Below, piece after piece: positions 1-64,000 of a stretch of DNA of 64,000 nucleotides (positions are counted from its first letter, which is position 1; each line of letters begins with the position of its first letter). Position numbers and translations under genes: made by a program. The stretch lies in contig JAQYCV010000019.1 in the NCBI GenBank assembly GCA_028724525.1, forward strand, positions 62,001 through 126,000, written 5' to 3'. Source of the DNA: Clostridiales bacterium (lineage in GTDB: Bacteria > Bacillota > Clostridia > Saccharofermentanales > DTU023). The notes under the pieces were generated by a model. That model made no database searches, was not told where the DNA came from, and saw only the letters and a list, made by a program, of their open reading frames with translations.

Positions 1-69
1 TCCCCTTATGGCTGTCTGCAAACCTTTGGGGCAAGAGTTGGGCCATCAGCTTTTCTTGCAAGAAAAAAG

Positions 70-106
70 CACCCGGGAAGGCTGCGGCTTGCAGATTTCC
101 CGGGTG
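70..106 (-). terminator. Rho-independent terminator of trxA
   Basis: A perfect 10-bp inverted repeat (70-79 with 97-106, CACCCGGGAA arm) encloses a 17-nt loop. On the minus strand it is followed by a T-rich run (CTTTTTTCTT, 61-70). It lies about 40 nt downstream of the trxA stop codon. The first 60 bases of the window show no recognisable feature. Confidence 0.85.
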
Positions 107-147
107 AATTGCTACATAAGGAGAGATGGTCTCTAAAGATTCAGGCA

Positions 148-465
148 TTAGAGGTACTGGCTTAGCTCAGCGGTAATATCTTCGTAGGAACGAGCTCCAA
201 CCATGCGGTTAACGACCTCGCCATCTTGGAAAATACAGAGGGTTGGAATAGACATGACACTAAAGTGTTGGGCCAGACTTGGTTGTTCATCCACATTAAT
301 CTTGCCCACGACAACTTTATCTTTATAGTCTTCCGCGATTTGGTCAATAACCGGACCCACTGCCCGGCAGGGGCCACACCAACTCGCCCAGAAATCCACT
401 AAAACCGGTTTATCATTTTTGAGGACAAGTTCCTCGAAGTTTTTTTCAGTAATTTCCATACTCAT
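148..465 (-). CDS. trxA: Thioredoxin
   Basis: Small cytosolic disulfide reductase of 105 residues, the usual thioredoxin length. The redox motif WCGPC is at residues 29-33 and the cis-proline of SIPT at residue 74. It reduces protein disulfides using electrons from thioredoxin reductase, which is not in this window. The frame is open a further 13 codons upstream, but an AGGAGG ribosome site lies 6 nt before the ATG at 465, so I take that start (MSMEIT). It appears monocistronic: terminator just downstream, about 100 nt of leader upstream. Identification is secure. Which of several thioredoxins it is cannot be said. Confidence 0.95.
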   Translation of the reverse strand: MSMEITEKNFEELVLKNDKPVLVDFWASWCGPCRAVGPVIDQIAEDYKDKVVVGKINVDEQPSLAQHFSVMSIPTLCIFQDGEVVNRMVGARSYEDITAELSQYL

Positions 466-569
466 AGCTTTCCTCCTGCTTGCAAATATTCTTGACTTAG
501 CCAAGGGTAATTAATGAACTAAAGCTAGTATAAATAAAGCCATTAAAAGGCTCTGTAACATCTGAAACT

Positions 570-1562
570 TTAGATAAATTCATGCAAGATAGAACCTGGA
601 GGTACGAAAGAAGCATCCATCGCGGGCAAGAGCTCACACACGGCACTCAGGCGGAGGGCCTCCTGGACAGCAGACTCGAGATCTGCGTAATAAAGGCCTG
701 GTTTGACCAGGTCTGAGGCCGGCAAACTAGCCGCCCGGTATTGTGCCAGGGCATCTTGGAGGGCCCTATAGGCCGCCGGAGCAACCACGGTCAATTCATA
801 GGCTAAGGCTGAGTTGATATAAATATCTGCCCGCTCCAAATAGGCCTGAATGGAGTTTTCTTCCTCCCGTTGGATGGCCGGCCAATAGTCTAGGGTGGCC
901 AGGGCGTTAGACCCTCTATGGACCACATCCCGGGCACAGCGGCGGAGTTTGCGTAAATCGCGGGGCGAGAGCATCTGCTGGCCATGGATAAATTGGGCAT
1001 AGGGCATGATAAAAATGCCCAAATAGCTTTCCAGGGCAAAATCAGCCAGCACCTGGCTACTGAGCCCGTGTAAGCCTTCGGCCAAAATGATGGTATCTGG
1101 CTCCAGGCTTATCGCGCGATCTGGCTGGTAGCTACGCTTCCGTTCAACAAAATCGTAACTAGGAAGAATAACTGTCTGACCGTCTGCCAATTGTTGCAAG
1201 TGTTCATGCAAGAGGCTAAGTTCAAGAGTTCCTACCGATTCAAGATCGGGATGCCCCACATCATCATAGCTTAGCTCTCCTGGATAATAGTAGTCATCCA
1301 GAGAGATGAGCTTGGCTTTCTTCCCTATGCCCTCAAGTTTTTGGCAAAGCTGGCTGGTAAAGGACGTCTTACCAGAGGAGGTAGGGCCAGAAACAAAGAT
1401 GAAGCCTAAATGAGGCCGGGCCTGAACAGCAGCTAAAACTTGGTCCACTTGGTCCTGAAAACCTTGCTCGCAGGCCTGGACAAAGGCGGGAAAACAGGTC
1501 TCCCCCAAGTGGGACTTCAGAAAGTCCAAGCTATATTGCCAGAGCGGGGTAAGCAGCGCCAT
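570..1562 (-). CDS. Uridine kinase-like P-loop nucleotide kinase
   Basis: Protein of 330 residues with a Walker A motif GPTSSGKT (59-66) and a LDDYY segment (88-92), as in the uridine kinase/phosphoribulokinase superfamily. HPDLESVGTLEL and LPSYDFVERKR follow, matching the substrate-lid region of uridine kinases. In many Bacillota this type of kinase carries an N-terminal TGS/threonyl-tRNA-synthetase-like region. Here only about 50 residues precede the P-loop, so that region is absent or much shortened. It starts 3 nt after the stop of the zinc-ribbon gene, so the two are probably cotranscribed. The true phosphate acceptor is unknown; uridine/cytidine is the default expectation for the family. 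Confidence 0.75.
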   Translation of the reverse strand: MALLTPLWQYSLDFLKSHLGETCFPAFVQACEQGFQDQVDQVLAAVQARPHLGFIFVSGPTSSGKTSFTSQLCQKLEGIGKKAKLISLDDYYYPGELSYDDVGHPDLESVGTLELSLLHEHLQQLADGQTVILPSYDFVERKRSYQPDRAISLEPDTIILAEGLHGLSSQVLADFALESYLGIFIMPYAQFIHGQQMLSPRDLRKLRRCARDVVHRGSNALATLDYWPAIQREEENSIQAYLERADIYINSALAYELTVVAPAAYRALQDALAQYRAASLPASDLVKPGLYYADLESAVQEALRLSAVCELLPAMDASFVPPGSILHEFI

Positions 1563-1565
1563 ATC

Positions 1566-2312
1566 TTATTGGCCAGGGCTGATCACATAGGCCTGGTCAG
1601 CGTCATGTGGCGCAGGCGCGATCCGCCAAGATCCTTCTGTAGAGATAACCTCCATACCCACATTAGCATAGAGAGCTTTTGAATCATCAGTTTGCGGGTC
1701 AAGTTCAAGCAGTTTGGCCCTTTGCCGGCAAAACTTTTCAAAATATTGGCCAGCTTCCTCTTTGCTGACCTCACCTTTTACCAAAAGGACAGCCTGGGAG
1801 TTATCATTGCCACGGATCAAGAGCTTCTCTGCGTCTACCGACGGATCCAGTTCTAAATCGTGGAGGAAGGAAGCACTGAGCTGGGCCTTGATCCGGTCCC
1901 GTTCTAGGCTAACTGGGATCATGACAGCCAAGAAGATAGCAGCTATTAAGAGTGCGATACCGGCTACTATGGCTACTTGCTTGCGGGGCATCTTGAGATC
2001 CGGTATGGCTTGGCCTGAGAGTTCCAGTTTGGGAGCACCAGTTTGTCCCTTAAGGGACGGTTGAGCCTCTGCCTTGGCTTGTAGCGCATCCAGATCGATG
2101 CGGGGCTGGTATTGCTTAGGGTCGAGGTTGGGGCCCTCATACTTGGCTTGCTTCTCATTGGGGAAGACATAATCGCCCAAATTTTCACTCAAGGCAAAAG
2201 CCTTAGTGTTATCGAAAACTGCATCACAATAAAGGCAGTGGCCTTTGTCCTGCTGGGGGTCTAACATGAGGATAGATCCACAGTTAGGGCAGCGTCCTTC
2301 TTTAAGAGCCAT
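1566..2312 (-). CDS. Zinc-ribbon membrane protein of unknown function
   Basis: 248 residues. The N-terminus holds a zinc ribbon with two CxxC knuckles (C8/C11 and C26/C29). A charged linker of about 75 residues follows, then one hydrophobic segment (about 107-135) and a C-terminal domain of about 110 residues rich in acidic and amide residues. The topology is consistent with a cytosolic ribbon and an extracellular C-terminal domain, or the reverse; I do not recognise the C-terminal domain. The gene is divergent from tadA across a 100-bp AT-rich gap and sits directly upstream of the uridine-kinase-like gene. Confidence 0.6.
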   Translation of the reverse strand: MALKEGRCPNCGSILMLDPQQDKGHCLYCDAVFDNTKAFALSENLGDYVFPNEKQAKYEGPNLDPKQYQPRIDLDALQAKAEAQPSLKGQTGAPKLELSGQAIPDLKMPRKQVAIVAGIALLIAAIFLAVMIPVSLERDRIKAQLSASFLHDLELDPSVDAEKLLIRGNDNSQAVLLVKGEVSKEEAGQYFEKFCRQRAKLLELDPQTDDSKALYANVGMEVISTEGSWRIAPAPHDADQAYVISPGQ

Positions 2313-2412
2313 AAACTTCGCTCAACTCCTTTGGCTAAATATAGTAAAATCAACTTTAACCATTTTAGGTAAAAGCTAGCCATCCTGCAAGATAAGGAGT
2401 TAAATAGGCTAA

Positions 2413-2961
2413 ATGGACTTCTCTCCCCTAGATCTAGCTATGATGGAGCTTGCTTTAAAAGAGGCTCAAAAGGCTGCAGAGGCAGGCGACGTTCCTGTGG
2501 GCGCTGTCCTCTGCCTGGGAGAAGAAATCTTAGCCAAGGCCAAAAACGAACGCGAGGCGCGGCAAGATGCCACAGCCCATGCGGAGATTTTAGCCATACG
2601 CCAGGCTAGCCAAGCCCTTCAGACCTGGCATTTGGAAGCGACCACCCTCTATGTTACCCTAGAACCCTGCCCCATGTGTGCCGGTGCAATTCTCAATTCG
2701 AGGATAGCCCGCGTGGTCTTTGGAGCCTACCAAACTAAGACAGGGGCTCTGGCTTCAAAGACAAGACTCTACGACCTGGATTGGCCAGGCAAACCCCAAT
2801 GGCAGGCTGGCTTGCTGGCTACAGAATCCCAGGAACTCCTGCAAGCCTTTTTCCAGGAGCGTAGAAGGCAAGCTTCGCAGCTGGGAGGGCCCGGCGCCCG
2901 CCGCGCGGCCACCCTTAAAAACTGGCTGGACCGAACAGAAAGATGCTCAGATGAAAGATAA
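2413..2961 (+). CDS. tadA: tRNA-specific adenosine-34 deaminase
   Basis: 182-residue cytidine-deaminase-fold enzyme that converts A34 to inosine in the anticodon of tRNA-Arg (ACG). Zinc and catalytic residues are visible: HAE (H56, E58) and PCPMC (C86, C89). The C-terminal tail of about 30 basic residues is longer than in the E. coli enzyme and may aid tRNA binding. An AAGGAG lies 13 nt before the ATG, rather far, with a second AGG nearer. The end overlaps the plsC start by 11 nt, so the two are translationally coupled. Confidence 0.93.
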   Translation: MDFSPLDLAMMELALKEAQKAAEAGDVPVGAVLCLGEEILAKAKNEREARQDATAHAEILAIRQASQALQTWHLEATTLYVTLEPCPMCAGAILNSRIARVVFGAYQTKTGALASKTRLYDLDWPGKPQWQAGLLATESQELLQAFFQERRRQASQLGGPGARRAATLKNWLDRTERCSDER

Positions 2962-3694
2962 TGACAAGAGACCAGCAGGCTTTACAGGCCAGACGGATAA
3001 AAGACCGCGATCTAAAAAGAAGGATACAGGCCATAGAGTACCGCCTCCCCGCTCTCTTTTTGGACGTCTCATCGTGACCTTGAGCCTGGTCATATCCAGG
3101 CGCAAGCTGAATATTGTCATCGAAGGTCAAGAGCATATTCCTAAAGATGTCCCTTATGTCATCGCCGCAAACCATGTTACCTATATGGATGCGCTTTGGA
3201 TTTTTAGCCTCCTGCCACCCGACCACTACGCTCAGACCTGTGCTTTGATTGGGGCAGATCTCCAAACGGATTATGGCCTTTTGGGCAAGATCATGTTCCT
3301 CACAGCACGGCCCATTCCAGTTGAACGCAAGGGGTCTGGCGGCGCCAGGTCTCTCATCATTGCCAAAAATGCCCTAGAAGCCGGCAACAATATCTTGATA
3401 CACCCAGAAGGCACTCGGTCCAAAACGGGCTGTTTGGGTCCCTTTCATTCTGGCGCTGCCTATCTTTCCACAAAATATGGCGCCCCCATCCTGCCCGTCT
3501 ACATTAAAGGAGGCCACGATATTTGGCCCCCTGGTCAGCGTTTTCCTAGTTTCAAAGATGCCGAGGGCAAAAAAAGAGAACTCCGCTTAATCATTAAGCC
3601 CTGCGTCTATGGCAAGGATTATCCAGATGCCAAGGCCATGACCCAAGCCCTGGCAGACCTCTTCCAAGACCTGCAGGACGAGATAGGCTATTAA
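2951..3694 (+). CDS. plsC: 1-acyl-sn-glycerol-3-phosphate acyltransferase
   Basis: 247-residue membrane-associated acyltransferase that acylates lysophosphatidate in phospholipid synthesis. The HX4D catalytic motif is at H75-D80 (NHVTYMD), and the HPEGTRS substrate motif at 151-157. The first 35 residues are strongly basic and may contact the membrane surface. The frame is open far upstream inside tadA, but the ATG at 2951 (MKDNDK) gives the expected N-terminal length. The ribosome site is weak, which fits coupling to tadA. It converges with a long-chain acyl-CoA synthetase gene and shares a terminator with it, so the two lipid genes are neighbours but not an operon. Confidence 0.9.
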   Translation: MKDNDKRPAGFTGQTDKRPRSKKKDTGHRVPPPRSLFGRLIVTLSLVISRRKLNIVIEGQEHIPKDVPYVIAANHVTYMDALWIFSLLPPDHYAQTCALIGADLQTDYGLLGKIMFLTARPIPVERKGSGGARSLIIAKNALEAGNNILIHPEGTRSKTGCLGPFHSGAAYLSTKYGAPILPVYIKGGHDIWPPGQRFPSFKDAEGKKRELRLIIKPCVYGKDYPDAKAMTQALADLFQDLQDEIGY

Positions 3695-3712
3695 GACAAA
3701 AATATATTTCTG

Positions 3713-3743
3713 AAGCCCTACTTACTGTAGGGCTTATTTTTTT
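3713..3743. terminator. Bidirectional terminator shared by plsC and the acyl-CoA synthetase gene
   Basis: Perfect 9-bp stem (3713-3721 with 3727-3735, arm AAGCCCTAC) and a 5-nt loop. On the plus strand it is followed by ATTTTTTTC. On the minus strand it is followed by AGAAATATATTTTTG. The TAG stop of the minus-strand gene (3718-3720) lies inside the stem. Confidence 0.9.
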
Positions 3744-6366
3744 CTTTAAGATCTTTGAGAATTTGCTTTTGTTCTTGCTGGAGTAGCTTAGTCCGGGCTG
3801 CATGAGCTTCGATCGTTTCTTGATTTTGCTTCTTGAGCTGGGCAAAGGCTTCGCGCTCTTCGCCTTGCTTAGTCTTAATCGCCTGTCTATTATCGTTTAG
3901 AAGAGTCTTACGAGCTTTCTTGCCTTCCTCCAGCTGGGACCTGAAATCTTTCTTCATCAGCTTCAATTGCCTGCGGAAAGCCTTACGCTCGGCTTTATCT
4001 TCTTCCTTGTTGCGTTTATAAGCTAACTTGAGCGCCTGGTCCAACTTCTGCGATTGGGCTTGCAGGTCGGGGGGCAAATCGTCCCAAACAGGTAAGCGAT
4101 TATTGAACTCTTTAAGGTCCAGATACAAACCCTTGCTAAGGGCGTTGGCCTCGGCCTGGAAGTTTTCCATATGCTTCTGGCTCTCTTGAGAGGCACTTTG
4201 CCGCAAGTCCAGGAGCTTGCGGTTATATTGGTCATGCAGAGCTTGTAGGTCTGCTTGGTATTTTTGCTGGAGGTCCAGACGCTGTTTCTCTTCCTCCAAA
4301 CGGAGCAAGTCTTCTTGCTGGCCCTGCTTCATATGGAGCATAATTTTTTCCTGGTCACATGTCCGTTCCAAAGTCTTCAAGCGCCGATCATAGGTAGAAA
4401 GGCAAGATAGCTTTTCCTGCATGAGTTCCATGGGTCCTAAGCCATCTAGCTTGCGTGGCGGAGCTTCGGCACAGGCAGAATGTTGCTTCTCCTCTTCCGT
4501 TTCTTCTAAGGGTGGGTGCCCCTCTGCTAGTTTATTTTCTAAGTCATCGAGGTTCACCCCAATTAGATCACGCCAACCCAATTGCTCACGCTTGATTAAA
4601 TCTTGCAAGCGCTGAGTTTCGACATTCCTTTTTACCTTAAGGGTGGTCGTTTTAATCATATCCTGGAAGCTATAAACATAAGACCGAATTCCCTTAAAGC
4701 TGGGGACCAAACGGTTGATTTCTTGGATATAACTCTCCAGGGTTGCCTGGATTTCTGCTGGTCCCTTGCCCTCTTTGGCCATACTCTCCTTGTCCAGGAC
4801 CAACTTGGCCGTAAGAACAATATCACCGTTACCATCTTCCTGGCCAAAGACCAGAGAATCCTTAACATATTCTTGGTTGTTGAGTAGGCTCTCCAACTCC
4901 TCCGGGAAGACCTTTTTTCCGGAGGGTAGAACGATCATGGATTTGGTACGGCCAGTGAGATAGAGGACTTGTTTTTTGGGATCAATATAACCAATATCGC
5001 CCGTATGAAACCAGCCATCTTCAGCTAAAACTTCCTTGCTAGCTTCGGGGTCTTGGAAGTAACCCAGCATGACCATATCCCCTTTCACGAGGATTTCACC
5101 TGGCTCATCCGCTTGATCCGAATCGATCGCCAGAGTGACCCCTGACAAGGGCTGGCCACAAGACCCTCGAACATTATATTGCGTATTACAACCCGCTACG
5201 ACCGGAGCCGTTTCTGTCAGACCATAGCCCTGGAGGATTTCAATACCGATATCATAAAAGAAATCGATTACTTCTTTGCTAAGAGCGGCTGCCCCAGAAA
5301 TAGCAATATAAAAATCACCGCCGAGTTCTTCCAAAATAGAAGAGAAAATTTGCCGTCTCCGGTCAAGGCCAAAGAAGCGGAGGATTCGCGAGAGAAATAG
5401 GCCGAACTTAAATTTACACATTTGGCCAGACCGTTCAATATTGCTGAGGATCCGCTTGTGGATAGCCTCAAAGACCTTGGGAACACCAATGACCATGTGG
5501 ACATGGTATTCCTGGATATTCTTACCGATATAGCGCAGGCCATCACAAACATGGATGCAACCCCCCAGGCTAAGAACCGAAAGAAAGCCACAAGTATTCT
5601 CAAAGGTATGGTGGAGGGGCAGGAGGGAGAGAGAGCGCAGAGGGTCTTCAAACTTAACTGTTTCTAAAAGAGCCCGGATATCCGCTGTAATATTGGCATG
5701 AGACAGCATAACTGCCTTAGAGACAGCAGTAGTCCCAGAGGTAAAGAGCAGGACCAGCAGCTCATCATCTGCCAGCGGATAATCGGGGCTGGGGCCGGCT
5801 TGAGCCAGTTTGCTTGTCCCCTCTTTCAGTAAATCCTGGAGCTCTTGGATCTGGCTTTTTTGATCTTGCAAGAGATCTGTGAGTTCCTGCAAAAGGTCCT
5901 GGTCTTTATCAGTGTTTATATTATGGACAATCCATTGTTCCACCAGAGGGCAATCTGCTACAAAGGGCAGGAGGGACTTCAGTGCAGGTGGATCTAGGAC
6001 TACAGCCTTGACCTCGGCTCTTTGAATGAGTTGAGCCAGCTCTACACCAGTTAGCATAGCATCAAGAGGGCAGGCCACCCCTAGGTCCCAGCAAATCGTA
6101 AGATAGGACAGCATCCATGTGAAAGAGTTAGCGCCTACGAGAGCAATCTTCTCCCCTCCCAAGCCCAGGCCTAGGAAAGCTTCTTTGAGGGCCTGACACT
6201 GGTCATAGAGCTGGCGGTAGTTTACAGTTACCGGATCCGCCTTCACCGTGGGCCGATAGACAATGGCCGGCCGGTCTCCATAGATGGTTTTTCCCCGCTC
6301 TAGAATATCGCCAAGGCGGTGGACAGGCGGGGCATCAAAATATTTTTTACCAGTAAGTATTTTCAT
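3718..6366 (-). CDS. Long-chain fatty acyl-CoA synthetase with C-terminal coiled-coil extension
   Basis: 882 residues. Residues 1-590 form an AMP-binding adenylate-forming enzyme: P-loop LLFTSGTTAVSK (206-217), GYGLTETAP (380-388), GWFHTGD (451-457) and a KTTTLKVKR segment near 572 that holds the expected catalytic lysine. This half should activate fatty acids to acyl-CoA through acyl-AMP. From about 645 to 878 the chain becomes a highly charged Glu/Gln/Lys/Leu coiled coil with no recognised domain. Bacterial long-chain acyl-CoA synthetases normally end near 560-650 residues, so this extension of more than 230 residues is unusual. A second short coiled segment (155-185) interrupts the N-domain. 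A scaffold or filament-forming role for the tail is inference only. Confidence 0.85.
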   Translation of the reverse strand: MKILTGKKYFDAPPVHRLGDILERGKTIYGDRPAIVYRPTVKADPVTVNYRQLYDQCQALKEAFLGLGLGGEKIALVGANSFTWMLSYLTICWDLGVACPLDAMLTGVELAQLIQRAEVKAVVLDPPALKSLLPFVADCPLVEQWIVHNINTDKDQDLLQELTDLLQDQKSQIQELQDLLKEGTSKLAQAGPSPDYPLADDELLVLLFTSGTTAVSKAVMLSHANITADIRALLETVKFEDPLRSLSLLPLHHTFENTCGFLSVLSLGGCIHVCDGLRYIGKNIQEYHVHMVIGVPKVFEAIHKRILSNIERSGQMCKFKFGLFLSRILRFFGLDRRRQIFSSILEELGGDFYIAISGAAALSKEVIDFFYDIGIEILQGYGLTETAPVVAGCNTQYNVRGSCGQPLSGVTLAIDSDQADEPGEILVKGDMVMLGYFQDPEASKEVLAEDGWFHTGDIGYIDPKKQVLYLTGRTKSMIVLPSGKKVFPEELESLLNNQEYVKDSLVFGQEDGNGDIVLTAKLVLDKESMAKEGKGPAEIQATLESYIQEINRLVPSFKGIRSYVYSFQDMIKTTTLKVKRNVETQRLQDLIKREQLGWRDLIGVNLDDLENKLAEGHPPLEETEEEKQHSACAEAPPRKLDGLGPMELMQEKLSCLSTYDRRLKTLERTCDQEKIMLHMKQGQQEDLLRLEEEKQRLDLQQKYQADLQALHDQYNRKLLDLRQSASQESQKHMENFQAEANALSKGLYLDLKEFNNRLPVWDDLPPDLQAQSQKLDQALKLAYKRNKEEDKAERKAFRRQLKLMKKDFRSQLEEGKKARKTLLNDNRQAIKTKQGEEREAFAQLKKQNQETIEAHAARTKLLQQEQKQILKDLKEKNKPYSK

Positions 6367-6417
6367 AGATCTATTTCCTTTATCAATGAGCTAGCGTTAG
6401 GTATTTCTTGAGGCGTG

Positions 6418-7728
6418 CTAGGCCAAGCCCAAACGCGAGATAACGGGGCGAGGTGCAAGGAAAGAAACCAAGATATCCTCATCCCCATATTCTAGCTGAT
6501 TTATCCAGGTCTGTTGGCGGAGAAGGGCAAGTTTGGCAGAATCCGAGTAAGGAATACACCAGCTGACCTGCTCCCAGTCTTGACTAACCATGGAAAGGAT
6601 AGCCTGGCGGAGATTGTCGAGACCCTGGCCTGTCCTAACTGAGACCCAGCATTCATGAATTTTATCGTCTCGTGATCTGGGCAGAAAATCCACTGCGGCC
6701 AGCTGGTCAGGGGCCAGAAGATCGACCTTATTCAGAACATGGAGACGGGGCTTATGCCCAGCATCTAAAGAGAACAGCAAGTCATCCACCATCTGCCAAT
6801 GTTCAGCAGCCTCCGGGTCAGAGATATCTGTAACCTGCAGTATAAAGTCGGCAGTGCGAACTTCGTCCAAAGTAGACTTAAAGGCTTCTACCAATTGATG
6901 GGGTAAACGTCGGATAAAGCCTACCGTATCGGTCAGCAGGAGTTCAGGCCCTTCCTGGGGCAGGCGGCGGACCAAGGGGTCTAAAGTTGCAAATACTTGG
7001 TCGTAGGCTTCGAGGTCTGAAGCGCAGAGGGCATTAATCAAGCTAGACTTGCCAGCGTTGGTATAGCCACATACGGCAATCGTATAAGCCTCACGCCCCT
7101 CCCTCTGGTCCCGAATAAACTGGCGGCGTTTGGCCACTTGCTGGAGCTTGCGCTTAAGCTTGGTAATCCGATTTTGGATATAGCGTCTGTCACTTTCCAG
7201 CTTACTCTCTCCCGGTCCCCTGGTGCCAATGCCGCCCCCGAGACGGGAGAGGGCTTGGCCAGAACCGGAAAGGCGAGAAAGCCGGTCTTGCAATTGGGCA
7301 ATTTCCACTTGCAAAACCCCCTCGCTCGTCTTGGCCCGGCGGGCAAAGATATCTAAGATCAAGAGGGTCCGATCAAGAACTTTAAGTTCTGAAAGTTCAG
7401 AGATTGCGGTCATTTGGCTTCCTGTGAGTTCGCCATCAAATATAAGGCAAGTTGCCTCCAGTTGGTGAGCCATGTCTGCTAATTCAAAGATCTTGCCTTT
7501 GCCAGCAGCTGTAGCGGGATCCATACTGGCCCGCCTTTGTAAACTCTTGCCCGCCACTTCAAGCCCACAGGCCTGGCAAAGTTCCTCTAGCTCCCGCATG
7601 GAGGCTTCCGCGATCCGATCTTCATCTTCTGGCAAAATCAGACCTAGCAAAATCGCGCGGTCAAGTTGAATGTCATGAACAGGGTGAATATTATTTCTCC
7701 TTATGTCTGCCAAGTCACTGGAGCTCAA
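6418..7728 (-). CDS. hflX: Ribosome-associated GTPase HflX
   Basis: 436-residue GTPase that binds the large ribosomal subunit and rescues or splits stalled ribosomes. The HflX signature GGGIGTRGPGE is at 164-174, G1 GYTNAGKS at 221-228, G3 DTVG and G4 NKVD follow. Start choice is uncertain. The longest frame begins with TTG at 7728, which has no good ribosome site. A strong AAGGAG (7697-7702) instead sits 7 nt before an in-frame ATT (7689), and starting there gives the normal HflX N-terminal length before DRAILLGL. Transcribed from a promoter at 7779-7808. Confidence 0.93.
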   Translation of the reverse strand: MSSSDLADIRRNNIHPVHDIQLDRAILLGLILPEDEDRIAEASMRELEELCQACGLEVAGKSLQRRASMDPATAAGKGKIFELADMAHQLEATCLIFDGELTGSQMTAISELSELKVLDRTLLILDIFARRAKTSEGVLQVEIAQLQDRLSRLSGSGQALSRLGGGIGTRGPGESKLESDRRYIQNRITKLKRKLQQVAKRRQFIRDQREGREAYTIAVCGYTNAGKSSLINALCASDLEAYDQVFATLDPLVRRLPQEGPELLLTDTVGFIRRLPHQLVEAFKSTLDEVRTADFILQVTDISDPEAAEHWQMVDDLLFSLDAGHKPRLHVLNKVDLLAPDQLAAVDFLPRSRDDKIHECWVSVRTGQGLDNLRQAILSMVSQDWEQVSWCIPYSDSAKLALLRQQTWINQLEYGDEDILVSFLAPRPVISRLGLA

Positions 7729-7778
7729 GTTTTCTAAATCTCAGTCACTCAGTCATAGGCTTTATTGATAACGCTATT

Positions 7779-7808
7779 ATTATAACCTCTAATGGCTGCT
7801 TACCGCAA
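7779..7808 (-). promoter_or_regulatory. Probable sigma-A promoter of hflX
   Basis: Perfect -10 TATAAT (plus-strand 7779-7784) with an 18-nt spacer to TTGCGG (7803-7808), a -35 with three consensus bases. Transcription would start near 7772, leaving a 45-85 nt leader. The leader holds a tandem TGACTGAG repeat (about 7739-7754). No terminator-antiterminator structure is evident. Confidence 0.55.
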
Positions 7809-7834
7809 ACCCCAGAAAGCCTTACTTAACTAAG

Positions 7835-7857
7835 CTGAAAAGCAAGTTCCACAAAAA
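7835..7857 (-). repeat. Insertion-sequence-end-like motif, copy 1 (inverted)
   Basis: The reverse complement reads TGTGGAACTTGCTTTTCAGC. It matches motifs at 8301-8326 and 9292-9317 with a few changes, and lies in the opposite orientation. Together the motifs bound the repeat segments of this island and look like degenerate terminal inverted repeats. Confidence 0.45.
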
Positions 7858-7890
7858 GGGTGGCAAGCGGAATTTAGTCTTACAAGTAGC

Positions 7891-8078
7891 GGGTGGCCAG
7901 AGGGCTATGCTACTTTGGATTTCCAGATTCTCCGGCATTATTGCAACTAATGGATGGGTCCCCTAGGCAAATTTGCAAGAAGTGGATGGTAATGATGGCA
8001 AATCTGCAGCTAATGGGTGGTTTGACCGCTGGAACCCACCCATTACTTGCAAATTTGTCTGAAATCCAAGAAATCCGG
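7891..8078 (+). repeat. 188-bp island repeat, copy A
   Basis: Aligned by eye with the reverse complement of 9080-9267 it is gap-free, with about 18 differences in 188 (roughly 90% identity). Inside it, three units starting at 7941, 7973 and 8004 share the pattern YTGCA-R-STAATGGRTGG at 31-32 bp spacing. A fourth unit is inverted at 8035-8053. The ends carry GGATTTCCAGATT and its imperfect inverse GAAATCCAAGAAATCC. A 76-codon frame runs through the copy, but the two copies differ at about 10 amino acids for about 17 base changes, which argues against a conserved protein. A mobile or structured repeat is more likely. Confidence 0.8.
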
Positions 8079-8457
8079 ACCGCTACAGATAAATCTCTCA
8101 TAAAGTGGGGTTTAGTCTACTAAGCACAAAAAAGACAATTATACGCAGAGATTTAACGTGCGCTTTTTTCTGGTCGCCTTATGTAACTTATAGCCTATCC
8201 AGAAAGAATTAGTTGAAAGTTTTAGGCGAAAAAATTACCACAAACCTTGCCCAAGGCTTCTTGCAAGACTTACAGCAAATTTTCCTTTTTTAGCTTTTGC
8301 TGTGGAATTTACTTTTTCACTTTAGCTTCTCTTGCCTAGTACATATATGTGGCAGACATGAAAATTTGCAAAGGCAGAATTTTCAGGCATGCTAGGCTGT
8401 GCATATTCTTCAAATTTTGCTGGGACTGACACTCCGGCACAGAAAGAGGGGTTTATT
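8079..8457. other. Intergenic stretch of the repeat island
   Basis: AT-rich non-coding sequence between repeat copy A and the XRE gene. It contains one IS-end-like motif (8301-8326). It probably also contains the XRE promoter, but I cannot place one. No hairpin with a T-run is convincing here. Confidence 0.5.
8301..8326 (+). repeat. Insertion-sequence-end-like motif, copy 2
   Basis: This 26-bp sequence begins TGTGGAATTTACTTTTTCAC. It is nearly identical (about 25 of 26) to 9292-9317 in the same orientation and is inverted relative to 7835-7857 and 8884-8900. It pairs with copy 1 to bound repeat copy A. Confidence 0.6.
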
Positions 8458-8865
8458 GTGGATGCGACGGATATTGAGACTATTGACCTCATCAAGGATA
8501 TCAGACAAGAAACAGCATGCTGGGTAAAGCTGACTCAGGCAGAACCTAGCATCTATGATGACGTGCAATTACTTTTAGGGCATGAGATGCGCAAGCGGCG
8601 CAAACAAGCAGGCCTCACCCAAATTCAACTCTCCAGTCAAATATTTTACTCGGCCAGCACCATATCCAACATCGAGCATGGTTATATATTCCCCAACATG
8701 TTAGCTTTTAATAACATGTGTCTGTATTTTAAACTGATGGCCGGAAGTCTCATTTACTTGAGCGAGCTCTATTGCCTCTACAAACACCAATACCAAGTTA
8801 AGAACAATGGAGAGCAGGGAGATTTCCCTGGAGGCAAGGCGAAAAGCCCCATCAATCTCAACTAA
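8458..8865 (+). CDS. XRE-family helix-turn-helix regulator (orphan)
   Basis: 135 residues. A central Cro/C1-type HTH runs from LGHEMRKRRKQAGLTQIQLS through STISNIEHG to FNNMCLYFKL (about residues 40-92). The C-terminal 40 residues are hydrophilic with no recognised ligand domain. The N-terminal 38 residues are acidic. The frame is open to an ATG at 8389, but an AAGAGGGG ribosome site stands 6 nt before a GTG at 8458, which I prefer. No partner gene (toxin, protease, transporter) adjoins it. It is the only intact gene between two inverted repeat copies, which suggests acquired DNA. Its target is unknown. Confidence 0.7.
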   Translation: MDATDIETIDLIKDIRQETACWVKLTQAEPSIYDDVQLLLGHEMRKRRKQAGLTQIQLSSQIFYSASTISNIEHGYIFPNMLAFNNMCLYFKLMAGSLIYLSELYCLYKHQYQVKNNGEQGDFPGGKAKSPINLN

Positions 8866-8883
8866 ACCGCTGGCCAGGATCAA

Positions 8884-8900
8884 AGCTAAAGTAGAAAAAT
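8884..8900 (-). repeat. Insertion-sequence-end-like motif, copy 3 (inverted)
   Basis: The plus strand reads AGCTAAAGTAGAAAAAT, the imperfect inverse of TTTTTCACTTTAGCTT found at 8312-8328 and 9303-9317. It pairs with the motif at 9292-9317 to bound repeat copy B. It is weaker than the other copies. Confidence 0.4.
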
Positions 8901-8985
8901 TGGTGTAAAGTTCAGGATGCAAGAACTCGAGGAGCTCGATGGGAGATTTACCACCGAGCTTTTCTCTGGGTGTTGAATTCATTTA
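8884..8985 (-). pseudogene. Possible IS30-type transposase C-terminal remnant
   Basis: On the minus strand the codons from 8982 read NSTPREKLGGKSPIELLEFL and continue HPELYTNF. This resembles the end of IS30-family transposases, where an N-x-x-PR-x-LG-x-K(T/S)P segment closes the catalytic domain. A stop codon lies immediately upstream and the rest of the transposase is missing. The fragment abuts an IS-end-like motif. The match is from memory of the family pattern only, so this stays tentative. Confidence 0.35.
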
Positions 8986-9079
8986 TCCTAGATGGAGGAC
9001 AGATTTAAACAGGTTTTAGTGGTATGGCTGAATTTGAAGCATTCTAGCTATTCTATCGACCGCTTTTTTATCCATTACT

Positions 9080-9267
9080 TCGGATTTCTTGGATTTCAGA
9101 CATATTTGCAAGTAATGGATGAGTCCCTGCAGCCAAAGCGTCCATTAGCTGCAGATTTGCCCTCATTACCATCCACATCTTGCAAATTTGCCTAGGGGGC
9201 CCACCCATTAGTTGCAATAATGCCGGAGAATCTGGAAATCCAAAGCAACATAGCCCTTTGGCCACCC
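9080..9267 (-). repeat. 188-bp island repeat, copy B (inverted)
   Basis: Inverted copy of 7891-8078, gap-free and about 90% identical by eye. Differences cluster in the stretch matching 8013-8042 of copy A (9 of 30). The outer ends (GGGTGGCC) of both copies point away from the XRE gene, so the pair resembles long terminal inverted repeats around a 1-kb segment. Confidence 0.8.
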
Positions 9268-9291
9268 ATCCCGTACCTTCACTCCCTTTGA

Positions 9292-9317
9292 TGTGGAACT
9301 TACTTTTTCACTTTAGC
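9292..9317 (+). repeat. Insertion-sequence-end-like motif, copy 4
   Basis: A 26-bp sequence starting TGTGGAACTTACTTTTTCAC and ending TTTAGC. It differs from 8301-8326 at one base. It is followed by a small hairpin, CCAGG-ATCAAAG-CCTGG (9318-9334). Confidence 0.6.
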
Positions 9318-9428
9318 CCAGGATCAAAGCCTGGTAAGTCAAAAAGTTAGAGGCAAGAACATGCTAAAATAGGAAGTCCAAGTAGGATCAAGTAGGATAA
9401 TGAGATACTACTTAAGAGCGGAGTTAAC

Positions 9429-10916
9429 ATGACCACACATATTGCCAATAAACTTTTTTCCGATTTTCCCATAAGCCCTCAAATAGTCAAGGCTTTAGCC
9501 GAGGAAGGTATCAGCCAATGTACCAGCGTCCAAGCTTTGGCCATCGGGCCTATGCTGCAAGGACGAGATGTCATTGCTGAAGCCCCTACTGGCACTGGCA
9601 AAACCTATGCATTTGGGATTCCGATTATTGAACATATTGAACCGGATCTGGAGGCAATCCAAGGCCTGGTCCTCGCCCCTACCCGCGAACTCGCCCAACA
9701 AATCAAAGTAGAATTTGACCTCCTAGCCAGCCACTTGCCCCAAATCCAGAGCCTCGCCGTATACGGCGGTGAAGATATGCGCAAGCAAATCAAGAGGCTA
9801 AAAAAACATGAGGTCAATATCATCATCGCTACACCCGGCCGGCTGATCGACCATATGAAGCGAGGAAATGTAGACCTCAGCCAATTGAAGTATTTAGTTC
9901 TTGACGAGGCTGACCGCATGCTAGATATGGGCTTTATTGATGACGTTCGTTACATTATGAAAGCCTGTAATACCTCCGCAGTCAAGGGCCTTTTCACTGC
10001 AACCCTATCGCGGGAAGTCCTGGATATCTCCTGGGTCTATCAGAAACACCCCCTGGAAGTCAAAGTGGAAGCCCAGGCAGAAGACAAACCAGATATTCAT
10101 CAATATTACACAGTCGCCAATGGCTCTGAACGGATTAGCGCTATTGAAGATATCATGCAAGACTTTAAAGCAGATAAGGCTCTGGTCTTTGTTAACATGA
10201 AGCAATCCGCAGACATTGCTGCCCGCAAACTATCCCAGGAAGGCTTTAGCGCGTCTGCCCTGCAAGGCGATATGCCCCAGTCCAGTCGCAACCGCGTTAT
10301 GAAGGACTTTAGGGATGGCAAAACCAGCATTTTAGTTGGTACAGATGTGGCAGCCCGGGGCCTGGATGTAGACGATGTAGACATAGTTTTTAATTATGAC
10401 TTGCCCCTAGAAACCGAAAACTACACCCACCGCATTGGTCGAACAGGCCGGGCTGGAAAAACTGGCCTAGCCTTCTCTTTTGTGGCGCCTGGAGAAATGG
10501 AGTCCTTTGAGAAATTCTGCCGTCAATTGCGTATTGCCCCGAAGCCCTATGCCTGGGAGCGGCCAGTCGTAGCAGAAGACCTCTTCATTTCCGAAGATAA
10601 AGAGGCAGAGGTCATTGCTCGCATCCGGTCCCAGTCCAGCTACTTGCAAAACTCCAGCCTGGAGGACCGGTATGATCCTCTTCAAAGCCTGGTCAAGCCC
10701 TCTTATGGCTCAAGGTCTGGCCGGTCTAAAGGGCGGGGAAAGCCCCAAGCCAGGTCCAAGTCACGGGACCGCGGCTCAGGCAAAGGCGAGCAAGCTAAAA
10801 GAAGCTCCAAAGCAAGAAGGGGCAAAAATGTAAAGAAGAGGGACCAGGCCCCTGCTTCAGCGAGTCAGAATAAAAGCCGCAGGGTCAGAGGACCAGTTAA
10901 GCACCGGGATTTTTAA
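9429..10916 (+). CDS. DEAD-box ATP-dependent RNA helicase
   Basis: 495 residues. The Q-motif region begins with FSDFPISPQIVKAL. Motif I is APTGTGKT (52-59), motif Ia PTRELAQQ, motif II DEAD (VLDEADRML), motif III is TAT in place of SAT, and motif VI HRIGRTGRAG. The last 90 residues are Lys/Arg/Ser/Gly-rich (SRSGRSKGRGK, KRSSKARRGK), a basic tail that usually gives non-specific RNA affinity. The likely role is mRNA decay, ribosome assembly or cold adaptation, as for CshA/DeaD. The ATG has CGGAG 5 nt upstream. The stop overlaps that of the convergent murJ by 2 nt. Confidence 0.9.
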   Translation: MTTHIANKLFSDFPISPQIVKALAEEGISQCTSVQALAIGPMLQGRDVIAEAPTGTGKTYAFGIPIIEHIEPDLEAIQGLVLAPTRELAQQIKVEFDLLASHLPQIQSLAVYGGEDMRKQIKRLKKHEVNIIIATPGRLIDHMKRGNVDLSQLKYLVLDEADRMLDMGFIDDVRYIMKACNTSAVKGLFTATLSREVLDISWVYQKHPLEVKVEAQAEDKPDIHQYYTVANGSERISAIEDIMQDFKADKALVFVNMKQSADIAARKLSQEGFSASALQGDMPQSSRNRVMKDFRDGKTSILVGTDVAARGLDVDDVDIVFNYDLPLETENYTHRIGRTGRAGKTGLAFSFVAPGEMESFEKFCRQLRIAPKPYAWERPVVAEDLFISEDKEAEVIARIRSQSSYLQNSSLEDRYDPLQSLVKPSYGSRSGRSKGRGKPQARSKSRDRGSGKGEQAKRSSKARRGKNVKKRDQAPASASQNKSRRVRGPVKHRDF

Positions 10917-12589
10917 GCTTCCTGAACAGGCGTGAGGCCAAGGGTGCGACGCAAGGTGCTTTGCAAGTCCAAGGCCTCCCGAAATCTTAGGGCAATCCCC
11001 GCTAAATAATAAGTAAAAATACCGGCAAAAATTTTCAGGGCATAGAGGGCCAACTGCAGGATCTTATGTGTAGGAAAGACCGGCAGGCTATTCAGGTTGT
11101 GCAGAACTAACCAGGCAGCTGCAAGGCAGACAAAGAGCCGGATGTTAAAGGCTATTAGCCGGTAGGGCCGCATGTCATGGCGGTGGCGCTTGTAGAGGGC
11201 GAAGACCACCAAGGCTGTCAGGCAGCTGTAAGCCGCATGGGCCATACCAATACCAGCCAGGCCCCTCCCTCCTACTCCCACAAAAAGATAGAGGAAAAGG
11301 GGATTTAAGGCCAGGGAAAGCAGACCTACAAAAAGGGCAATGCCAGTTACCTTGCGGGCATAAAAGGCTTGATTGGTGATAAAAATCACAGTTTGGGCCA
11401 GCATACTGAGGCAAAACCAGGATAAGGCCGAGGCCGTCTGTTGAACTTCCAGATTGGAGTAGGAAGCAGGATTCCACTGGAAGATAGCTTGAATCGTCTC
11501 AAAATTCATGACCATAAAACTCAGGGCGAAGGGGGCAACAAAGTAGAGGGCCCGTCTGAGGCTTGCAGTATACATACCCCGCACCTTTTTTGCATCCCCC
11601 AACTCATAGAAGCCTGAGATATTAGGTAGCATAACGTTACCGATCGCCACAGCGAAAATCGCATAAGGCAGGCCCCAGGTCGTCGTACATTGACGGATGG
11701 CCGTAACGGCGCCTGGCAGGTTCAAGCCATTGGCATAGCGGTTCATAATCACGCTGGACAATTGGAGGACAGAGCCGGAGAGAATCGTAGGAATGGCCAA
11801 GCGGACCAAGCGTCGGAAACCAGGCTCCTGGAAGTCTAGGCTAAAGGCAAAATAAGCCAATTCCCGTCTGGCACAAAAGGCCTGGTAGAGGAAATAGCAG
11901 AAGGCCGAGAGAACAACTCCCCAGGCGACTTTTCGTAAGCCCTCCTCATCAGGTGCCCCCCAAAAGATCAAGGCCAGGATATAAAAAACATTGTAAAGGA
12001 CAGGGCCAAGAGCCAAGGCCTGAAAGCGCTTATAGGCAGAAAGAGAACTGTGAAGGAGAGAAACCAAAATAAGGAGGAAAGACTGAATCAGTAAAATACG
12101 GGTTAAGGGAGCAGCCATCTGGGCCATCTGCTTAAGTTCAGCCGAGGCATCTGCAGCATAAGCACCCGTAATCAAATGAATGAGAGGATAGGCTAAAACT
12201 TCAGCCAGGAGCAAGACGGCAGCAGTCAGCAAAATACTGAGGCTGGCAAAAACCGAAACCGAATGCCAGGTTTCCCGCTCACGGTGCTTCTCAATGCCTG
12301 CAGACAAAGTCGGGGTCAGCACTGCAGCAACCACACCACCGACTAAGAGTTCGTAGACTAAATCCGGAATCTGAAAAGCATTGACATAGGTGTCAGATAA
12401 TAAGCCATAGCCAAATTTAGGCACAATGAGCATTTCCCGCAAAAAGCCAGTTAGCTTGGCGAGGAACATACCCACCATGGTAATCAAGGTAGCCTGGCGA
12501 ATGCTGGCTCCCGAGCCTGCACGAATATTATGCCGACCCTGGCCAGATCTCTCCTGGTTTGCCTGACGATTATCTAAAGGAAACTGCAA
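10913..12589 (-). CDS. murJ: Lipid II flippase MurJ (MATE-like)
   Basis: 558-residue polytopic membrane protein of the MviN/MurJ family, which moves lipid II across the membrane. The N-terminal signature ITMVGMFLAKLTGFLREMLI is clear, followed by about 14 hydrophobic segments. The start is a TTG at 12589 with AGGAG 8 nt upstream; it leaves a hydrophilic tail of about 32 residues (Arg/Gln-rich) before the first membrane segment. The gene follows murE on the same strand after 120 bp, a pairing that makes sense for wall precursor synthesis. Stop codons of murJ and the helicase overlap (10913-10916) with no terminator visible between them. Confidence 0.92.
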   Translation of the reverse strand: MQFPLDNRQANQERSGQGRHNIRAGSGASIRQATLITMVGMFLAKLTGFLREMLIVPKFGYGLLSDTYVNAFQIPDLVYELLVGGVVAAVLTPTLSAGIEKHRERETWHSVSVFASLSILLTAAVLLLAEVLAYPLIHLITGAYAADASAELKQMAQMAAPLTRILLIQSFLLILVSLLHSSLSAYKRFQALALGPVLYNVFYILALIFWGAPDEEGLRKVAWGVVLSAFCYFLYQAFCARRELAYFAFSLDFQEPGFRRLVRLAIPTILSGSVLQLSSVIMNRYANGLNLPGAVTAIRQCTTTWGLPYAIFAVAIGNVMLPNISGFYELGDAKKVRGMYTASLRRALYFVAPFALSFMVMNFETIQAIFQWNPASYSNLEVQQTASALSWFCLSMLAQTVIFITNQAFYARKVTGIALFVGLLSLALNPLFLYLFVGVGGRGLAGIGMAHAAYSCLTALVVFALYKRHRHDMRPYRLIAFNIRLFVCLAAAWLVLHNLNSLPVFPTHKILQLALYALKIFAGIFTYYLAGIALRFREALDLQSTLRRTLGLTPVQEA

Positions 12590-12671
12590 GGCAAGCTCTC
12601 CTCACTTTATTTAGAATCGACCCTCGCGGGCCTTCATTGCTAGTCATTTTAGCATAGGATACTCAAGAGCG

Positions 12672-12709
12672 GACCAGGCCGATCGCATCAAAGCTGGGGC
12701 GGTCTGGTC
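12672..12709 (-). terminator. Hairpin downstream of murE, weak terminator
   Basis: Arms GACCAG-G-CCG and CGG-T-CTGGTC (12672-12681 with 12700-12709) can form a 10-position stem directly after the murE stop. On the minus strand no T-run follows, so termination is doubtful. It may only stabilise the transcript end. Confidence 0.35.
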
Positions 12710-14233
12710 TTACTTGTCCCGCAGGGCTGCGCGGACTAGGGCCTTTTCATCCAAGGGAATCTTTTGTCCCTTGATCAGCTGGAAATCCTCATGTCCCTTG
12801 CCGCAGAGGGCCAGGCAGTCTCCTTCTTGCAGGTCATGAACAGCCAGGCGAATAGCTCTGGCCCGATCAGGCTCAACTGTAAAGTGGTGGAAGCTTGGGG
12901 AAAAATAGCTGGCGATTTCTTCCGCAATGGCCAAGGGGTCCTCATAGTCCGGATTATCTGAAGTTACATAGACCCAGTCAGCATACTTTTCTCCAACCTC
13001 AGCCAACTCCCGACGTCTTTCCTTGGACTTACCGCCCACGGAACCAATAAGAAGCAGAAGTCGGCGGGGATGGAGGGCCTTAAGGCTAGACAACAAATTT
13101 TCCAAGGACAGGCCATTATGGGCATAGTCTATGATGATGCTGGCACCCAGATCATTTGCCAGGCTCTCCAGACGGCCGGGGACATGCGCCTGACCTACCA
13201 GGCTAGCCGTCTGAGAGGGCGGGAAGCCTAAGATATCCAGAGCTGCTAGGGCAGCCATGCTGTTTTCCAGGAGAAAGTGAGCCCCAGGCCGCAGGGTCAA
13301 GCCTTGGCCCTCAAATTGGAAAGAGATCTCGTCCGCATTTTGCCGGACCTCCTGGGCCTGATAGACATGATCAGATGGCAGAATCTGGTCCTCCTGGCTG
13401 GAATAGTAATAGATACTGGGCATAGGGGGCAGAAGGCTAGTCTGGGCAAGCTCAGCCATGTAAGAGGCCTGGGAATCGTCGGCATTAATCAGAGCTTTTT
13501 TGCTCAGGGAGAATATCTTGGCTTTGGCCGCCCGATAATCCTCCCAAGATTCATGTTCTTTAGGACCTATATGGTCCCGACCCAGATTGAGAAAAATACC
13601 TAAGTCGAATTCAAGGCCATAGGCCCGATCCATAGCTAAACCTTGGGAAGATAGCTCCATGACGACCTGGCTAGCCCCCTGAGCAAGAGCCTGGGCCAGG
13701 TATTTATGAATCAGGTAGGATTCCGGGGTGGTGTTAGGGGTAGACAGGACTTGGTCTTTAAAGACGATACCCGTCGTGCCAATTAAAAGGCAGGGCGCCC
13801 CCAAGGCATTAAGGCTCTGGCTGATAAGATGGGCTACAGACGTTTTGCCCTTAGTCCCTGTGATCCCCACAAGGGTCAGGTGTTTAGCCGGCTGGCCAAA
13901 GAAACTGGCGGATGCCAGAGCCAGGGCTTGGCGCCCTGATCGGACCTGCAGATAGTTATAGGACTCGATCCCTTCCACAGCCATCAGCTCTGCCACCCGG
14001 TTTAGACCTGCTTGGCCCACTAGTAGAAAGGCGCCGGCCTTCCAAGCCTGAGCCAGATAAATTGCTGCATCCTGGCTACGGCCCGCTAAAGCAAAAAAAG
14101 CCTGGCCCTTGGCCAAGTTGCGAGAATCATAGGCCAAATCCTGGACCTCACGGGAAAGGAGATCCGTCCTTCCCCAATGGGAGGCGATCTGGTCCTGTAC
14201 GGGAATACTAGCAATCAGTTCGTTAAAGGTCAT
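12710..14233 (-). CDS. murE: UDP-N-acetylmuramoyl-tripeptide synthetase
   Basis: 507-residue Mur ligase adding the third amino acid to UDP-MurNAc-L-Ala-D-Glu. Visible are the N-terminal YDSRNLAKGQAFFAL segment, ATP loop GITGTKGKTS, STPNTTPES, VMELSSQGLA, and C-terminal IIIDYAHNGLS. At the amino-acid specificity loop it reads DNPDYEDP. Meso-DAP enzymes carry DNPR there and L-lysine enzymes DNPA-like sequences, so the substrate may be lysine or ornithine rather than DAP; this is inference. It sits next to murJ and citG, away from the dcw cluster at 44-56 kb, which lacks murE. Confidence 0.92.
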   Translation of the reverse strand: MTFNELIASIPVQDQIASHWGRTDLLSREVQDLAYDSRNLAKGQAFFALAGRSQDAAIYLAQAWKAGAFLLVGQAGLNRVAELMAVEGIESYNYLQVRSGRQALALASASFFGQPAKHLTLVGITGTKGKTSVAHLISQSLNALGAPCLLIGTTGIVFKDQVLSTPNTTPESYLIHKYLAQALAQGASQVVMELSSQGLAMDRAYGLEFDLGIFLNLGRDHIGPKEHESWEDYRAAKAKIFSLSKKALINADDSQASYMAELAQTSLLPPMPSIYYYSSQEDQILPSDHVYQAQEVRQNADEISFQFEGQGLTLRPGAHFLLENSMAALAALDILGFPPSQTASLVGQAHVPGRLESLANDLGASIIIDYAHNGLSLENLLSSLKALHPRRLLLLIGSVGGKSKERRRELAEVGEKYADWVYVTSDNPDYEDPLAIAEEIASYFSPSFHHFTVEPDRARAIRLAVHDLQEGDCLALCGKGHEDFQLIKGQKIPLDEKALVRAALRDK

Positions 14234-14274
14234 AGGCCGTCCATCATCTTTTTTATTACTAGCCCTAGTATGCG

Positions 14275-15168
14275 CTAATCTGCCCCCTTGTACCAGTCAG
14301 CTTCCAACAGATAGAAGAAAATAGCCAAGGCTAAGAGGTCAGCCGACCCTCCAGGGGAAAGATTTTTGCCTATCATGGCCTGGTCAAAAGCGTCTAGATC
14401 TGGGTAAAGAGCACTTAGAGGCAAAGGGAAAGACGTTTGAAGATGAAAGCGATCCAAGATAGACTGGGCCTCTGCCTGGACCCAGGCTAAAGCCTGGTCC
14501 CCTCCCCTTCTTAGGATATTGCTGTCAACGTTTTGCGCCATTATGGCAACCAAGGCAAGAAGCATGGCCTCTTGCAAATCACTGTTCGTCCCCCAGGCAC
14601 GCAAGATGACCAGGCCCGGGTCTAGGGCCAGCCTATAGCCTTGAGCGGCCGCCAGGCGGGCACCTCCCGCTTTTCCCCGGCCGGAAGTCTTCTGCCAGTC
14701 CCTATAAACGGGGCCGGCCAGCTGGCTCACGAGCTGGCAGATAGCCTCTGGCTTGGGCTGTAACTCCTTCTGCCCATAAAGATAGGCGGCTACAGGCAAA
14801 ATTAAGGCCCAGGCGAAATTGAGGCCAGCATGGCAGTTAACGCCTTTATTGGCCGCAAGCGAGGCCACTTCCCCGGCCAGGCCAAGTTTTTGTAGGCAGG
14901 AAAAAATTTGCCTGCCAGCAGAGGACGAAAGCCTGTGGCCCTGGCTTCCTAGCCCCTCTGCGATCAGAGGACCTGCCTGGGCATAGGCCAGAAGATGTGG
15001 CTCCATAGCCCTGATAGACCGCATAAAAGAGGCCTGATCCATATCCTGGTGGGAACCAGTATTAAAGGGGTCAACTAGGCCTGGCTTGGGACCACAAGTC
15101 ACCTCTAAGGTCATAGCCTGGAGGGCCAATTCCACCAGATATTCGGGAAAGGAAGTCGCCTGAGCCAT
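14275..15168 (-). CDS. citG: Triphosphoribosyl-dephospho-CoA synthase (CitG family)
   Basis: 297 residues with the family motifs PKPGLVD (27-33) and GSHQDMD (38-44), a NCHAGLNFAWAL segment and a GRGKAGGARLAAAQGY segment. The enzyme makes 2'-(5''-triphosphoribosyl)-3'-dephospho-CoA, precursor of the prosthetic group of citrate lyase, malonate decarboxylase or citramalate lyase acyl-carrier subunits. No such lyase is in the window. Since it follows the methylaspartate operon, citramalate lyase (citramalate to acetate plus pyruvate) is the natural client; that link is inference. It begins 15 nt after the P-loop/SAD gene. Confidence 0.85.
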   Translation of the reverse strand: MAQATSFPEYLVELALQAMTLEVTCGPKPGLVDPFNTGSHQDMDQASFMRSIRAMEPHLLAYAQAGPLIAEGLGSQGHRLSSSAGRQIFSCLQKLGLAGEVASLAANKGVNCHAGLNFAWALILPVAAYLYGQKELQPKPEAICQLVSQLAGPVYRDWQKTSGRGKAGGARLAAAQGYRLALDPGLVILRAWGTNSDLQEAMLLALVAIMAQNVDSNILRRGGDQALAWVQAEAQSILDRFHLQTSFPLPLSALYPDLDAFDQAMIGKNLSPGGSADLLALAIFFYLLEADWYKGAD

Positions 15169-15183
15169 CCGTCAAGTAAGCAG

Positions 15184-16101
15184 CTAAATGCTATTCATAT
15201 CGACCAGCTCCATATTGAGATCAAAGCCCACGATACCAACGAGCATGTACTGGCCGGTCAGGGTATCCTGGAGCAGTTGCGGATGGAGGCGGAATTTACT
15301 GATTTTCGAGGTGTTGTCTACATGCATGCGAGGAGCAGTACAGTAATGGGTAATATCCCCTATCTGGACGTGATTGTCATCCAGAAAGGAGACATCCAGG
15401 TGGGCATCAATCAAGGCATTGATTTCTTGCTCCAACTGTGGGATATCTAGGTCGGGTTTTTCGTTAAAAGCAAGGATGAAACCATGGCGGACATCCCCGT
15501 GGGTATAGCGATGGATATTGTGTTTTGCCAAGCAATATTCGCAGAGATCTTCTGTCGTATGGGCCATCTTGCGGTAAATAATAGATTCATAAACGATTTG
15601 AGAAATATCTTCCGGCTCAGGACCAAAATAGGAAGGCCGGGTGACAATAATCTCCTCCCCAACCCCGATTAGGAGGTCGGCATTGCGGCCCAAGCTGTCA
15701 TAAATTAAGTCAAAATGTTCTACAATGACCCGCTTGCCATTCTGCATGGCATTGCGAATAGCATCTGCCAGCTCATGCAACTGGTAAAAACCCAACTCAA
15801 AGCGGACATCCAAATGATAGGTATGGGGTTTAAAAAAGCCCTCATCCTCTAAGTCCATGATGGGCAGGGGCCGGACATTGACACCCTCATCATCGTTGGT
15901 GAGTTCCAGGCCAGGAAACATCCCTTTAATCAGGGCAGATTTGCCAGAACCAGCTTCGCCGATCACCCCAATTATTTTGTCAAAGGGAGATAAATACAAC
16001 TGAGCGATCTGGGCTCCCATATCGGCCATACGGAGACGGCCGCGCGGTGCCAGGAGGACGCTGTAAAGTTGATTTTTCTGCATACGGGCTGAATAGGACA
16101 T
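15184..16101 (-). CDS. P-loop protein with AlaRS second-additional-domain-like C-terminus
   Basis: 305 residues. Walker A GEAGSGKS is at 48-55 in a setting typical of small NTPases. The C-terminal third contains HGDVRH (201-206) and CTAPRMHVDNTSKISKFRL (254-272). The latter resembles the CGGTHVxNTGEIGxF signature of the alanyl-tRNA synthetase SAD/editing domain, with a candidate zinc set H201/H206/C254/H260. I know of a clostridial family annotated from this domain that accompanies glutamate mutase genes, but its function is not established to my knowledge. It starts behind the mal terminator with its own AAAGGAG site, and is followed by citG. Confidence 0.65.
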   Translation of the reverse strand: MSYSARMQKNQLYSVLLAPRGRLRMADMGAQIAQLYLSPFDKIIGVIGEAGSGKSALIKGMFPGLELTNDDEGVNVRPLPIMDLEDEGFFKPHTYHLDVRFELGFYQLHELADAIRNAMQNGKRVIVEHFDLIYDSLGRNADLLIGVGEEIIVTRPSYFGPEPEDISQIVYESIIYRKMAHTTEDLCEYCLAKHNIHRYTHGDVRHGFILAFNEKPDLDIPQLEQEINALIDAHLDVSFLDDNHVQIGDITHYCTAPRMHVDNTSKISKFRLHPQLLQDTLTGQYMLVGIVGFDLNMELVDMNSI

Positions 16102-16183
16102 AGGGGCTCCTTTCCGGCTTTTCGGCGGATGAAAAGCTAGGCCGTGGGTTTAGCCTTATTATACTTGCCCTGGCGGCTAAGAC

Positions 16184-16231
16184 AAAAGAAAAAGAGGCGC
16201 CCCTGACACCGGAGTGTTGTGAGGCGCCCCC
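16184..16231 (-). terminator. Terminator of the glutamate mutase operon
   Basis: Arms built on GGCGCC (16196-16201 and 16223-16228), extended by neighbouring G/C pairs, form a stem of at least 8 bp. On the minus strand it is followed by TCTTTTTCTTTTG. It lies just after the mal stop and separates mal from the P-loop/SAD gene. Confidence 0.8.
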
Positions 16232-16259
16232 TTAGGCTTATAAACTAGGGGCTAGATCC

Positions 16260-17504
16260 CTATTGCTGGGCTTTCTCATAGGCCAGGATACGGGCCATTT
16301 CGTTATAGACGATCATGTAGCCTTCATCCACACCCATACCAGGCTTAGCCAGGACTTGCTCAGGCTGGGTAGCCATGGCTGCCTGGACACACACCTGGGC
16401 AGACCGGTCTGTTTCATTGCAGGTACCACCCTGGTAGGCATGCATGTCGTGGGTCTTACAGTAGAGAACGGCCTCGATGGTGTTGTTGATGCCACCCAGG
16501 TCTGGGGTCTTGATCTGGACCATATTGCCTGCTTTAGCATCCGTGAATTCCTTGATATCTTCCAAGGTATTGCACCATTCATCTGCGACGAGCTGGACCT
16601 GGCAGCCTTGTTTTTCTAATTCCTGACGGAGGCCAGCCAGGCAGCGGATTTGCTCTGACTTAGAACCGGCATCCATGGGGCCTTCGATCCGAAGTTGGAA
16701 GGGGGCAGCAGCTTCTTCCAGCGTTTTGAGATAGGCAGCCATCTCAGCAAAATTATCGTTGCCAAAAGCCTCTCCAATCGTGCCATAGACATCAATATGG
16801 AAGATGGGGCTGTAAGCAGGATCCTGCCGCATTTCCATCACGCGATTACGGAGCCACTTAACATATTCTAGGAGCTTTTCGCCTTTACGACCCAGCTTTT
16901 CCTCGACATTATTAATAAGGGCATGGGGTAGAACTTGAGCCTGCTTGATGATCATTTTTTCAGCATTCTCATAGCGGTTGTCACCAGACTGTGTGAAGAT
17001 GGGTAGCATCTCCTGGGCAGGCTCACAATGATATTCGTCTGCGACGACCTGATACATCATTTTCTTTTGCGCCTTGGCGACGGCATCCAAGAGGGCTTGG
17101 GTCAAACCATAACGCAAGGCAGTATGCAGGCGTTTGCCATCAATCTCCATATGGTCGAACTCTTCAGCCAGAGCTCTAAAAGAATCCAAGTCGCGGCCGA
17201 CCAGTTTTGGAGCGATATGCTTCTCCACCAGGGGAATATATTCTTCAGCCAAGAAGAGGGGATCACGTCCGCCGGCGCCAGAATACTGGACTGCGGCACA
17301 GTCGCCCCAAGCGATTTGACCATCTTCCAGGACAAGCATCAGGGACAGGGATTCACCCGGTTGACGAATGCTTGTAAAGCCTGGCGTCTTGGGCTCACCC
17401 ACGTAGTTGAAACCATCATGGCCAGCGCCAGACTTGATGGCCTTCTGGTCATCAAAGTAGAAACCGGTTTTGCCGGCAGAGCAGATAACTTTTTGGATTT
17501 TCAT
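16260..17504 (-). CDS. mal: Methylaspartate ammonia-lyase
   Basis: 414 residues, the usual length for the enolase-superfamily lyase that converts L-threo-3-methylaspartate to mesaconate and ammonia. Seen are the N-terminal GYVGEP-like stretch (GFNYVGEPKTPGFTSIRQPG), IDVYGTIGEAFG in the barrel, LVADEWCNT and the catalytic-lysine region QIKTPDLGGINNTIEAV (about 326-342), with YQGGTCNETDRSA near the C-terminus. It has a GGAGG ribosome site. It is the last gene of the mutS-mutL-mutE run, acting directly on the product of glutamate mutase. Confidence 0.96.
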   Translation of the reverse strand: MKIQKVICSAGKTGFYFDDQKAIKSGAGHDGFNYVGEPKTPGFTSIRQPGESLSLMLVLEDGQIAWGDCAAVQYSGAGGRDPLFLAEEYIPLVEKHIAPKLVGRDLDSFRALAEEFDHMEIDGKRLHTALRYGLTQALLDAVAKAQKKMMYQVVADEYHCEPAQEMLPIFTQSGDNRYENAEKMIIKQAQVLPHALINNVEEKLGRKGEKLLEYVKWLRNRVMEMRQDPAYSPIFHIDVYGTIGEAFGNDNFAEMAAYLKTLEEAAAPFQLRIEGPMDAGSKSEQIRCLAGLRQELEKQGCQVQLVADEWCNTLEDIKEFTDAKAGNMVQIKTPDLGGINNTIEAVLYCKTHDMHAYQGGTCNETDRSAQVCVQAAMATQPEQVLAKPGMGVDEGYMIVYNEMARILAYEKAQQ

Positions 17505-17544
17505 ATTTGCCTCCGAGATTTTCTCTCAAAAATTAGCTTGTTAA

Positions 17545-18993
17545 TTAGGGACGACCTACTAGACGGCCCTTGGAAATAGCATAGACATCATCGATCACCA
17601 TCTGGAAAGAAGCTTCGCGACCTTCAGCCTTAGCCCGTTCTTCCAGCTTGGCTCGGTGGAAGTCTTTGAGTTCCTGCGGGAAGGGCAGGTTGCCCATAGC
17701 AAAGACCCGAACCGCCCCATCATTGTCACGGGCCGGTAGCATCTTGCCTGCATTATAACGGCAGGGGGCGAAAGGAATATCAATAACACCGGCTTCTACG
17801 CCTCGAATCGCTCCTTGGGCGATATCCCCCTCACCTAGTTCGATACACTTATCTAGGACACAGCGGGTCTCTCGCATGATGATATCCTTTTCCTGGGCCA
17901 GAGCATGCTCTTCGAGGGATTGGTCGTTGAGCATGGAGATCACTTGTTTAGTGCAGCGGAGGCCAGCGGCGTTTGCTTCTTTGGTAGGCACCCCAATGGC
18001 CTCATGAGGAGTTTTAACAATGACCTTGGTAGCACCCGACAGACCCGCAACTACAGAACCCCAAGAAATAACGGCAAAGGCCTTGGCCTCATCTTGGGGG
18101 AAACCGCCCATCCACTGGTGGAGAACGGTAGTGACTTTGACCTCATCATGGCCAAAACGATGGAGATATTCATCCGTCAAAGTCTCCAGAGTTTTAAGGG
18201 CTGCTACGTCCTGAATCAGGTTTCCGCATTGGCCATAGCCCACAGTAATATCGCGGACACCCTGCTCTGCAGCCAGCAGAGCTTCAATCACGGCAACAGA
18301 GTGGGAAACAAATGGAGGAACCAAGGTTCCGGTCAAGGGGCCATAGGGTTCGCGGTTAATGGATATACCATTTTCTTCATAAAGGCCCGTGAGGCGGTCA
18401 ACATACTGCCAGTCACGAATGGTCCTTTCCATAGGAACGTTTTTCGCATAGGGCAGGTTGTAGGAGATTCCCCCACCTTCGTAGGAGGTAAAGCCACCCG
18501 CATAGGCGATTTCTGTTAAGAGCCGGGCATCCGGAGTCCCATGGCGAACCTGGAGAGGAACACCTACGGATTCGCAAACCTGGCGGCAACCAGCCACCCC
18601 ATGGTTGACTGCGGGGAAGCCGTTGAGCATGGATTTGCCGGTTTTGATGGATTCTTCAATGCCTACCTCGGCCTCTTTATAGCGGTTTTGCCTAGTATAG
18701 GAGTCAATAGTGGTGGGCAGGAGGTCTGCCTCCCCTTCCTTTTCTAGGTATTGCAAAAGCTCAATATGCTTATCGATCAGGGCGACACCAGCCCGGGGCT
18801 GGATCAAGGTCCGACCTTCAGCCTTGGCCTTGGCTAACTTTTTAGAAAAGACTTTTTCTGCAGGAATCGCCTGGTGGTATCTATAAGATTCTTCCAAGTC
18901 GACATCCTTGCCGGTGGGCCATTGGGCGAGGACCTCCTCCCGGAGGGCTCGGAATTCTTTATCAGGTATTTTAACATTACGGATTTCGCTCAT
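17545..18993 (-). CDS. glmE: Glutamate (methylaspartate) mutase, large subunit E
   Basis: 482 residues, the catalytic TIM-barrel subunit that, with the B12-binding S subunit, interconverts L-glutamate and 3-methylaspartate by an adenosylcobalamin radical mechanism. Family-typical stretches are [61 protein letters not shown] and [11 protein letters not shown]. Its ATG overlaps the glmL stop by 4 nt (ATGA), so the two are translationally coupled. The mal gene follows after about 40 nt. Length and order match the clostridial operon. Confidence 0.97.
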
Positions 18994-20372
18994 TGCTCAA
19001 CTAACTCCTTTTTCATAATTCTGAGGGCTAGACTTGGGTCATCTTGGCAAAGCACCCCCATGGCAGAGAGGATATATTTTTGATCTAAAAGGACTTTAAA
19101 GTCCTTAGGACGCAGAGAAGTAGGATTTGCAGGATCCCAAGCAGCATAGGATGCGAGCTTCTTCAACTCGTGGCTATGGATCACGGCCCCCCCTGTTAGG
19201 ACCAGGATATCGACAGATCTGAGGTCTTTGCCTGTTTGAGCAAAAGCCCGTCCCATAGGGGTATAGACTTCTTCAATGGATCCACAGTGCCGACCCACAG
19301 CCACATCAATAGCAGTGCCTACGAGGGCATCATCCAATTGGCGCAATTCCTCTGTAGCAGGCACCCGGTCTGTATGCTGGGCCAAGTCATCGCAGAGGGC
19401 TTGGACTTTGTCAGGAGCCAGCTGGGCTCTTTCTGCCACCAGGTTTAGGCCCTTGGCTTCTAAGATACCGTGCAGGCTGTAGCGCATACCAATATCGCCT
19501 TCCACCGTGCGTTTAGCATAAGGCTCAGGCAAGCCCTTCATGACCGTCGTCATATCTTCAGGCAGGCCATAGGCCATGGAGTAGACATCCGTAGTAGCTC
19601 CACCTGGATCCACAGCAATGAGGTCACCAAGACCCGCTTCCTCCTCGGTACCCTGGGCTAAGACCTTCATGGCCGCTAGCATGGCCGCAGGAGTAGGCAG
19701 GAGGATGTTATGGATCATGCCTTCTATGCGGGATAAGCCCTTGGCCTCAACAATTTTTGCCAAGAAAACCTGGCGGATGGCCTCTTGGGCCTCTGCAATA
19801 TTCAGTTCCCCCAAGCGGGGCATAACATTAGCGACAATGTGGAAGTCAAGCCCTGCCTCTGTAAAAATCTTCCGAATCTTGCGATTGGCAGACCGGTTGC
19901 CTGCCACAATAATGGGCTGGTTGAAGCGGATATCTGCCAAAGCTTGGGCATTTTCTAATATGCAGGCTTGGTTTCCCCCATCCGTTCCCCCAGTCAAGAG
20001 GAAAATATCGGGTTTAAGTTCGGAGATAAGGTCAAGGTCTTCATCCGTGAGTTCATGATCAAAGACCTTTATCACCTTAGCGCCTGCACCCAAAGCGGCC
20101 ATTTTTGCAGCTTCCGCTGTAAGCTCCGGCATGAGGCCGGAAACTAACATACGAAGGCCACCTGCGGCCGAAGAACAGGCCTTATGGGTAATAATCTCTA
20201 TAGGGCCAATCTGACTTTCCAGCTTGCCAAGGGCTTGCTGGAAGCCTTCAAAAATATCCGTTTGGATGGTGGTAAAAGCTGCAGCGGTACCAAGTATTTC
20301 CGCATGCTCAGGATCTACAGCACATAACTTGGTAAAGGTGGAGCCAAAGTCGCTCAGGAGCAGGGCTTTCAT
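18990..20372 (-). CDS. glmL: Glutamate mutase reactivating factor (MutL, ASKHA ATPase)
   Basis: 460 residues with an actin-like ATPase fold: [12 protein letters not shown] (phosphate-1 motif) at the N-terminus, [10 protein letters not shown] and [11 protein letters not shown] further on. It lies between the two mutase subunit genes, as in known glm/mut clusters, where the product exchanges damaged cobalamin on the mutase at the cost of ATP. A GGGAGG site stands 9 nt before the ATG. Length is normal and no key motif is missing. Confidence 0.95.
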
Positions 20373-20446
20373 GCTGCATGACCTCCCCTCGTATAGACAG
20401 ACCCGTATGGCCCAGCCGTCATCTTATACACTTGCATCTTCAGGCC

Positions 20447-20896
20447 CTAGGCTTTGGCCCCATGATCTTGGGAGCCGTCTTCAAGACCTAAATCGTGTTT
20501 CAGCCATTTGATAGTTTCTTCCGGTGTCGTTCCCGGTGGGAAGACCCGGTTGAAGCCCATGGCATGGAAACGCTTTTCGACATTCTCAAAATTCTGTTTA
20601 CCGACGACTATGTTGCCGCCAACAAAGAGCAGAATATTATCCAAACCTGCTTCATCACATTTGGCCCTCAGACCCCGGCAGTCTAACTCACCATGGCCAT
20701 AAAGAGAGGAAACGACAATCGCATCAGCAGCGGTTTCTACGGCCGCCGCTATGAATTCTTCCTGGGACACCATAACGCCTAGGTTAGTGACTTCAAAGCC
20801 CGCCTCATTAAAGGCAAAGTCTAGAATACGGATGCCCACGGCGTGAACATCAGCTCCGATGACCCCAATCACTAGTTTCTTACCGTTCTTTTCCAT
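20447..20896 (-). CDS. glmS: Glutamate mutase, B12-binding small subunit S
   Basis: 149 residues forming a cobalamin-binding Rossmann-like domain. The DxHxxG motif that supplies the lower axial histidine is seen as DVHAVG near residues 16-21, followed by [10 protein letters not shown] and [11 protein letters not shown]. It assembles with the E subunit to hold adenosylcobalamin. Two ATGs are close together. The second (20896) is 6 nt after AAAGGAA while the first has no spacing, so I take the second. The symbol is glmS in the mutase sense, also called mutS; it is not the aminotransferase or the mismatch protein. Confidence 0.96.
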
Positions 20897-20922
20897 ATGC
20901 ATTTCCTTTCAGGCAAAAGCGC

Positions 20923-21486
20923 TTATGCGTAGCCATGTTCAGCCCGCCAGGCAGCTGGGCCACTTTCGTATAGATTGTGACCTTGGCTATCGATCACGAC
21001 AAGTAGAGGCATGCTTTCAACCTGAAGCTTGCGGACAGCTTCCGCACCCAGGTCTTCATAGGCGATGACTTCAGCGCTTTTAACACAACCAGCCAGGAGC
21101 GCCCCAGCGCCACCAACTGCTGCCAAATAAACCGCACCATGATCCTGCATGGCCTGAATGACTTCGGGGCTACGCTTACCCTTCCCGATCATGGCCCTTT
21201 GTCCTAAGGCCAAGAGGCGGGGAGAAAAAGCATCCATGCGGTAAGAGCTCGTAGGTCCACAGGCTCCAATCACTTGGCCCGGTGCCGCAGGAGAAGGTCC
21301 TACAAAAAAGATGACAGAACCTTCCACAGGGAAAGGCAGGTCTTCTCCCCTGTCTAAGGCTTCCACAAAACGCTTGTGGGCCGCGTCCCGGCCGGTATAA
21401 ATCGTACCAGACAGATAAACCCGATCACCCACACGTAGTTTTTTACTATCTTCAAGGCTCATGGGAGCAGTTAAGTGATATTCCAT
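20923..21486 (-). CDS. Class I fumarase-type hydratase, beta subunit (probable mesaconase)
   Basis: 187 residues matching the C-terminal (beta) half of iron-sulfur class I fumarases: SLEDSKKLRVGDRVYLSGTI, RDAAHKR, FVGPSPAAPGQVIGACGPTSSYRMD and GKGKRSPEV. The ATG at 21486 overlaps the alpha-subunit stop (TAATG), giving tight coupling. Because it is followed by the glutamate mutase genes, mesaconate hydration to citramalate is the likely reaction. Fumarase itself cannot be excluded from sequence alone. Confidence 0.9.
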   Translation of the reverse strand: MEYHLTAPMSLEDSKKLRVGDRVYLSGTIYTGRDAAHKRFVEALDRGEDLPFPVEGSVIFFVGPSPAAPGQVIGACGPTSSYRMDAFSPRLLALGQRAMIGKGKRSPEVIQAMQDHGAVYLAAVGGAGALLAGCVKSAEVIAYEDLGAEAVRKLQVESMPLLVVIDSQGHNLYESGPAAWRAEHGYA

Positions 21487-22325
21487 TAGAGCACCTCCGT
21501 CATATGGCGGGTGGCATGACAATTGATATTGACGGCCACAGGCAAGCCTGCAATATGGGTGGGCAGGGCCTCGACATGCACAGCTAAGGCCGTAGACCGG
21601 CCGCCGTAGCCTTGAGCGCCTACGCCAGTTTGAGCAATCAGGTCGTAAAGCTCATTCTCCAAGTCTGCATAGTAAGGATCAGGATTGTGGGTTCCCGTCT
21701 CCCTTAAGAGAGACAGCTTTGCAGCCAGGGCGACCTTATCAAAGTTACCGCCAATGCCCACACCTACGACAATTGGAGGGCAAGGATTGGGGCCTGCGAT
21801 TTTAACCGTTTCCACGACAAAGTCCTTAACACCCTCTACGCCATCACCAGGCCGTAGCATTTTTAGTCGGCCCATATTCTCTGAACCAAACCCCTTGGGC
21901 GCAACCGTGATTTTGATCTGGTCCCCAGGTACCCGGAAGAGATAGAGGGCCGCAGGCGTGTTATCTCCCGTGTTCACCCGCCGCAGAGGATCAGACACGA
22001 TGGATTTGCGCAGATAGCCCTCAGTATAGCCTTGGCGTACGCCCTCATTGACCGCGGCTTGCAAGTCGCCCTGGAGGAAGACTTCTTCGCCCAGCCAAAT
22101 AAAGACAAGAGCCATACCCGTATCTTGACAGATCGGCATTTGACTCTCTTCCGCAAGCTGGTAATTGTGGATAATATCTTCCAAGGCTGAAAGGGCAGCC
22201 GGGGAATCCTCTTCTTCTTTCAAGGCCTGGAGCCGGACGCGTACGTCCTCAGGCAAAACGCGGTTGCAGGCAATGCACATGCGTTTAATAGGGCCAATCA
22301 GGTCTTTGGCCTGATACGTTCTCAT
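21486..22325 (-). CDS. Class I fumarase-type hydratase, alpha subunit (probable mesaconase)
   Basis: 279 residues, the [4Fe-4S]-binding half of class I hydro-lyases. Likely cluster cysteines lie in MCIACNRVL, MPICQDTG and NPCPPIVVGVGIGG. It is the first gene of the glutamate operon with a strong GAGGAGG ribosome site and an upstream promoter. In glutamate fermentation through methylaspartate this type of enzyme makes (S)-citramalate from mesaconate. Position and pairing with the beta subunit support that role, whereas a citric-acid-cycle fumarase would be the fallback. Confidence 0.9.
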   Translation of the reverse strand: MRTYQAKDLIGPIKRMCIACNRVLPEDVRVRLQALKEEEDSPAALSALEDIIHNYQLAEESQMPICQDTGMALVFIWLGEEVFLQGDLQAAVNEGVRQGYTEGYLRKSIVSDPLRRVNTGDNTPAALYLFRVPGDQIKITVAPKGFGSENMGRLKMLRPGDGVEGVKDFVVETVKIAGPNPCPPIVVGVGIGGNFDKVALAAKLSLLRETGTHNPDPYYADLENELYDLIAQTGVGAQGYGGRSTALAVHVEALPTHIAGLPVAVNINCHATRHMTEVL

Positions 22326-22353
22326 TGCAAAATCCTCCTCATATCTATTTGTT

Positions 22354-22382
22354 AGAATACTAAATTATATGCTGTATGACAA
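22354..22382 (-). promoter_or_regulatory. Promoter of the glutamate degradation operon
   Basis: On the minus strand, TTGTCA (22377-22382) and TATTCT (22354-22359) are separated by 17 nt, about 30 nt upstream of the first ATG. A TATAAT also lies in the spacer and could serve as an alternative -10. No operator palindrome is obvious. Confidence 0.65.
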
Positions 22383-22440
22383 TTAAAAGACCCTTGCTAG
22401 GCCTTTTCTCACGCGAAAGCACCTGGCAATTAGTTCCAGA

Positions 22441-23373
22441 TTAGCTGGTAAAGTCCTCATAGTGGGGAATGAAGCCCTCTCCTCTAGCTTCTGCATAATC
22501 AAGGAAAATGGTGAGCGCCTTAGGGTCTTCCTCTCCGACAATCTTGCGGATTTCTGGAACCTGCTTTTTATTACAGGCCACAAGGAGAACCTTTTTGTCC
22601 GCGCCAGAAAAGGCCCCCTCGGCTTTGAGGAAGGTGCCACCTCTCTCGAGCTTGCTTTTAATTTCCTCCCAAATATCCTGGCTGTGGTCGCTGATAATCA
22701 AGGCTATCTTGCCGGATATAGCCCCGCTCATGAACTTATCAATCACGACAGTATAAGAGGCTGTAAAGAGAATGCCGTACATCAAGGCATTCAGGCTCTT
22801 GTAGACAAAAACCCCTACTAAGATGATGATGCCGTCAATAAGGATGGTAATCTCACCCACAGAAAAATGGGGCTTGACCTTGCGGATAGACATAATGACA
22901 AGGTCCGATCCCCCCGTGCAAGTACCAGTCTGGTAAATGATGCCAAGGCCCAAGCCATAGATGGCACCGCCAAAGACTGCGGCAAAGAGGTTGTCAACTG
23001 GCCCGTTAATTGGATAGGTCGGAAAAAGCGGCAAAACAATATCTAGGAAGAAAGCATTAACGAGAATCGTTTGGAAGGTCCGAATTAAATAAAGGCCGCC
23101 TAGGTAGCGCAAGGCAAGCAGAATGATAGGAACATTGATCAAGATAGAGAGCAGGCCCAGAGCAAGGCTGGGAAAAAAGTGGTTAAGGATTAAAGTAATA
23201 CCTGTCACGCCACCGGGAGCAAAGTCGGCATTGTAGACAAAGATCATAATGCCCGCTGCATAGAAGAATGAACCGATGACATCCATTAAAAGGTAATGCG
23301 GCTCATTTTTAAAAAAGTGTGTCCACTGATCTTTACTGGGAATGATATTGGCGTATTTTTTACTTGTGCTCAC
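22441..23373 (-). CDS. YitT family membrane protein
   Basis: 310 residues with five or six N-terminal hydrophobic segments (about 35-200), containing FAPGGVTGITLIL and TCTGGSDLVI, typical of the YitT family. A C-terminal soluble DUF2179 domain follows (from GKIALIISDHS, with ADKKVLLVACNKKQVPEI). The transported solute of this family is not established. I chose the GTG at 23373 because GGAGG lies 8 nt upstream; the frame is open 10 codons further. It is the last gene of the run that begins with the diadenylate cyclase, after the SGNH hydrolase. Confidence 0.85.
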   Translation of the reverse strand: MSTSKKYANIIPSKDQWTHFFKNEPHYLLMDVIGSFFYAAGIMIFVYNADFAPGGVTGITLILNHFFPSLALGLLSILINVPIILLALRYLGGLYLIRTFQTILVNAFFLDIVLPLFPTYPINGPVDNLFAAVFGGAIYGLGLGIIYQTGTCTGGSDLVIMSIRKVKPHFSVGEITILIDGIIILVGVFVYKSLNALMYGILFTASYTVVIDKFMSGAISGKIALIISDHSQDIWEEIKSKLERGGTFLKAEGAFSGADKKVLLVACNKKQVPEIRKIVGEEDPKALTIFLDYAEARGEGFIPHYEDFTS

Positions 23374-23428
23374 GAGTCCTACCTCCACTTCTCTCCAAAA
23401 CACCTCATTGATTGTACTCTACAAGCTA

Positions 23429-24187
23429 TTATTTTGCTATCTGTGACAAACTTTCTATAAGGGCCTGGGAAATTTTAGCCGCCCCCTGCAGATTAGGATG
23501 GATCCCATCCCAGAAATCCTGGTCAAAATCTGCCGCATTTTGGTAGAGCTCGCGCATGTCCACCAGTAGGAGGCCATAGTGACGAGCCACTTGGGCCGTA
23601 GCATCGGCAAAGTCCATAATACTATTTCCCCGGCCATTTAAGGGCTGGTCACTAAAGTAAGTAGCATTCAGGGGCGTCGTCATGAGCACGATCGTAGTAT
23701 CTGGCAAAGCCGCTTGCAGATATTCCACAATATAAGAGTAGGCACCCAGGAAATTGTCCATAGTCTTGTCCGCGAGGGGGAGGTCGAATTGTTCCTCCGT
23801 ACCCAGATAGAAATCCGAATAAAAGTCGTTCGTACCGCCCATGATGGTCACCAAGGCTGGCTGGGCCGCAACAATCTCCGACAAACGTCCTTCCTGCCAA
23901 AATGCCAGGGGGCCAAAACCCGCCAGGGTGGTTCCACCAATACCCTGGTCTATGTGATTTAAAGCAAAATGCTCAGCAACCGCTGCCTGCCAGTAGCCAC
24001 CATCGGTTATGGAATCGCCGTAGGAAACCCAAACTTGATCCTGGAGGGCCCGTTTGTCAAGCATAATCTTCTCCTCTGATTGGCCTGGCCGAAAAATTAA
24101 GACCAAAACCACAGCCAAAACCAGCCCTAGAGCAAGCAGGGCTAAAAGAAGCAAGGGAAGATCTGGTCTGGCTTGACGATCTTTCAT
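23429..24187 (-). CDS. Membrane-anchored SGNH/GDSL hydrolase
   Basis: 252 residues. A single N-terminal membrane segment (about 10-32) anchors an extracellular SGNH domain. Catalytic blocks are GDSITDG (57-63, Ser nucleophile), GGTND (117-121) and DGIHPN (227-232, Asp/His). Such esterases often remove acetyl groups from wall polysaccharide or hydrolyse lipids. Here the neighbours (glmM, an amidase-like protein) hint at a cell-wall substrate, which is inference. It starts 9 nt after the amidase-like gene. Confidence 0.85.
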   Translation of the reverse strand: MKDRQARPDLPLLLLALLALGLVLAVVLVLIFRPGQSEEKIMLDKRALQDQVWVSYGDSITDGGYWQAAVAEHFALNHIDQGIGGTTLAGFGPLAFWQEGRLSEIVAAQPALVTIMGGTNDFYSDFYLGTEEQFDLPLADKTMDNFLGAYSYIVEYLQAALPDTTIVLMTTPLNATYFSDQPLNGRGNSIMDFADATAQVARHYGLLLVDMRELYQNAADFDQDFWDGIHPNLQGAAKISQALIESLSQIAK

Positions 24188-24196
24188 GGCATAGCC

Positions 24197-25471
24197 CTAG
24201 TCTGCGCAGAAGAATTGATAGGTAGAGTGGGCCAAGGCCTCAGCCAAAGTCATGAGAGTTTTCTCTTTAGAAATACTTTTCATATTATCCAGATTCTGCC
24301 TTTGGGCCACGATAACTTCTACCGAGGTCAAGTTATTATAAACCGCAGACAAGACCTGGCCTTCTCCCACCCCGGTCTGCTTGCCCTGGTAGTTAAGCTC
24401 TGGGAGATACTGGCGGATATTGCGGTCCATTTGCTCTGCCAGCCGCCTCCGGGCAGAGGAGTCATAAGCGACATAGGCCGGCATATCCTGACTGCGCTCT
24501 TCGAGAAGCTCACTCGCGCCATTGCGTTCTGCACTACTGCTACCGTAATAGACGACTCGGCTGCCTTGGGCAGATTTTTCATCGCCTAAGCGCAAAGAAA
24601 TAAAACAGACATCCTTATATTGTTTTTCCATATCCAAAAGCAGGCGGAGGTCGGGCCCCACACCTAGCTGGGTAAAGACCCGGCGGGCCTCTGGAGAATC
24701 CGGGTTAGAGACCGCTGTTTGCAGATAGGGGATAAGACTTTCGATGGCTTGAGACTTAAACTTTTGTTCCTTCAACTCATCAACAAAACGCAGGGCAAGA
24801 TTATTTCCAATAAAGGCCGCTTGGGCGATCTCCGACTGCGAAGAGGCTTGATTCCGAGTCAGAACCACCTTAGCGCCCAGGCTCTCCAGTTGCGTCTGTA
24901 ACATCTCTGCTAATTTATTAAGAATCTGGTCCTGGGCAATGATGACATCGGGGGCGACGGTAGTCTCTTCTTCTTCATCTTCTTCGTTATCAGTGCGCTG
25001 GGCTGCATAGGGAGACACAGGCAAGCCCGTATAGGGATCAGTAGGAGCCACATTGCCAGCAGGTTTTGAGGAGGGCTGAGGGCTATTCCCCCCGGCGGGA
25101 CTCATGATCTGCGGAGCAGTCACCTCACCCGCATCGATAAAGACAGTAATACCCTCCAAGGCGTGCTCATTTTTGGCCCGTCCACGATAAAGGCTGAGAT
25201 CCGCCTTTCGGTATTCTGGGAGCACAGAAGAGGCTGGCCAAACATAGACCCCTCGGTCATTTTTCTGGCTGATATTGGGGACATTGTCATCCTGGAGGCC
25301 TAGGTCGTCCATGAGGGCATACTGGGCCATGGCAAGATCCAAGGGACTTTCCCGCCTGGCTTCTAAATATAACTCCGGCTTAAGCTTGGCCAAAATGAAA
25401 TTTAAGGCCAGGAGGAAGAGGCTGGCCACTAATAATAATGAGAGGATTCTCCATGCCTTGCGTTGTGTCAA
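24197..25471 (-). CDS. Amidase_3-like protein lacking zinc histidines (probable pseudoenzyme)
   Basis: 424 residues: an N-terminal membrane anchor (10-28) and a region that follows the layout of N-acetylmuramoyl-L-alanine amidases. VFIDAGE (110-116) stands where active enzymes have DPGHGG, AKVVLTRN (200-207) matches the strand before the LTR motif, ISLRLGD (291-297) replaces SIHANS, and SVEVIVAQRQN (near 384-394) matches the VE-GF-SN end. Both zinc histidines are thus replaced (E116, R294). A 55-residue Pro/Glu-rich insertion (about 120-175) splits the fold. A TTG start follows AGGTGG. A non-catalytic wall-binding or amidase-regulating role is inference. Confidence 0.6.
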   Translation of the reverse strand: MTQRKAWRILSLLLVASLFLLALNFILAKLKPELYLEARRESPLDLAMAQYALMDDLGLQDDNVPNISQKNDRGVYVWPASSVLPEYRKADLSLYRGRAKNEHALEGITVFIDAGEVTAPQIMSPAGGNSPQPSSKPAGNVAPTDPYTGLPVSPYAAQRTDNEEDEEEETTVAPDVIIAQDQILNKLAEMLQTQLESLGAKVVLTRNQASSQSEIAQAAFIGNNLALRFVDELKEQKFKSQAIESLIPYLQTAVSNPDSPEARRVFTQLGVGPDLRLLLDMEKQYKDVCFISLRLGDEKSAQGSRVVYYGSSSAERNGASELLEERSQDMPAYVAYDSSARRRLAEQMDRNIRQYLPELNYQGKQTGVGEGQVLSAVYNNLTSVEVIVAQRQNLDNMKSISKEKTLMTLAEALAHSTYQFFCAD

Positions 25472-25486
25472 TGAATCTACCCCACC

Positions 25487-26842
25487 TTAATAGGAAAAAC
25501 GCGCCGAAATCAAACGGGCTATGCTTTCCGCAAGTTCTTGAATATGGTCTTTATCCTTACCTTCGAGCATAATGCGAATCTTGGGCTCTGTACCTGAAGG
25601 CCGGACCAAGAGACGGCCTTCTTGGCCCAAGCTCTCTTCTACCCGGCGGCAGGCTTTTTGGACATCAGGATCCGCCATGGCCTGAGCTTTCAAAGCGTTA
25701 TCGACCTCCACATTGAGGAGGACTTGGGGATAGATATCTACAATCTTCCGCAGGTCAGAGAGGGGGCGTCCTGTGCGCTGCCGCACTTCCAAGAGCTTAA
25801 GGGCAGAAAGAATACCATCTCCCGTTGTGGCATGGTCTAGAAAAATCATATGTCCTGATTGTTCGCCACCGAGAATGTAGCCATTTTTCAGCATCTCTTC
25901 TAAGACATAGCGGTCGCCCACTTGAGTCTTAATCAGGCGGATACCCTCCCGGTCAGCCATATGGCTCAGGCCCAAATTAGACATGACCGTAACCACTAGG
26001 GCCTCGCCAGCAAGCTTAGCTTGGTCCAACAGATCTTTGGCAAAAATTGCCAGCATGACATCGCCATCTAAAACTTGTCCATGATCATCCACCGCGATTA
26101 AACGGTCTGCATCGCCATCAAAGGCCAGGCCCAGGTCTAAGCCCTGGTCCAAAACCCTGCGAGCAAGGTTTTCCACGTGGGTAGACCCACAGCAGGCATT
26201 AATATTCAAGCCGTCAGGCTGGTTGGAGAGGACTGTTAAATCTGCGCCGAGGTCCGAGAAGATCTGGGGAGCCAGCTGATAAGCCGCGCCATTGGCAGTA
26301 TCGAGAGCAATTTTCACACCTTTGAGATCCAGCTGGCAGGCGCCTTGCAAATGCTGGCGGTACTGGTCCACCGCTTGCGGGAGACGGAAAACTCGACCCA
26401 AACTGGCACCTAGAGGCTTAGGCCTGTAGTCATAGTAAAGGTCCAGGCTGGCCGCAATGGCATCCTCCACCGCATCTGGCAATTTATAGCCTTCATGGTT
26501 GAAGATCTTGATACCATTATGTTCAAAGGAGTTATGGGAGGCCGAAATGACGACTCCCATCTCGCAGGCACAGGCCGTGGTCAGCCAGGCGATTCCAGGT
26601 GTAGGCACGACACCGACCAAGTAGACATCTACCCCAGCGGACGTAAAGCCTGCAACGAGGGCGGCTTCTAACATATCCGCAGATATTCTCGTATCGTGTC
26701 CAATCAAGACCCTTTTCTGCTCGGGTCTTTGGGCGAATAGGGTATGAGCAGCAGCAAAAGCCAAACGGGAACACAGGTCTGGTGTGAGATCTTGGTTAGC
26801 AATCCCTCGCACCCCATCCGTGCCAAATAATCTTTCCGACAT
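25487..26842 (-). CDS. glmM: Phosphoglucosamine mutase
   Basis: 451 residues, standard length. It converts glucosamine-6-phosphate to glucosamine-1-phosphate for UDP-GlcNAc. The phosphoserine motif is ISASHN with S102. The metal loop is DGDADR and the C-terminal phosphate-binding loop is RPSGTEPKIR. The gene begins 5 nt after the cdaA-ybbR stop. The cdaA-ybbR-glmM linkage is widely conserved in Bacillota, where GlmM can bind and restrain the cyclase. Confidence 0.97.
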   Translation of the reverse strand: MSERLFGTDGVRGIANQDLTPDLCSRLAFAAAHTLFAQRPEQKRVLIGHDTRISADMLEAALVAGFTSAGVDVYLVGVVPTPGIAWLTTACACEMGVVISASHNSFEHNGIKIFNHEGYKLPDAVEDAIAASLDLYYDYRPKPLGASLGRVFRLPQAVDQYRQHLQGACQLDLKGVKIALDTANGAAYQLAPQIFSDLGADLTVLSNQPDGLNINACCGSTHVENLARRVLDQGLDLGLAFDGDADRLIAVDDHGQVLDGDVMLAIFAKDLLDQAKLAGEALVVTVMSNLGLSHMADREGIRLIKTQVGDRYVLEEMLKNGYILGGEQSGHMIFLDHATTGDGILSALKLLEVRQRTGRPLSDLRKIVDIYPQVLLNVEVDNALKAQAMADPDVQKACRRVEESLGQEGRLLVRPSGTEPKIRIMLEGKDKDHIQELAESIARLISARFSY

Positions 26843-26847
26843 GAAAG

Positions 26848-28155
26848 CTAATTCCCTTCCTTATCGAGATCTAGAGGGCGCACACTGATAGACACTGACT
26901 CAGGAGTCAAAGCATAAATTTGCGTGTAGCTGCCCGTGCGAGTTTCGACCTGAACTGGCAGAGCCTGCAAGCCAGGCTGGTCAATGGTAGACAAGTCAAC
27001 ATAGGCCGTCACATCACGGTTAGACAGGCCCTGCAAGATAGACTTGCGGCCTTTGAGGTTGACCCTAATATTTTCAATCTTATACTGGGCAGCCAAGCCC
27101 TTAGCAGCCAAATCTTCCTGGTTAGTGTAGAGCAGCTGCAAATTGTATGGCTGTTCAATGACAGGATTCAGGCTAATCTGGACATAAAACCAGAAGATTG
27201 CCGAGGCCAAGATGGAGACTAGGAGCAGATAAGCCTTAGTTTTTCGGCTAGGTCCAACCAGACTATTTTGAGTATTTTTGCGTGCCAGGGGCAATTTGAT
27301 CCGACGCTTCCGCTCTTCTGCTGCAGGCAGGAGCAGGCGGTGGAGCTGGGTCCTTAGAGCATCTTCGTTATCCAGGGTGTATAGTCTACCTTCAATCGCA
27401 ATAGAAATGGTTCCCCGCTCTTCCGAAACTACCACGGCTATGGTATCCCCGATCTCTGAGGCTCCCAGGGCGGCTCGGTGCCTTGTGCCCAGGTCTTTTC
27501 TAAGGTGGTAGGCATCTGTCAAAGGGACATGAATCCTCGCCGCCGCGATTTGCCCACGACGGATTAAAACTGCCCCATCGTGCAAGGGGGAGCCGACATA
27601 GAAAATTTGTTTCAGCATGGCCGCGGAGATCGTAGCCCCTACTTCTACAGCATTTTCCTGATCTTCTAGGTCACCTAGAGGCGTAGACCGTTCGATCACA
27701 ATGAGGGCCCCGGTCCGTTTAGCAGCCATCTCCCCACAGGCCTGGACAATGGATTCGATAATTTTATGGTCAAAAGCCCCGCCAGAGATATCATCGGAGG
27801 CCACCACCTTAAAACCTGCCCGCCCAACCGTTTCAAGGGCCCGGCGTAGCTCGGGTTGGAAAAGCACAACAAAAGCGATGGCAAATAAGGAGATGGTGCG
27901 GGACAAGAGGAAGCCAAGGGCCGTCAAGCCCACAAGATTCGAGACAAAACCTACAAAGAAAATAAACAAAAGCCCCTTAAGTAGCTGCCATGCCCGAGAG
28001 TCCCTGACCAGCTTCAGTAGCTGGTAGAAGATGAAGGATAAAACCGTAATATCTAGGACTGCAAAAGCAAAATCATAGGGGGTGCCAAGGTAGAGTAAGG
28101 CTTCAATAAGCTGTTGCCAGATGGCTTGGAAGAAGTTTTGTATTTGTTCCCACAT
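26848..28155 (-). CDS. cdaA: Diadenylate cyclase CdaA fused to a YbbR (CdaR) domain
   Basis: 435 residues. The N-terminus has three membrane helices (about 30-50, 58-78, 80-98). The DAC domain follows with HDGA (192-195) and TRHRAALG (224-231), the DGA and RHR motifs that form c-di-AMP from two ATP. At 307-327 a further membrane segment leads into one extracellular YbbR-type domain (about 340-430). In Bacillus, Listeria and Staphylococcus CdaA and CdaR are separate proteins and CdaR has several YbbR repeats; here one chain carries both with a single repeat. No frameshift is needed to explain it. It heads a run with glmM downstream. Confidence 0.92.
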   Translation of the reverse strand: MWEQIQNFFQAIWQQLIEALLYLGTPYDFAFAVLDITVLSFIFYQLLKLVRDSRAWQLLKGLLFIFFVGFVSNLVGLTALGFLLSRTISLFAIAFVVLFQPELRRALETVGRAGFKVVASDDISGGAFDHKIIESIVQACGEMAAKRTGALIVIERSTPLGDLEDQENAVEVGATISAAMLKQIFYVGSPLHDGAVLIRRGQIAAARIHVPLTDAYHLRKDLGTRHRAALGASEIGDTIAVVVSEERGTISIAIEGRLYTLDNEDALRTQLHRLLLPAAEERKRRIKLPLARKNTQNSLVGPSRKTKAYLLLVSILASAIFWFYVQISLNPVIEQPYNLQLLYTNQEDLAAKGLAAQYKIENIRVNLKGRKSILQGLSNRDVTAYVDLSTIDQPGLQALPVQVETRTGSYTQIYALTPESVSISVRPLDLDKEGN

Positions 28156-28189
28156 GTACCTCTTCCCTCCTCAGCTTATTTATTGATCT

Positions 28190-28195
28190 ATTATA
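28190..28195 (-). promoter_or_regulatory. -10 element upstream of cdaA
   Basis: Perfect TATAAT on the minus strand, about 35 nt before the start codon, followed by a strong GAGGAGGG ribosome site. The -35 region (TTTATT about 17 nt upstream) is weak. It likely drives the cdaA-glmM-amidase-like-SGNH-yitT run. Confidence 0.45.
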
Positions 28196-28220
28196 TGGTG
28201 CAGGCGCTAAAAATAAAAGG

Positions 28221-29459
28221 CTATTTCCCTGGATGGGCTCGGCCGGCCAGGAGATAGCAAGGAATAGCTAGGCACTGGGCCAAAATGGAAATGATGATCA
28301 TCAGTGAGAGATTGACATCATATAAAGTGCCCAAGAGCCAGCTGCCCAAAAACCAGAAAACACCGAAAGAAAATTCAAAAATACCATAGCCTGTCGCCCG
28401 ACTATGTTTGGGGACCAGGCTGGATACCGCTGCTTTGAGGATAGATTCTTGAGCGCCCATACCGATACCCCAGAGACCGATACCTAAAAGTAAAACAGGT
28501 ACGGATTTTGCAGCAAAGATGCAGAGGGCAAAGGGGCAGGAAAGCAGGGTGGATAAGACGAGAGCTTTCACGCCATAGCGGTCGTAGATAAGGCCAAAGA
28601 TCATAGCTGCGATGGCGTCTACCAACATAGCACCCGCATAGAGCAAGGGCAGGTTGCCAGTGCTGAGTAGGTCGCGGGTAGTAGATAAGCCCGGAGCCAG
28701 GCTACTAAAGTTGCGTGAGATATGCAGGATGATCAGAGAGTAATCTAAAAAACCGAAGGCAAATAAACTAATTCCGCCAATGTAGAACAAAAATTCCTTT
28801 TTAAGCTTAAAGGCGGTATAGCTCTTTGGGTCGGGTTCAAAGTGTTCAGGGTGAGGGAATTTTGACTTTGTAAGGATGAGAAGGAGGAGGGTAATCAGGC
28901 CTGGTATGGCTAAAATAGCAAAGCAATAGGCATAACGTTCAAGATCTGAGCCATCTGTTTTGCTGAGCAGGGCTAAATAGAGTAAAACAGGGCCCAGAAA
29001 AGCGCCGATCTGATCAAGGAGCTCCTGTAGACCAAAGCTCTTCCCTACCCCCTCCTGAGTGGCGGCAAAAGACAACAGAGTATCTTTGGCCGGTTTTTTG
29101 ATGGCTTTGCCAGTGCGTTGGACTAAGAGGAGAAGGCAGGCCGCCATCCAACCATGATCGCCAACCAAAGCCAGGGCTGGCACAGCCAGAATATCGAGGA
29201 CATAGCCCAAAATCACCATGGGCCAATAGTAGTGAGTCTTATCGGTAATCCGACCAAAGACATAGCGCAAGGAATAACCCAGCATTTCTCCCAGGCCAGA
29301 AACAAAGCCAATCGTTCCTGCCGATGCACCTAATAGACCCAGGTAGGCTCCTCTTATACTTGAAGCACCCTCATGAGTCAGATCTGAAAAAAGGCTCACA
29401 AGTCCAAAAAGCAAAATGAAGCTTAAGGCTGGAGAAATAGACTGTGTTTTCCGTTTCAT
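28221..29459 (-). CDS. Major facilitator superfamily transporter
   Basis: 412 residues with about 12 hydrophobic segments. The loop between helices 2 and 3 reads GRITDKTHYY, a variant of the MFS GxxxDRxGRR motif. The second half carries a related GLIYDRYG. The N-terminal LFSDLTHEGASSIRG stretch resembles a subgroup of MFS exporters without a defined substrate. It lies downstream of the heptad-repeat/MMPL pair but is separated by a hairpin. Substrate unknown. Confidence 0.8.
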   Translation of the reverse strand: MKRKTQSISPALSFILLFGLVSLFSDLTHEGASSIRGAYLGLLGASAGTIGFVSGLGEMLGYSLRYVFGRITDKTHYYWPMVILGYVLDILAVPALALVGDHGWMAACLLLLVQRTGKAIKKPAKDTLLSFAATQEGVGKSFGLQELLDQIGAFLGPVLLYLALLSKTDGSDLERYAYCFAILAIPGLITLLLLILTKSKFPHPEHFEPDPKSYTAFKLKKEFLFYIGGISLFAFGFLDYSLIILHISRNFSSLAPGLSTTRDLLSTGNLPLLYAGAMLVDAIAAMIFGLIYDRYGVKALVLSTLLSCPFALCIFAAKSVPVLLLGIGLWGIGMGAQESILKAAVSSLVPKHSRATGYGIFEFSFGVFWFLGSWLLGTLYDVNLSLMIIISILAQCLAIPCYLLAGRAHPGK

Positions 29460-29472
29460 CTTTATATAAGAG

Positions 29473-29496
29473 ATGGGTCCCGCAGGCAGGACCCAT
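29473..29496 (-). terminator. Hairpin between heptad-repeat gene and MFS gene
   Basis: Perfect 8-bp stem ATGGGTCC/GGACCCAT (29473-29480 with 29489-29496) and an 8-nt loop. On the minus strand only a mixed CTCTTATAT follows, so it is a weak or partial terminator of the MMPL-heptad operon. Confidence 0.5.
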
Positions 29497-29522
29497 TAAA
29501 GCTCCTCTAAAGCATAGGCTAC

Positions 29523-31874
29523 TTACTGAAATAAATCACCTAATTTTTCCCAGAAACTCCGGGTATCCGGTTCTTCTCGCATTTCTGCGCTCTCTTCCTT
29601 TTCTTTGGCCGGAGCCACGGCAGGCAGGACCATCACATACTGGACCTTATCCACCTGGTTATGTGGTGAGACAAAGGAAAGAGGCTCATATTGTGGGAGG
29701 AGGTCTTGGACCATCTTTTGTAAATCTGGTGCAAAGTCCTCCGGGATATCGGCTAAGCCAGCCTGGAACTCATCCAGGCCATCTGCCAGTTGACTGAGGC
29801 CGTTGTCAAAGTCTTGGTACTGAGTGGACAGCTGGCTCAGCCCCTGACTCAGATCGTTGACTCCCGCATAGTATTGATCGAGCCCTTGGGCATATGTTGT
29901 GAGGCCCTGCATATAGTCCTGGCTTCCCTTTTGCAGGTCCTGGCCAGATTGCGCCAGCTTGTCTAAGCCCTGGCCAAACTCCTGGGCACCAGTCTGCAGG
30001 CTGGGCATTTGATCCGACATAGATTGAATGCCATCTAGATAGGCTTCTAGGCCAGTATGCAACTTGCTATAGCCTGCCTGCAAGCCCTGTAGACCCTTAT
30101 AGAGCTTTCTCAGGTCGGCTAGAGAAGACTGATTCATATTCTGTGAAAGCTTCACCAGGGCCTCGCGTTGCTGGGCTAGTTGGTCACTCATTCCGGCGAG
30201 TTGGGGTCCATAAGTTGTCTGCAAATTGACAAGCTGGTTGAGGCTTTGGCTTAAAGTGGCAAAGTCCAGGCTCTGCAATTGTTGCAAAGCTTGCAGGGAA
30301 TTTTGCAGTCTGCCTAAACCGTTCAAGAGCGCCTGTCTTTCTTGGGCCATGCCTCCCGCAACCGCTTGCAGTTCTTGCAAAGTTTTTTTGTATTTAGCCT
30401 GTTCGCCTGCATCGCTGATTGAGGGCATGTAGCTGGCTAATTGATTCATCAGTTGCTGGAAGCGATAGCTGGAACTATCTGGCCCGCCAGCAGCCTCTAA
30501 GTTTTGCATCAGAGTCTGCAAGCTTGCAAGGTCAGAAGGGCTAGGTAGGTTCAAGCTGGCCAGGCTGGATAAGCTATTTTGAAAGGGTCGGAAATCCATC
30601 TGCATCAAGGGAGCAAAGCTTTGCAAGTTGGCAGATAAGCCATCTAGGGTCTGCAGGGCTTGTTGGATATCAAAGCCCTGGCCCAAGCCTCCCATATCCC
30701 CTTGTGGCAGATTTTGGCCCAGACCGTATACGACTTGGTCTAAGCCCTGGCCCAAATTGGTCAGGCCGGCTTGGAGATCAGGGATTTGCTCACCCAATAG
30801 TTTCACACCATCTGACAGACTGTCTAAGCCCGTCAAAAGCTGGGGATAGTTTTGGGCCAGCTGGTCTACACCCGCTCCATATTGCTGGAGTCCATCATGG
30901 AGGCCCGTAGCACCACTTTGCAACTGCTGAAGACCCGCTTGGAGTTTGCCCAAATTGTCCTCAGAACTGAGCTTATCTCCCCCCTCTGCGAGCTGCTTTA
31001 AGGCTTCATGGATTTGCTGAGAGCCCGCTGTCAAATCCTGAGAACCCGCATGCAGGCTGGCCACCCCGTCAGAAAGTTTGGCTAAAGGCTGGCCCTCTGA
31101 AGCCTCAGGCAAGAGGTCCTCTAACTTAATGAGGTCTTTGGGAAGACTATCTTCATCTAAACTCAGGGGGACTGCCGCTAGCTTAGGGGCCGCTAAGACA
31201 AGGTCTTGGACCTGGCAACTGAATTCTGCTAGGGCAGGCTGGTCCTCTTGGGGGACCAAAACCCAATTCAAGAGGGTCTTGCTACCGCCTTCTGCCTGCA
31301 AGCTGGCATTGGTCTCTAAGTCCTTATATTTGCCTTTATCTAATTCAACGCTCAATTGAAGGACAAAGCCCTCCCGTAAAGCCTGGTCAACCCTAGGATT
31401 GGAGGCCACTTCTAAATGAAAATTGAATTTGCCGCTCACTCCAGGCAAATCTTCTATAGGCATTTCTTGCCCATCCAACTGGTAAGTAAAATGGATAAGC
31501 CAAGGCAGTTCGCGATCCGTCAATTCCCCTCTGTAATAGCTATAGCCCGCTTGTCCTGTAAAAGTGACGCGGCCTTGAGCTGAATCATAGTCAAGATCAA
31601 TCTGATCATCCAAGGCCTGGACCTGCCTATAGTCGCCATAGTCTGTGATTTCCCTAGTGTCATCCAACTTAAATTGGTTGATCACAATGAGGGGATCATA
31701 TGAGCCATCTGGCTGGAAGACCGCATAAATCACCTCTTCTTTAGAAATAGCTGGATTTTCAGCCGCATAGGACAGAGGGCCTAGTGACAACACGAGCAAG
31801 GTCAGGATCAGGCTAGAAAGCACTAGTCTGCGAGGGACATGCTTAAGTTGGGTGCTTTGCGAATCGAACTTCAT
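29523..31874 (-). CDS. Secreted Leu/Gly heptad-repeat protein (YhgE-like), MMPL partner
   Basis: 783 residues. It has a signal peptide or anchor (about 12-36, ending SYAAE), then a beta-rich N-domain of about 240 residues. Next comes a very long stretch of LxxGxxQL-type heptads (SDGVASLHAGSQDLTAGSQQ and many others), about 280-700, predicted to be a long alpha-helical rod. The C-terminus has SFVSPHNQVDKVQYVM, a motif I associate with this family, and a charged tail without a final membrane segment. The ATG at 31874 has GGAGG 7 nt upstream. It lies directly after an MMPL transporter gene, so both probably work together at the envelope; cargo unknown. Confidence 0.75.
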   Translation of the reverse strand: MKFDSQSTQLKHVPRRLVLSSLILTLLVLSLGPLSYAAENPAISKEEVIYAVFQPDGSYDPLIVINQFKLDDTREITDYGDYRQVQALDDQIDLDYDSAQGRVTFTGQAGYSYYRGELTDRELPWLIHFTYQLDGQEMPIEDLPGVSGKFNFHLEVASNPRVDQALREGFVLQLSVELDKGKYKDLETNASLQAEGGSKTLLNWVLVPQEDQPALAEFSCQVQDLVLAAPKLAAVPLSLDEDSLPKDLIKLEDLLPEASEGQPLAKLSDGVASLHAGSQDLTAGSQQIHEALKQLAEGGDKLSSEDNLGKLQAGLQQLQSGATGLHDGLQQYGAGVDQLAQNYPQLLTGLDSLSDGVKLLGEQIPDLQAGLTNLGQGLDQVVYGLGQNLPQGDMGGLGQGFDIQQALQTLDGLSANLQSFAPLMQMDFRPFQNSLSSLASLNLPSPSDLASLQTLMQNLEAAGGPDSSSYRFQQLMNQLASYMPSISDAGEQAKYKKTLQELQAVAGGMAQERQALLNGLGRLQNSLQALQQLQSLDFATLSQSLNQLVNLQTTYGPQLAGMSDQLAQQREALVKLSQNMNQSSLADLRKLYKGLQGLQAGYSKLHTGLEAYLDGIQSMSDQMPSLQTGAQEFGQGLDKLAQSGQDLQKGSQDYMQGLTTYAQGLDQYYAGVNDLSQGLSQLSTQYQDFDNGLSQLADGLDEFQAGLADIPEDFAPDLQKMVQDLLPQYEPLSFVSPHNQVDKVQYVMVLPAVAPAKEKEESAEMREEPDTRSFWEKLGDLFQ

Positions 31875-31932
31875 GAGTGAACCTCCAAGCTGTAACCACC
31901 AACCCTGAGGCTGGAGGTGATAATAATATAGT

Positions 31933-34089
31933 CTAGGCTTTATTTTGAGAGCCGGAGCCGGTCTTGGCCAAGATTTCACTGGCTTCTGTATCCGTTTGTT
32001 GGGGCGAGGCTAAAAGTGTCTTGCCGTAAATGCGCATACTAGCTGGCGCAAGCGTGGTCATCCGGATCAGCGGATCACAAAGGCGCAAGAGATTAGGCAG
32101 GAGGAAGACAACCGCGGCCAGAGAAAAGAGGGCTCCCCTGCCCAAAACCAAGCCTATATCTGACACAACCGGTAAGGATGAGACAAAGGATAAGATATAG
32201 CCTACCAAGCTCAAGATGAGGGCCGGCGGCATAATCGCAGGCAAACTCAAGGCTATGGCCTCTTGAGCAGCCCATTTGGGGGCCAGAGTCTTGCGGAAAT
32301 CCATGTAGTGTTCGGCCGTTAAAATACCATAGTCTACCGTAGCGCCCAGTTGGATCGTCGAGATGACCAAATAGCCAATATAGTTCAAGGGGCGTCCGCC
32401 AAAATAGATCGCAGAGAGATTGAACCAAATGGCAAATTCAATGGTGAAGACCAAGATGAGCGGTATGGTCAGAGATCGGAAGGTCAGGAGGAGAATTATG
32501 CCTACAAAGAGGATGGTCAGACCATTGACCAGTTGATTGTCTACCCGGACCAAGTCGCGCATGTCTAAAAGCGAAAAAACTTCGCCCGCCCAGTGGCTAT
32601 CACCCTCTGGGTAATAGCGGGCCACCAAGTCTCTTAAATCTTGGGCTGCCGCAAAGGCCTTGGGGCCCTCGCTGGCCAAGTTGGTCTGAATAATCAATCG
32701 GCTGTAGTGCTCACTTTGTAGCTTAGCCAGCTGATCAGCGGGCACAATTTCCGGGGGCAACTCATAGCCAACGCTGCTGGCATAAGCAGACACAGAATCA
32801 ATATAGGGCAAGTCAGATAATTCTCGGCACAAGGCCAGTTCCTGTTCTGGCTGCCCCTTGGGCAGGAGCAAGACAATCATTTGCTTGTCACCAAATTGCT
32901 CGCGGATATACTGTGTCTGTATTTTTTGCTCCTTGGCTCCTGCCTCCGACATACCATAAAGAAAGTTGATCCGGCTTTGGGCCCGATAGAGAGGCAGGGC
33001 TAGCACAGCAACAAGAATCAGAACCACAGGCGCGATCCGGCCCAAAAGGCGTCCCAAATGCCGCAAGGATTGATGGCTGGGTAAAAAAGACTTATGACTG
33101 GTCTTGTCGATCCACTTATAGCAGAGGCTGCCCAGAACTGGCAGGCACAAGAAGGTAGAAAAAAGGCTGAAAATAATACCCTTGGCTAAAACAAGGCCTA
33201 GATCGGCCCCTAGGGCAAAACGCATAAAGATCAAACTCAAAAAGCCAAAGAAGGTCGTGGCCGCAGATGCAGTGATGGAGGAAAAGGACTTGACCATGGC
33301 TTTTTGCATAGCCGTATCCACATCATCACCCTCAGCCCGGAAGTGGGCAAAACGGTTGAGCATGAAAATGGAATAGTCCATAGATACAGCCATTTGCAGA
33401 ACCGCTGCGACAGCCTGAGAAATAAAAGATATTTGTCCAAGGAAAATGTTAGTCCCCATGTTAAAGAGGACAGCAATGAGGACCGTAAAGAGAAAGATAA
33501 AGGGCTCAACGTAAGACCGGGTAGAAAGGACCAAAATTAGCAGGGCCAGGGGGATGGCAAAGAGCATGATTCGGCCAATCTCTTCACCAGCGGCCAGATT
33601 GGCCTGGGCAAATTGCACGGCTTGTCCACTCATGGCCACTTTGCCCCCTACTAAGTCCCGGAGCGCTTGCATGGTCTTGCTGTAATTCTGGGCTTTGACA
33701 TTGACGATATACCGGGCTTGGCCATCTTTAAAGAAGGATTCCCGACTCTCTTGGGGAATAGTCTCCAGGGGCTGGGCCAAGTCATAGAGGTCATCCAGCC
33801 AAGTCACGGAAAGGACGGCGGGGTGAGCGGCTATTTTAGCCTTCAGGGCTAGGGCTGAGGCCAGGTCTAGACCTTCTACTGCTATATTCAAATTAGGGAT
33901 TTGTTCATGAAACTCTTGGTCCAGGACAGTTAAGGCTTTACTAGACGGAACATCATCTGGTAAATACTGAATAATATCGTAGTTAACCTCAACTTTAGTG
34001 GCCAAAAAGCCAGCCAATAGGCCTAGTAAAATAAAGAGGATAAGGATGATTTTCTTATGGTGGAGAATACCTTTAGCAATCTTATTCAT
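31933..34089 (-). CDS. MMPL/RND-superfamily transporter
   Basis: 718 residues with the duplicated RND layout: one N-terminal helix, an extracellular domain of about 150 residues, five or six helices (about 190-370), then a repeat of the same plan (second domain about 400-520, helices to 700). The charged helix 4 motif appears as VSMDYSIFML in the first half and ATVDYGILTA in the second. Such proteins export lipids, peptides or siderophores using proton flow. ATG at 34089 (MNKIAKGI) is chosen by family N-terminus; its ribosome site is poor and the frame is open to a GTG 14 codons upstream. Confidence 0.85.
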   Translation of the reverse strand: MNKIAKGILHHKKIILILFILLGLLAGFLATKVEVNYDIIQYLPDDVPSSKALTVLDQEFHEQIPNLNIAVEGLDLASALALKAKIAAHPAVLSVTWLDDLYDLAQPLETIPQESRESFFKDGQARYIVNVKAQNYSKTMQALRDLVGGKVAMSGQAVQFAQANLAAGEEIGRIMLFAIPLALLILVLSTRSYVEPFIFLFTVLIAVLFNMGTNIFLGQISFISQAVAAVLQMAVSMDYSIFMLNRFAHFRAEGDDVDTAMQKAMVKSFSSITASAATTFFGFLSLIFMRFALGADLGLVLAKGIIFSLFSTFLCLPVLGSLCYKWIDKTSHKSFLPSHQSLRHLGRLLGRIAPVVLILVAVLALPLYRAQSRINFLYGMSEAGAKEQKIQTQYIREQFGDKQMIVLLLPKGQPEQELALCRELSDLPYIDSVSAYASSVGYELPPEIVPADQLAKLQSEHYSRLIIQTNLASEGPKAFAAAQDLRDLVARYYPEGDSHWAGEVFSLLDMRDLVRVDNQLVNGLTILFVGIILLLTFRSLTIPLILVFTIEFAIWFNLSAIYFGGRPLNYIGYLVISTIQLGATVDYGILTAEHYMDFRKTLAPKWAAQEAIALSLPAIMPPALILSLVGYILSFVSSLPVVSDIGLVLGRGALFSLAAVVFLLPNLLRLCDPLIRMTTLAPASMRIYGKTLLASPQQTDTEASEILAKTGSGSQNKA

Positions 34090-34140
34090 CGTGTGTAAAC
34101 CGCCCTGCTCAAACTCGCCTAAGTATAGCACAAAGCTTAA

Positions 34141-34173
34141 AATGCACCGCTTTTACTAACAAAGCGGTGCATT
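34141..34173 (-). terminator. Hairpin ending the ddl-PBP-lipoprotein operon
   Basis: Perfect 13-bp stem (34141-34153 with 34161-34173, arm AATGCACCGCTTT) and a 7-nt loop. It lies between the lipoprotein stop and the MMPL start. On the minus strand a short TTT and AAGCTTTG follow, so it is a strong hairpin with a modest T-tract. Confidence 0.7.
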
Positions 34174-34247
34174 TCTCTAGCTCATTTCTCTAAAAATTTT
34201 ACGACTTGTTGGCGTCCAGCAGAAGGAGCCCCAGAGTGGCCTTGCTA

Positions 34248-35336
34248 CTAGGGATTCAAATTGGGGACGGTAACTTCCACGGGGCTAGCAGAGGCATCGG
34301 GCAATGTTTCACCAGGAGAAACTTGTTTGAGGCCGGCGGGAATCTGGAAAGCCTCTTCGTCATAGCGGTTGGAGGCCTCGAAGACCCGGACAGTCCGCAC
34401 GATTTTACCATCTTCAAAGCGACGGTGGCCTACAAGAACATCTCCCACAAAGTAATAGCGGACATAGGAGGCGCCATCGGCTGTAAACTCTTCAAAGTTG
34501 ACCCTCTGTCCGAAGAAAATAGCAGGGCCTGCACCGGTATTGATAAAATTGCCGGCGTTGGTCTCCAGCTGACGGAAGGCTTCCATGGAAAGTTCATTAG
34601 ACTGGGTAGTCAAACCAGGCAGGATCTCGTAGGTCCCTGCGAGGAAGTCCATTTGGTAATAGGTGGAGGCAGAAAGCTGGAGCAAGGCTAAAGCAGAATC
34701 CTTGGTGTCGATCCGCATATAAGCCATATCGTCTTTAAGGGCAATATAAACCTCTAAAGCATCAATATCCTCAGCATCTTGCAGGTCGCCTTCCGAGGGT
34801 AGGACTGCATAGTGGTAGGTAACGGGATTAACAGAAAGCGTGCGGAAAAAACGCTCCACCCGGGATCCCGCGATGCCACGAATGGGATTGTCCTTGGGGA
34901 CCGATACGGGTACGGCAGGCTCATCGTTAATCTGGGCATCTTCCAGACGGGCATAAAGAGGAATGCGGGCTTGGGCCGAAAAGGGATTCGTTGGATGATT
35001 CAGGGCCTGGGTCTCGGGCTTTTCCAAATCAATTGCTTGGCCCTCAGTAGGGCTGACCTCCTGGCTAGGACTTTCCTTGAGCTGGTCTTCTCCTGCAAGA
35101 GGGTTGGCGGTCTCGGCCACCGGGTCAGGACCGGTCGTCTCTGCCTGGCCGGTCGGGGCGGAGAAAGAGAAAGCTGTGGACTCCTTGGGTGCAAGGTCCA
35201 GGCTCGAACATGCGGTTAGGCAACTTAGCAGGCATAAGACACACAGGGCTAGACTTCCGTATGAACGAAAAGACCGAGCCGGTCTGCGAGCCTGTGCACT
35301 CTCATGATCTCTTGTCGTAAATCTATTCATGGCCAT
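34248..35336 (-). CDS. Lipoprotein of unknown function
   Basis: 362 residues. A hydrophobic signal ends in the lipobox LTAC (signal peptidase II site), so the mature protein is lipid-anchored outside the cell. An acidic, Pro/Thr/Glu-rich linker of about 80 residues follows, then a globular domain of about 220 residues that I do not recognise (contains VNPVTYHYAVL, YYQMDFLAGTYEILPG and ASYVRYYFVGDVLVGHRRF). Start choice between two nearby ATGs (35336, 35330) is uncertain; a TATAAT stands right before them, which is unusual. It follows the MecA-like PBP gene by under 50 nt, so a wall-related partner is plausible. Confidence 0.65.
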   Translation of the reverse strand: MAMNRFTTRDHESAQARRPARSFRSYGSLALCVLCLLSCLTACSSLDLAPKESTAFSFSAPTGQAETTGPDPVAETANPLAGEDQLKESPSQEVSPTEGQAIDLEKPETQALNHPTNPFSAQARIPLYARLEDAQINDEPAVPVSVPKDNPIRGIAGSRVERFFRTLSVNPVTYHYAVLPSEGDLQDAEDIDALEVYIALKDDMAYMRIDTKDSALALLQLSASTYYQMDFLAGTYEILPGLTTQSNELSMEAFRQLETNAGNFINTGAGPAIFFGQRVNFEEFTADGASYVRYYFVGDVLVGHRRFEDGKIVRTVRVFEASNRYDEEAFQIPAGLKQVSPGETLPDASASPVEVTVPNLNP

Positions 35337-35384
35337 TATTATACCCAAAAAAGCCCCTAGCAACTACAGGGAGCCAGTTAGGAT

Positions 35385-37607
35385 TTAATCTTCCTCCTTC
35401 GTCTCCTCAGCTTCCTCTTCTAGGGGGGCCTGGTAGAGGCGGAAGGCAGGTATGTCATCGGGATCATAAGTCTTGTCTAGATTGATGGAGGGGACCTGGT
35501 AGCCCTTGTCCCCGGCTAGCTGGCTCATATAATCCGCATAAAGAGCATGACTACGGTAGGGATCATCAAATTTTTGGGCCTGATAAAAGGTCTGGGCCAG
35601 GACGATCTGGGCTTGCTTTTGATCGTAACCCACAAACCAGGAGTTAATCATTTGTTGACCCTCGTCATCCAAGCCCAATTCTGCCGTCCCCGACTTTCCT
35701 GCCAACTCAAGATTGGCCCGGGTCATTTGTTTGGCATATTGGTCAGTCACGACCCTGCGCAAGGCTTGGCGTAGGGTCTCAATTTCATCCTCTTCTAAAA
35801 GCTTGATACCCTGGTCTTGCGGATTAGCAGCCAAAGGTGTATCTGGCAGGATCAAGGACAAAGGAAGAAGGCGGCCGCCATTCAGCAGGCTGGCATAAAT
35901 CTCTGCTAAGTGAATAGGGGTATATAGGACCTCTCCCTGACCATAGGCAGAGTCCGCAAGCAGAACACTTTCCTCTGGCCCTAAATCCCCGTGATTGGAA
36001 ATTTGGCTCAGGGCAAAGGGATAATCCTGGGTGAGCGTGCGGCCTAAGCCTAACTCATGCATACCTGCATTAAATGTCTCTGAGCCCAAATCCGAAGCGA
36101 GGCGGGCAAAAAAGATATTATCTGAATAGACTAAGGCCTCTTCTAAGTCAAATTCCTGATCTAACTCTCTGAAACGTGTAACCTGGTAATTGCCCCAGGA
36201 GTCGTCTAGCTGCCACTCTTTGCCTTCAATATACATTTTGTCATCTAAGGTCCATTTGCCGCTGCGTAAAGCGATAATCGCTGTCGCCAGCTTTTGGGTA
36301 GACCCAGGGCTGGTGGCCCCTGCGAAAGCAGGGCTTAACGGTTGCTGGGGATTTTGGGCCAGGGCATTATAGGCCTCCTGGCTGATACCCAGGACAAAAT
36401 CATTGGGGTCATAAGAAGGAGACGAAAGCAGGACGAGGATTTGTCCGCTTGCGGGGTCTAGGCCGGACAGAACAAGGTTTTCACCTTTAACCCTTTCATA
36501 GAGGTCTCTTTGAGCGATGGCATCTAGAGTGAGTCTCAAATCTTGACCGTCTTGGGCGGGCTGTTCGTAGAGACTTTTTTCATATTGGCCGCTGATATAG
36601 ACGCGAATTCCAGGCTTTCCCCGTAAGCTTTTATCATAGATAGCCTCTAAACCAGTCTTGCCGATGAGGTCCTCATCTGTCAATTCTGCCAGGTCTGGAT
36701 TGGCCAAATCTTCTGCGCTAGGCGGGCCAACATAGCCGATAAGCTGAGCAGTCGCCTGCTTGAAAGGATAGTAACGTGAAGTCCGCTCGGCCCAGCTAAG
36801 CCCCAGGCTGTGAAAAGTTTTGTAGTCAATTTTTTGCATATCTGCCACCAGGGCAATGGGTACAAGGCTATCCTCCTTCACCCAGGCTTGGGCTAGTTTG
36901 GCCTCAATGGTCCCTGGCTCGAGACCTAAGAGTGCATTGACTTCAGCTATCTTGGATAGATCAAAATCCCGGGGAACCAAAGAAACCTGGGCCAGGCTAC
37001 GGTTAACAGCCAAGGGCCAGCCAGCCCGGTCAATAATCTCTCCCCGAACGGCGGGCAGACTTTCCACCTGGACTTCGCCCGTGGCTTTAAGTCCAGGCAA
37101 AATTAAGGAGGGAGTCCACTCCAATTGCCAGGCTTGGGCATCAGGATGCCAGATAAAACTTAGCAGAACGGGACCAGAAATATCTCCATACTTGCCGCGC
37201 AAGTGGAGGTCTGCAGAATAGAAAATCTGGCCCGTCTTGGAGACATCCTCTGTGGGGACCAGCTTGTCATAGCGAATTTCCTGGATACCCAGATCCTGAT
37301 GAATCTTCGCATTGCGGTCTACAATTTGAGCCTCACCATATTTTTCTAGAGAAAGAGGATAGATATCCTTGAGCAGGCTACGAGTATCGTCCGCCTGGAG
37401 GGCCGCAATTACGCGGTTGACCGTGTCTTGGGGATCAGGCCGGTTATCGCCCTGTTGAGACACAGAGGCAGAAGGTTTTGGACCATCCTTGATGATGTCT
37501 TGGGGACCGCAGGCAGCCAGGAGTCCACAAGATAAAAATAGGACCAGCAGAGCCCAAATCCGCACGAAAGTCCAAATCGGCATGTGTTTAGGACTGGTAG
37601 GCAACAT
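35385..37607 (-). CDS. Class B penicillin-binding protein with MecA-like N-domain, lipoprotein type
   Basis: 740 residues. The leader ends with a lipobox (LLAAC). Residues about 57-170 fit the NTF2-like MecA N-terminal domain, then the PBP dimerisation region (VRGEIIDRAGWPLAVN). The transpeptidase domain has STQK (436-439, Ser nucleophile), SDN (496-498) and KSGTAE (638-643). This architecture is that of B1-class PBPs such as PBP2a/MecA and PBP3 of Bacillus, several of which bind beta-lactams poorly; resistance here is untested. The C-terminal tail is very acidic. It sits between ddl and a lipoprotein gene. Start is ATG 37607 after AGAG; a GTG one codon earlier is possible. Confidence 0.9.
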   Translation of the reverse strand: MLPTSPKHMPIWTFVRIWALLVLFLSCGLLAACGPQDIIKDGPKPSASVSQQGDNRPDPQDTVNRVIAALQADDTRSLLKDIYPLSLEKYGEAQIVDRNAKIHQDLGIQEIRYDKLVPTEDVSKTGQIFYSADLHLRGKYGDISGPVLLSFIWHPDAQAWQLEWTPSLILPGLKATGEVQVESLPAVRGEIIDRAGWPLAVNRSLAQVSLVPRDFDLSKIAEVNALLGLEPGTIEAKLAQAWVKEDSLVPIALVADMQKIDYKTFHSLGLSWAERTSRYYPFKQATAQLIGYVGPPSAEDLANPDLAELTDEDLIGKTGLEAIYDKSLRGKPGIRVYISGQYEKSLYEQPAQDGQDLRLTLDAIAQRDLYERVKGENLVLSGLDPASGQILVLLSSPSYDPNDFVLGISQEAYNALAQNPQQPLSPAFAGATSPGSTQKLATAIIALRSGKWTLDDKMYIEGKEWQLDDSWGNYQVTRFRELDQEFDLEEALVYSDNIFFARLASDLGSETFNAGMHELGLGRTLTQDYPFALSQISNHGDLGPEESVLLADSAYGQGEVLYTPIHLAEIYASLLNGGRLLPLSLILPDTPLAANPQDQGIKLLEEDEIETLRQALRRVVTDQYAKQMTRANLELAGKSGTAELGLDDEGQQMINSWFVGYDQKQAQIVLAQTFYQAQKFDDPYRSHALYADYMSQLAGDKGYQVPSINLDKTYDPDDIPAFRLYQAPLEEEAEETKEED

Positions 37608-37633
37608 CACTATACTCTGGGCTTTAGCCCTAT

Positions 37634-38713
37634 CTAATAGGCAGACTGTAAAAGCTTGCGCATGAGATCTTGAGGGCTGAGGCCGGCCAAGGCCATCAAC
37701 TTGCTGTACATGCTAATTGCTGTAAAGCCTGGCATGGTATTAATTTCATTGATCAGGAAGGCTTGATCTTCTGCGCGCAGGAAAAAGTCTACCCGAGCCA
37801 AGCCACAACAGTCAGCCAGGCGGAAAGCCTGGGCAGCCATGCTACGAATCTCCGCATCCTGATCAGGGCTGAGACTAGCGGGCAAGACCAGCTGAGACTG
37901 AGAGTCAGAGGCATATTTATCCTCGTAGTCGTAAAAGTCATGTCCAGGCAAAATCTCCCCTGGTGGAGAAACAATGAGCTGGCCATCTGTATCCTCTAAG
38001 ACAGCCACTTCCAACTCCCGGCCCACGACCGCATTTTCCAAGATCAGCTTGGAGTCAAAAGAAAAAGCCAAGTTTAAGGCCTGGGCAAGCTTGGCAGGAT
38101 CTGTGACCTTGCTAATGCCGACCGAAGAGCCTGTGTTGGCAGGTTTCACAAAGAGGGGGAAGCAAACTCCTCTGGCCTCCATTTCTTGACTCAAGTCATC
38201 CATATTGGGGAGGCTTGACTGGCGTTTGAGGCTTAGCCAAGGGGTCTGGGCCAAATGCCCTTGGTCAAAGATCATATTGGCATAGGCTTTATCCATCATC
38301 AGAGCAGCAGATAAATACTTGCAACCAACATAAGGGACGCCTAGCACTTCCAGGAAACCTTGCAAGGGGCCTCCCTCTCCATCTTGGCCATGTAGGACAG
38401 GGAAGAAAATATCAATAGGCTGGTCAGAAGGCATTCGGCCAGGCCTAGCAGGCTGGCGGCGGTAGCCCTTGAGGCTACCAGGCAAGAAAGCAATGGGCTG
38501 TACGAACTGAGGATCTGCCAACCACTCATCTGTAGGAATGCGGTCATCCGGACCATGGTATTCATAGAAGATGCCAGACTGGCTGATCCCTAGGAGAAAA
38601 ATCTCATATTCTGCTAGCTGGCGGCATTGGGCCAAGACATTAGCAGTAGAGAGCAAAGAAATAGCGTATTCAGCAGATCGGCCGCCGAATAGGATAGCTA
38701 AATTTTTTTTCAT
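37634..38713 (-). CDS. ddl: D-alanine--D-alanine ligase
   Basis: 359 residues of the ATP-grasp fold: LFGGRSAEYAISLLS at the N-terminus, FPVLHGQDGEGG, VGCKYLSAALMMDK, and the C-terminal LINEINTMPGFT with the metal-binding Glu and Asn. The omega loop reads EDKYASDS and keeps the tyrosine typical of D-Ala-D-Ala (vancomycin-sensitive) enzymes rather than D-Ala-D-Lac ligases. GGAA precedes the ATG. It is directly upstream of a class B PBP whose substrate is the D-Ala-D-Ala stem. Confidence 0.95.
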   Translation of the reverse strand: MKKNLAILFGGRSAEYAISLLSTANVLAQCRQLAEYEIFLLGISQSGIFYEYHGPDDRIPTDEWLADPQFVQPIAFLPGSLKGYRRQPARPGRMPSDQPIDIFFPVLHGQDGEGGPLQGFLEVLGVPYVGCKYLSAALMMDKAYANMIFDQGHLAQTPWLSLKRQSSLPNMDDLSQEMEARGVCFPLFVKPANTGSSVGISKVTDPAKLAQALNLAFSFDSKLILENAVVGRELEVAVLEDTDGQLIVSPPGEILPGHDFYDYEDKYASDSQSQLVLPASLSPDQDAEIRSMAAQAFRLADCCGLARVDFFLRAEDQAFLINEINTMPGFTAISMYSKLMALAGLSPQDLMRKLLQSAY

Positions 38714-38746
38714 ATTTTTCCTTACTTATGTTTAAGAGTAACAGTT

Positions 38747-39469
38747 CTAAAATTGGCTTTTATTTTTTCGAACATAAACGAGCATCTCTGTGAGCTGGCC
38801 TTCTAAGTCCTGCAGGAGATTGCTGACATAAGCCATCGCCTCATCATGAATTTGCCTGGACTGCATACCTGCTTCTTCCATAATGCGCTGGGCTTCTTCT
38901 TGAGCAGCTTGGGTAATTTCATGCTCGTCAATCATCTTGGCGATTTCTTGCTCTGCATCTCGCATGATCTTTTCTGCCTCTTTGCGGGTTTCCGCAATAA
39001 GGTTATGGTTTTGTTCCAAGAGCCATTGGGCTCGACGCAGGTCATCGGGCAGGCTCTTACGCGCGTTATCCAAGAGCAAAAGCAATTCCATCCGGTCCAC
39101 CACACATTGGTCAGAAAGGGGGAGCTTACGGGCCGTTTTCAGCTTTTCCTCTAAACGGCTGAGATAAAAGTCGCTGTCTTTCTCACGGGGGCTGGGGTTT
39201 TCTGCCCCTAAGTTGGCCTGGTTAACATTCTGAGGATTGAAGGGGCCTGTTTTGCCTGTAGGATTGGGCCGATTCAGGCTGGCTGCTTGATCAGAAAAAG
39301 CAGGTCTCCTGGGCAGAGGGCCAGTCTGGCCCGTCCGATTATGGCTGGGGCCTGCCTGACCTCTACGGCTGGGGCGAGGAACAGGTCCTGTAGCATAACG
39401 GCTGTCGTTTTGCATTCTCGGGCGGGGATTCGTTGCCCCTTGCGGTAAATTATTATCCAGGTAATCCAT
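38747..39469 (-). CDS. Coiled-coil protein, possibly DivIVA/ATPase-B-like
   Basis: 240 residues. The first 90 are low-complexity Pro/Arg/Gly/Gln with repeats of the TGPxPRxx type (TGPVPRPSRRG, TGPLPRRPAF, TGKTGPFNP). Residues about 100-235 are a continuous charged helix suited to a coiled coil (RKEAEKIMRDAEQEIAKMID and similar). Between coaD and ddl many Clostridia have a short coiled-coil protein annotated ATPase or DivIVA-like, which is the best analogy. A polar or division-scaffold role is unproven. A strong GAGGAGG site precedes the ATG. Confidence 0.6.
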   Translation of the reverse strand: MDYLDNNLPQGATNPRPRMQNDSRYATGPVPRPSRRGQAGPSHNRTGQTGPLPRRPAFSDQAASLNRPNPTGKTGPFNPQNVNQANLGAENPSPREKDSDFYLSRLEEKLKTARKLPLSDQCVVDRMELLLLLDNARKSLPDDLRRAQWLLEQNHNLIAETRKEAEKIMRDAEQEIAKMIDEHEITQAAQEEAQRIMEEAGMQSRQIHDEAMAYVSNLLQDLEGQLTEMLVYVRKNKSQF

Positions 39470-39502
39470 AAAAACCTCCTCGATACTCCCTAAACCTATT
39501 TA

Positions 39503-40003
39503 TTATACTACAGGCCTATGCTGGAATGCCTCTTTCGTATAAGAATAAGATGATACGGGTAGCCAGGCTTGATAATCCTGACCTAGGCGGTCAAGCTCCT
39601 TAATAAAAGTTGAACTGATAAAGGCTAGTTCAGGCTTGGCCGAAAGCAAAATTGTCTCGTGCTGGGCGGATAAGTGCCTATTGATCTCCGCCATATTATT
39701 TTCATAATAAAAATCTTGAGTATTGCGGACCCCGCGCACAACCGCCTGGGCTCCGCAAGCTTGAACATAATCAACCAGGAGTCCGGAAAATCCTTCTATG
39801 ACAATCCGGCCAGCTGAGTCCAGATCCTCTACAGCAAGCTTGAGCATATCAATTCTTTGGTCTAGGGAAAATCTCGCCTGCTTACTTCCTGAAGTCAAAA
39901 CTGCCACTCGGAGCTCGTCACAAAGCCTAAGCGCCCGGGCCATAATATCGAGATGGCCAAGGGTAGGCGGATCAAAGGATCCAGGATAAACGAGACGATA
40001 CAT
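39503..40003 (-). CDS. coaD: Phosphopantetheine adenylyltransferase
   Basis: 166 residues, normal length. It catalyses the fourth step of CoA synthesis, 4'-phosphopantetheine plus ATP to dephospho-CoA. The nucleotidyltransferase motif TLGH (14-17) within YPGSFDPPTLGHLDI is intact, and SSTFIKEL occupies the second ATP-binding block, where many members have SSTxxRE. It lies between rsmD and a coiled-coil gene; the rsmD-coaD pair is common in Bacillota. Confidence 0.97.
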   Translation of the reverse strand: MYRLVYPGSFDPPTLGHLDIMARALRLCDELRVAVLTSGSKQARFSLDQRIDMLKLAVEDLDSAGRIVIEGFSGLLVDYVQACGAQAVVRGVRNTQDFYYENNMAEINRHLSAQHETILLSAKPELAFISSTFIKELDRLGQDYQAWLPVSSYSYTKEAFQHRPVV

Positions 40004-40053
40004 GCGCGGCCTTTCTTGCTGGCGGATTACCGGTCTAGGGCCCTTTTTGCCAG

Positions 40054-40611
40054 CTAGCTAAGTTTGTAAAATAATAGCATTGCCCGCCCATAGTGACAAG
40101 CTTTGACCTCTTGCAAAGGCTCCATGGGAGGCAGGCATATATCTTGCTTGCGGTCGAGCTCAAGCACGAGGACCCCTTGCGTGTTGAGGAGCCCGGAGAG
40201 CACCGGGACCAGTGTTTGAATCAAAGCTTCCGCCTCCCTCCAGGGTGGGTCTACATAAATAAAATTGAATTTTTCATCAGTCCTGCTGAGTTGCTGGGCG
40301 AGGGCCCGGGCATCTTTACGATAAATTATGGCCCGGTCACCAAAGGGGGTAGCTGCCACATTCGCTTTAAGGATCTGGAAGGCCTGATAATTCTGTTCAC
40401 AAAAAATGACCTGGTTAGCTCCGCGCGAGAGGGCTTCTAAACCAATTTGCCCACATCCCGCAAAAAGGTCCAGACAGCGGCTAGCGGGGATGGTCTCCTG
40501 CAAGATAGAAAAGAGGGCTTCCTTGGTGCGGTCAGCAGAAGGCCTAGTATGTTCACCTTTTAAACTTTTAAGTTGGAGGCCCTTGGCCTGGCCAGAAATA
40601 ATGCGTGGCAT
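40054..40611 (-). CDS. rsmD: 16S rRNA (guanine-966-N2)-methyltransferase
   Basis: 185 residues. The SAM motif LDLFAGCGQIGLEALSRGA is clear, and the catalytic motif reads DPPW instead of the more common DPPY/F. The N-terminal ISGQAKGLQLKSLKG and RPSADRTKEALFSIL match the family. It methylates the ribosome small subunit near the P site. It has an AGGAG site and starts 8 nt after the recG stop, ahead of coaD. Confidence 0.95.
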   Translation of the reverse strand: MPRIISGQAKGLQLKSLKGEHTRPSADRTKEALFSILQETIPASRCLDLFAGCGQIGLEALSRGANQVIFCEQNYQAFQILKANVAATPFGDRAIIYRKDARALAQQLSRTDEKFNFIYVDPPWREAEALIQTLVPVLSGLLNTQGVLVLELDRKQDICLPPMEPLQEVKACHYGRAMLLFYKLS

Positions 40612-40619
40612 AGCTGCTC

Positions 40620-42731
40620 CTATAAGACTAAACCCCGGTCCAAATGGGGATAGCGTTCGCTGAGAGCACGGGAGATCAAGCTAAGTTCTTGACTTCGCGC
40701 AGGTTCTTTCCACTGGTCAATCGCATTAATAAGCTGATTGACCTCTTGTAAGATGGCTTGGTCATCGTAAATATTCAAGAGTTGAAAGCTAGGCAGACCA
40801 TGCTGGCGGGTGCCCAGGAAATCTCCAGGCCCTCGCATTTTCAGGTCAACCTCTGCCAAAGCGAAACCATCTGTATGAGCGACTAGAGTTTGTAAGCGCT
40901 CCTGAGCAGGATCCTGGTCCGAGTCTGAATGGAGGAAGCAGTAGGACTGGCGGCTACCCCGCCCTACCCGGCCCCGCAACTGATGGAGTTGGGCCAAGCC
41001 AAAACGCTCAGCACTTTTTACCAAGATCAGACTGGCCTCCGGATTGTCCACGCCAACTTCCACTACGGTAGTGGAAACTAAGATATCAATCTTTTTCTGA
41101 ACAAAGTCTTCCATAATCTGGTCCTTGTCCTCAGCCTTTAGACGGCCATGGAGGAGGGCCAGGCGAAAGTCGGGAAAAACTCGAGTTGCTAAATCCCGAT
41201 AGGTTTCTTCAGCCGACTCCCAATCAGCCTTTTCCGATTCCTCAATCAGGGGGCATATGACATAGGCTTGGCCTCCTGCTTGGAGCTCTTCACGCATACG
41301 GACATAGACAGATGGCAGGTCTTGGCTCTTGACAACTTCGGTAATGACCTCCTGTCGACCAGATGGCATGTCTCTCATAATGGACATATCCAAATCATGG
41401 TAGAAAATCATGGCAAAGGACCGAGGAATAGGGGTTGCCGTCATGAGCAACCGGTGAGGAAACTGGCCACCAGTCTGGATTAAGCTACCCAACTGGGCCC
41501 TTTGCTTAACACCAAAGCGATGCTGTTCATCTGTAATAGCCAAAACCAGATTAGAGAAATGGAGATCTTCTTGTAACAAGGCTTGCGTTCCAATGACTAG
41601 GCTGGTCTCCCCAGACTGACAGGCCTGTACTATGCGCCTTCGATCCGCCGCTTTTGTAGAGCCCAGGAGAAGGTCAACAGCTAAGCCCAAGCTTTGAAGA
41701 TAGGTCTGAAAAGTTCCGAAATGCTGTTCAGCCAAAATCGAGGTTGGGGCCATCAGCAAGGTCTGACCTCCTGCGAGACCAACATAGGCAGCAGCAAAAA
41801 GGGCCACCATGGTCTTACCAGAGCCAACATCTCCCTGGAGGAGCCTGTTCATGGGTTCTGGTTTTCGCAGGTCTCGTAAGACATCATTGATCGCTTCTAC
41901 CTGAGACCTGGTGAGTTCAAAGGGTAGACTCTCCCTTAAATAATTCATCCCCTCCTTAACTTGTTTGTCTGCTATCACAACAGGGGCCTCTAGCTTAGTC
42001 AGGTCCTCCTGGCCGAAGAATTGCATAGCAGACCGCAAAAGGAAGAGCTCGTCAAAAGCCAAGCGCTTGCGGGCGAGCTCTAATTCATAAGGATTTTGCG
42101 GCTGGTGTATCTTATGTAGCGCATAGTCAAGGCTAGTAAGGGAAAAGTCCTGTCTCGCCTGGGCGGGCAAGGGATCTGTGAATTTTATGGCCAGTCCCTG
42201 CTTTAAAACTTGGCTCACCGCATCTCGCAGGAGTTTTTGGGTCAGGCCTTGCTTGAGCGGATATAGGGCCAGCATGCCTAGCTGGTCTCCTCCCTCGCCG
42301 GAGATAAAGGCAGGATTAACTGTCGTTTTGCGCGGGCCAGACAGGTCAATTTTTCCGTGAAAGATATAGCTATCTCCCGGTTGAAATTTGTCACGCAACC
42401 AGGCTTGATTAAAAAAAGTTGCTTGAACGCTGGTGTGCCCATCCCATAAGCGGAGGCGGAGCCAGGACAATTTACCCCGGCGTGATAATTGCGGCCGGCT
42501 GGCTATCTCTGCACGAAAAGTATAGCTTCCAGGAGTTTGGATCTCACTTAAGGGGGTCAGGCTAGACCAGTCATCATAAGCGCGAGGGAATAAAAGAAGG
42601 AGTTCTCTTTGATTACCGACACCTAAAGAGGCTAAGGCCTCCCTCCGTTTGGGCCCGAGGCCACGCAAACGGTCCAAGCTCAAATCCGCTGGGGAAGCGG
42701 TATCTCCAGCTTGAAGCTTAGAAGCAGGCAT
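40620..42731 (-). CDS. recG: ATP-dependent DNA helicase RecG
   Basis: 703 residues. The N-terminal wedge/OB region begins with LRGLGPKRREALASLGV. Walker A is GDVGSGKT, motif II is DEQHR, motif III ATPIPRSFAM and motif VI QLRGRVGRG. The enzyme remodels stalled forks and Holliday junctions. The frame extends to a TTG at 42761, but an ATG at 42731 has GAGGG 8 nt upstream and gives a normal N-terminus. It overlaps the nth end by 14 nt. Two DNA repair genes are thus coupled. Confidence 0.96.
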   Translation of the reverse strand: MPASKLQAGDTASPADLSLDRLRGLGPKRREALASLGVGNQRELLLLFPRAYDDWSSLTPLSEIQTPGSYTFRAEIASRPQLSRRGKLSWLRLRLWDGHTSVQATFFNQAWLRDKFQPGDSYIFHGKIDLSGPRKTTVNPAFISGEGGDQLGMLALYPLKQGLTQKLLRDAVSQVLKQGLAIKFTDPLPAQARQDFSLTSLDYALHKIHQPQNPYELELARKRLAFDELFLLRSAMQFFGQEDLTKLEAPVVIADKQVKEGMNYLRESLPFELTRSQVEAINDVLRDLRKPEPMNRLLQGDVGSGKTMVALFAAAYVGLAGGQTLLMAPTSILAEQHFGTFQTYLQSLGLAVDLLLGSTKAADRRRIVQACQSGETSLVIGTQALLQEDLHFSNLVLAITDEQHRFGVKQRAQLGSLIQTGGQFPHRLLMTATPIPRSFAMIFYHDLDMSIMRDMPSGRQEVITEVVKSQDLPSVYVRMREELQAGGQAYVICPLIEESEKADWESAEETYRDLATRVFPDFRLALLHGRLKAEDKDQIMEDFVQKKIDILVSTTVVEVGVDNPEASLILVKSAERFGLAQLHQLRGRVGRGSRQSYCFLHSDSDQDPAQERLQTLVAHTDGFALAEVDLKMRGPGDFLGTRQHGLPSFQLLNIYDDQAILQEVNQLINAIDQWKEPARSQELSLISRALSERYPHLDRGLVL

Positions 42732-43419
42732 CCTCTTTACCCTCGTTACGAGCCTGGGCAATAGCTTCCGCCTGTCCTAAGCCATAGGAACAAAGTGGGG
42801 CCACAGGGCAGAGTCCACATTGACGGCAACGTGCTTTACATTGCTGCCTGCCCAATTTCACCATATGATGACCCCAGACTACCCAATAATCTTGGGGGAC
42901 GATTTTACAAAGATCTTGCTCGACCTTGACTGGATCTTTAGCCTGGCTAAAGCCTAAAAGTCTTGCTATACGCCCACAGTGGGTGTCGACGACCAAGGCG
43001 GGGTAGGCAAAGATTTCCCCCTGGATCAGGTTGGCAATTTTGCGGCCTACACCCGGAAGTTTGAGCAAGTCGGCCAAGTCAGAGGGGACTTTACCCCCAT
43101 AGTCTGACAAGAGCATTTGGGCCGAGCCCCGGATGGCCTTGGCCTTGTTGCGGTAGAGGCCGGCAGACTTCACCCAGGCTTCGACCTCTTCCTGGCTGGC
43201 TTCCGCATAGCATTCCAAGTCAGGCCAAGCCTCAAACATAGGCTTAGTAATCTTATTGACTCTTTCATCTGTACACTGGGCCGCTAAAATGGCCGCAAAC
43301 AAGAGTTGCCAAGGAGAGGCGTAGTCCAGGGTGCAATGAGCATGGGGCTGGGCCTCTATGAGTGTCGTGATGACTTGAAGGGCGCGCTCGCGCTTATGAG
43401 CTAAGCTTTCTCGGGCCAT
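42718..43419 (-). CDS. nth: Endonuclease III (DNA glycosylase/AP lyase)
   Basis: 233 residues. The helix-hairpin-helix LPGVGRKIAN contains the catalytic lysine. VDTHCGRIARLLGF contains the catalytic aspartate. The C-terminal cysteines CKARCRQCGLCPVAPLC form the [4Fe-4S] cluster; four or more cysteines are present with spacing close to the usual C-x6-C-x2-C-x5-C. It removes oxidised pyrimidines. It follows nrdR on the next base pair. Confidence 0.96.
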   Translation of the reverse strand: MARESLAHKRERALQVITTLIEAQPHAHCTLDYASPWQLLFAAILAAQCTDERVNKITKPMFEAWPDLECYAEASQEEVEAWVKSAGLYRNKAKAIRGSAQMLLSDYGGKVPSDLADLLKLPGVGRKIANLIQGEIFAYPALVVDTHCGRIARLLGFSQAKDPVKVEQDLCKIVPQDYWVVWGHHMVKLGRQQCKARCRQCGLCPVAPLCSYGLGQAEAIAQARNEGKEDACF

Positions 43420-43950
43420 TTAGGGCTCCTTTATTTGAGACGAAGAGCTGGCTAGATTCTGCGCTTCTCCCTCTTCAGGCTCCAAGCATTCCTGGTTAGA
43501 GCCGGCTTGCAAGGCGGTCAATTCTTTCATAAAGCTATCGACATCGTCAAAATCTCGATAAACCGAAGCAAAGCGGACATAGGCTACCATATCGACCTTG
43601 CGGAGGCTGGCTAAGACCCACTCACCGATCACTTGCGAACTAATCTCTCTTTTAAAATCAGAGGCCGCGGCATTTTCCACTCCATTGATGATGGATTCAA
43701 TCTGTAAGCGGCTAACTGGCCGTTTGGCACAGGACTTCATGATGCTCTGCATTAATTTATCCCGGTCAAAGACTTGGCGGCTACCATCCTTCTTGACCAC
43801 CATGACAGGGTTAGCCTCTAATTTTTCATAAGTGGTAAAGCGCCGGTTGCAGTCCAAGCATTCCCGCCTTCTTCTCACCACAGTTTCATCTTCAGTAGTC
43901 CGTGTATCGGTAACCCGATCATTGGTGCTACCACAAAAAGGGCATCTCAT
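43420..43950 (-). CDS. nrdR: Transcriptional repressor NrdR
   Basis: 176 residues. N-terminal zinc ribbon (CPFCGSTNDRVTDTR ... CLDCNRRFTTYE) and an ATP-cone domain (VVKKDGSRQVFDRDKL). It represses ribonucleotide reductase genes when bound to dATP/ATP. The chain is about 20 residues longer than usual because of an acidic, Ser-rich tail (LEPEEGEAQNLASSSS). The frame is open 11 codons upstream, but AAGGAG 6 nt before ATG 43950 decides the start. Its ribosome site directly follows the ftsZ terminator hairpin. No NrdR box is obvious in this window. Confidence 0.95.
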   Translation of the reverse strand: MRCPFCGSTNDRVTDTRTTEDETVVRRRRECLDCNRRFTTYEKLEANPVMVVKKDGSRQVFDRDKLMQSIMKSCAKRPVSRLQIESIINGVENAAASDFKREISSQVIGEWVLASLRKVDMVAYVRFASVYRDFDDVDSFMKELTALQAGSNQECLEPEEGEAQNLASSSSQIKEP

Positions 43951-43966
43951 GAGCAACTCCTTCATA

Positions 43967-43997
43967 AAAGGCCGGGCATACAAGATACCCGGCCTTT
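43967..43997 (-). terminator. Terminator of ftsZ, overlapping the nrdR leader
   Basis: Perfect 10-bp stem AAAGGCCGGG/CCCGGCCTTT (43967-43976 with 43988-43997) and an 11-nt loop, followed on the minus strand by TTTTATG. The nrdR ribosome site begins only a few nt beyond, so read-through could regulate nrdR. Confidence 0.8.
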
Positions 43998-44039
43998 AGC
44001 AACTTAATAGAATGAAAACGTTAAGCTAAGCAATCTAGG

Positions 44040-45452
44040 CTAGACATCGAAATCTTCATCGTTGTCCTGCATAAACCAAGGCAGGATCCGGCCAGTATTT
44101 TTCTTGTTATTGGCCTTTTTCTCCGGACTATAGGAGTTGAGGTCTTCTAAATTCTCCGTTTGGCTTTCAGAGGAAATCCGAGAATGATCAGAAACCTTCT
44201 GAATCAAATCCGCCATATCCTGGTCACGGTGGCGGCTGCTGTTATTAGACCGGTAGTTATTTTGGAACCAGGCAGGTTGGGCATCCTGATCAGATCGCTC
44301 AGGTTTAGTCAAAGCGCTAGGATCTAGACTAAAGGAGGAGCTGGCACTGGGCTGGCTAGTCCGATTGCTAACAGGCTTTTGCTGGAGCAGGTTGGGGAAG
44401 CCATCGTCAAAGGTCGAAAGGCCGGGCCGTTCATTACGGCGGTCTCTTGACCGGTTAAAGCCAGAGCCCTGACGGGGACGACCAGCTTCTTGATCAAAAC
44501 CAGAAGCGATGACCGTGATCATCAATTCATCCTGCATGTTATCGTCAATAACGGCACCGAAGATGATATCCGCATCCGGTGAAACAGCATCACGCACAAC
44601 AGAGGCCGCCTCATCAATCTCCCGAATCTTCAGATCATGACCACCCGTGAAGTTAATAATGACCCCACGTGCACCATCAATTGTTGTATCTAAGAGTGGT
44701 GAGTTAATCGCTTGACGAATAGCCGTGGCAGCACGCGATTCGCCAGAAGCTTGACCAATCCCCATGTGGCAGATGCCCGCATTGGTCATGACCCGTCGTA
44801 CGTCTGCCAGGTCAAGGTTGATTAAGCCAGGGACAGCAACCAAGTCGGAAATGGAGCTTACACCATAGCGCAAGACCTGGTCCGCCATGCCGAAAGCTTC
44901 GTCCACGGAAGTATCGTCAGAAGCAATCTCCAACAACTTATCATTAGGTACAATGACCAGGGAGTCCACAAACTGTTCAAGCTCACGGATACCCCGCTCT
45001 GCGTTCTGCATGCGGCGGGCCCCCTCAAAACGGAAGGGTTTCGTCACGACACCAACAGTGAGAATACCCAGTTTACGAGCGATCTGGGCCACAACAGGGG
45101 CAGCACCAGTACCTGTACCACCGCCCATGCCAGCCGTAATGAAGAGCATGTCTGTCCCTTCGATAGCCTGCTCAATTTCTTCGGCAGATTCTTCGGCAGC
45201 CTTTTGGCCAATTTCCGGGTTAGCGCCCGCGCCTAGTCCTCTAGTTACTTTTTCGCCGATTTGGATGCGCAACTGTGCCTTAGATCTTTGGAGGATTTGA
45301 TTGTCTGTATTGACAACAATAAACTCAATCCCCTGGACAGCGCTTTCAATCATCCGGTCGACAGCATTACCGCCGCCACCGCCTACGCCAATGACCTTGA
45401 TTGTTGCGAAATGTTCTTCATCCATACCAAATCCCATCTGATAATCAATCAA
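44040..45452 (-). CDS. ftsZ: Cell division protein FtsZ
   Basis: 470 residues. The tubulin-like GTPase core carries GGGTGTG at 110-116 and the synergy-loop region [13 protein letters not shown]. After about residue 320 comes an unusually long, Arg/Asn/Ser/Gln-rich disordered linker of about 130 residues, then the C-terminal peptide RILPWFMQD for binding partners such as FtsA or SepF. Translation starts at a TTG (45452) with AAGGAG 8 nt upstream; an ATG five codons on is the alternative. It closes the dcw cluster and has its own promoter. No ftsA precedes it. Confidence 0.98.
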
Positions 45453-45757
45453 AAGAACAGCTCCTTTCCAGCGATTAACCCCCTTCAGGGTCTTATTCCA
45501 GCACTTGTTATGACAAGCTTACAAGATAATTCCTCTGTAAAGTCCAATCGCCCTTATACATTTAATAATGTAAAATACTCCTCATATTCTACACGACTTA
45601 AATTGCTATAACAAGCTTGTTTATTAAGTTTTGTTTGCAGTAAGGACCACTTTTTATCAAAAACAAGACATCATGACTAGTTTTTTGACTGATGATCTCA
45701 GGGAGGTCATAGCAGCTTTACAAGTCTGTTACAAAGTGGGAATACATTTGCTAAACA
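45453..45757. other. ftsQ-ftsZ intergenic region
   Basis: About 305 bp of AT-rich sequence. It contains the probable ftsZ promoter (45586-45614) and a short leader. No terminator for ftsQ and no coding frame that looks real were found. A small frame on the plus strand (45631-45870) is mostly antisense to ftsQ. Confidence 0.6.
45586..45614 (-). promoter_or_regulatory. Promoter of ftsZ
   Basis: On the minus strand, TTGTTA (45609-45614) and TAGAAT (45586-45591) are spaced by exactly 17 nt, with four and five matches to consensus respectively. It would give a leader of about 125 nt and independent ftsZ expression. Confidence 0.6.
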
Positions 45758-47059
45758 TTATTCTACTAAGTCAGGCTCTTCCTCTTCGGGAGCAATTTCT
45801 TGAGGCACAAAGATTTCATCTTGCCAGACATAGTCCTGGCCAGTCGACTCTTCTTCTCCTTGGGCATTAAGCTTATAGGGGCGGAAGACTAACTGACTGC
45901 CATATATATCTAAATTGCCAGGTAGCTTGTCTTGCAAAACCTTAGAGTCTAATACCTTTTTCAACCACAAAAAATCTTCTTTCAAAGTATGCGTGCTGGA
46001 GCAGGTAACCCGTAAAGGATTGGCACTACCCTCTGGCTGGAAGGTGAGCAGGATTCTTTGGTAGCCAGACGAACGAATTTCCTGAGTTTGGGGGAGGAGC
46101 AAGTTGCCCCCTGGGCTTTCAAAATCTGCTTCCACTAAGGCAGCCATTACGGCCACGCAAGACTTTAAGGCCTCATCTGCATTGGTTTTGATGCTTTCTC
46201 CCACCCGCATCTGGACAGGTTCAATACCCCTGATGGCTGGCAAACCTTGGGGCAATTCCTGGTAAGAGCCCGTTACAACCCCAAAGCGATCTATGGTGAT
46301 GTAGGTATCATTAACATCTAAAAAAGCCAAGGGAATACGTTCTTCAGCCTCAAAATACAGGGTTGCGGGAAACTTAAAATAAACACTCAGCGACCGTAGT
46401 TCTGGATAGGCTTGCAGTATTTTTTTCTCTGCACCTTCATAACGGCCTGTCAGCAGGGCATGCAGAGAGCCCCCGTAAGAATGCAAGAAGTGTTGGCCCA
46501 TGCTGAGACCAGAAGCTTGCAAGAGGTCTTCCCTGCTATGTAGAAACAAGTCTGTCCCCGCCAAGTTTTGAAAGCGAAAAGCCGGCGCCAAGGCAAAAAC
46601 AATTAAGAAGGTCACTAAAGCCAAAATGGTGGCCAGCTTGGGCAAGTTGGCTGAGGCAAGCAAGGTCTGCCAAGCTTTTGCAAATTGGCTGTCCTTCGCC
46701 GGGGACACCTTGTCAGAGGGCGTAATCCAGGCGGGCCTCTCCGGGGCCTGCTTTGGCTGACTTTTAGACTCGGCTTGAGGCCCGGAAGTCACATGAACTT
46801 TTTCCTTATCAGCCGGGGCAACTTTAGCCTGGCCCTCTTGCTTAGCATGGGCTTTGTTATCTCTGTCTATTTTTAGCTGGACTGGCCGTAGCTTCGGCCC
46901 AGCCTGCGCCCCTTTCCCCTCTTTCACTTGAGGAGGTCTAGGCGCTTTTGCAGCCGGATCAGGCCCAGACTGGATCCGGGGCTGGACGGATGGGCGAATG
47001 TGGGGTGTTTTTTTCTCCTGAGACTGGGGGGGCGGCGGGGGAGCTTGTGGCTTGACCAT
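45758..47059 (-). CDS. ftsQ: Cell division protein FtsQ/DivIB
   Basis: 433 residues. A very long cytosolic N-terminus (about 1-140) rich in Pro, Lys, Gln and Ala precedes one membrane helix (about 143-163). A POTRA region follows (YPELRSLSVYFKFPATLYFE) and the FtsQ domain ending in an acidic tail. It links divisome assembly with FtsL and the septal PBP. Two start sites are possible; AGAGG lies 9 nt before ATG 47059, which follows the murG stop by 1 nt. The Pro-rich tail is longer than in most DivIB proteins. Confidence 0.9.
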   Translation of the reverse strand: MVKPQAPPPPPQSQEKKTPHIRPSVQPRIQSGPDPAAKAPRPPQVKEGKGAQAGPKLRPVQLKIDRDNKAHAKQEGQAKVAPADKEKVHVTSGPQAESKSQPKQAPERPAWITPSDKVSPAKDSQFAKAWQTLLASANLPKLATILALVTFLIVFALAPAFRFQNLAGTDLFLHSREDLLQASGLSMGQHFLHSYGGSLHALLTGRYEGAEKKILQAYPELRSLSVYFKFPATLYFEAEERIPLAFLDVNDTYITIDRFGVVTGSYQELPQGLPAIRGIEPVQMRVGESIKTNADEALKSCVAVMAALVEADFESPGGNLLLPQTQEIRSSGYQRILLTFQPEGSANPLRVTCSSTHTLKEDFLWLKKVLDSKVLQDKLPGNLDIYGSQLVFRPYKLNAQGEEESTGQDYVWQDEIFVPQEIAPEEEEPDLVE

Positions 47060-47060
47060 C

Positions 47061-48179
47061 TTAAGCATCCTCTCTCTTGCCGGCACACATCAGGCCAGCA
47101 ATCGTCTGGGCTGCTTGAGCCTTAGCCAAAGACCCAGCAGCCTGTGACATGGCAAGCAATTTGCTGGGATCGGCTAATAGCTCCTGCAAGAGGGCCAGTA
47201 AGCTAGCAGAGTCAAGCTGATCATCCTTGAGCAAGACCGAAGCACCCTGGTCAAGGAAGACTTGGGCATTGGCAGTTTGGTGGTCCTCTGCCGCCTGGGG
47301 AAAGGGAACCAAGATAGAGGGTTTAGCAGCTGCCGCCGATTCAGCAAGAAAGCCTGCTGATGACCGTCCAATAAGAAGGTCGGCCGCGGGTAACCACAAT
47401 TTAGTATCGAGATAAGAGGTATAACGAATATGGGGATCTGGCGAGTCGGGAGATTTGAGGAAACGCGAATTCACCTTGCCCGTCGACAAGACCAAGAGGA
47501 AATTAGGATGGGCACAGAGAAAGTCCTGCCATTCTGGCTCATCTACTAGGCCTTCTACGGCAAGATTCAGGGATCGGGCCCCTAAGCTCCCGCCCACCGC
47601 TACAACGAGCTCCCTATCCAGGTCCAGCTGGACTTGTGCGCGGGCAGACTCACGGCTATTGTGGAAGAAGTCCTGGTGGATGGGATTGCCCGTCAAGACA
47701 AAGCGCCCCGCCACTTGTGCGGGAAAGAATTTTTCACTAGCCGGAAAGGTCAAGCAGACGGCTTGGCAATAGCGGGACAGAAAGCGATTAGCCCTACCCG
47801 GGTAGGCATTTTGCTCGTGCATATAAGAAGGGATACCCGCTCTGTGCGCCGCCATTAAAAGAGGAAAAGAGACAAAGCCCCCCGTACCAAGAACTGCCTT
47901 TACCGGTTTTTCTTTGAAGATTTTAAGTGCTTGCCAGTAACCCTGGTAATTCTGTAAAAAAAATTTGGGGTAGGCGCTTTTATGCAAAGGAATGGCCGCA
48001 CAATCTATTTCTACATGCGCAAAGCCTGCCTGGCTGACCAAGTCTCTTTCCAGCCCCTCCGGGCTAACAAAGAATAAGATATCCGCCTGAGGATCCAGAT
48101 CCCGCAAGGCAGACGCCACGCTTAAGGCGGGGTTAATATGTCCAGCAGTCCCGCCTCCTGCAAAGATATATCGGTTCAT
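47061..48179 (-). CDS. murG: UDP-N-acetylglucosamine--lipid I transferase
   Basis: 372 residues of the GT-B glycosyltransferase that adds GlcNAc to lipid I to make lipid II. The N-terminal FAGGGTAGHINPA loop and the later VGGSLGARSLN and AAEDHQTANAQVF segments are the family landmarks. Start ATG 48179 gives the standard N-terminus (MNRYIFAGGG); a GTG five codons upstream is possible. It lies between ftsW and ftsQ as in many dcw clusters, though murC is absent between them. Confidence 0.96.
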   Translation of the reverse strand: MNRYIFAGGGTAGHINPALSVASALRDLDPQADILFFVSPEGLERDLVSQAGFAHVEIDCAAIPLHKSAYPKFFLQNYQGYWQALKIFKEKPVKAVLGTGGFVSFPLLMAAHRAGIPSYMHEQNAYPGRANRFLSRYCQAVCLTFPASEKFFPAQVAGRFVLTGNPIHQDFFHNSRESARAQVQLDLDRELVVAVGGSLGARSLNLAVEGLVDEPEWQDFLCAHPNFLLVLSTGKVNSRFLKSPDSPDPHIRYTSYLDTKLWLPAADLLIGRSSAGFLAESAAAAKPSILVPFPQAAEDHQTANAQVFLDQGASVLLKDDQLDSASLLALLQELLADPSKLLAMSQAAGSLAKAQAAQTIAGLMCAGKREDA

Positions 48180-48198
48180 GCGTTCAAGAGCCACTCGC

Positions 48199-49596
48199 CT
48201 AACCTCGGTTACTTTGTGCCCGTGGGCGGCTATAAGACTTGCGGTACTCATTCTCTAAGCGGATAATCTTGAGCAATTCCGGGTCTGCTCTCTGTCCAGT
48301 TTTGGAGACAGACAGGATAAAACCCACTGCCAGCATCATGAAGACATGCGCCGTTCCACCGTAGGAAAAGAAAGGCAAAGAGACGCCAGTCGTGGGGATG
48401 ACTTCACTGGCCACCGCTATATTGAGTAAGGCCTGAAGGGTGATCAGGAGGGTTGAGCCAAAAGACAGCATAGCGGTATATTTGCTTGAGGCATTCATGC
48501 TGATCCGGGTCCCCCTTAAAAAGAAGAAGACAAAAAGAAGCAAAACGGCCAAGCTACCCAGATAACCTAATTCTTCGCCAATGGAGGGCAGGATAAAATC
48601 GTTGTAGACCATGGGCAGAAAACCTGATTTTTGGCGACCCATACCCAGGCCTTTACCGGTCAAGCCACCTGAACCTAGGGCATATCTCGCCTGCTGGATT
48701 TGATGTATTGAGTCCGACGAAGCCGCATCAGGATTGTTAAAGGTATTAAGGCGTGAGAATACGTGGGCAAAACGCTCCCCAATAAAGGTCATGAAGGATT
48801 CACCCTGGTGGAGGAGGGGGTAAATCAAGGCAATGAGTAAAACCCCTATTAGAATAAGAGGTATCAACTGCCTCAGGCCTCGTAGCCAGATACGGGCAGG
48901 AATTTTCGCCATGAGAAACAGGGTAAGCACTAAGGCCCCTACAATAAGGGCGCCGGAAAGGTGGGGCTGGATAAAGATAAGGATCAGCCAGGCCCCCATG
49001 GCTAGAGCCGGAAAGGTGATATATAGAAAAGCATCTGATTTAAGTTGCTTTTTTTCATCATCAGGATGGTGGAAAAGAGGAATATTTCTAAGTGCGGGTA
49101 CTGCCGGGAAGTAAGTAGCTAGGCAAAAAATAGCGCCTACTTTACACATTTCGGATGGTTGGAACTGGACACCCAAAATGTCCAACCAGCGCACGGCACC
49201 GTAGTCTCCCTGGACACCTGCAAAAATAACAGCTAATAGGGATAAAGTACAGGCAAAGTACACAATAATGGTCAGGAAAAATCGGTTGAAGAAACGAATG
49301 GGAAAGCGAAGCAGGATAAAAATCATCACTGCACCCAGGCCTGTAAATATGAGCTGCCTGCGTACATAGTATAGGGGGTCACCCTGGTCAGCATAAGCCG
49401 AACTTAAGGAGGCAGAAAAAAGCAAAATCAGGCCAAAGCATAAAATCACCAGAAAGATAAAAAGGAGGGATAAGTCAATACGGCCATAGGTTTCAATATC
49501 CCTGGTAATCTGATTTTGCGTGGTCTTACGCACTACCCGGGCCCTCTCCTGCTCCGCCTTCAATTGACGAGCTGTGTTCAGGTCACTGATTGCCAT
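48199..49596 (-). CDS. ftsW: Septal SEDS glycosyltransferase FtsW
   Basis: 465 residues with about 10 membrane helices. FQPSEMCKVG and the C-terminal TTGVSLPFFSYGG are SEDS signatures. It polymerises lipid II glycan strands with the partner class B PBP encoded three genes upstream. The 40-residue N-terminal cytosolic stretch (basic, Gln/Arg rich) is somewhat long. A second SEDS protein (RodA) is at 57.5 kb, so this copy, inside dcw, is assigned to division. Confidence 0.95.
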   Translation of the reverse strand: MAISDLNTARQLKAEQERARVVRKTTQNQITRDIETYGRIDLSLLFIFLVILCFGLILLFSASLSSAYADQGDPLYYVRRQLIFTGLGAVMIFILLRFPIRFFNRFFLTIIVYFACTLSLLAVIFAGVQGDYGAVRWLDILGVQFQPSEMCKVGAIFCLATYFPAVPALRNIPLFHHPDDEKKQLKSDAFLYITFPALAMGAWLILIFIQPHLSGALIVGALVLTLFLMAKIPARIWLRGLRQLIPLILIGVLLIALIYPLLHQGESFMTFIGERFAHVFSRLNTFNNPDAASSDSIHQIQQARYALGSGGLTGKGLGMGRQKSGFLPMVYNDFILPSIGEELGYLGSLAVLLLFVFFFLRGTRISMNASSKYTAMLSFGSTLLITLQALLNIAVASEVIPTTGVSLPFFSYGGTAHVFMMLAVGFILSVSKTGQRADPELLKIIRLENEYRKSYSRPRAQSNRG

Positions 49597-49608
49597 GGCA
49601 AACTCCTT

Positions 49609-50586
49609 TTATATGAAAACAAGGGCTAAGAGGCCACAGATGAGGCCTAGCAGGCTAAAAATCCTTACAATCTTGACTTCTGACCAGCCGCCTAATTCAA
49701 AGTGATGATGCAAGGGGGCCATACGGAAGAGGCGTTTGCCCTTAGTCATTTTGAAATAAAGGGTTTGGAGAAGGGAGGATAAGCCTTCCACAATGAATAC
49801 GAGACCATTCAACAACATGATCCAAGGGATACCCGCCAGTATAGAGATGACCGCGAGGCCTGCACCCAAGTACAGAGACCCCGTATCCCCCATAAAGACT
49901 AAAGCGGGGTGGCGGTTGTAAAAGAGGAAGGCCAGCACACCTGCGGCGAACACGAGTGCTAACTCAATGAGGGGCTGATAAGCTTGCTTGTCTAAGAGGG
50001 AAAGAGCCAAGGCCAGGGTAAGACTAGAGCAGGTCACCAGACTGGAACATAGCCCATCCAGACCATCAGCAAGATTAACCGCGTTCGCCATATAAAAAAG
50101 ATAGAGGGTTATAAAAACCAGGTAAACAATCTTCCAACCACCGCTAATCTCAAGAGGCCCCGCTCCAAAGGGCAGGCGCAGATAAGGACTTGCTGTCTGA
50201 AGATAGAGATAATAGATTGCAAAGCCCAAGCTAAGCAGGCCCATGATGATACTCTTCTGCTTAACAGAAAGGCCATTGGGGTCACGTTTAAGTTTGGTGA
50301 AATCATCCACGAAGCCAACGAGGCCAAAACAGAGAGCCAAAAGGAAAGCGGGGCCGTAATCATCCCAACCTCTAATGAAAAAGGCACGGACTAAGAAAAC
50401 TAAAAGACTGGGCAGGATAAAAAAGAGGCCCCCTAGAGTGGGCGTTCCACTCTTGACTAAGTGAGTCTGGGGTCCATCCTGCCTGACGGTCTGCCTTAAG
50501 CCATGCTGGCGCAAAACGGGCAGTAAAAAATAACCACATGCCACCGTCAGGCCAAAGGTCAAAAAAGCTGGCAAGAGAAATTGCAT
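49609..50586 (-). CDS. mraY: Phospho-N-acetylmuramoyl-pentapeptide transferase
   Basis: 325 residues, about 10 membrane helices. It makes lipid I from UDP-MurNAc-pentapeptide and undecaprenyl phosphate. Landmarks are the KSGTPTLGGL loop, FVDDFTKLKR, NAVNLADGLDGL with the catalytic aspartates, and APLHHHFELGGW. The frame is open to a GTG at 50598; ATG 50586 with AAGGAG 11 nt upstream is preferred. It lies between murF and ftsW. The usual murD does not follow. Confidence 0.97.
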   Translation of the reverse strand: MQFLLPAFLTFGLTVACGYFLLPVLRQHGLRQTVRQDGPQTHLVKSGTPTLGGLFFILPSLLVFLVRAFFIRGWDDYGPAFLLALCFGLVGFVDDFTKLKRDPNGLSVKQKSIIMGLLSLGFAIYYLYLQTASPYLRLPFGAGPLEISGGWKIVYLVFITLYLFYMANAVNLADGLDGLCSSLVTCSSLTLALALSLLDKQAYQPLIELALVFAAGVLAFLFYNRHPALVFMGDTGSLYLGAGLAVISILAGIPWIMLLNGLVFIVEGLSSLLQTLYFKMTKGKRLFRMAPLHHHFELGGWSEVKIVRIFSLLGLICGLLALVFI

Positions 50587-50603
50587 TAAAGCGGCCACTC
50601 CTT

Positions 50604-52079
50604 CTAAGCTCGAGAGAAACGTTCTGCTATAGCCTGGTGAATTCTTTCCATTTCATAGTAGCGAGAACCTTTAACTAAAATCACGTCATCCGCCTGCAGG
50701 TCCTCAAGGAGGTCAGGAATGATCTCCTGGGTGCTGGCATAATAATGTGTTTCAATCTGAAGGCCCTCTTCCTGGATACCCTGGAGAAGCCATTGCATCT
50801 CTTCACCTACTAAATATAAAACGTCAACCGGATCCTTCTTGAGGGTCTTGGCAATGTCCCGGTGCATGGCTTGGGTATAAGAGCCCAGTTCGCGAATGCC
50901 TCCCAGGCAAGCCACCTTGCGCTGTCCTGGCTTGGCAAGCAGATTAAGGGTTTCTAAGGCAGAAAGAATAGATTCAGGAGAAGCATTGTAGGAATCATCA
51001 ATTAAGAGGCAGGTGGGGAACTTGACAATATTTTGCCGGTTGCCTGTGTTATGGAAGTGCTGGCAAGCCGAAGCAGCCTTGTACATATCCATACCCAGGG
51101 CATAAGCACAAGCTAAGGCAAAGACAGCAGCCCGCACCAAGTACTTACCAGGTGCAGGGATTTGAACAGGCAAAGTAATGGCTGCATCAAGATTGGTTTT
51201 AACAACAAAACTGGTATTCGTTGGACTAAGGACCAGGTTCTCCGCCCAGAAGTATGAGAGGCCCTCTGTTTGGCTGGGATCTGGTCTCTCGTTAAAGACC
51301 AGCCAAATGGAAATCTCATCCCACATTTTGCGGGCCCAGGTCAGTAGACTGTCGTCTTGGCCGTTAATGAGAACCAAACCATTCGATTTCATGCCAGAAA
51401 TAATGTCCGTTTTTTCTTTGAGGATATTTTCCCGGCTACCCAGGAAGGCGGCATGGCTGTAGCCAATGGCCGTCAAGATGGCGATATCCGGCTTGGAAAT
51501 TTGCGATAATTTTTTAATTTCACCTGGCCGGTCCACGCCCAACTCAGCAACGATAACATCATCATCATCATCGGCTTCTAGGAGAGTCAGGGGGACGCCA
51601 ATTTGGTTATTTTGGTTGTCTACCGTTTCATGGGTATGAACTTGGCTGGAAATAACCTCAGAGACCATCCTCCGGGTAGTGGTTTTGCCCACACTGCCCG
51701 TAATGGCAATAACAGATGCCAGCAGGGTCTGCCGGTATCCTGCCGCAATCTGACCATAGGCTTCCAGGCAGTCATCCACCAGCAAAAGATCTGGCTGTTT
51801 GACATCATCTACAGCAAATTCTTCCAGCAACTTTTGGCTTTCTGGATTGGATTTTTCTATGACCAAAGCGCCCGCGCCATTGGCGATAGCCTGGCGCAAA
51901 AAGTTGTGGGCATCAAAACGCTCCCCTTGAAGAGCAAGGAAGATTTCTCCAGACCGCAGGGACCGGGTGTCTGTACTGATTCCCCGGTAAAAGTGCTCCG
52001 TATTTTCACGATTTGCCTTGGACATGTGGAGATCACCAGCCGTCCAAGATTTAATTTGTGCGGGTAGAATTCTCGCCAT
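50604..52079 (-). CDS. murF: UDP-MurNAc-tripeptide--D-Ala-D-Ala ligase
   Basis: 491 residues of the Mur ligase family. STDTRSLRSGEIFLAL in the N-domain, ATP loop AITGSVGKTTTRRM, VAELGVDRPGEIKKL and LIDDSYNASPES in the C-domain support MurF. It adds D-Ala-D-Ala to complete the pentapeptide. The AGGTGG site precedes the ATG. It follows the septal PBP gene directly; the murE normally found between them is at 12.7 kb in this genome. Confidence 0.96.
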   Translation of the reverse strand: MARILPAQIKSWTAGDLHMSKANRENTEHFYRGISTDTRSLRSGEIFLALQGERFDAHNFLRQAIANGAGALVIEKSNPESQKLLEEFAVDDVKQPDLLLVDDCLEAYGQIAAGYRQTLLASVIAITGSVGKTTTRRMVSEVISSQVHTHETVDNQNNQIGVPLTLLEADDDDDVIVAELGVDRPGEIKKLSQISKPDIAILTAIGYSHAAFLGSRENILKEKTDIISGMKSNGLVLINGQDDSLLTWARKMWDEISIWLVFNERPDPSQTEGLSYFWAENLVLSPTNTSFVVKTNLDAAITLPVQIPAPGKYLVRAAVFALACAYALGMDMYKAASACQHFHNTGNRQNIVKFPTCLLIDDSYNASPESILSALETLNLLAKPGQRKVACLGGIRELGSYTQAMHRDIAKTLKKDPVDVLYLVGEEMQWLLQGIQEEGLQIETHYYASTQEIIPDLLEDLQADDVILVKGSRYYEMERIHQAIAERFSRA

Positions 52080-52114
52080 AAGTCCACCTCAACTTTCTTT
52101 AATGCTTTGTCTGC

Positions 52115-54364
52115 CTATTGTCCAGTTGTAGGCATCTGCAAAGCGACTTTAATCACGCTACCAAATTCCGCTAGGTCACCGGGTTTACCCTCGGACCCTT
52201 CAGGTAAACTATCAGGATAGGCCATTTTCTGCGCCACGCAGTTGCCCGTCAAGCTACCCTCAAATTGAGGAGTTAAGCCAACGCTATTGCAGGCACTGAT
52301 AACTTCATTGTAATTCATTTGGCTAAGGTCCGGTATGATCACTTGGGTCGCTTCGGGCTTTTTACTATAAACATAGATGTTAGAACCAGGATAGATCAGA
52401 GTACCAGGCAAGGGAATTTGATATTTAATAATGGACTCCGCTAGAGTTTTTGTATCGCCTGCTACAACCTGGACCTGTTCATAGGTCAGGCTTGACGCAG
52501 CCTGGCTCAATGTCTGACCGCCCAGGTCAGGCGTCAAAATGGACTTGGCCATCTTATAAACATCTAAGTCAGAATAACTGCGGTCCACATTCAAATAGTC
52601 CAAGATTTTACTGGCTGTATTTTGCGTGACAATTTGGGCCTCTGTCCCTGCCACGTCTTTACTACTAGGTTTTTGCAGAATCATGAGGACCATAATTTCC
52701 GGATGATCAATGGGGGCGGCCGCAACAAAAGAGACGGTCACTTGATTGGTAACTTCATCAACTGATGTTGAGGTCTTGCCTCCAATCTGATAACCCCAGG
52801 TATTGGTAAAGTTAGCTGAGTTTTCAACCATACCAGCCATGAGCTTACGGACCCGGCTGGAGGTTTCAGCTGATATGACCCGGCGGCTCACTTGGGGAGA
52901 AGATGTTTCCAGAACTTGGCCATCTTGGCTCCGTACTTCTCGAACAATACTGGGCGTAACCAATTTGCCTCCATTCACCAGGGCAGCAAAGGCCTTCATG
53001 AGATGCATGGGGGTCACACCTGAAGACTCACCAAAGGAGAGGTTGGCCATGTCCAGGATAGATGGATTTGTATGGAATATACAGGCAGCTTCCCCTGGTA
53101 AACCTAGACCGGTTTCCTCGTAGAAGCCGAAGGACCGAATGTAATCATAAAAGCGGTCTACTCCAACGCCCAGGGCCATCTGAACGAAAACAGGATTACA
53201 GGAATTCCAAAAAGCCTGTTCAACAGACTCTGTACCATGGCCGTGCCCCGTCCAGCAGGAAATCTCCGCATCCAGAACCTGGATGGGATCATCGTTATAG
53301 GGGGTCAGTTCCGTGCAGATATTTTCTTCAAAAGCCATGGCAGCCGTGAGGGCTTTCATGGTGGACCCTGCCTCGTATAGGCTAGAGATGTTTTTGTTCC
53401 GCCAGGCATGTTCTTGAAGCCATTGAATGGTTTTCTCATCTCCTGGATCCCAGTCCTTCTGCTTAATACCCAGGGGTTTGGCCGTAGGATCATCGGACCT
53501 AAAATATGGGTAAGATGCCATGGCAAGGATTTCACCATTGTAGGGATTCATAACAATGCCCATGCCATCTTCTACAGCATCATAAGCTTTGATCGCATCC
53601 TCCAGATCTCGCTGTAAGATCTCTTGGATGTTCATGTCTAGGGTTAGGTAAAACTCATAGCCGTCTTTGGCTGGTTTATCCTGACTTTGCGCATAGGGTA
53701 AGAGGCCATGACTCAAGTAATTGTCTCGGGCTGCATAAGAATAGCCTGCCGCACCCGAGAGCAGATCATTAAAGGCTAACTCAACACCCAAGCGCCCCTC
53801 AAGCTTGCCATCCTGGTAGGAAGCGAAGCCCAAAATCTGGCTGGCTAAATCTCCATTGGTGTAATAACGTTTAGGTTCCTTGTCCATGCGGACCCCGCCC
53901 ACATAGTTTTCTTCTAGGAAGGCCTCTAAATTTTTGCCAGCTTCTTCCGGGACATTCTTGGCAATCTGGACATAGCTGGCCGTCTTATCTGCCATGGCCT
54001 GGTCCAAATCGGCGCGATCGACCTTCAAGTCTTCGCTCATTCTCTGAAGGATTTGGTCTTCCGTCACCTTTTTAGCCCGCGAATAAACGTGTTCCGGGGT
54101 AATACCCACACGGTAGACGAAACTAGTCGAAGCTAACTTCACCCCGTTGCGGTCGTAAATAGATCCCCGCCTGGCAGGTTCTACTTGATTGGAGTAATAC
54201 TGGCCGGAAGCTGCCTTGGCCATATCTTGATGGTTGAGGACTTGAATCTTGAGGAGGGCAACCACTAAGACCACAGCAAAAGCTAGGACGAGCAGGGTAA
54301 TCACCTGCATAGTCCTTGTGCTGTATGTACGCGCTTTTGTTTTTTGTTTGTTTGGGGAGGCCAC
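52115..54364 (-). CDS. Septal class B penicillin-binding protein with PASTA domains
   Basis: 749 residues. One membrane helix (20-42), the dimerisation module starting ARRGSIYDRNGV, then the transpeptidase with STMK (334-337), SCN (388-390) and KTST (530-533). The third motif is normally KTG or KSG; a serine in third place is unusual. Two PASTA-like domains follow (about 610-670 and 672-745). Architecture and position match SpoVD/PBP2B/PBP2x type septal transpeptidases. GTG start with AGGA 9 nt upstream. Confidence 0.94.
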   Translation of the reverse strand: MASPNKQKTKARTYSTRTMQVITLLVLAFAVVLVVALLKIQVLNHQDMAKAASGQYYSNQVEPARRGSIYDRNGVKLASTSFVYRVGITPEHVYSRAKKVTEDQILQRMSEDLKVDRADLDQAMADKTASYVQIAKNVPEEAGKNLEAFLEENYVGGVRMDKEPKRYYTNGDLASQILGFASYQDGKLEGRLGVELAFNDLLSGAAGYSYAARDNYLSHGLLPYAQSQDKPAKDGYEFYLTLDMNIQEILQRDLEDAIKAYDAVEDGMGIVMNPYNGEILAMASYPYFRSDDPTAKPLGIKQKDWDPGDEKTIQWLQEHAWRNKNISSLYEAGSTMKALTAAMAFEENICTELTPYNDDPIQVLDAEISCWTGHGHGTESVEQAFWNSCNPVFVQMALGVGVDRFYDYIRSFGFYEETGLGLPGEAACIFHTNPSILDMANLSFGESSGVTPMHLMKAFAALVNGGKLVTPSIVREVRSQDGQVLETSSPQVSRRVISAETSSRVRKLMAGMVENSANFTNTWGYQIGGKTSTSVDEVTNQVTVSFVAAAPIDHPEIMVLMILQKPSSKDVAGTEAQIVTQNTASKILDYLNVDRSYSDLDVYKMAKSILTPDLGGQTLSQAASSLTYEQVQVVAGDTKTLAESIIKYQIPLPGTLIYPGSNIYVYSKKPEATQVIIPDLSQMNYNEVISACNSVGLTPQFEGSLTGNCVAQKMAYPDSLPEGSEGKPGDLAEFGSVIKVALQMPTTGQ

Positions 54365-54407
54365 GGTTGTTAATCCTGCAGTAATGACATGATGCTGTTG
54401 TTAATTC

Positions 54408-55001
54408 TTAACGTAATTTAAGAGACTTCATATAAGCTTCTAAGGCTCGATAATTAATCTGGCTCTGTTCTCCATAAGGAGCATCAGGACTACTCTGATA
54501 ATCATCATAAATCAGCAACTGATCGCTCTCTGGTAAATCTACCATTACCCTCTGCTTTTGAGAGGCCTTGCGCAGAGAAAAAAGTCGGAGGGCTTCAGAT
54601 TCAATATGAGCAGTATCTGAGTAATTCAAAAGGCGGTTTTGTAAGTCCTGCTTGACCTCCTTGGCCTCTTCAATTTGCATACGAATCCCCGTATTGGCAA
54701 AGTTAAGTTCATAAATTTTGGCTTGGCGAACGAGCAGGTTGCCAAAAACAAAGGCTAAGCTAGCTACCAATAGCACAATAGATATAGCTAACTTTCTTCT
54801 GGCCAGAGCAGAGCTTTTGCGTACCAACTGGTAGTCGTTAAACTGGGCCTCCAAGCTTTCGCTTGCTTGCTTTAATTCTAGTTCCCGCTTGCGGGCGGGA
54901 CTGGCATCCCAACTTGCGGAATTTAAATTGCTAAGGTCAGACTCAAGTCTTATCCTGGCTTCGTCAAAAGCTAAATTCCCTTGATAAGAATAATTTGCCA
55001 T
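54408..55001 (-). CDS. ftsL: FtsL-like septum initiation protein
   Basis: 197 residues: a cytosolic charged N-terminus of about 80 residues, one membrane helix (about 85-105), then a heptad-rich extracellular helix (IRMQIEEAKEVKQDLQNRLLNY). Sequence similarity in this family is low, so assignment rests on topology and position between rsmH and the septal PBP. It should form a complex with FtsQ/DivIB and DivIC. The soluble tail (SDQLLIYDDYQSSPDAPYGE) is longer than usual. Confidence 0.8.
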   Translation of the reverse strand: MANYSYQGNLAFDEARIRLESDLSNLNSASWDASPARKRELELKQASESLEAQFNDYQLVRKSSALARRKLAISIVLLVASLAFVFGNLLVRQAKIYELNFANTGIRMQIEEAKEVKQDLQNRLLNYSDTAHIESEALRLFSLRKASQKQRVMVDLPESDQLLIYDDYQSSPDAPYGEQSQINYRALEAYMKSLKLR

Positions 55002-55035
55002 TGTGTCTGCCCTTTCGTCTCTTGCTTTTAATAAT

Positions 55036-55060
55036 AGTCACAGCCCTTCAAGCTGTGACT
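55036..55060 (-). other. Perfect hairpin between rsmH and ftsL
   Basis: A 9-bp perfect stem AGTCACAGC/GCTGTGACT (55036-55044 with 55052-55060) and a 7-nt loop in the 76-nt gap of the dcw operon. No T-run follows on the coding strand, so it is more likely an RNA-stability or processing element than a terminator. Confidence 0.55.
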
Positions 55061-55077
55061 GGTCTCTCTGTTTGTTT

Positions 55078-56070
55078 TTACTTAAGTCCGCCCTGCCGAG
55101 CCTGTTCTAGACCTGGCCCGTCAAAGCAGAAAACCCTCAGTCTTGCAGACCGTGCGCGCGGATTCTGAGCGATCTCCTGCTCGCTAGCTGTTATCCCTCT
55201 CCGGGGCTGAGCCTGGCCTAAGGCCTGTCTACCACACTGGCAAACCGGAAATGTCGGAGGGCAAATGCAGGGGTTCTCCCATGTCCGCATTGCTTGTTTG
55301 ACAATTCGATCTTCCAGCGAGTGGAAGCTGATGATCAGGAGTTTGCCTTGAGGCCGCATGAAGTAGGGAATCTGGTCTAAGAAGGTCTCCAATTCGCCTA
55401 ATTCATCGTTGACCGCTATGCGAATGGCTTGAAAGCTTCGCTTGGCCGGATGCTGTTTCTCCCGCCTAGCCTGGCTGGGGATAGCCCGGTAAATCAAGTC
55501 AACAAGTTCTTGTGTCCGGCAGAGGGGCTTGTGCTCCCGCTCACGGACAATGGCGGCAGCAATCCGGCGGGCATAACGTTCTTCGCCATAATCCCAAAGA
55601 ATCTTACAAATCTCTTCTTCGCTTGCTTGAGCGAGGAGATCTTGGGCGCTAGGGCCCTGGCTACCATCCATCCGCATATCCAAGGGACCATCCTCCATGT
55701 AGGAGAAACCCCGCTCGGCACGATCGAGCTGGGCCGAAGAAACACCAATATCCAGGAGCGCTCCATCCAGACCATCAATACCCAGGCTGGTTAAAGCGCT
55801 TCTGAGTTTGCCAAAGTTCTGTTGAACAATGTCCAGCTGGGCTGGAGACTTAAGTCTGTCAAGTTGCTTGCGGCCTTCTGCGATGGCCATGGCATCTCGG
55901 TCAAAACAGATCAGGTGACCTTGAGGGCCTAGGCAGCTCAGAATGGCTGAGGAGTGACCGCCGCCACCCAAAGTGCCATCTAAGTAAGTCCCGTCTTCAT
56001 GAGGACTCAAGGCCTGGAGGCATTCCTCTAAGAGGACAGGCTGATGATAGTGATTAGAGTCCCTTGACAT
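55078..56070 (-). CDS. rsmH: 16S rRNA (cytosine-1402-N4)-methyltransferase
   Basis: 330 residues. HYHQPVLLEECL and YLDGTLGGGGHS open the SAM-binding domain. VLLDIGVSSAQLD (as ALLDIGVSSAQLD), GFSYMEDGPLDMRMD and LLIISFHSLEDRIVK are family landmarks. It methylates C1402 in the decoding site. The ATG lies inside the mraZ end (17-nt overlap), as usual for the mraZ-mraW pair. No anomalies. Confidence 0.97.
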   Translation of the reverse strand: MSRDSNHYHQPVLLEECLQALSPHEDGTYLDGTLGGGGHSSAILSCLGPQGHLICFDRDAMAIAEGRKQLDRLKSPAQLDIVQQNFGKLRSALTSLGIDGLDGALLDIGVSSAQLDRAERGFSYMEDGPLDMRMDGSQGPSAQDLLAQASEEEICKILWDYGEERYARRIAAAIVREREHKPLCRTQELVDLIYRAIPSQARREKQHPAKRSFQAIRIAVNDELGELETFLDQIPYFMRPQGKLLIISFHSLEDRIVKQAMRTWENPCICPPTFPVCQCGRQALGQAQPRRGITASEQEIAQNPRARSARLRVFCFDGPGLEQARQGGLK

Positions 56071-56488
56071 CGAAGCGGCTCAGATCTAGCTCGCTGAGCT
56101 TCTTGCCCTGGTCCTTAGTACGGGTGTAAAAGTCCCCAGAACAAATCTCGACCTTGTCGAACATGTCGATGAAACAAATCTCACTGCCAGCCTCTACTCC
56201 AATGCTGGACCATAACTCCTCTGGCAAACTGATGCGGCCTTGGTTGTCTAGATCACAAGCCACCGCTGAGCCAAGGAAATCGCGCCTAAATTGGCGGAAT
56301 TCTGGATCCGTCCCAGATTGCTCGCTGAGTTGGTCTAAAATGCCCTGGAATTGTTGAGAGGAATAGGCAGACAGATAGCCCTCGTCAAGGCTAGGGGCAA
56401 CATAGAGGCTGCCATCCAAATTATTGCGCACCCGAGCCGGGACAATGACCCTGCCCTTTGCATCAATCGTATGGATGTAACGTGCCAT
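56054..56488 (-). CDS. mraZ: Transcriptional regulator MraZ
   Basis: 144 residues, first gene of the dcw cluster. Two AbrB-like swapped-hairpin halves are seen, each with a DxKGR-type motif: TIDAKGRVIVPARVRNNL at the start and DNQGRISLPEELWSSIG in the second half. It binds repeats upstream of its own promoter and tunes the operon. A GGAGGAG site stands 9 nt before the ATG, and candidate operators are present at 56521-56557. Confidence 0.96.
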   Translation of the reverse strand: MARYIHTIDAKGRVIVPARVRNNLDGSLYVAPSLDEGYLSAYSSQQFQGILDQLSEQSGTDPEFRQFRRDFLGSAVACDLDNQGRISLPEELWSSIGVEAGSEICFIDMFDKVEICSGDFYTRTKDQGKKLSELDLSRFDVKGL

Positions 56489-56514
56489 AAGCCAGATCTC
56501 CTCCTTTGCCTGCC

Positions 56515-56557
56515 ATTATACACCACTTTACAACTATATTACACCACTTTCCTCCAC
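56515..56557 (-). promoter_or_regulatory. mraZ promoter -10 and MraZ box repeats
   Basis: A perfect TATAAT (56515-56520, minus) is preceded by GTGGTG (56521-56526), GTGGTG (56542-56547) and GTGGAG (56552-56557). The last two are spaced 10 bp start to start, the spacing expected for MraZ boxes. The repeats overlap the -35 region, as for autoregulation. Confidence 0.7.
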
Positions 56558-56632
56558 TTCTCTGCATTTTAGGCCAGACGCCCTCCCTTTTCAAGGCAAA
56601 ATCCTACTGTTTTGCGAAAAGAGCAAGAAAAA

Positions 56633-56650
56633 AGCCCCCTGTTGGGGGCT
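56633..56650 (-). terminator. Terminator of the ZIP transporter gene
   Basis: Perfect 7-bp stem AGCCCCC/GGGGGCT (56633-56639 with 56644-56650), loop of 4, followed on the minus strand by TTTTTTC. It separates the transporter gene from the mraZ promoter. Confidence 0.88.
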
Positions 56651-56702
56651 CTAGGAGGCAAAGACTTTTGTGATTAACTTTTCTTATGAATGCAATAAAG
56701 TT

Positions 56703-57485
56703 TTAGCCTAGGGCTACGTCTAGAATCATCATGAGGCTAAAGCCGAGGGCAAAGCTAAGGCAACCAATATGCGAGTGGCTGCCCTGAGTCATCTCCGGGA
56801 TGAGTTCCTCGACGACAACATAAATCATAGCACCCGCAGCAAAGCCCAGAAAATAGGGCAAGAGCGGGATTAGGAGTTCCGCAAGCAGAATCGTGATGAG
56901 AGCGGCTATGGGCTCAACAACCCCAGACCCTACCCCTCCCATAAAGGCCTTCCATTTGCTTTGTCCAGCCGTACGCAGAGGTAGGGAGACAATAGCTCCC
57001 TCAGGAAAGTTTTGGATTGCAATACCTAAAGAGAGGGTTAAGGCCGCGGCTGCACTCAAACCCTGTTCCCCCGCTAAGTAACCGGCATAGACCACACCAA
57101 CAGCCATGCCTTCTGGGATATTGTGGAGGATAACAGCAAAAAGCATCATGGTCGTCCGCTTAAGGTCTGCCTTTGGTCCCTCTACATCATTGGTCCCAAT
57201 ATGCAGGTGGGGGATGATATGGTCCAAGAGCAAGAGGAATAAGATGCCAATCCAAAAGCCCACCGTGCCAGGGACAAATAACCACTTGCCCCAAGCATCC
57301 GCCAGTTCAAAAGAAGGAATCAAGAGAGACCATACAGAAGCCGCAAACATCACGCCCGCTGCAAAACCAGAAAGGCTTTTGAGCATGCGGTCATTAATCT
57401 CATCCTTCAAGAAAAAAACCATGGCAGAACCGGCAGAGGTTCCAATGAGGGGTAGCATTAAGCCCCAGAAAACTTGATTAGACAT
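56703..57485 (-). CDS. ZIP-family divalent metal transporter
   Basis: 260 residues with about 8 hydrophobic segments. The metal-path motifs HNIPEGMAVGV (helix 4) and QNFPEGAIVSL (helix 5) are intact. A His-containing loop (DHIIPHLHIGTND) lies between helices 3 and 4. It resembles the GufA/ZupT branch, importing zinc or iron and similar metals. GGAG precedes the ATG. It is a single gene with its own terminator; no metal-responsive operator is recognised. Confidence 0.9.
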   Translation of the reverse strand: MSNQVFWGLMLPLIGTSAGSAMVFFLKDEINDRMLKSLSGFAAGVMFAASVWSLLIPSFELADAWGKWLFVPGTVGFWIGILFLLLLDHIIPHLHIGTNDVEGPKADLKRTTMMLFAVILHNIPEGMAVGVVYAGYLAGEQGLSAAAALTLSLGIAIQNFPEGAIVSLPLRTAGQSKWKAFMGGVGSGVVEPIAALITILLAELLIPLLPYFLGFAAGAMIYVVVEELIPEMTQGSHSHIGCLSFALGFSLMMILDVALG

Positions 57486-57536
57486 AGAAAAGACTCCGAT
57501 CTGTCGCTAAGCCTAAGCAAAGTGCGCGGGCTTAGC

Positions 57537-58670
57537 TTAATTGGTAAATTGCTTATACTCAATGGATATATTAAGCATCAGGCCTAAAGAAAGGAAGTTC
57601 ATAACCATGGAAGTTCCCCCCGAACTGATAAAGGGTAAGGGAATTCCCGTAATGGGCAGGAGGCCAACATTCATCCCCATATTCTCAATAAAGTGAAAAG
57701 ACTGGCTAGCCGCTAAAGCCACCAGCAAGTAAGAGGAGGCATAGTCAATTTCTTGGACCTTATAGGCTAAATAAAAGGCCCGGCTCAGAAAAATAATAAT
57801 GAGAATGAGGAGGCTTGTTGTACCGATCATGCCAAGATACTCCGAAATCGCTGAATAAATGAAGTCAGACTCTTTAACCGGTACATATATATCTAAACCT
57901 GAGCTATTTCCAGAAATCCCTCCAGCCGCAATTGCTTGTACCGCTTGCTCTAAGTGGTAGCTTTCGGCAATATCTTGGCTGGGAAAAATAAGGGCTAGTA
58001 TACGGTTTTTCATATAGGGAGAAAAGGAAAAATTCCAGAGCAAGGCAAAAGTAGCTAAGGAAGCCCCCGCCAGACCCAGGATGTATTTCCAATCCAGGCC
58101 CCAGACAAAAATAGTAGTCAAAAGCATGACTGCAATGACCAGAGTTGTACCGAAGTCAGGCTCCCGGTAAATAAGGAAACTGGGCAGGCCATAGATGAGG
58201 GCTATACTTAAAAAACCACGCCGCAAATCTAAATCGCCTGTTTTCATCCGGGCAAAGAAGTCCGAGGCCAGCATGGCGATGCCGATTTTGGCTAACTCAG
58301 AAGGCTGAAAAGACCCGATAAAAGGCAGGATAATCCAAGAATCTGCACCAGTGAGGGCCGCTAAGGAAAAGCTATCGACCTTAACATAGAGTAGAAGCAG
58401 GATCGACAGCCCATAAACAAGCCAGGAAAAAAGACGGAGGGTTGGACGATCCAGGAGGCAAATCAGCAGGGCCAAAAACAGGCCTAAGGCCGCCGCACCT
58501 AGCTGTTTGAGAAAGTTGCCCGGATAGGAGCCTGCCCCATAACCGGCCTGAAGGACCATGTTAAGAACGATCAAGCCAATAGTTGTCATAAGGAGGACAG
58601 GGATAAGCAAGAGGTAATCCATATCCTCAAAAAAGCGTTCAGATCGACTTTTTAAACGTGGTCTATGCAT
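57537..58670 (-). CDS. rodA: SEDS glycosyltransferase RodA
   Basis: 377 residues with about 10 membrane helices. FQPSELAKIGIAML and the C-terminal LPITGIPLPFISSGGTSM are SEDS signatures; the ITGIPLPF form is typical of RodA rather than FtsW. It polymerises lateral-wall glycan. The ATG lies 5 nt before lgt's stop region ends, so its transcription follows ... the reverse: rodA is upstream of neither mreBCD nor a class B PBP here, so its partner is elsewhere. Located right after lgt on the same strand (5-nt gap). Confidence 0.92.
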   Translation of the reverse strand: MHRPRLKSRSERFFEDMDYLLLIPVLLMTTIGLIVLNMVLQAGYGAGSYPGNFLKQLGAAALGLFLALLICLLDRPTLRLFSWLVYGLSILLLLYVKVDSFSLAALTGADSWIILPFIGSFQPSELAKIGIAMLASDFFARMKTGDLDLRRGFLSIALIYGLPSFLIYREPDFGTTLVIAVMLLTTIFVWGLDWKYILGLAGASLATFALLWNFSFSPYMKNRILALIFPSQDIAESYHLEQAVQAIAAGGISGNSSGLDIYVPVKESDFIYSAISEYLGMIGTTSLLILIIIFLSRAFYLAYKVQEIDYASSYLLVALAASQSFHFIENMGMNVGLLPITGIPLPFISSGGTSMVMNFLSLGLMLNISIEYKQFTN

Positions 58671-58675
58671 AGGCT

Positions 58676-59617
58676 TTAGCTATGCTTCTCCTTGTCTTCA
58701 GCTGGATCTTCAGGATTCGCAGAGTCAGTTGTCCCTGCAGGACGGGCAAAAGCAGATAAGTTTTCTGCGGGAGACTTTCGCACCCTTTGGTAGGCAACTA
58801 ACAAATAGGCCAGACCGGCCAAAAACATGATCAGGGATAGGAGTTGTGAAACCCGGAGCCCGCTATACGCAAAAAAGAGTGAATCTGTACGCAGTCCTTC
58901 GACAAAATAGCGAAGCAAACCGTATAAGGCAAGATACCAAGCTGTGGTCTCGCCAGGAAATTTGCTCTTAGCCCGAACGCGCAAGAGGATGATAAAAATC
59001 ACAATATTGCCCAGACTTTCATAAAGAAAAGTCGGATGAACAGGGCTATTGGCATAGGGGTATTGAATAGACTCGAGATAATGCTGGGTCCCCTCCGAAA
59101 TCATTCCCCAAGGCAGTTCAGTATAAGTTCCAAAGGCCTCTTGATTAAAAAAGTTGCCCCAGCGGCCAATAGCCTGGCCTAGGGCCAAGTAGGGCGCGAA
59201 GAAGTCCGTGAGATGCCTCAACCTGATCTGCTTGGCCCGGCCAATCAGGTAAAGGGCTAAAATTCCGGCTAGGACACCCCCATAAAAGGCTAGGCCGCCG
59301 TCCCGCAGGTCTAGAATCCGCCAGAGATTATCCGCATATTGGTCCCAAGAAAAAGCAACATAATACAAGCGAGACCCCACAACAGATAAGGGAATGGACA
59401 CAAGAAACACATCCAAAATATCATCCTTGGAAAGGTTAAAACGATCAGCCTGGCGCAGGGCCAGGACCAGGGCTACTAAAAAGCCAGTAGCATACAGGAC
59501 ACCATACCAATAGATTGTGAGATTATGGCCAAAAAGCTGAAGTTCAAAAGCAATACGGGATATCTCTAGCTGATAGATACCCAAGCCAGGAAAACTAACC
59601 TTAAATTCTGTCGGCAT
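58676..59617 (-). CDS. lgt: Prolipoprotein diacylglyceryl transferase
   Basis: 313 residues, about 7 membrane helices. It attaches diacylglycerol to the lipobox cysteine of prelipoproteins. Landmarks are LTIYWYGVLYATGF, RDGGLAFYGGVLAG and the signature GRWGNFFNQEAFG. The C-terminal 45 residues form a charged cytosolic tail beyond the usual end. At least two lipoproteins in this window (PBP at 35-37 kb and its neighbour) would be clients. It has a strong AAGGAG site and sits between ribF and rodA. Confidence 0.95.
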   Translation of the reverse strand: MPTEFKVSFPGLGIYQLEISRIAFELQLFGHNLTIYWYGVLYATGFLVALVLALRQADRFNLSKDDILDVFLVSIPLSVVGSRLYYVAFSWDQYADNLWRILDLRDGGLAFYGGVLAGILALYLIGRAKQIRLRHLTDFFAPYLALGQAIGRWGNFFNQEAFGTYTELPWGMISEGTQHYLESIQYPYANSPVHPTFLYESLGNIVIFIILLRVRAKSKFPGETTAWYLALYGLLRYFVEGLRTDSLFFAYSGLRVSQLLSLIMFLAGLAYLLVAYQRVRKSPAENLSAFARPAGTTDSANPEDPAEDKEKHS

Positions 59618-59711
59618 AATAACTCCTTAAGCAAAAACTCCGTCTCATAAGTTTACCATGGCAGATGACAAATGAAAGCGGACTAAGTCCTGCCCGGCAA
59701 GTGGGGCTAGG

Positions 59712-60656
59712 CTAGATCTTAGATCGAAGAGCCGCATGGGCCTGGCGGGCCTCTTGAATATCCTGCTGGACCTGGACTTGTAGGGCCTGGAGGCTGGGGA
59801 ATTTCCTTTCAGGCCGCAGAAAATCAAGATAGTCGACCCGAACCGTGTCTCCATATTGGGGATAGTCTTCGCCTAAAAGGAAAGATTCAGAAAGCAGGGG
59901 CCCTTCATCTTCTATTGTTGGCCGTCTGCCCACATTGGTCACTGCATCAAAGCCCTGGCCCTGCCAGTAAACCCGAGTGAGGTAGACGCCAGGGGCTAAA
60001 GAGACTTGGCCAGCTGCTGGCTTGACGTTAAGAGTTGGGAAACCTAAACGTCGGCCTAATTTCCGGCCCTCAACCACTTGGTCATGGTGGCAGAAAGGCC
60101 GTCCCATAAGGTCAAGCGCCTCCCGCACCTGCCCTGCTTGCAAGCACTGACGAATAAGGCTTGAAGAAACGACTTGTCCCTGCCAGATATAGTCCTTGAC
60201 GACGGTCAAAGAAAGGGCATGGACTTGGCAAAATTCTTGCAGGCAGGCCACCTTACCTTGGCCACCCCGGCCAAAGCTATAGTCCTCCCCTACCACTAAT
60301 GCCTGAGCCTGGAGTTGGTCTAGGACATATTTTTCTAAAAAAGCCCAGGGGGCCATCTGGGCGAGTTCAGGAGTCAAGGGCAAGGCGAAAATTTCCTCAG
60401 CCCCATATTCCGCCAAACTTTGAAAGCGCTCCTCCATGGTTTGAATCAAACCCAGATAGTGGGGTCTCCGAAAGACTTCCGCCGGAGCCTGTGAAAAAGT
60501 CAAGACAGCAGGGAGCAAGTTCTGCTCACGACTTAAATGTGATATCTGCCGCAAAAGCTGCTGATGTCCCTTGTGGACTCCATCAAAAAATCCCATGGCT
60601 AAAACGCGTGGGCCAGCTGTCTGGGGCTTAAAATTAAGTGATTGATAAATCTTCAT
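59712..60656 (-). CDS. ribF: Bifunctional riboflavin kinase/FAD synthetase
   Basis: 314 residues. The N-terminal adenylyltransferase begins with MGFFDGVHKGHQQLL. The C-terminal kinase includes GRKLGRRLGFPTLNV and PGVYLTRV. It makes FMN and FAD from riboflavin. ATG 60656 overlaps the truB end by 23 nt; the ribosome site is weak, as expected for coupled translation. The truB-ribF pair is a conserved arrangement. Confidence 0.95.
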   Translation of the reverse strand: MKIYQSLNFKPQTAGPRVLAMGFFDGVHKGHQQLLRQISHLSREQNLLPAVLTFSQAPAEVFRRPHYLGLIQTMEERFQSLAEYGAEEIFALPLTPELAQMAPWAFLEKYVLDQLQAQALVVGEDYSFGRGGQGKVACLQEFCQVHALSLTVVKDYIWQGQVVSSSLIRQCLQAGQVREALDLMGRPFCHHDQVVEGRKLGRRLGFPTLNVKPAAGQVSLAPGVYLTRVYWQGQGFDAVTNVGRRPTIEDEGPLLSESFLLGEDYPQYGDTVRVDYLDFLRPERKFPSLQALQVQVQQDIQEARQAHAALRSKI

Positions 60657-61725
60657 GGGAAGCAAATACTCTTATACTTTTGAGATAGTAATCTTGTGGG
60701 CCTGCGAGGACTTGTGCCATAGCCAGCATCTGGTCCCGATAAGTTAACACTACGCGGGCAGAAAAATTTGGATCAGGCAAGGGACCCAGCTCATGGACCG
60801 ACCAGCCCAAGCAAGTAGCCAGTTCTTCACGGGAGATTTCTAGGGTCTTACCCTGAGTTAAGGCCAAGGCTTGATCAAAGTTCAGAGATTTTTGAGGCCA
60901 GTCGGGAAAGCCTGCGGCCAAGGGTCTGAGCAAGCCTAATGCTCTCATTTGATCACTTGTAGCCTGGACATCCTGGCCACAAGACCGCCAAAGATCAAAA
61001 AGTTCTTCAGTTGTCGGCGCCCGGTCCAGGTTAAAGGGCCCACATTGGACCCGGCATAGGCCCTCACAATAAGCGTGGAGACCAAGATCTTCGCCTAAGT
61101 CATCAATCCAGCTACGGATATAGGTCCCTTTAGATACCTTTAACCGAGCGTAGAAAAAGTGTGTAGCTGAGGGGCTAAGGTCTGGGGGCAAGAGCTCACG
61201 ATGCTGAAGGGCAAAACTTGGCAACTGGGACCTGTCCAATAAATCCCAATCTTCGATTTGAACCTGGATCTGACGTGATGCGCGTTCGACTTCCTGACCT
61301 TCACGGGCATAGGCATAGAGGGGACGACCTTGATATTTAAGGGCGGAATACATGGGCGGGACCTGGTCCAGCAGGCCTTGGTGGGCCTTAAGTATATTGG
61401 CGAGGCCACCGGCCTTCAAGTCTTCAAAGGCTAGGGCCAGGTCTTCCGGCGGGATCTGGGCTAGGACTTGCCCTTCCCGGTCGCCACTATCGGTTCTAGT
61501 CCCCAGGCTGGCCAAAACTGCATAGGTCTTGTCATAATCCTGCATAAACTGGATGGCCCCTGTGGCTCGTCCGATGGCCACAGGTAAAACACCAGTCGCA
61601 AAGGGGTCTAAAGTGCCGGCGTGACCAATCCGTTTGAGGCGGAGAATTTTACGCAAACGTGCGACCACCGCAAAAGAGCTAATACCTAAGTCTTTATTGA
61701 TAATAATGAGACCCTGGTCCTGCAC
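60634..61725 (-). CDS. truB: tRNA pseudouridine-55 synthase
   Basis: 363 residues, longer than the usual 300. The catalytic aspartate lies in GHAGTLDPFATGVLP. PMYSALKYQGRPLYAYAREG and VSKGTYIRSWIDDLGEDLG are also conserved. An insertion of about 20 residues (around DRSQLPSFALQHRELLPP) separates them, and the C-terminal RNA-binding part is extended. It makes pseudouridine 55 in the T-loop of all tRNAs. It lies between nrnA and ribF. Confidence 0.95.
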   Translation of the reverse strand: MQDQGLIIINKDLGISSFAVVARLRKILRLKRIGHAGTLDPFATGVLPVAIGRATGAIQFMQDYDKTYAVLASLGTRTDSGDREGQVLAQIPPEDLALAFEDLKAGGLANILKAHQGLLDQVPPMYSALKYQGRPLYAYAREGQEVERASRQIQVQIEDWDLLDRSQLPSFALQHRELLPPDLSPSATHFFYARLKVSKGTYIRSWIDDLGEDLGLHAYCEGLCRVQCGPFNLDRAPTTEELFDLWRSCGQDVQATSDQMRALGLLRPLAAGFPDWPQKSLNFDQALALTQGKTLEISREELATCLGWSVHELGPLPDPNFSARVVLTYRDQMLAMAQVLAGPQDYYLKSIRVFASHEDLSIT

Positions 61726-61734
61726 ACAGACCTC

Positions 61735-62751
61735 CTAGGCTAAGGCCGCCTTGGCTTGGTTAACAACATAATGGACGGTGTCATAGATATCGCCCTCAAT
61801 AGGGAGACTGGCGCCGGACGCCCGCAAATGCCCGCCGCCACCCAAGCTCTGGGCAAAGGCTGCAGCATTGAAGTCTTCTGAAGATCGAATAGACAGACGC
61901 AAGGAAGCTGTCCCATCCGCATGGACATCTTCCTGCATAAAGATGGCCAAGTCAGTGCCCTGAATCTTTTTAAGCATGGAAGAAATATAACCCAGCTGAT
62001 CAGAGTCCACCGAACAGGCAAGGAGTTCTCGCACGCGGAAAAAACACCATATGAGTCTGCCATCACAATCTGTACGGGCTTTCATAAGGGCCAGGCCGCG
62101 GGCACGGGCTTCTTCAATGGGCACTTGATCAAAGGCCTCTTCCGAGATTCGATCCACGGGCACGCCCATTTCTCTGAGTTCAGCCATAACCCGGTATGTA
62201 TCAGGGCCAGTATTTGAATAACGCAAGCCGCCCGTATCCAGATATATGCCCGTAGTTAAATTGTTGGCCATGTCAAGATCCAAAAGAGTTTGACCACTCA
62301 CTTCTTCTAGAGACTTAACAAAATAGTAGACCATTTCAGCTGTGGAAGACCGATCACTCTCAATAACAAAGTGCGCCTTGGGTGCTTCCTGAACCTGGTG
62401 GTGGTCCATAACATAAAGCTCCTGGGCCTCCTGCCAAAAAATGGCACGCTGGCCTAGTCGGCTAGCCTCGTGGCAGTCCAAGACAAAGAGTACAAAAGAC
62501 TCCGGCAGCCTTTGATTCGCTTCATAGATTTCAATTTTCTCCAAGTCTGGCATAAAGTAATAAAGGTCAGGCACTTTCTCTTCTAGCAAAACGCGGGTTC
62601 GAAAACCCAGTTTTTCCAAGGCGGTAGAAAGGACCAGGCTGGAAGAAATAGCGTCGCCATCCGACCGCACATGGGGCAAAATGCAGACCGCACGCTGGGA
62701 ATCTTCTTGAGTTAAAAATAGCTTGGCCAGATCCTTAATCTTCTGACTCAT
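61735..62751 (-). CDS. nrnA: DHH-family oligoribonuclease/pAp phosphatase NrnA
   Basis: 338 residues. DHH motif I is seen as HVRSDGDAISSSL, motif II LDCHE, motif III MDHHQ, and the DHHA1 end as GGGGHLRASGA. NrnA-type enzymes degrade short RNA (nanoRNA), pApA and pAp. Given the diadenylate cyclase in this window, a link to c-di-AMP breakdown products is possible but not shown. The ATG overlaps the rbfA end by 17 nt. The rbfA-nrnA-truB-ribF order is conserved in Bacillota. Confidence 0.93.
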   Translation of the reverse strand: MSQKIKDLAKLFLTQEDSQRAVCILPHVRSDGDAISSSLVLSTALEKLGFRTRVLLEEKVPDLYYFMPDLEKIEIYEANQRLPESFVLFVLDCHEASRLGQRAIFWQEAQELYVMDHHQVQEAPKAHFVIESDRSSTAEMVYYFVKSLEEVSGQTLLDLDMANNLTTGIYLDTGGLRYSNTGPDTYRVMAELREMGVPVDRISEEAFDQVPIEEARARGLALMKARTDCDGRLIWCFFRVRELLACSVDSDQLGYISSMLKKIQGTDLAIFMQEDVHADGTASLRLSIRSSEDFNAAAFAQSLGGGGHLRASGASLPIEGDIYDTVHYVVNQAKAALA

Positions 62752-63139
62752 GGTCCTCTCTCCTCTGGGCCTCTAATTTGGCATTACGGGCAGCATCCTC
62801 GGCCCGCACCTGATCGATAAAGGCGGACATCCGATTGCCCCTTTCCAGCGATTCATCTAAGACGAAGCGCAAGTCTGGTGCGACACGGAGGTTAATCCCT
62901 TCAGCGACCCTCGTGCGCAAAAAGCCCTTGGCTTGGTTGAGTCCTTCCATCATCTCTTGCTTTTCATCGTCATCACCCATAGTAGAAACATAGATGGTCG
63001 CCAAAGAAAGGTCTCGGTTCATCTGGACCTCATTGACCGAAAGCAGATGCGGAATCCGCGGGTCATTAATTTCTCCGTAGAGTACCTCAATCAAAATGCG
63101 CTGCACTTCACCGGCAACTCTTTCTTTTCTATGCTGCAT
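62735..63139 (-). CDS. rbfA: 30S ribosome-binding factor RbfA
   Basis: 134 residues. KH-type fold with RKERVAGEVQRILIEVL, INDPRIPHLLSVNEVQMNRD and LRVAPDLRFVLDESLERGNRM. It assists 16S rRNA 5' maturation and cold adaptation. The frame is open 25 codons upstream, but AAAGAGAG 6 nt before ATG 63139 sets the start. It follows infB after 81 nt containing a hairpin. Confidence 0.95.
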   Translation of the reverse strand: MQHRKERVAGEVQRILIEVLYGEINDPRIPHLLSVNEVQMNRDLSLATIYVSTMGDDDEKQEMMEGLNQAKGFLRTRVAEGINLRVAPDLRFVLDESLERGNRMSAFIDQVRAEDAARNAKLEAQRREDHESED

Positions 63140-63185
63140 AATTAGCTCTCTTTCACTTTCAGATCTGGATTTCAGCCTGTTAAAG

Positions 63186-63212
63186 GAAGGGACAGCCTCT
63201 AGCTGCCCCTTC
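63186..63212 (-). other. Hairpin in the infB-rbfA gap
   Basis: Arms GAAGGGACAGC and GCTGCCCCTTC (63186-63196 with 63202-63212) pair over 11 positions. The single imperfect pair is G-U on the minus-strand RNA but A-C on the plus, so the fold belongs to the operon transcript. The tail CTTCCTTTAAC is a poor T-run, so it is an attenuator or processing site rather than a full terminator. Confidence 0.55.
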
Positions 63213-63220
63213 ACGACTTC

Positions 63221-64000
63221 TTACTTGCTTTCCAGTTTGGGCTTAATCTCTTTCATGTGGAAGGCTTCAATCACGTCACCTACCAGGAGGTCATTGTAAC
63301 GTTCTACACTGAAGCCACATTCATAACCCTGCTGGACCTCTTTAACGTCATCTTGGAAACGGCGCAGAGAGGCAAGCTTGCCCTCATGGAGGACAACGCC
63401 ATCTCGCACCACCCGGACTTGGACATTACGGCGCAGGCTACCATCTGTAACATAAGCACCTGCCACCGTACCCACACCAGACACCTTGTAGGTTTCACGG
63501 ATCTCCGCGTGGCCCAGAACTTCTTCTTCAAAAACAGGCTCCAGCATACCGGTCAAGGCCTTCTTGACATCGTCAATTGCCTCGTAGATGACCGAGTAGA
63601 GCCGGATCTGGACATTACTTTCCTTGGCCAGGTCCGTAACTTGGTTGGTAGGCCGGACATTGAAACCGATAATAATGGCATCGGAGACATCGGCCAAGCG
63701 AATATCTGAGGCGGTGATAGATCCTACAGCACTATGAATAATCTTAACCGTCACCTCGTCATTGGAGAGTTTTTCTAGAGAAGTCGCCAGAGCCTGGATC
63801 GAACCTTGGACGTCTGCCTTGAGGATGATGTTCAGGTCTTTCATCTCGCCCTTGCCCATTTGTTCAAAGAGATTCTCCAGAGATAACTTATTAGTTCTGG
63901 ATAATTCTTTCTCTCTCTCTTCAGCCTGACGGCGTTCGACTAGGGAACGAGCCAGTTTTTCATCTTCCACTTCATAGAAGGTATCACCAGCTTGGGGGAC
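63221..64000 (-). CDS. infB: Translation initiation factor IF-2, C-terminal part (cut by window edge)
   Basis: The last 259 codons of infB; the gene continues beyond position 64000. Visible are [18 protein letters not shown] at the end of domain II, then domain III ([38 protein letters not shown]) and the domain IV fMet-tRNA-binding end ([49 protein letters not shown]). The G domain lies outside the window. It heads the infB-rbfA-nrnA-truB-ribF run. Confidence 0.96.

Follow-up and report, generated by a model that had tools for sequence, protein, structure and literature searches.

Textbooks describe the methylaspartate route of glutamate fermentation. In tRNA t6A synthesis the P-loop ATPase is TsaE, whose partner TsaD is an ASKHA protein. 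The complex of TsaE with TsaB–TsaD forms only with ATP (PMC4330362). Methylaspartate-pathway gene clusters were surveyed in the FumD paper, the cluster section and figure legends of which do not name the gene described here (PMC4682846). The product of this gene combines two known kinds of domain, a TsaE-like ATPase and an SAD editing-type domain; the open-access literature yielded no account of the two together or of a tie to GlmE, and no paper in which glutamate mutase or methylaspartate is connected with TsaE or with editing of the AlaX type; an earlier description may exist elsewhere.

The window is the whole stretch of 64,000 nucleotides that was analysed, and the TsaE-like/SAD protein encoded at 15184–16101 carries the working label PSAD. 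The gene is single-copy in the source genome and lies, as the earlier note had it, between mal and citG, with the mutase genes upstream (Table 1). CitF of citramalate lyase is encoded elsewhere in the same genome—the citramalate lyase step is thus covered too. The gap between mal and PSAD holds a hairpin resembling a terminator, then a promoter-like site; these consensus matches suggest a separate PSAD–citG transcript, and promoter-like matches are no commoner than in shuffles. Because these elements follow mal and citG starts 15 bp beyond PSAD, the two genes may be cotranscribed. Neither a cobalamin riboswitch nor any other Rfam RNA reaches the gathering threshold in 10000–30000.

Table 1. 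Features of the PSAD locus, in window coordinates
Feature	Position	Strand	Basis or remark
citG, triphosphoribosyl-dephospho-CoA synthase, 15 bp downstream of PSAD	14275–15168	minus	PF01874, 9e-52
PSAD, TsaE-like/SAD protein, 305 aa	15184–16101, stop included	minus	ORF
SAD (AlaRS/ThrRS/AlaX editing-type) domain, residues 160–305	15187–15624	minus	hhalign, domain model, Foldseek
C254-T-A-P-R-M-H260, CxxxH counterpart with two inserted residues	15322–15342	minus	R258 119/120
H201	15499–15501	minus	117/121
H181-T-T-E-D185, counterpart of HxxxH	15547–15561	minus	120/121 and 117/121; aligned to HTGEH of an AlaX-like protein
TsaE-like P-loop domain, residues 1–159 (approximate boundary)	15625–16101	minus	Foldseek
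E128-H129, likely equivalent of the TsaE IEW glutamate	15715–15720	minus	each 121/122; by eye, beyond the aligned stretch
HLDVR, residues 96–100, counterpart of TsaE HFDxYR	15802–15816	minus	H96, D98 122/122; aligned to YHFDAYR
LTNDDEGVNVRPLP loop, residues 67–80	15862–15903	minus	low-confidence in model, pLDDT < 50 at 67–74
Walker A GEAGSGKS, residues 48–55	15937–15960	minus	GKS 122/122
Terminator-like hairpin (16210–16196), then promoter-like TTGTCT-16-TATAAT (16185–16158)	16158–16210	minus	consensus scan only
mal, methylaspartate ammonia-lyase	16260–17504	minus	TIGR01502, 3e-187
glmE, methylaspartate mutase subunit E	17545–18993	minus	TIGR01503, 2.7e-232; solved structures 6h9e and 1cb7 match
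glmL, mutase accessory protein	18990–20372	minus	NF040745, 9.5e-180
glmS, B12-binding mutase subunit	20447–20902	minus	NF002612, 5.9e-66
Fumarase-type hydratase beta subunit (putative mesaconase)	20923–21522	minus	PF05683
Fumarase-type hydratase alpha subunit (putative mesaconase)	21486–22325	minus	PF05681

Relatives of PSAD within the order share 53–75% identity. A genome-collection scan gave 391 relatives, and the 80 retained include MAGs of Treponema and Chloroflexi. Plasmid records add one from Peptoclostridium acidaminophilum (locus EAL2_RS13820, 57% identity) and one from Prevotella nigrescens (44%), each labelled "hypothetical protein"; a RefSeq product name such as "alanine-tRNA synthetase second additional domain-containing protein" may also exist. 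PSAD reaches the cut-off of no Pfam or NCBIfam family, a sequence search of the PDB gives no significant match, and no phage relative was found. Weak Pfam, NCBIfam and PDB sequence matches to ABC and ABC-F ATPases cover the Walker A motif only, with an ABC control profile aligning over 27 columns, and this identity was discarded. The full-length AlphaFold (AF2) model, with 65 relatives in the alignment, has a pLDDT of 86.7 and a pTM of 0.83, and its six Foldseek matches in the PDB at E ≤ 0.001 are AlaX-M (2e1b) and five TsaE/YjeE structures. A tandem PSAD pair stands upstream of rph in L186/L228 (G234:C23), and L187:11493-11987 (genome G208) is a 165-aa PSAD ORF comprising the TsaE-like half only, with a partly degenerate GlmE nearby and rph directly downstream.

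The N-terminal half features a TsaE-like fold. The TsaE/YjeE structures 1htw, 6nak, 6n9a, 5np9 and 6s84 are matched at E values of 1e-4 to 8e-4, with a probability of 1.0 and a TMt of 0.51–0.55. The sequence evidence is modest—the N-terminal profile matches TsaE at E 1e-4 from Walker A to HxD—and hence the assignment leans mainly on the fold. Residue conservation was counted over 122 relatives (120–122 per position). The Walker A motif proposed by the earlier note at residues 48–55 stands, its GKS being invariant, and Walker A, HxD and the later Glu are all present, with key residues conserved in at least 121 of the 122 sequences (the Glu matched by eye). In the LTNDDEGVNVRPLP loop, L67, D71 and P78 are conserved in 122/122, D70 in 121/121, and N69 and R77 in 121/122; E102, R124 and R155 are further invariant residues. 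The source genome encodes a separate TsaE (G000:C33), and it is therefore unlikely that PSAD works with TsaB/TsaD in t6A synthesis.

The C-terminal half features the SAD fold by structure model and by profiles, in line with the likeness suggested in the earlier note. The SAD-only AlphaFold model (residues 160–305, pLDDT 87.8) matches 1nyr, 2e1b, 1v7o, 1v4p, 1wnu, 3wqy and 1tje at E values of 1e-5 to 1e-3 and a TMq of about 0.55–0.64; apart from two designed epitope scaffolds, all matches at E ≤ 1e-3 are AlaRS, ThrRS or AlaX domains. The C-terminal profile matches ThrRS (E 1.8e-8), AlaRS (2.5e-6) and AlaX (1.3e-5) in hhalign and finds nothing in control profiles of unrelated families (E 0.07–0.4), and the score against Pfam tRNA_SAD (PF07973) is 11.8 bits, below the curated cut-off of 24. 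The CxxxxxHVxNT pattern read earlier is present as C254-TAPRM-H260-VDNT, and since AlaRS and ThrRS have C-x3-H, the C254-x5-H260 of PSAD has two residues inserted. Of the zinc set proposed along with it, C254 (120/120), H260 (119/120) and H201 (117/121) are conserved, whereas H206 is found in only 84/121. The conserved motif H181-T-T-E-D185 was absent from that reading. Neither canonical motif occurs in PSAD: HxxxH is replaced by H181xxxD185, with Asp in 117/121, and CxxxH by C254x5H260, both ends of which are conserved. Judged by its residues, this is an SAD-type site in which one ligand differs and the stretch between Cys and His is longer by two residues, R258 among them; R258 may read an acidic side chain. 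The source genome also encodes separate ThrRS, AlaRS and AlaX-like proteins. Net charge was dropped as a test of tRNA binding because known editing domains are equally acidic.

Across genomes, PSAD accompanies GlmE. The two occur in nearly the same set of the 118 genomes of the order sample (32 with PSAD, 31 with GlmE), and the 299 genomes of the phylum sample hold PSAD in 61, GlmE in 72 and Mal in 60. GlmE is present in 59 and Mal in 49 of the 61 PSAD genomes, with Fisher p values of 6e-47 for PSAD–GlmE and 7e-34 for PSAD–mal that serve as a guide only, the genomes being related; the earlier note's idea, which an independent distribution would have undone, holds in this respect. Only two genomes have PSAD and no GlmE: in one the gene is a broken remnant, and the other is a MAG of 63% completeness. 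Conversely, 13 of the 72 GlmE genomes, nine of them with Mal, carry no PSAD, and the Escherichia coli cluster glmS-glmL-glmE-mal-AtuA-DUF4387-symporter-fumarase-cobO is without it as well—PSAD is hence closely associated with the pathway yet not required for it. With rph regressed out, protein distances of PSAD correlate with those of GlmE at 0.43 (19 loci) and 0.53 (32 loci), with those of mal at 0.11 and with those of GlmL at −0.11 (19–32 loci), all given as values without a significance test.

Several genomes keep PSAD without a complete mutase. The loci of family f32 (L170–L173, L250 and L256, the last beginning within the GlmE-like gene) carry GntR, a GlmE-like gene, PSAD and rph. The six f32-type genomes show no GlmL match, no Mal at E 1e-40 and no GlmS above the cut-off, and two of them give no more than weak B12-domain matches. 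The solved relatives of GlmE are structures of the C. cochlearium enzyme, in which we take R66, R100, R149 and E171 to be the substrate residues; in the f32 GlmE-like proteins the regions that would bear R66 and R100 are missing and R149 and E171 are not kept, and f32 PSAD retains its motifs. For L170/L171, PSAD is about as constrained as RNase PH (Ka/Ks 0.08 against 0.07) and the GlmE-like protein less so (0.27); this pair alone is quoted because synonymous changes approach or reach saturation in most others. Genomes G150 and G192 combine PSAD with a GlmE that mostly retains its substrate residues and have no GlmS, GlmL or Mal match. The f32, G150/G192 and G208 cases show that PSAD does more than assist the complete mutase. 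Nor can such help be its whole function, since GlmE genomes without a recognisable GlmS should make no mutase, and a methylaspartate-dependent role fails for some genomes because PSAD is kept beside a degenerate GlmE with GlmS, GlmL and Mal undetected. This retention suggests a second role of GlmE.

The gene order around PSAD was compared over 141 loci, in stretches of limited length. Genes of the glm, mal, fum, AtuA or DUF4387 kind are found in 118 of them, and pathway or citrate-lyase-type genes in 128. Pathway clusters that include PSAD occur in four phyla, Bacillota, Bacteroidota, Spirochaetota and Chloroflexota; Prevotella and MAGs of Treponema and Leptolinea show this linkage too. In 43 of the 56 phylum-sample loci, rph is directly downstream. 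Related clusters without PSAD also adjoin rph (murI-glmE-(HgdB-HgdC-MBL)-rph), and in the Prevotella, Treponema and Leptolinea clusters PSAD is present with no rph seen nearby; the adjacency was therefore rejected as proof of a tRNA role and looks like an inherited position.

Further variation was observed at these loci. AtuA (DUF1446)/DUF4387 genes occur in 48 of the 141 limited-length stretches (for example L038, L073 and L266), CitDEF in 35 (L033, L035 and L265) and both in none, which suggests that AtuA/DUF4387 stands in for the citramalate-lyase step or an equivalent one. In L216, L221, L222, L229, L236, L244, L247 and L176, a fixed set of three genes separates glmE/mal from PSAD/rph, whether or not the rest of the pathway is present: one HgdB-like (HGD-D), one HgdC-like (BadF/BcrA ATPase) and one of metallo-beta-lactamase fold. 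GlmE without the B12 subunit is seen at L175:15864-17315, L176:8326-9774 and L226, with substrate residues mostly kept and no GlmS above the cut-off. The PSAD-less clusters L178 and L183 hold mal seemingly split into two ORFs—about 4 kb apart in L178—by what appears to be an insertion or a frameshift.

PSAD is tentatively read as an ATP-dependent partner of GlmE with an SAD site that would act on an acidic amino acid or on an ester of one. This reading draws on the presence of GlmE in 59 of the 61 genomes, the pathway-linked loci, the retention in f32, the PSAD–GlmE distances, the two folds and the conservation of the site. The TsaE-like domain would bind ATP and dock on GlmE, as modelled on TsaE and TsaB–TsaD; the SAD site, probably metal-bound, would grip an acidic amino acid or ester, the side-chain carboxylate of which R258 would recognise. 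Loading, proofreading or repairing the cargo of GlmE would then be the likely task of PSAD, useful to the mutase reaction rather than required for it. Against this stand the 13 of 72 GlmE genomes without PSAD, the E. coli cluster and the GlmE genomes without GlmS, and GlmE may be a mere marker of a wider unnamed module with HgdB/HgdC-like genes. It is conceivable, although fairly unlikely, that PSAD and GlmE form a module of their own apart from B12-dependent mutase catalysis: an ATP-switched handling of acidic aminoacyl esters, recruited by glutamate fermenters and outliving the mutase where GlmE is a pseudoenzyme.

The strongest rival is trans-editing, in which the SAD domain would remove the amino acid by hydrolysis from 3-methylaspartyl-tRNA or from some other misacylated acidic tRNA and the ATPase domain would govern docking or release. 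It is possible but doubtful, and it presumes that the non-protein amino acid of the pathway is mischarged onto tRNA. SAD relatives are aminoacyl-tRNA deacylases, the H/D/C/H site and R258 are conserved, and both GlmE and Mal are present in 49 of the 61 PSAD genomes; trans-editing would account for the locus in most fermenters, though not in f32. A precedent is FthB, which clears fluorothreonyl-tRNA (cited in PMC11295145). The position directly upstream of rph also speaks for it, but this looks inherited given that murI-glmE-rph occurs without PSAD. Moreover, no methylaspartate is expected in f32, where PSAD is kept with GlmS, GlmL and Mal undetected and a GlmE without the substrate arginines; Asp replaces the second zinc histidine and Cx5H replaces CxxxH; and nine genomes have GlmE and Mal without PSAD.

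PSAD could also do what TsaE does to TsaD, remodelling an actin-like (ASKHA) ATPase encoded in its cluster—GlmL here, HgdC elsewhere—and so aid the B12 reactivation of the mutase. The TsaE fold of PSAD, the ASKHA nature of TsaD, the place of GlmL in the operon and the HgdC-like genes in 16 of the 141 PSAD loci fit this proposal, which is nonetheless improbable: PSAD distances do not track those of GlmL (−0.11), f32, G150 and G192 have PSAD with no GlmL match, f32 has no HgdC nearby, and the SAD domain would be left unexplained. The earlier note had spoken of a kinase or ATPase, of which the ATPase part narrows to the TsaE-like fold. A small-molecule kinase phosphorylating an amino acid of the pathway or a nucleotide, with the SAD as specificity domain, is very unlikely, since the top full-length fold matches (E ≤ 0.001) are TsaE and AlaX and not kinases; it could draw on the P-loop, on the conservation of NDD, H-D and E, and on a weak nucleoside-kinase-like match (NF006743, E 0.07). 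A citramalate lyase maturation factor acting with CitG/CitX on the prosthetic group is highly improbable despite the adjacent citG in the window and the order citC-PSAD-citX in Peptoclostridium, because PSAD is found equally in clusters without citrate-lyase-type genes (the 48 AtuA/DUF4387 loci without CitDEF), and f32 has neither CitDEF nor AtuA/DUF4387 nearby.

With PSAD read as a GlmE partner, a well-known fermentation pathway seems to have an overlooked component that accompanies GlmE across phyla, occurring in about four fifths of the sampled GlmE genomes of the phylum and in three more phyla; the domain pairing predicts ATP-dependent GlmE binding and specificity for acidic aminoacyl esters. 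The clusters are of the same type (GntR, Glm, Mal, MesAB, Cit) as those described in PMC4682846. Within the operon, PSAD shares with GlmL (MutL), the mutase reactivating protein, the character of an ATP-binding accessory, and differs from it since GlmL has an ASKHA fold and a distribution unlike that of PSAD. FthB exemplifies a deacylase tied to a pathway making a non-protein amino acid, and we know of no ATPase domain in it; it is related to ProXp-ST1 and not to SAD (PMC11295145). Compared with TsaE (YjeE), PSAD has the same fold, Walker A, HxD and later Glu, but scores 16.7 bits against the TIGR00150 cut-off of 60.1, features EH for IEW and the long loop of residues 67–80, and is linked to GlmE instead of t6A genes. 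Compared with AlaX, the AlaRS editing domain and ThrRS N2, it has the SAD fold and profile similarity and retains the first His, the Cys, the last His and T/S-x-x-I after the His, but differs by HxxxD, Cx5H, a nearly invariant inserted Arg and the fused ATPase.

Follow-up and report, generated by a model that had tools for sequence, protein, structure and literature searches.

The gene at 24197-25471 of the analysed stretch of DNA (64,000 nucleotides, hereafter the window) is no stray paralogue but orthologous to a CwlD/LytH-like Amidase_3 enzyme that is anchored in the membrane and linked to an operon, and its product is very probably a pseudoenzyme (probability about 0.93, judged from sequence comparison and a structural model). 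It stands third in the order cdaA-ybbR, glmM, amidase:

26848-28155, minus strand: CdaA-YbbR fusion, with CdaA_N, DAC cyclase and YbbR domain in one frame
25487-26842, minus strand: glmM, directly upstream of the pseudo-amidase gene, 15 nt between them
24197-25471, minus strand: pseudo-amidase gene with a TTG start, a single open frame of 424 codons (424 aa)
23429-24187, minus strand: SGNH/GDSL hydrolase, next downstream of the pseudo-amidase gene, 9 nt between them

The start MTQ(R/K)KA is common to the window protein and its congeners. Frames of the length of the CdaA-YbbR fusion were also seen in other families of the order. In the following, f, g and G are working codes, f1 denoting the family, g1 the genus and G000 the genome of the window.

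By sequence alone the membership in the amidase family is barely detectable. The Pfam model Amidase_3 gives 19.9 bits over 40 residues and does not reach its gathering score of 27, a search of PDB sequences with the window protein returned 0 matches, and TIGR02883 (CwlD), the NCBIfam model closest to the active orthologs, gives 15.4 bits against a cut-off of 221.55, with values of up to 115 bits for the active orthologs themselves. A contig search with the single window protein as query found no relative, and with an alignment as query it found 23. Close relatives among named records are metagenome-assembled Clostridia, some of them filed under Mageeibacillus or Fastidiosipila. Of 148 genomes of the order, 76 contain matches to the pseudo-amidase, and a class-wide search matched 59 of 291 genomes at E <= 1e-8, counted as sequence matches only; outside the order, all matches among those listed are local and reach at most 65.6 bits. 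A limited search of the open-access literature found no report on the gene or its place in the operon.

The fold was predicted with AlphaFold2 from 24 aligned proteins (mean pLDDT 79) and compared with the PDB, which was the check proposed in the earlier note. The 24 top-ranked entries, with Z-scores of 16.3-22.7, are all Amidase_3-type amidases or contain such a domain, after which the score drops to Z 11.0. The best match is LytH (Z 22.7, rmsd 2.0, 169 residues) and the CwlD structure 7rag follows with Z 20.6. The model of an intact sister protein (L115, pLDDT 83.5) has the same structural neighbours. As the alignment behind the window model includes active relatives, the confidence in the fold is owed partly to these. 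The following parts can be distinguished:

25385-25450, minus strand: hydrophobic helix at the N-terminus, read from the sequence at approximately residues 8-29 and modelled as helix over 3-30, presumed to anchor the protein in the membrane (topology inferred)
24200-25159, minus strand: Amidase_3-fold domain, residues 105-424, from the structural comparison with the PDB
24935-25123, minus strand: 63-residue disordered loop, proline-rich and acidic, between the positions of zinc ligands 1 and 2
24617-24808, minus strand: helical insert, about residues 222-285, common to active relatives, ending in the conserved R276...D280...Q284-Y285

The earlier idea of a pseudo-amidase with a membrane anchor thus agrees with the predicted Amidase_3 fold and the hydrophobic helix, the topology being presumed, and the LTR strand named there is present. 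The acidic insertion described with 55 residues is real as such; it comprises 63 residues, proline-rich at first and acidic only near its end, and is predicted to be disordered (pLDDT < 50 at 122-142 and 155-175). Outside g1 and g2 the spacing between ligands 1 and 2 is 13-23 residues in every row of the alignment. Within g1 and g2 the loop beside the pocket measures 39-74 residues, and because it is limited to these two genera it did not remove catalysis in the others.

The catalytic positions were compared in an alignment of 75 rows, drawn from 64 genomes of the order, in which some of the 38 rows from outside f1 are additional copies away from glmM. In the window protein they read as follows:

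25124-25126, minus strand: position of zinc ligand 1, Glu116 (His in 37 of 38 non-f1 rows)
24932-24934, minus strand: position of zinc ligand 2, Gln180 (Glu in 38 of 38 non-f1 rows)
24590-24592, minus strand: position of zinc ligand 3, Arg294 (His in 37 of 38 non-f1 rows)
24311-24313, minus strand: position of the catalytic Glu, Ile387 (Glu in 36 of 38 non-f1 rows, one row being cut there)

The window protein has DAGEVT where intact relatives have D-P/A-G-H-G-G, and SLRLGD where these have S-I/L-H. The earlier note had recognized both substitutions and with them the loss of both zinc histidines, and this part holds; its count of two was too low, since the ligand position at Gln180 had been missed and all four positions, three zinc ligands and the catalytic Glu, are replaced. 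The VE end that it describes as kept is not the catalytic Glu: E385 is located two residues before the catalytic column. Two congeners at about 50% identity share the residue pattern, so that it is not due to chance.

Across the family the loss is general and takes different forms. The set H-E-H-E is kept in 36 of 38 rows outside f1 and in 0 of 37 rows within it. One of the two outside exceptions, G039, is cut by a contig end with its first three residues intact; the other, G064 of family f4, has Ile, Glu, Ser and Ser on a very long branch and possibly represents an independent catalytic loss. This relative (L081:4073-5350) is very diverged and lies outside the family of the window. Within f1, the row of G016 breaks off at the last position, with two catalytic residues already lost. 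The residues lost differ from genus to genus: g6 keeps the three zinc ligands and carries Thr in place of the catalytic Glu (5/5), in g5 the second His alone is lost (2/2), g3 and g4 lack the second His and in most cases also the first, and in g1, g2 and g7 all three ligands are gone. One syntenic gene therefore offers a graded series of enzyme loss, from a missing catalytic Glu with ligands intact over a single lost His to the loss of all. Columns conserved to at least 90% outside f1 are kept within f1 to only 24, 68, 14 and 28% at the zinc and catalytic positions, whereas many scaffold columns of the same conservation stay at 92-100%, for example (window numbering) P32, L105, G107, G199, A200, V202, G270, D280, G303, Y333 and R341.

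The fewest changes on the tree are 4, 1, 2 and 4 for the four positions and 1 for the complete set; G064 was excluded from all of these counts, and the cut rows G016 and G039 from those for which they lack a residue. In the gene tree f1 forms one group except for the placement of the long-branch G064, with which 2 changes are counted. A single residue behind the inactivity was considered and rejected, as none of the four positions is lost in every f1 row. The E385 column holds Leu in 94% of the non-f1 rows and in none of the 36 f1 rows scored; as every one of these differs, catalysis may have been lost early by another route. At the old zinc site, E116 occurs together with R294 in 3 of 3 g1 rows, Arg at position 1 together with the kept Glu in 12 of 14 g4 rows and Arg/Asp in 1 of 2 g7 rows; the swap is absent in g3 and mixed in g2, and a charge swap at this site, read from the residues, is suggestive only. 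Loss of sporulation was likewise considered as a cause and rejected: the cut-off for SpoIVA, a marker of sporulation, was reached in 0 of 148 genomes of the order, and as it is missing also where the amidase is intact its absence does not separate the groups.

A decaying pseudogene or an assembly error would also explain lost catalytic residues, and the strong divergence of the protein with its Pfam score under the cut-off would fit such a reading. Against it, no inner stop was found among the matches listed, the place in the operon is conserved, three g1 genomes have the same residue pattern, and dN/dS is low, with 0.067-0.205 for the pseudo-amidase in 14 f1 pairs with dS <= 1.2 and 0.037-0.150 for glmM in the same pairs, which come from g2, g3, g4 and g6, none being close enough in g1, the genus of the window, or in g5 and g7. 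The pseudogene reading is thus extremely improbable and was rejected on the open frames, the conserved place and the low dN/dS; open frames and low dN/dS argue for a maintained pseudoenzyme and not for decay.

The orthology is supported by the position of the gene. In 36 of 36 f1 relatives having it, the pseudo-amidase gene directly follows glmM on the same strand, with a gap of -3 to 66 nt and one exception of 204 nt in G018, where the frame of glmM is short. A single f1 genome, G024, lacks the gene, and its contig stops just past cdaA. In other families, genus g9 of f3 has an intact amidase 2.7 kb after glmM with glmS (named from its start) between them, G042 (f3) and the f4 genera g10, g13, g14 and g18 have one copy directly after glmM, and genus g28 of f2 has an Amidase_3-like gene near cdaA, with another gene between that is not glmM. 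Because the gene lies near the same operon in these families, the locus is old, and its function has changed without a new paralogue having arisen. Intact catalytic sets in the sister families and none in f1 provide a natural comparison of cutting and binding.

As to function, a regulatory or scaffold role is probable rather than that of a hidden new enzyme. A zinc-free enzyme turned to another substrate might be expected from a pocket-bearing fold maintained under purifying selection, but no new conserved polar set is found across f1, and this alternative is highly improbable. For the pseudoenzyme we tentatively propose, at somewhat less than even odds, the role of a sensor or scaffold that is anchored in the membrane, faces the wall and works together with the CdaA-YbbR fusion and GlmM. 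The N-terminal helix would hold the protein at the membrane with its domain outside, where it may have retained the binding of peptidoglycan or nascent stem peptides while no longer cutting them, and may face the wall as sensor or scaffold. Its likeliest partner would be the CdaA-YbbR fusion, whose YbbR domain is presumably also outside, although this pairing is itself on the doubtful side; a wall-touching neighbour beside YbbR would be a natural input, and the state of the wall might be passed to c-di-AMP synthesis and GlmM. CdaA, CdaR (YbbR) and GlmM of B. subtilis and others are encoded on one transcript and assemble into a complex; CdaA is inhibited by GlmM, and the mode by which CdaR regulates CdaA is described as unclear (PMC8573169, excerpt). 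That the protein is a fourth, wall-facing subunit of this complex, reporting the state of peptidoglycan via YbbR to c-di-AMP synthesis, is a more specific form of the proposal and an unlikely one. A conserved amidase-fold protein encoded beside this complex may bear on what YbbR responds to outside the cell.

A mirror-tree comparison in 33 of 37 f1 genomes gave partial correlations of amidase distances with CdaA-YbbR beyond glmM of r 0.49 for DAC and 0.26 for YbbR (both 0.001 by permutation) and of r -0.11 for GlmM. The signal is weak, may stem from shared phylogeny and is larger for DAC, a cytoplasmic domain, than for YbbR; the gene order may only reflect co-regulation. The pocket residues vary among the f1 genera, so that a common ligand is not evident.

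The old substrate groove could alternatively bind uncut peptidoglycan and so anchor or position membrane machinery as a tether. The fold and the N-terminal helix are kept, and g6, with three ligands and no catalytic Glu in 5 of 5 proteins, shows what would be expected for binding without cutting; the pocket residues, however, differ between g1, g2 and g7, and the long loop of g1 and g2 lies beside the pocket. A tether is rather unlikely, although peptidoglycan binding as such, which the earlier note had also suggested, is possible.

The earlier note had suggested the regulation of a true amidase. In the genome of the window, which is 93.9% complete, no Amidase_3 or Amidase_2 match was found at E <= 0.001, and none was found in the congener G001 either. 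An additional Amidase_3 match is present in 5 of 10 g1 and g2 genomes (G002, G009, G015, G019 and G023), on other contigs than the pseudo-amidase in all five; the one in G002 is phage-like in our own reading of its gene neighbours. Since neither family was detected in the window genome or in G001 and only half of the g1 and g2 genomes have another Amidase_3, a dedicated amidase partner is unlikely, and the suggestion is not borne out. It can be widened to the activation or inhibition of another wall hydrolase, including NlpC/P60 peptidases, two matches of which are found in the window genome and likewise in G001, in the manner of EnvC, a catalytically dead, degenerate hydrolase that activates AmiA/AmiB (PMC4946905, excerpt). 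This wider version is quite improbable, as no Amidase_3 or Amidase_2 was found in the genome as a target, additional amidases occur unevenly across g1 and g2, and no link was seen between the NlpC/P60 genes and the locus.

Among known systems the closest precedent for the pseudoenzyme is the mycobacterial CwlM, like the window protein an amidase homologue with lost zinc residues. Not every zinc-coordinating residue of CwlM is conserved, and its essential role is regulatory, as activator of MurA, an enzyme using UDP-GlcNAc (PMC4946905, excerpt). The window protein in contrast has lost all four catalytic positions, is linked to cdaA-glmM and has an N-terminal hydrophobic helix, from which its topology is presumed, while CwlM is cytoplasmic without a classical secretion signal; because of this cytoplasmic location the likeness is one in kind and not one of membership.

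LytH is a single-pass membrane protein and ActH a Rhomboid-family protein. Staphylococcus aureus LytH, which works with ActH, is the structure closest to the window model, and it is active, whereas the window protein is without catalytic residues. The activity of LytH depends on its binding partner, and CwlD of Clostridioides difficile requires GerS for stable zinc binding (PMC8496864, excerpt). For the Rhomboid family no match was found in the window genome and matches were found in 4 of 39 genomes. CwlD serves the spore cortex, whereas no genome among the 148 of the window's order reaches the SpoIVA cut-off. The CdaA-CdaR-GlmM operon of Bacillota has cdaA, ybbR and glmM in the same order as the window (PMC8573169, excerpt), with the difference that in the window cdaA and ybbR are fused into one gene and glmM is followed by a gene for an amidase-fold protein.

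On the other side of the pseudo-amidase gene, its neighbourhood with an SGNH hydrolase, claimed earlier together with that of glmM, is correct for the window and was found in 3 of 3 g1 genomes; it is absent at both g2 loci examined and, among the loci compared, belongs to g1 only. In the SGNH/GDSL hydrolase itself (23429-24187, minus strand) the GDS, GxND and DxxH stretches are intact as read from the sequence. Further downstream, at 17545-20902 on the minus strand, a glutamate/methylaspartate mutase-like set (GlmL-like, small subunit) lies beside fumarase-like genes, all named by eye.
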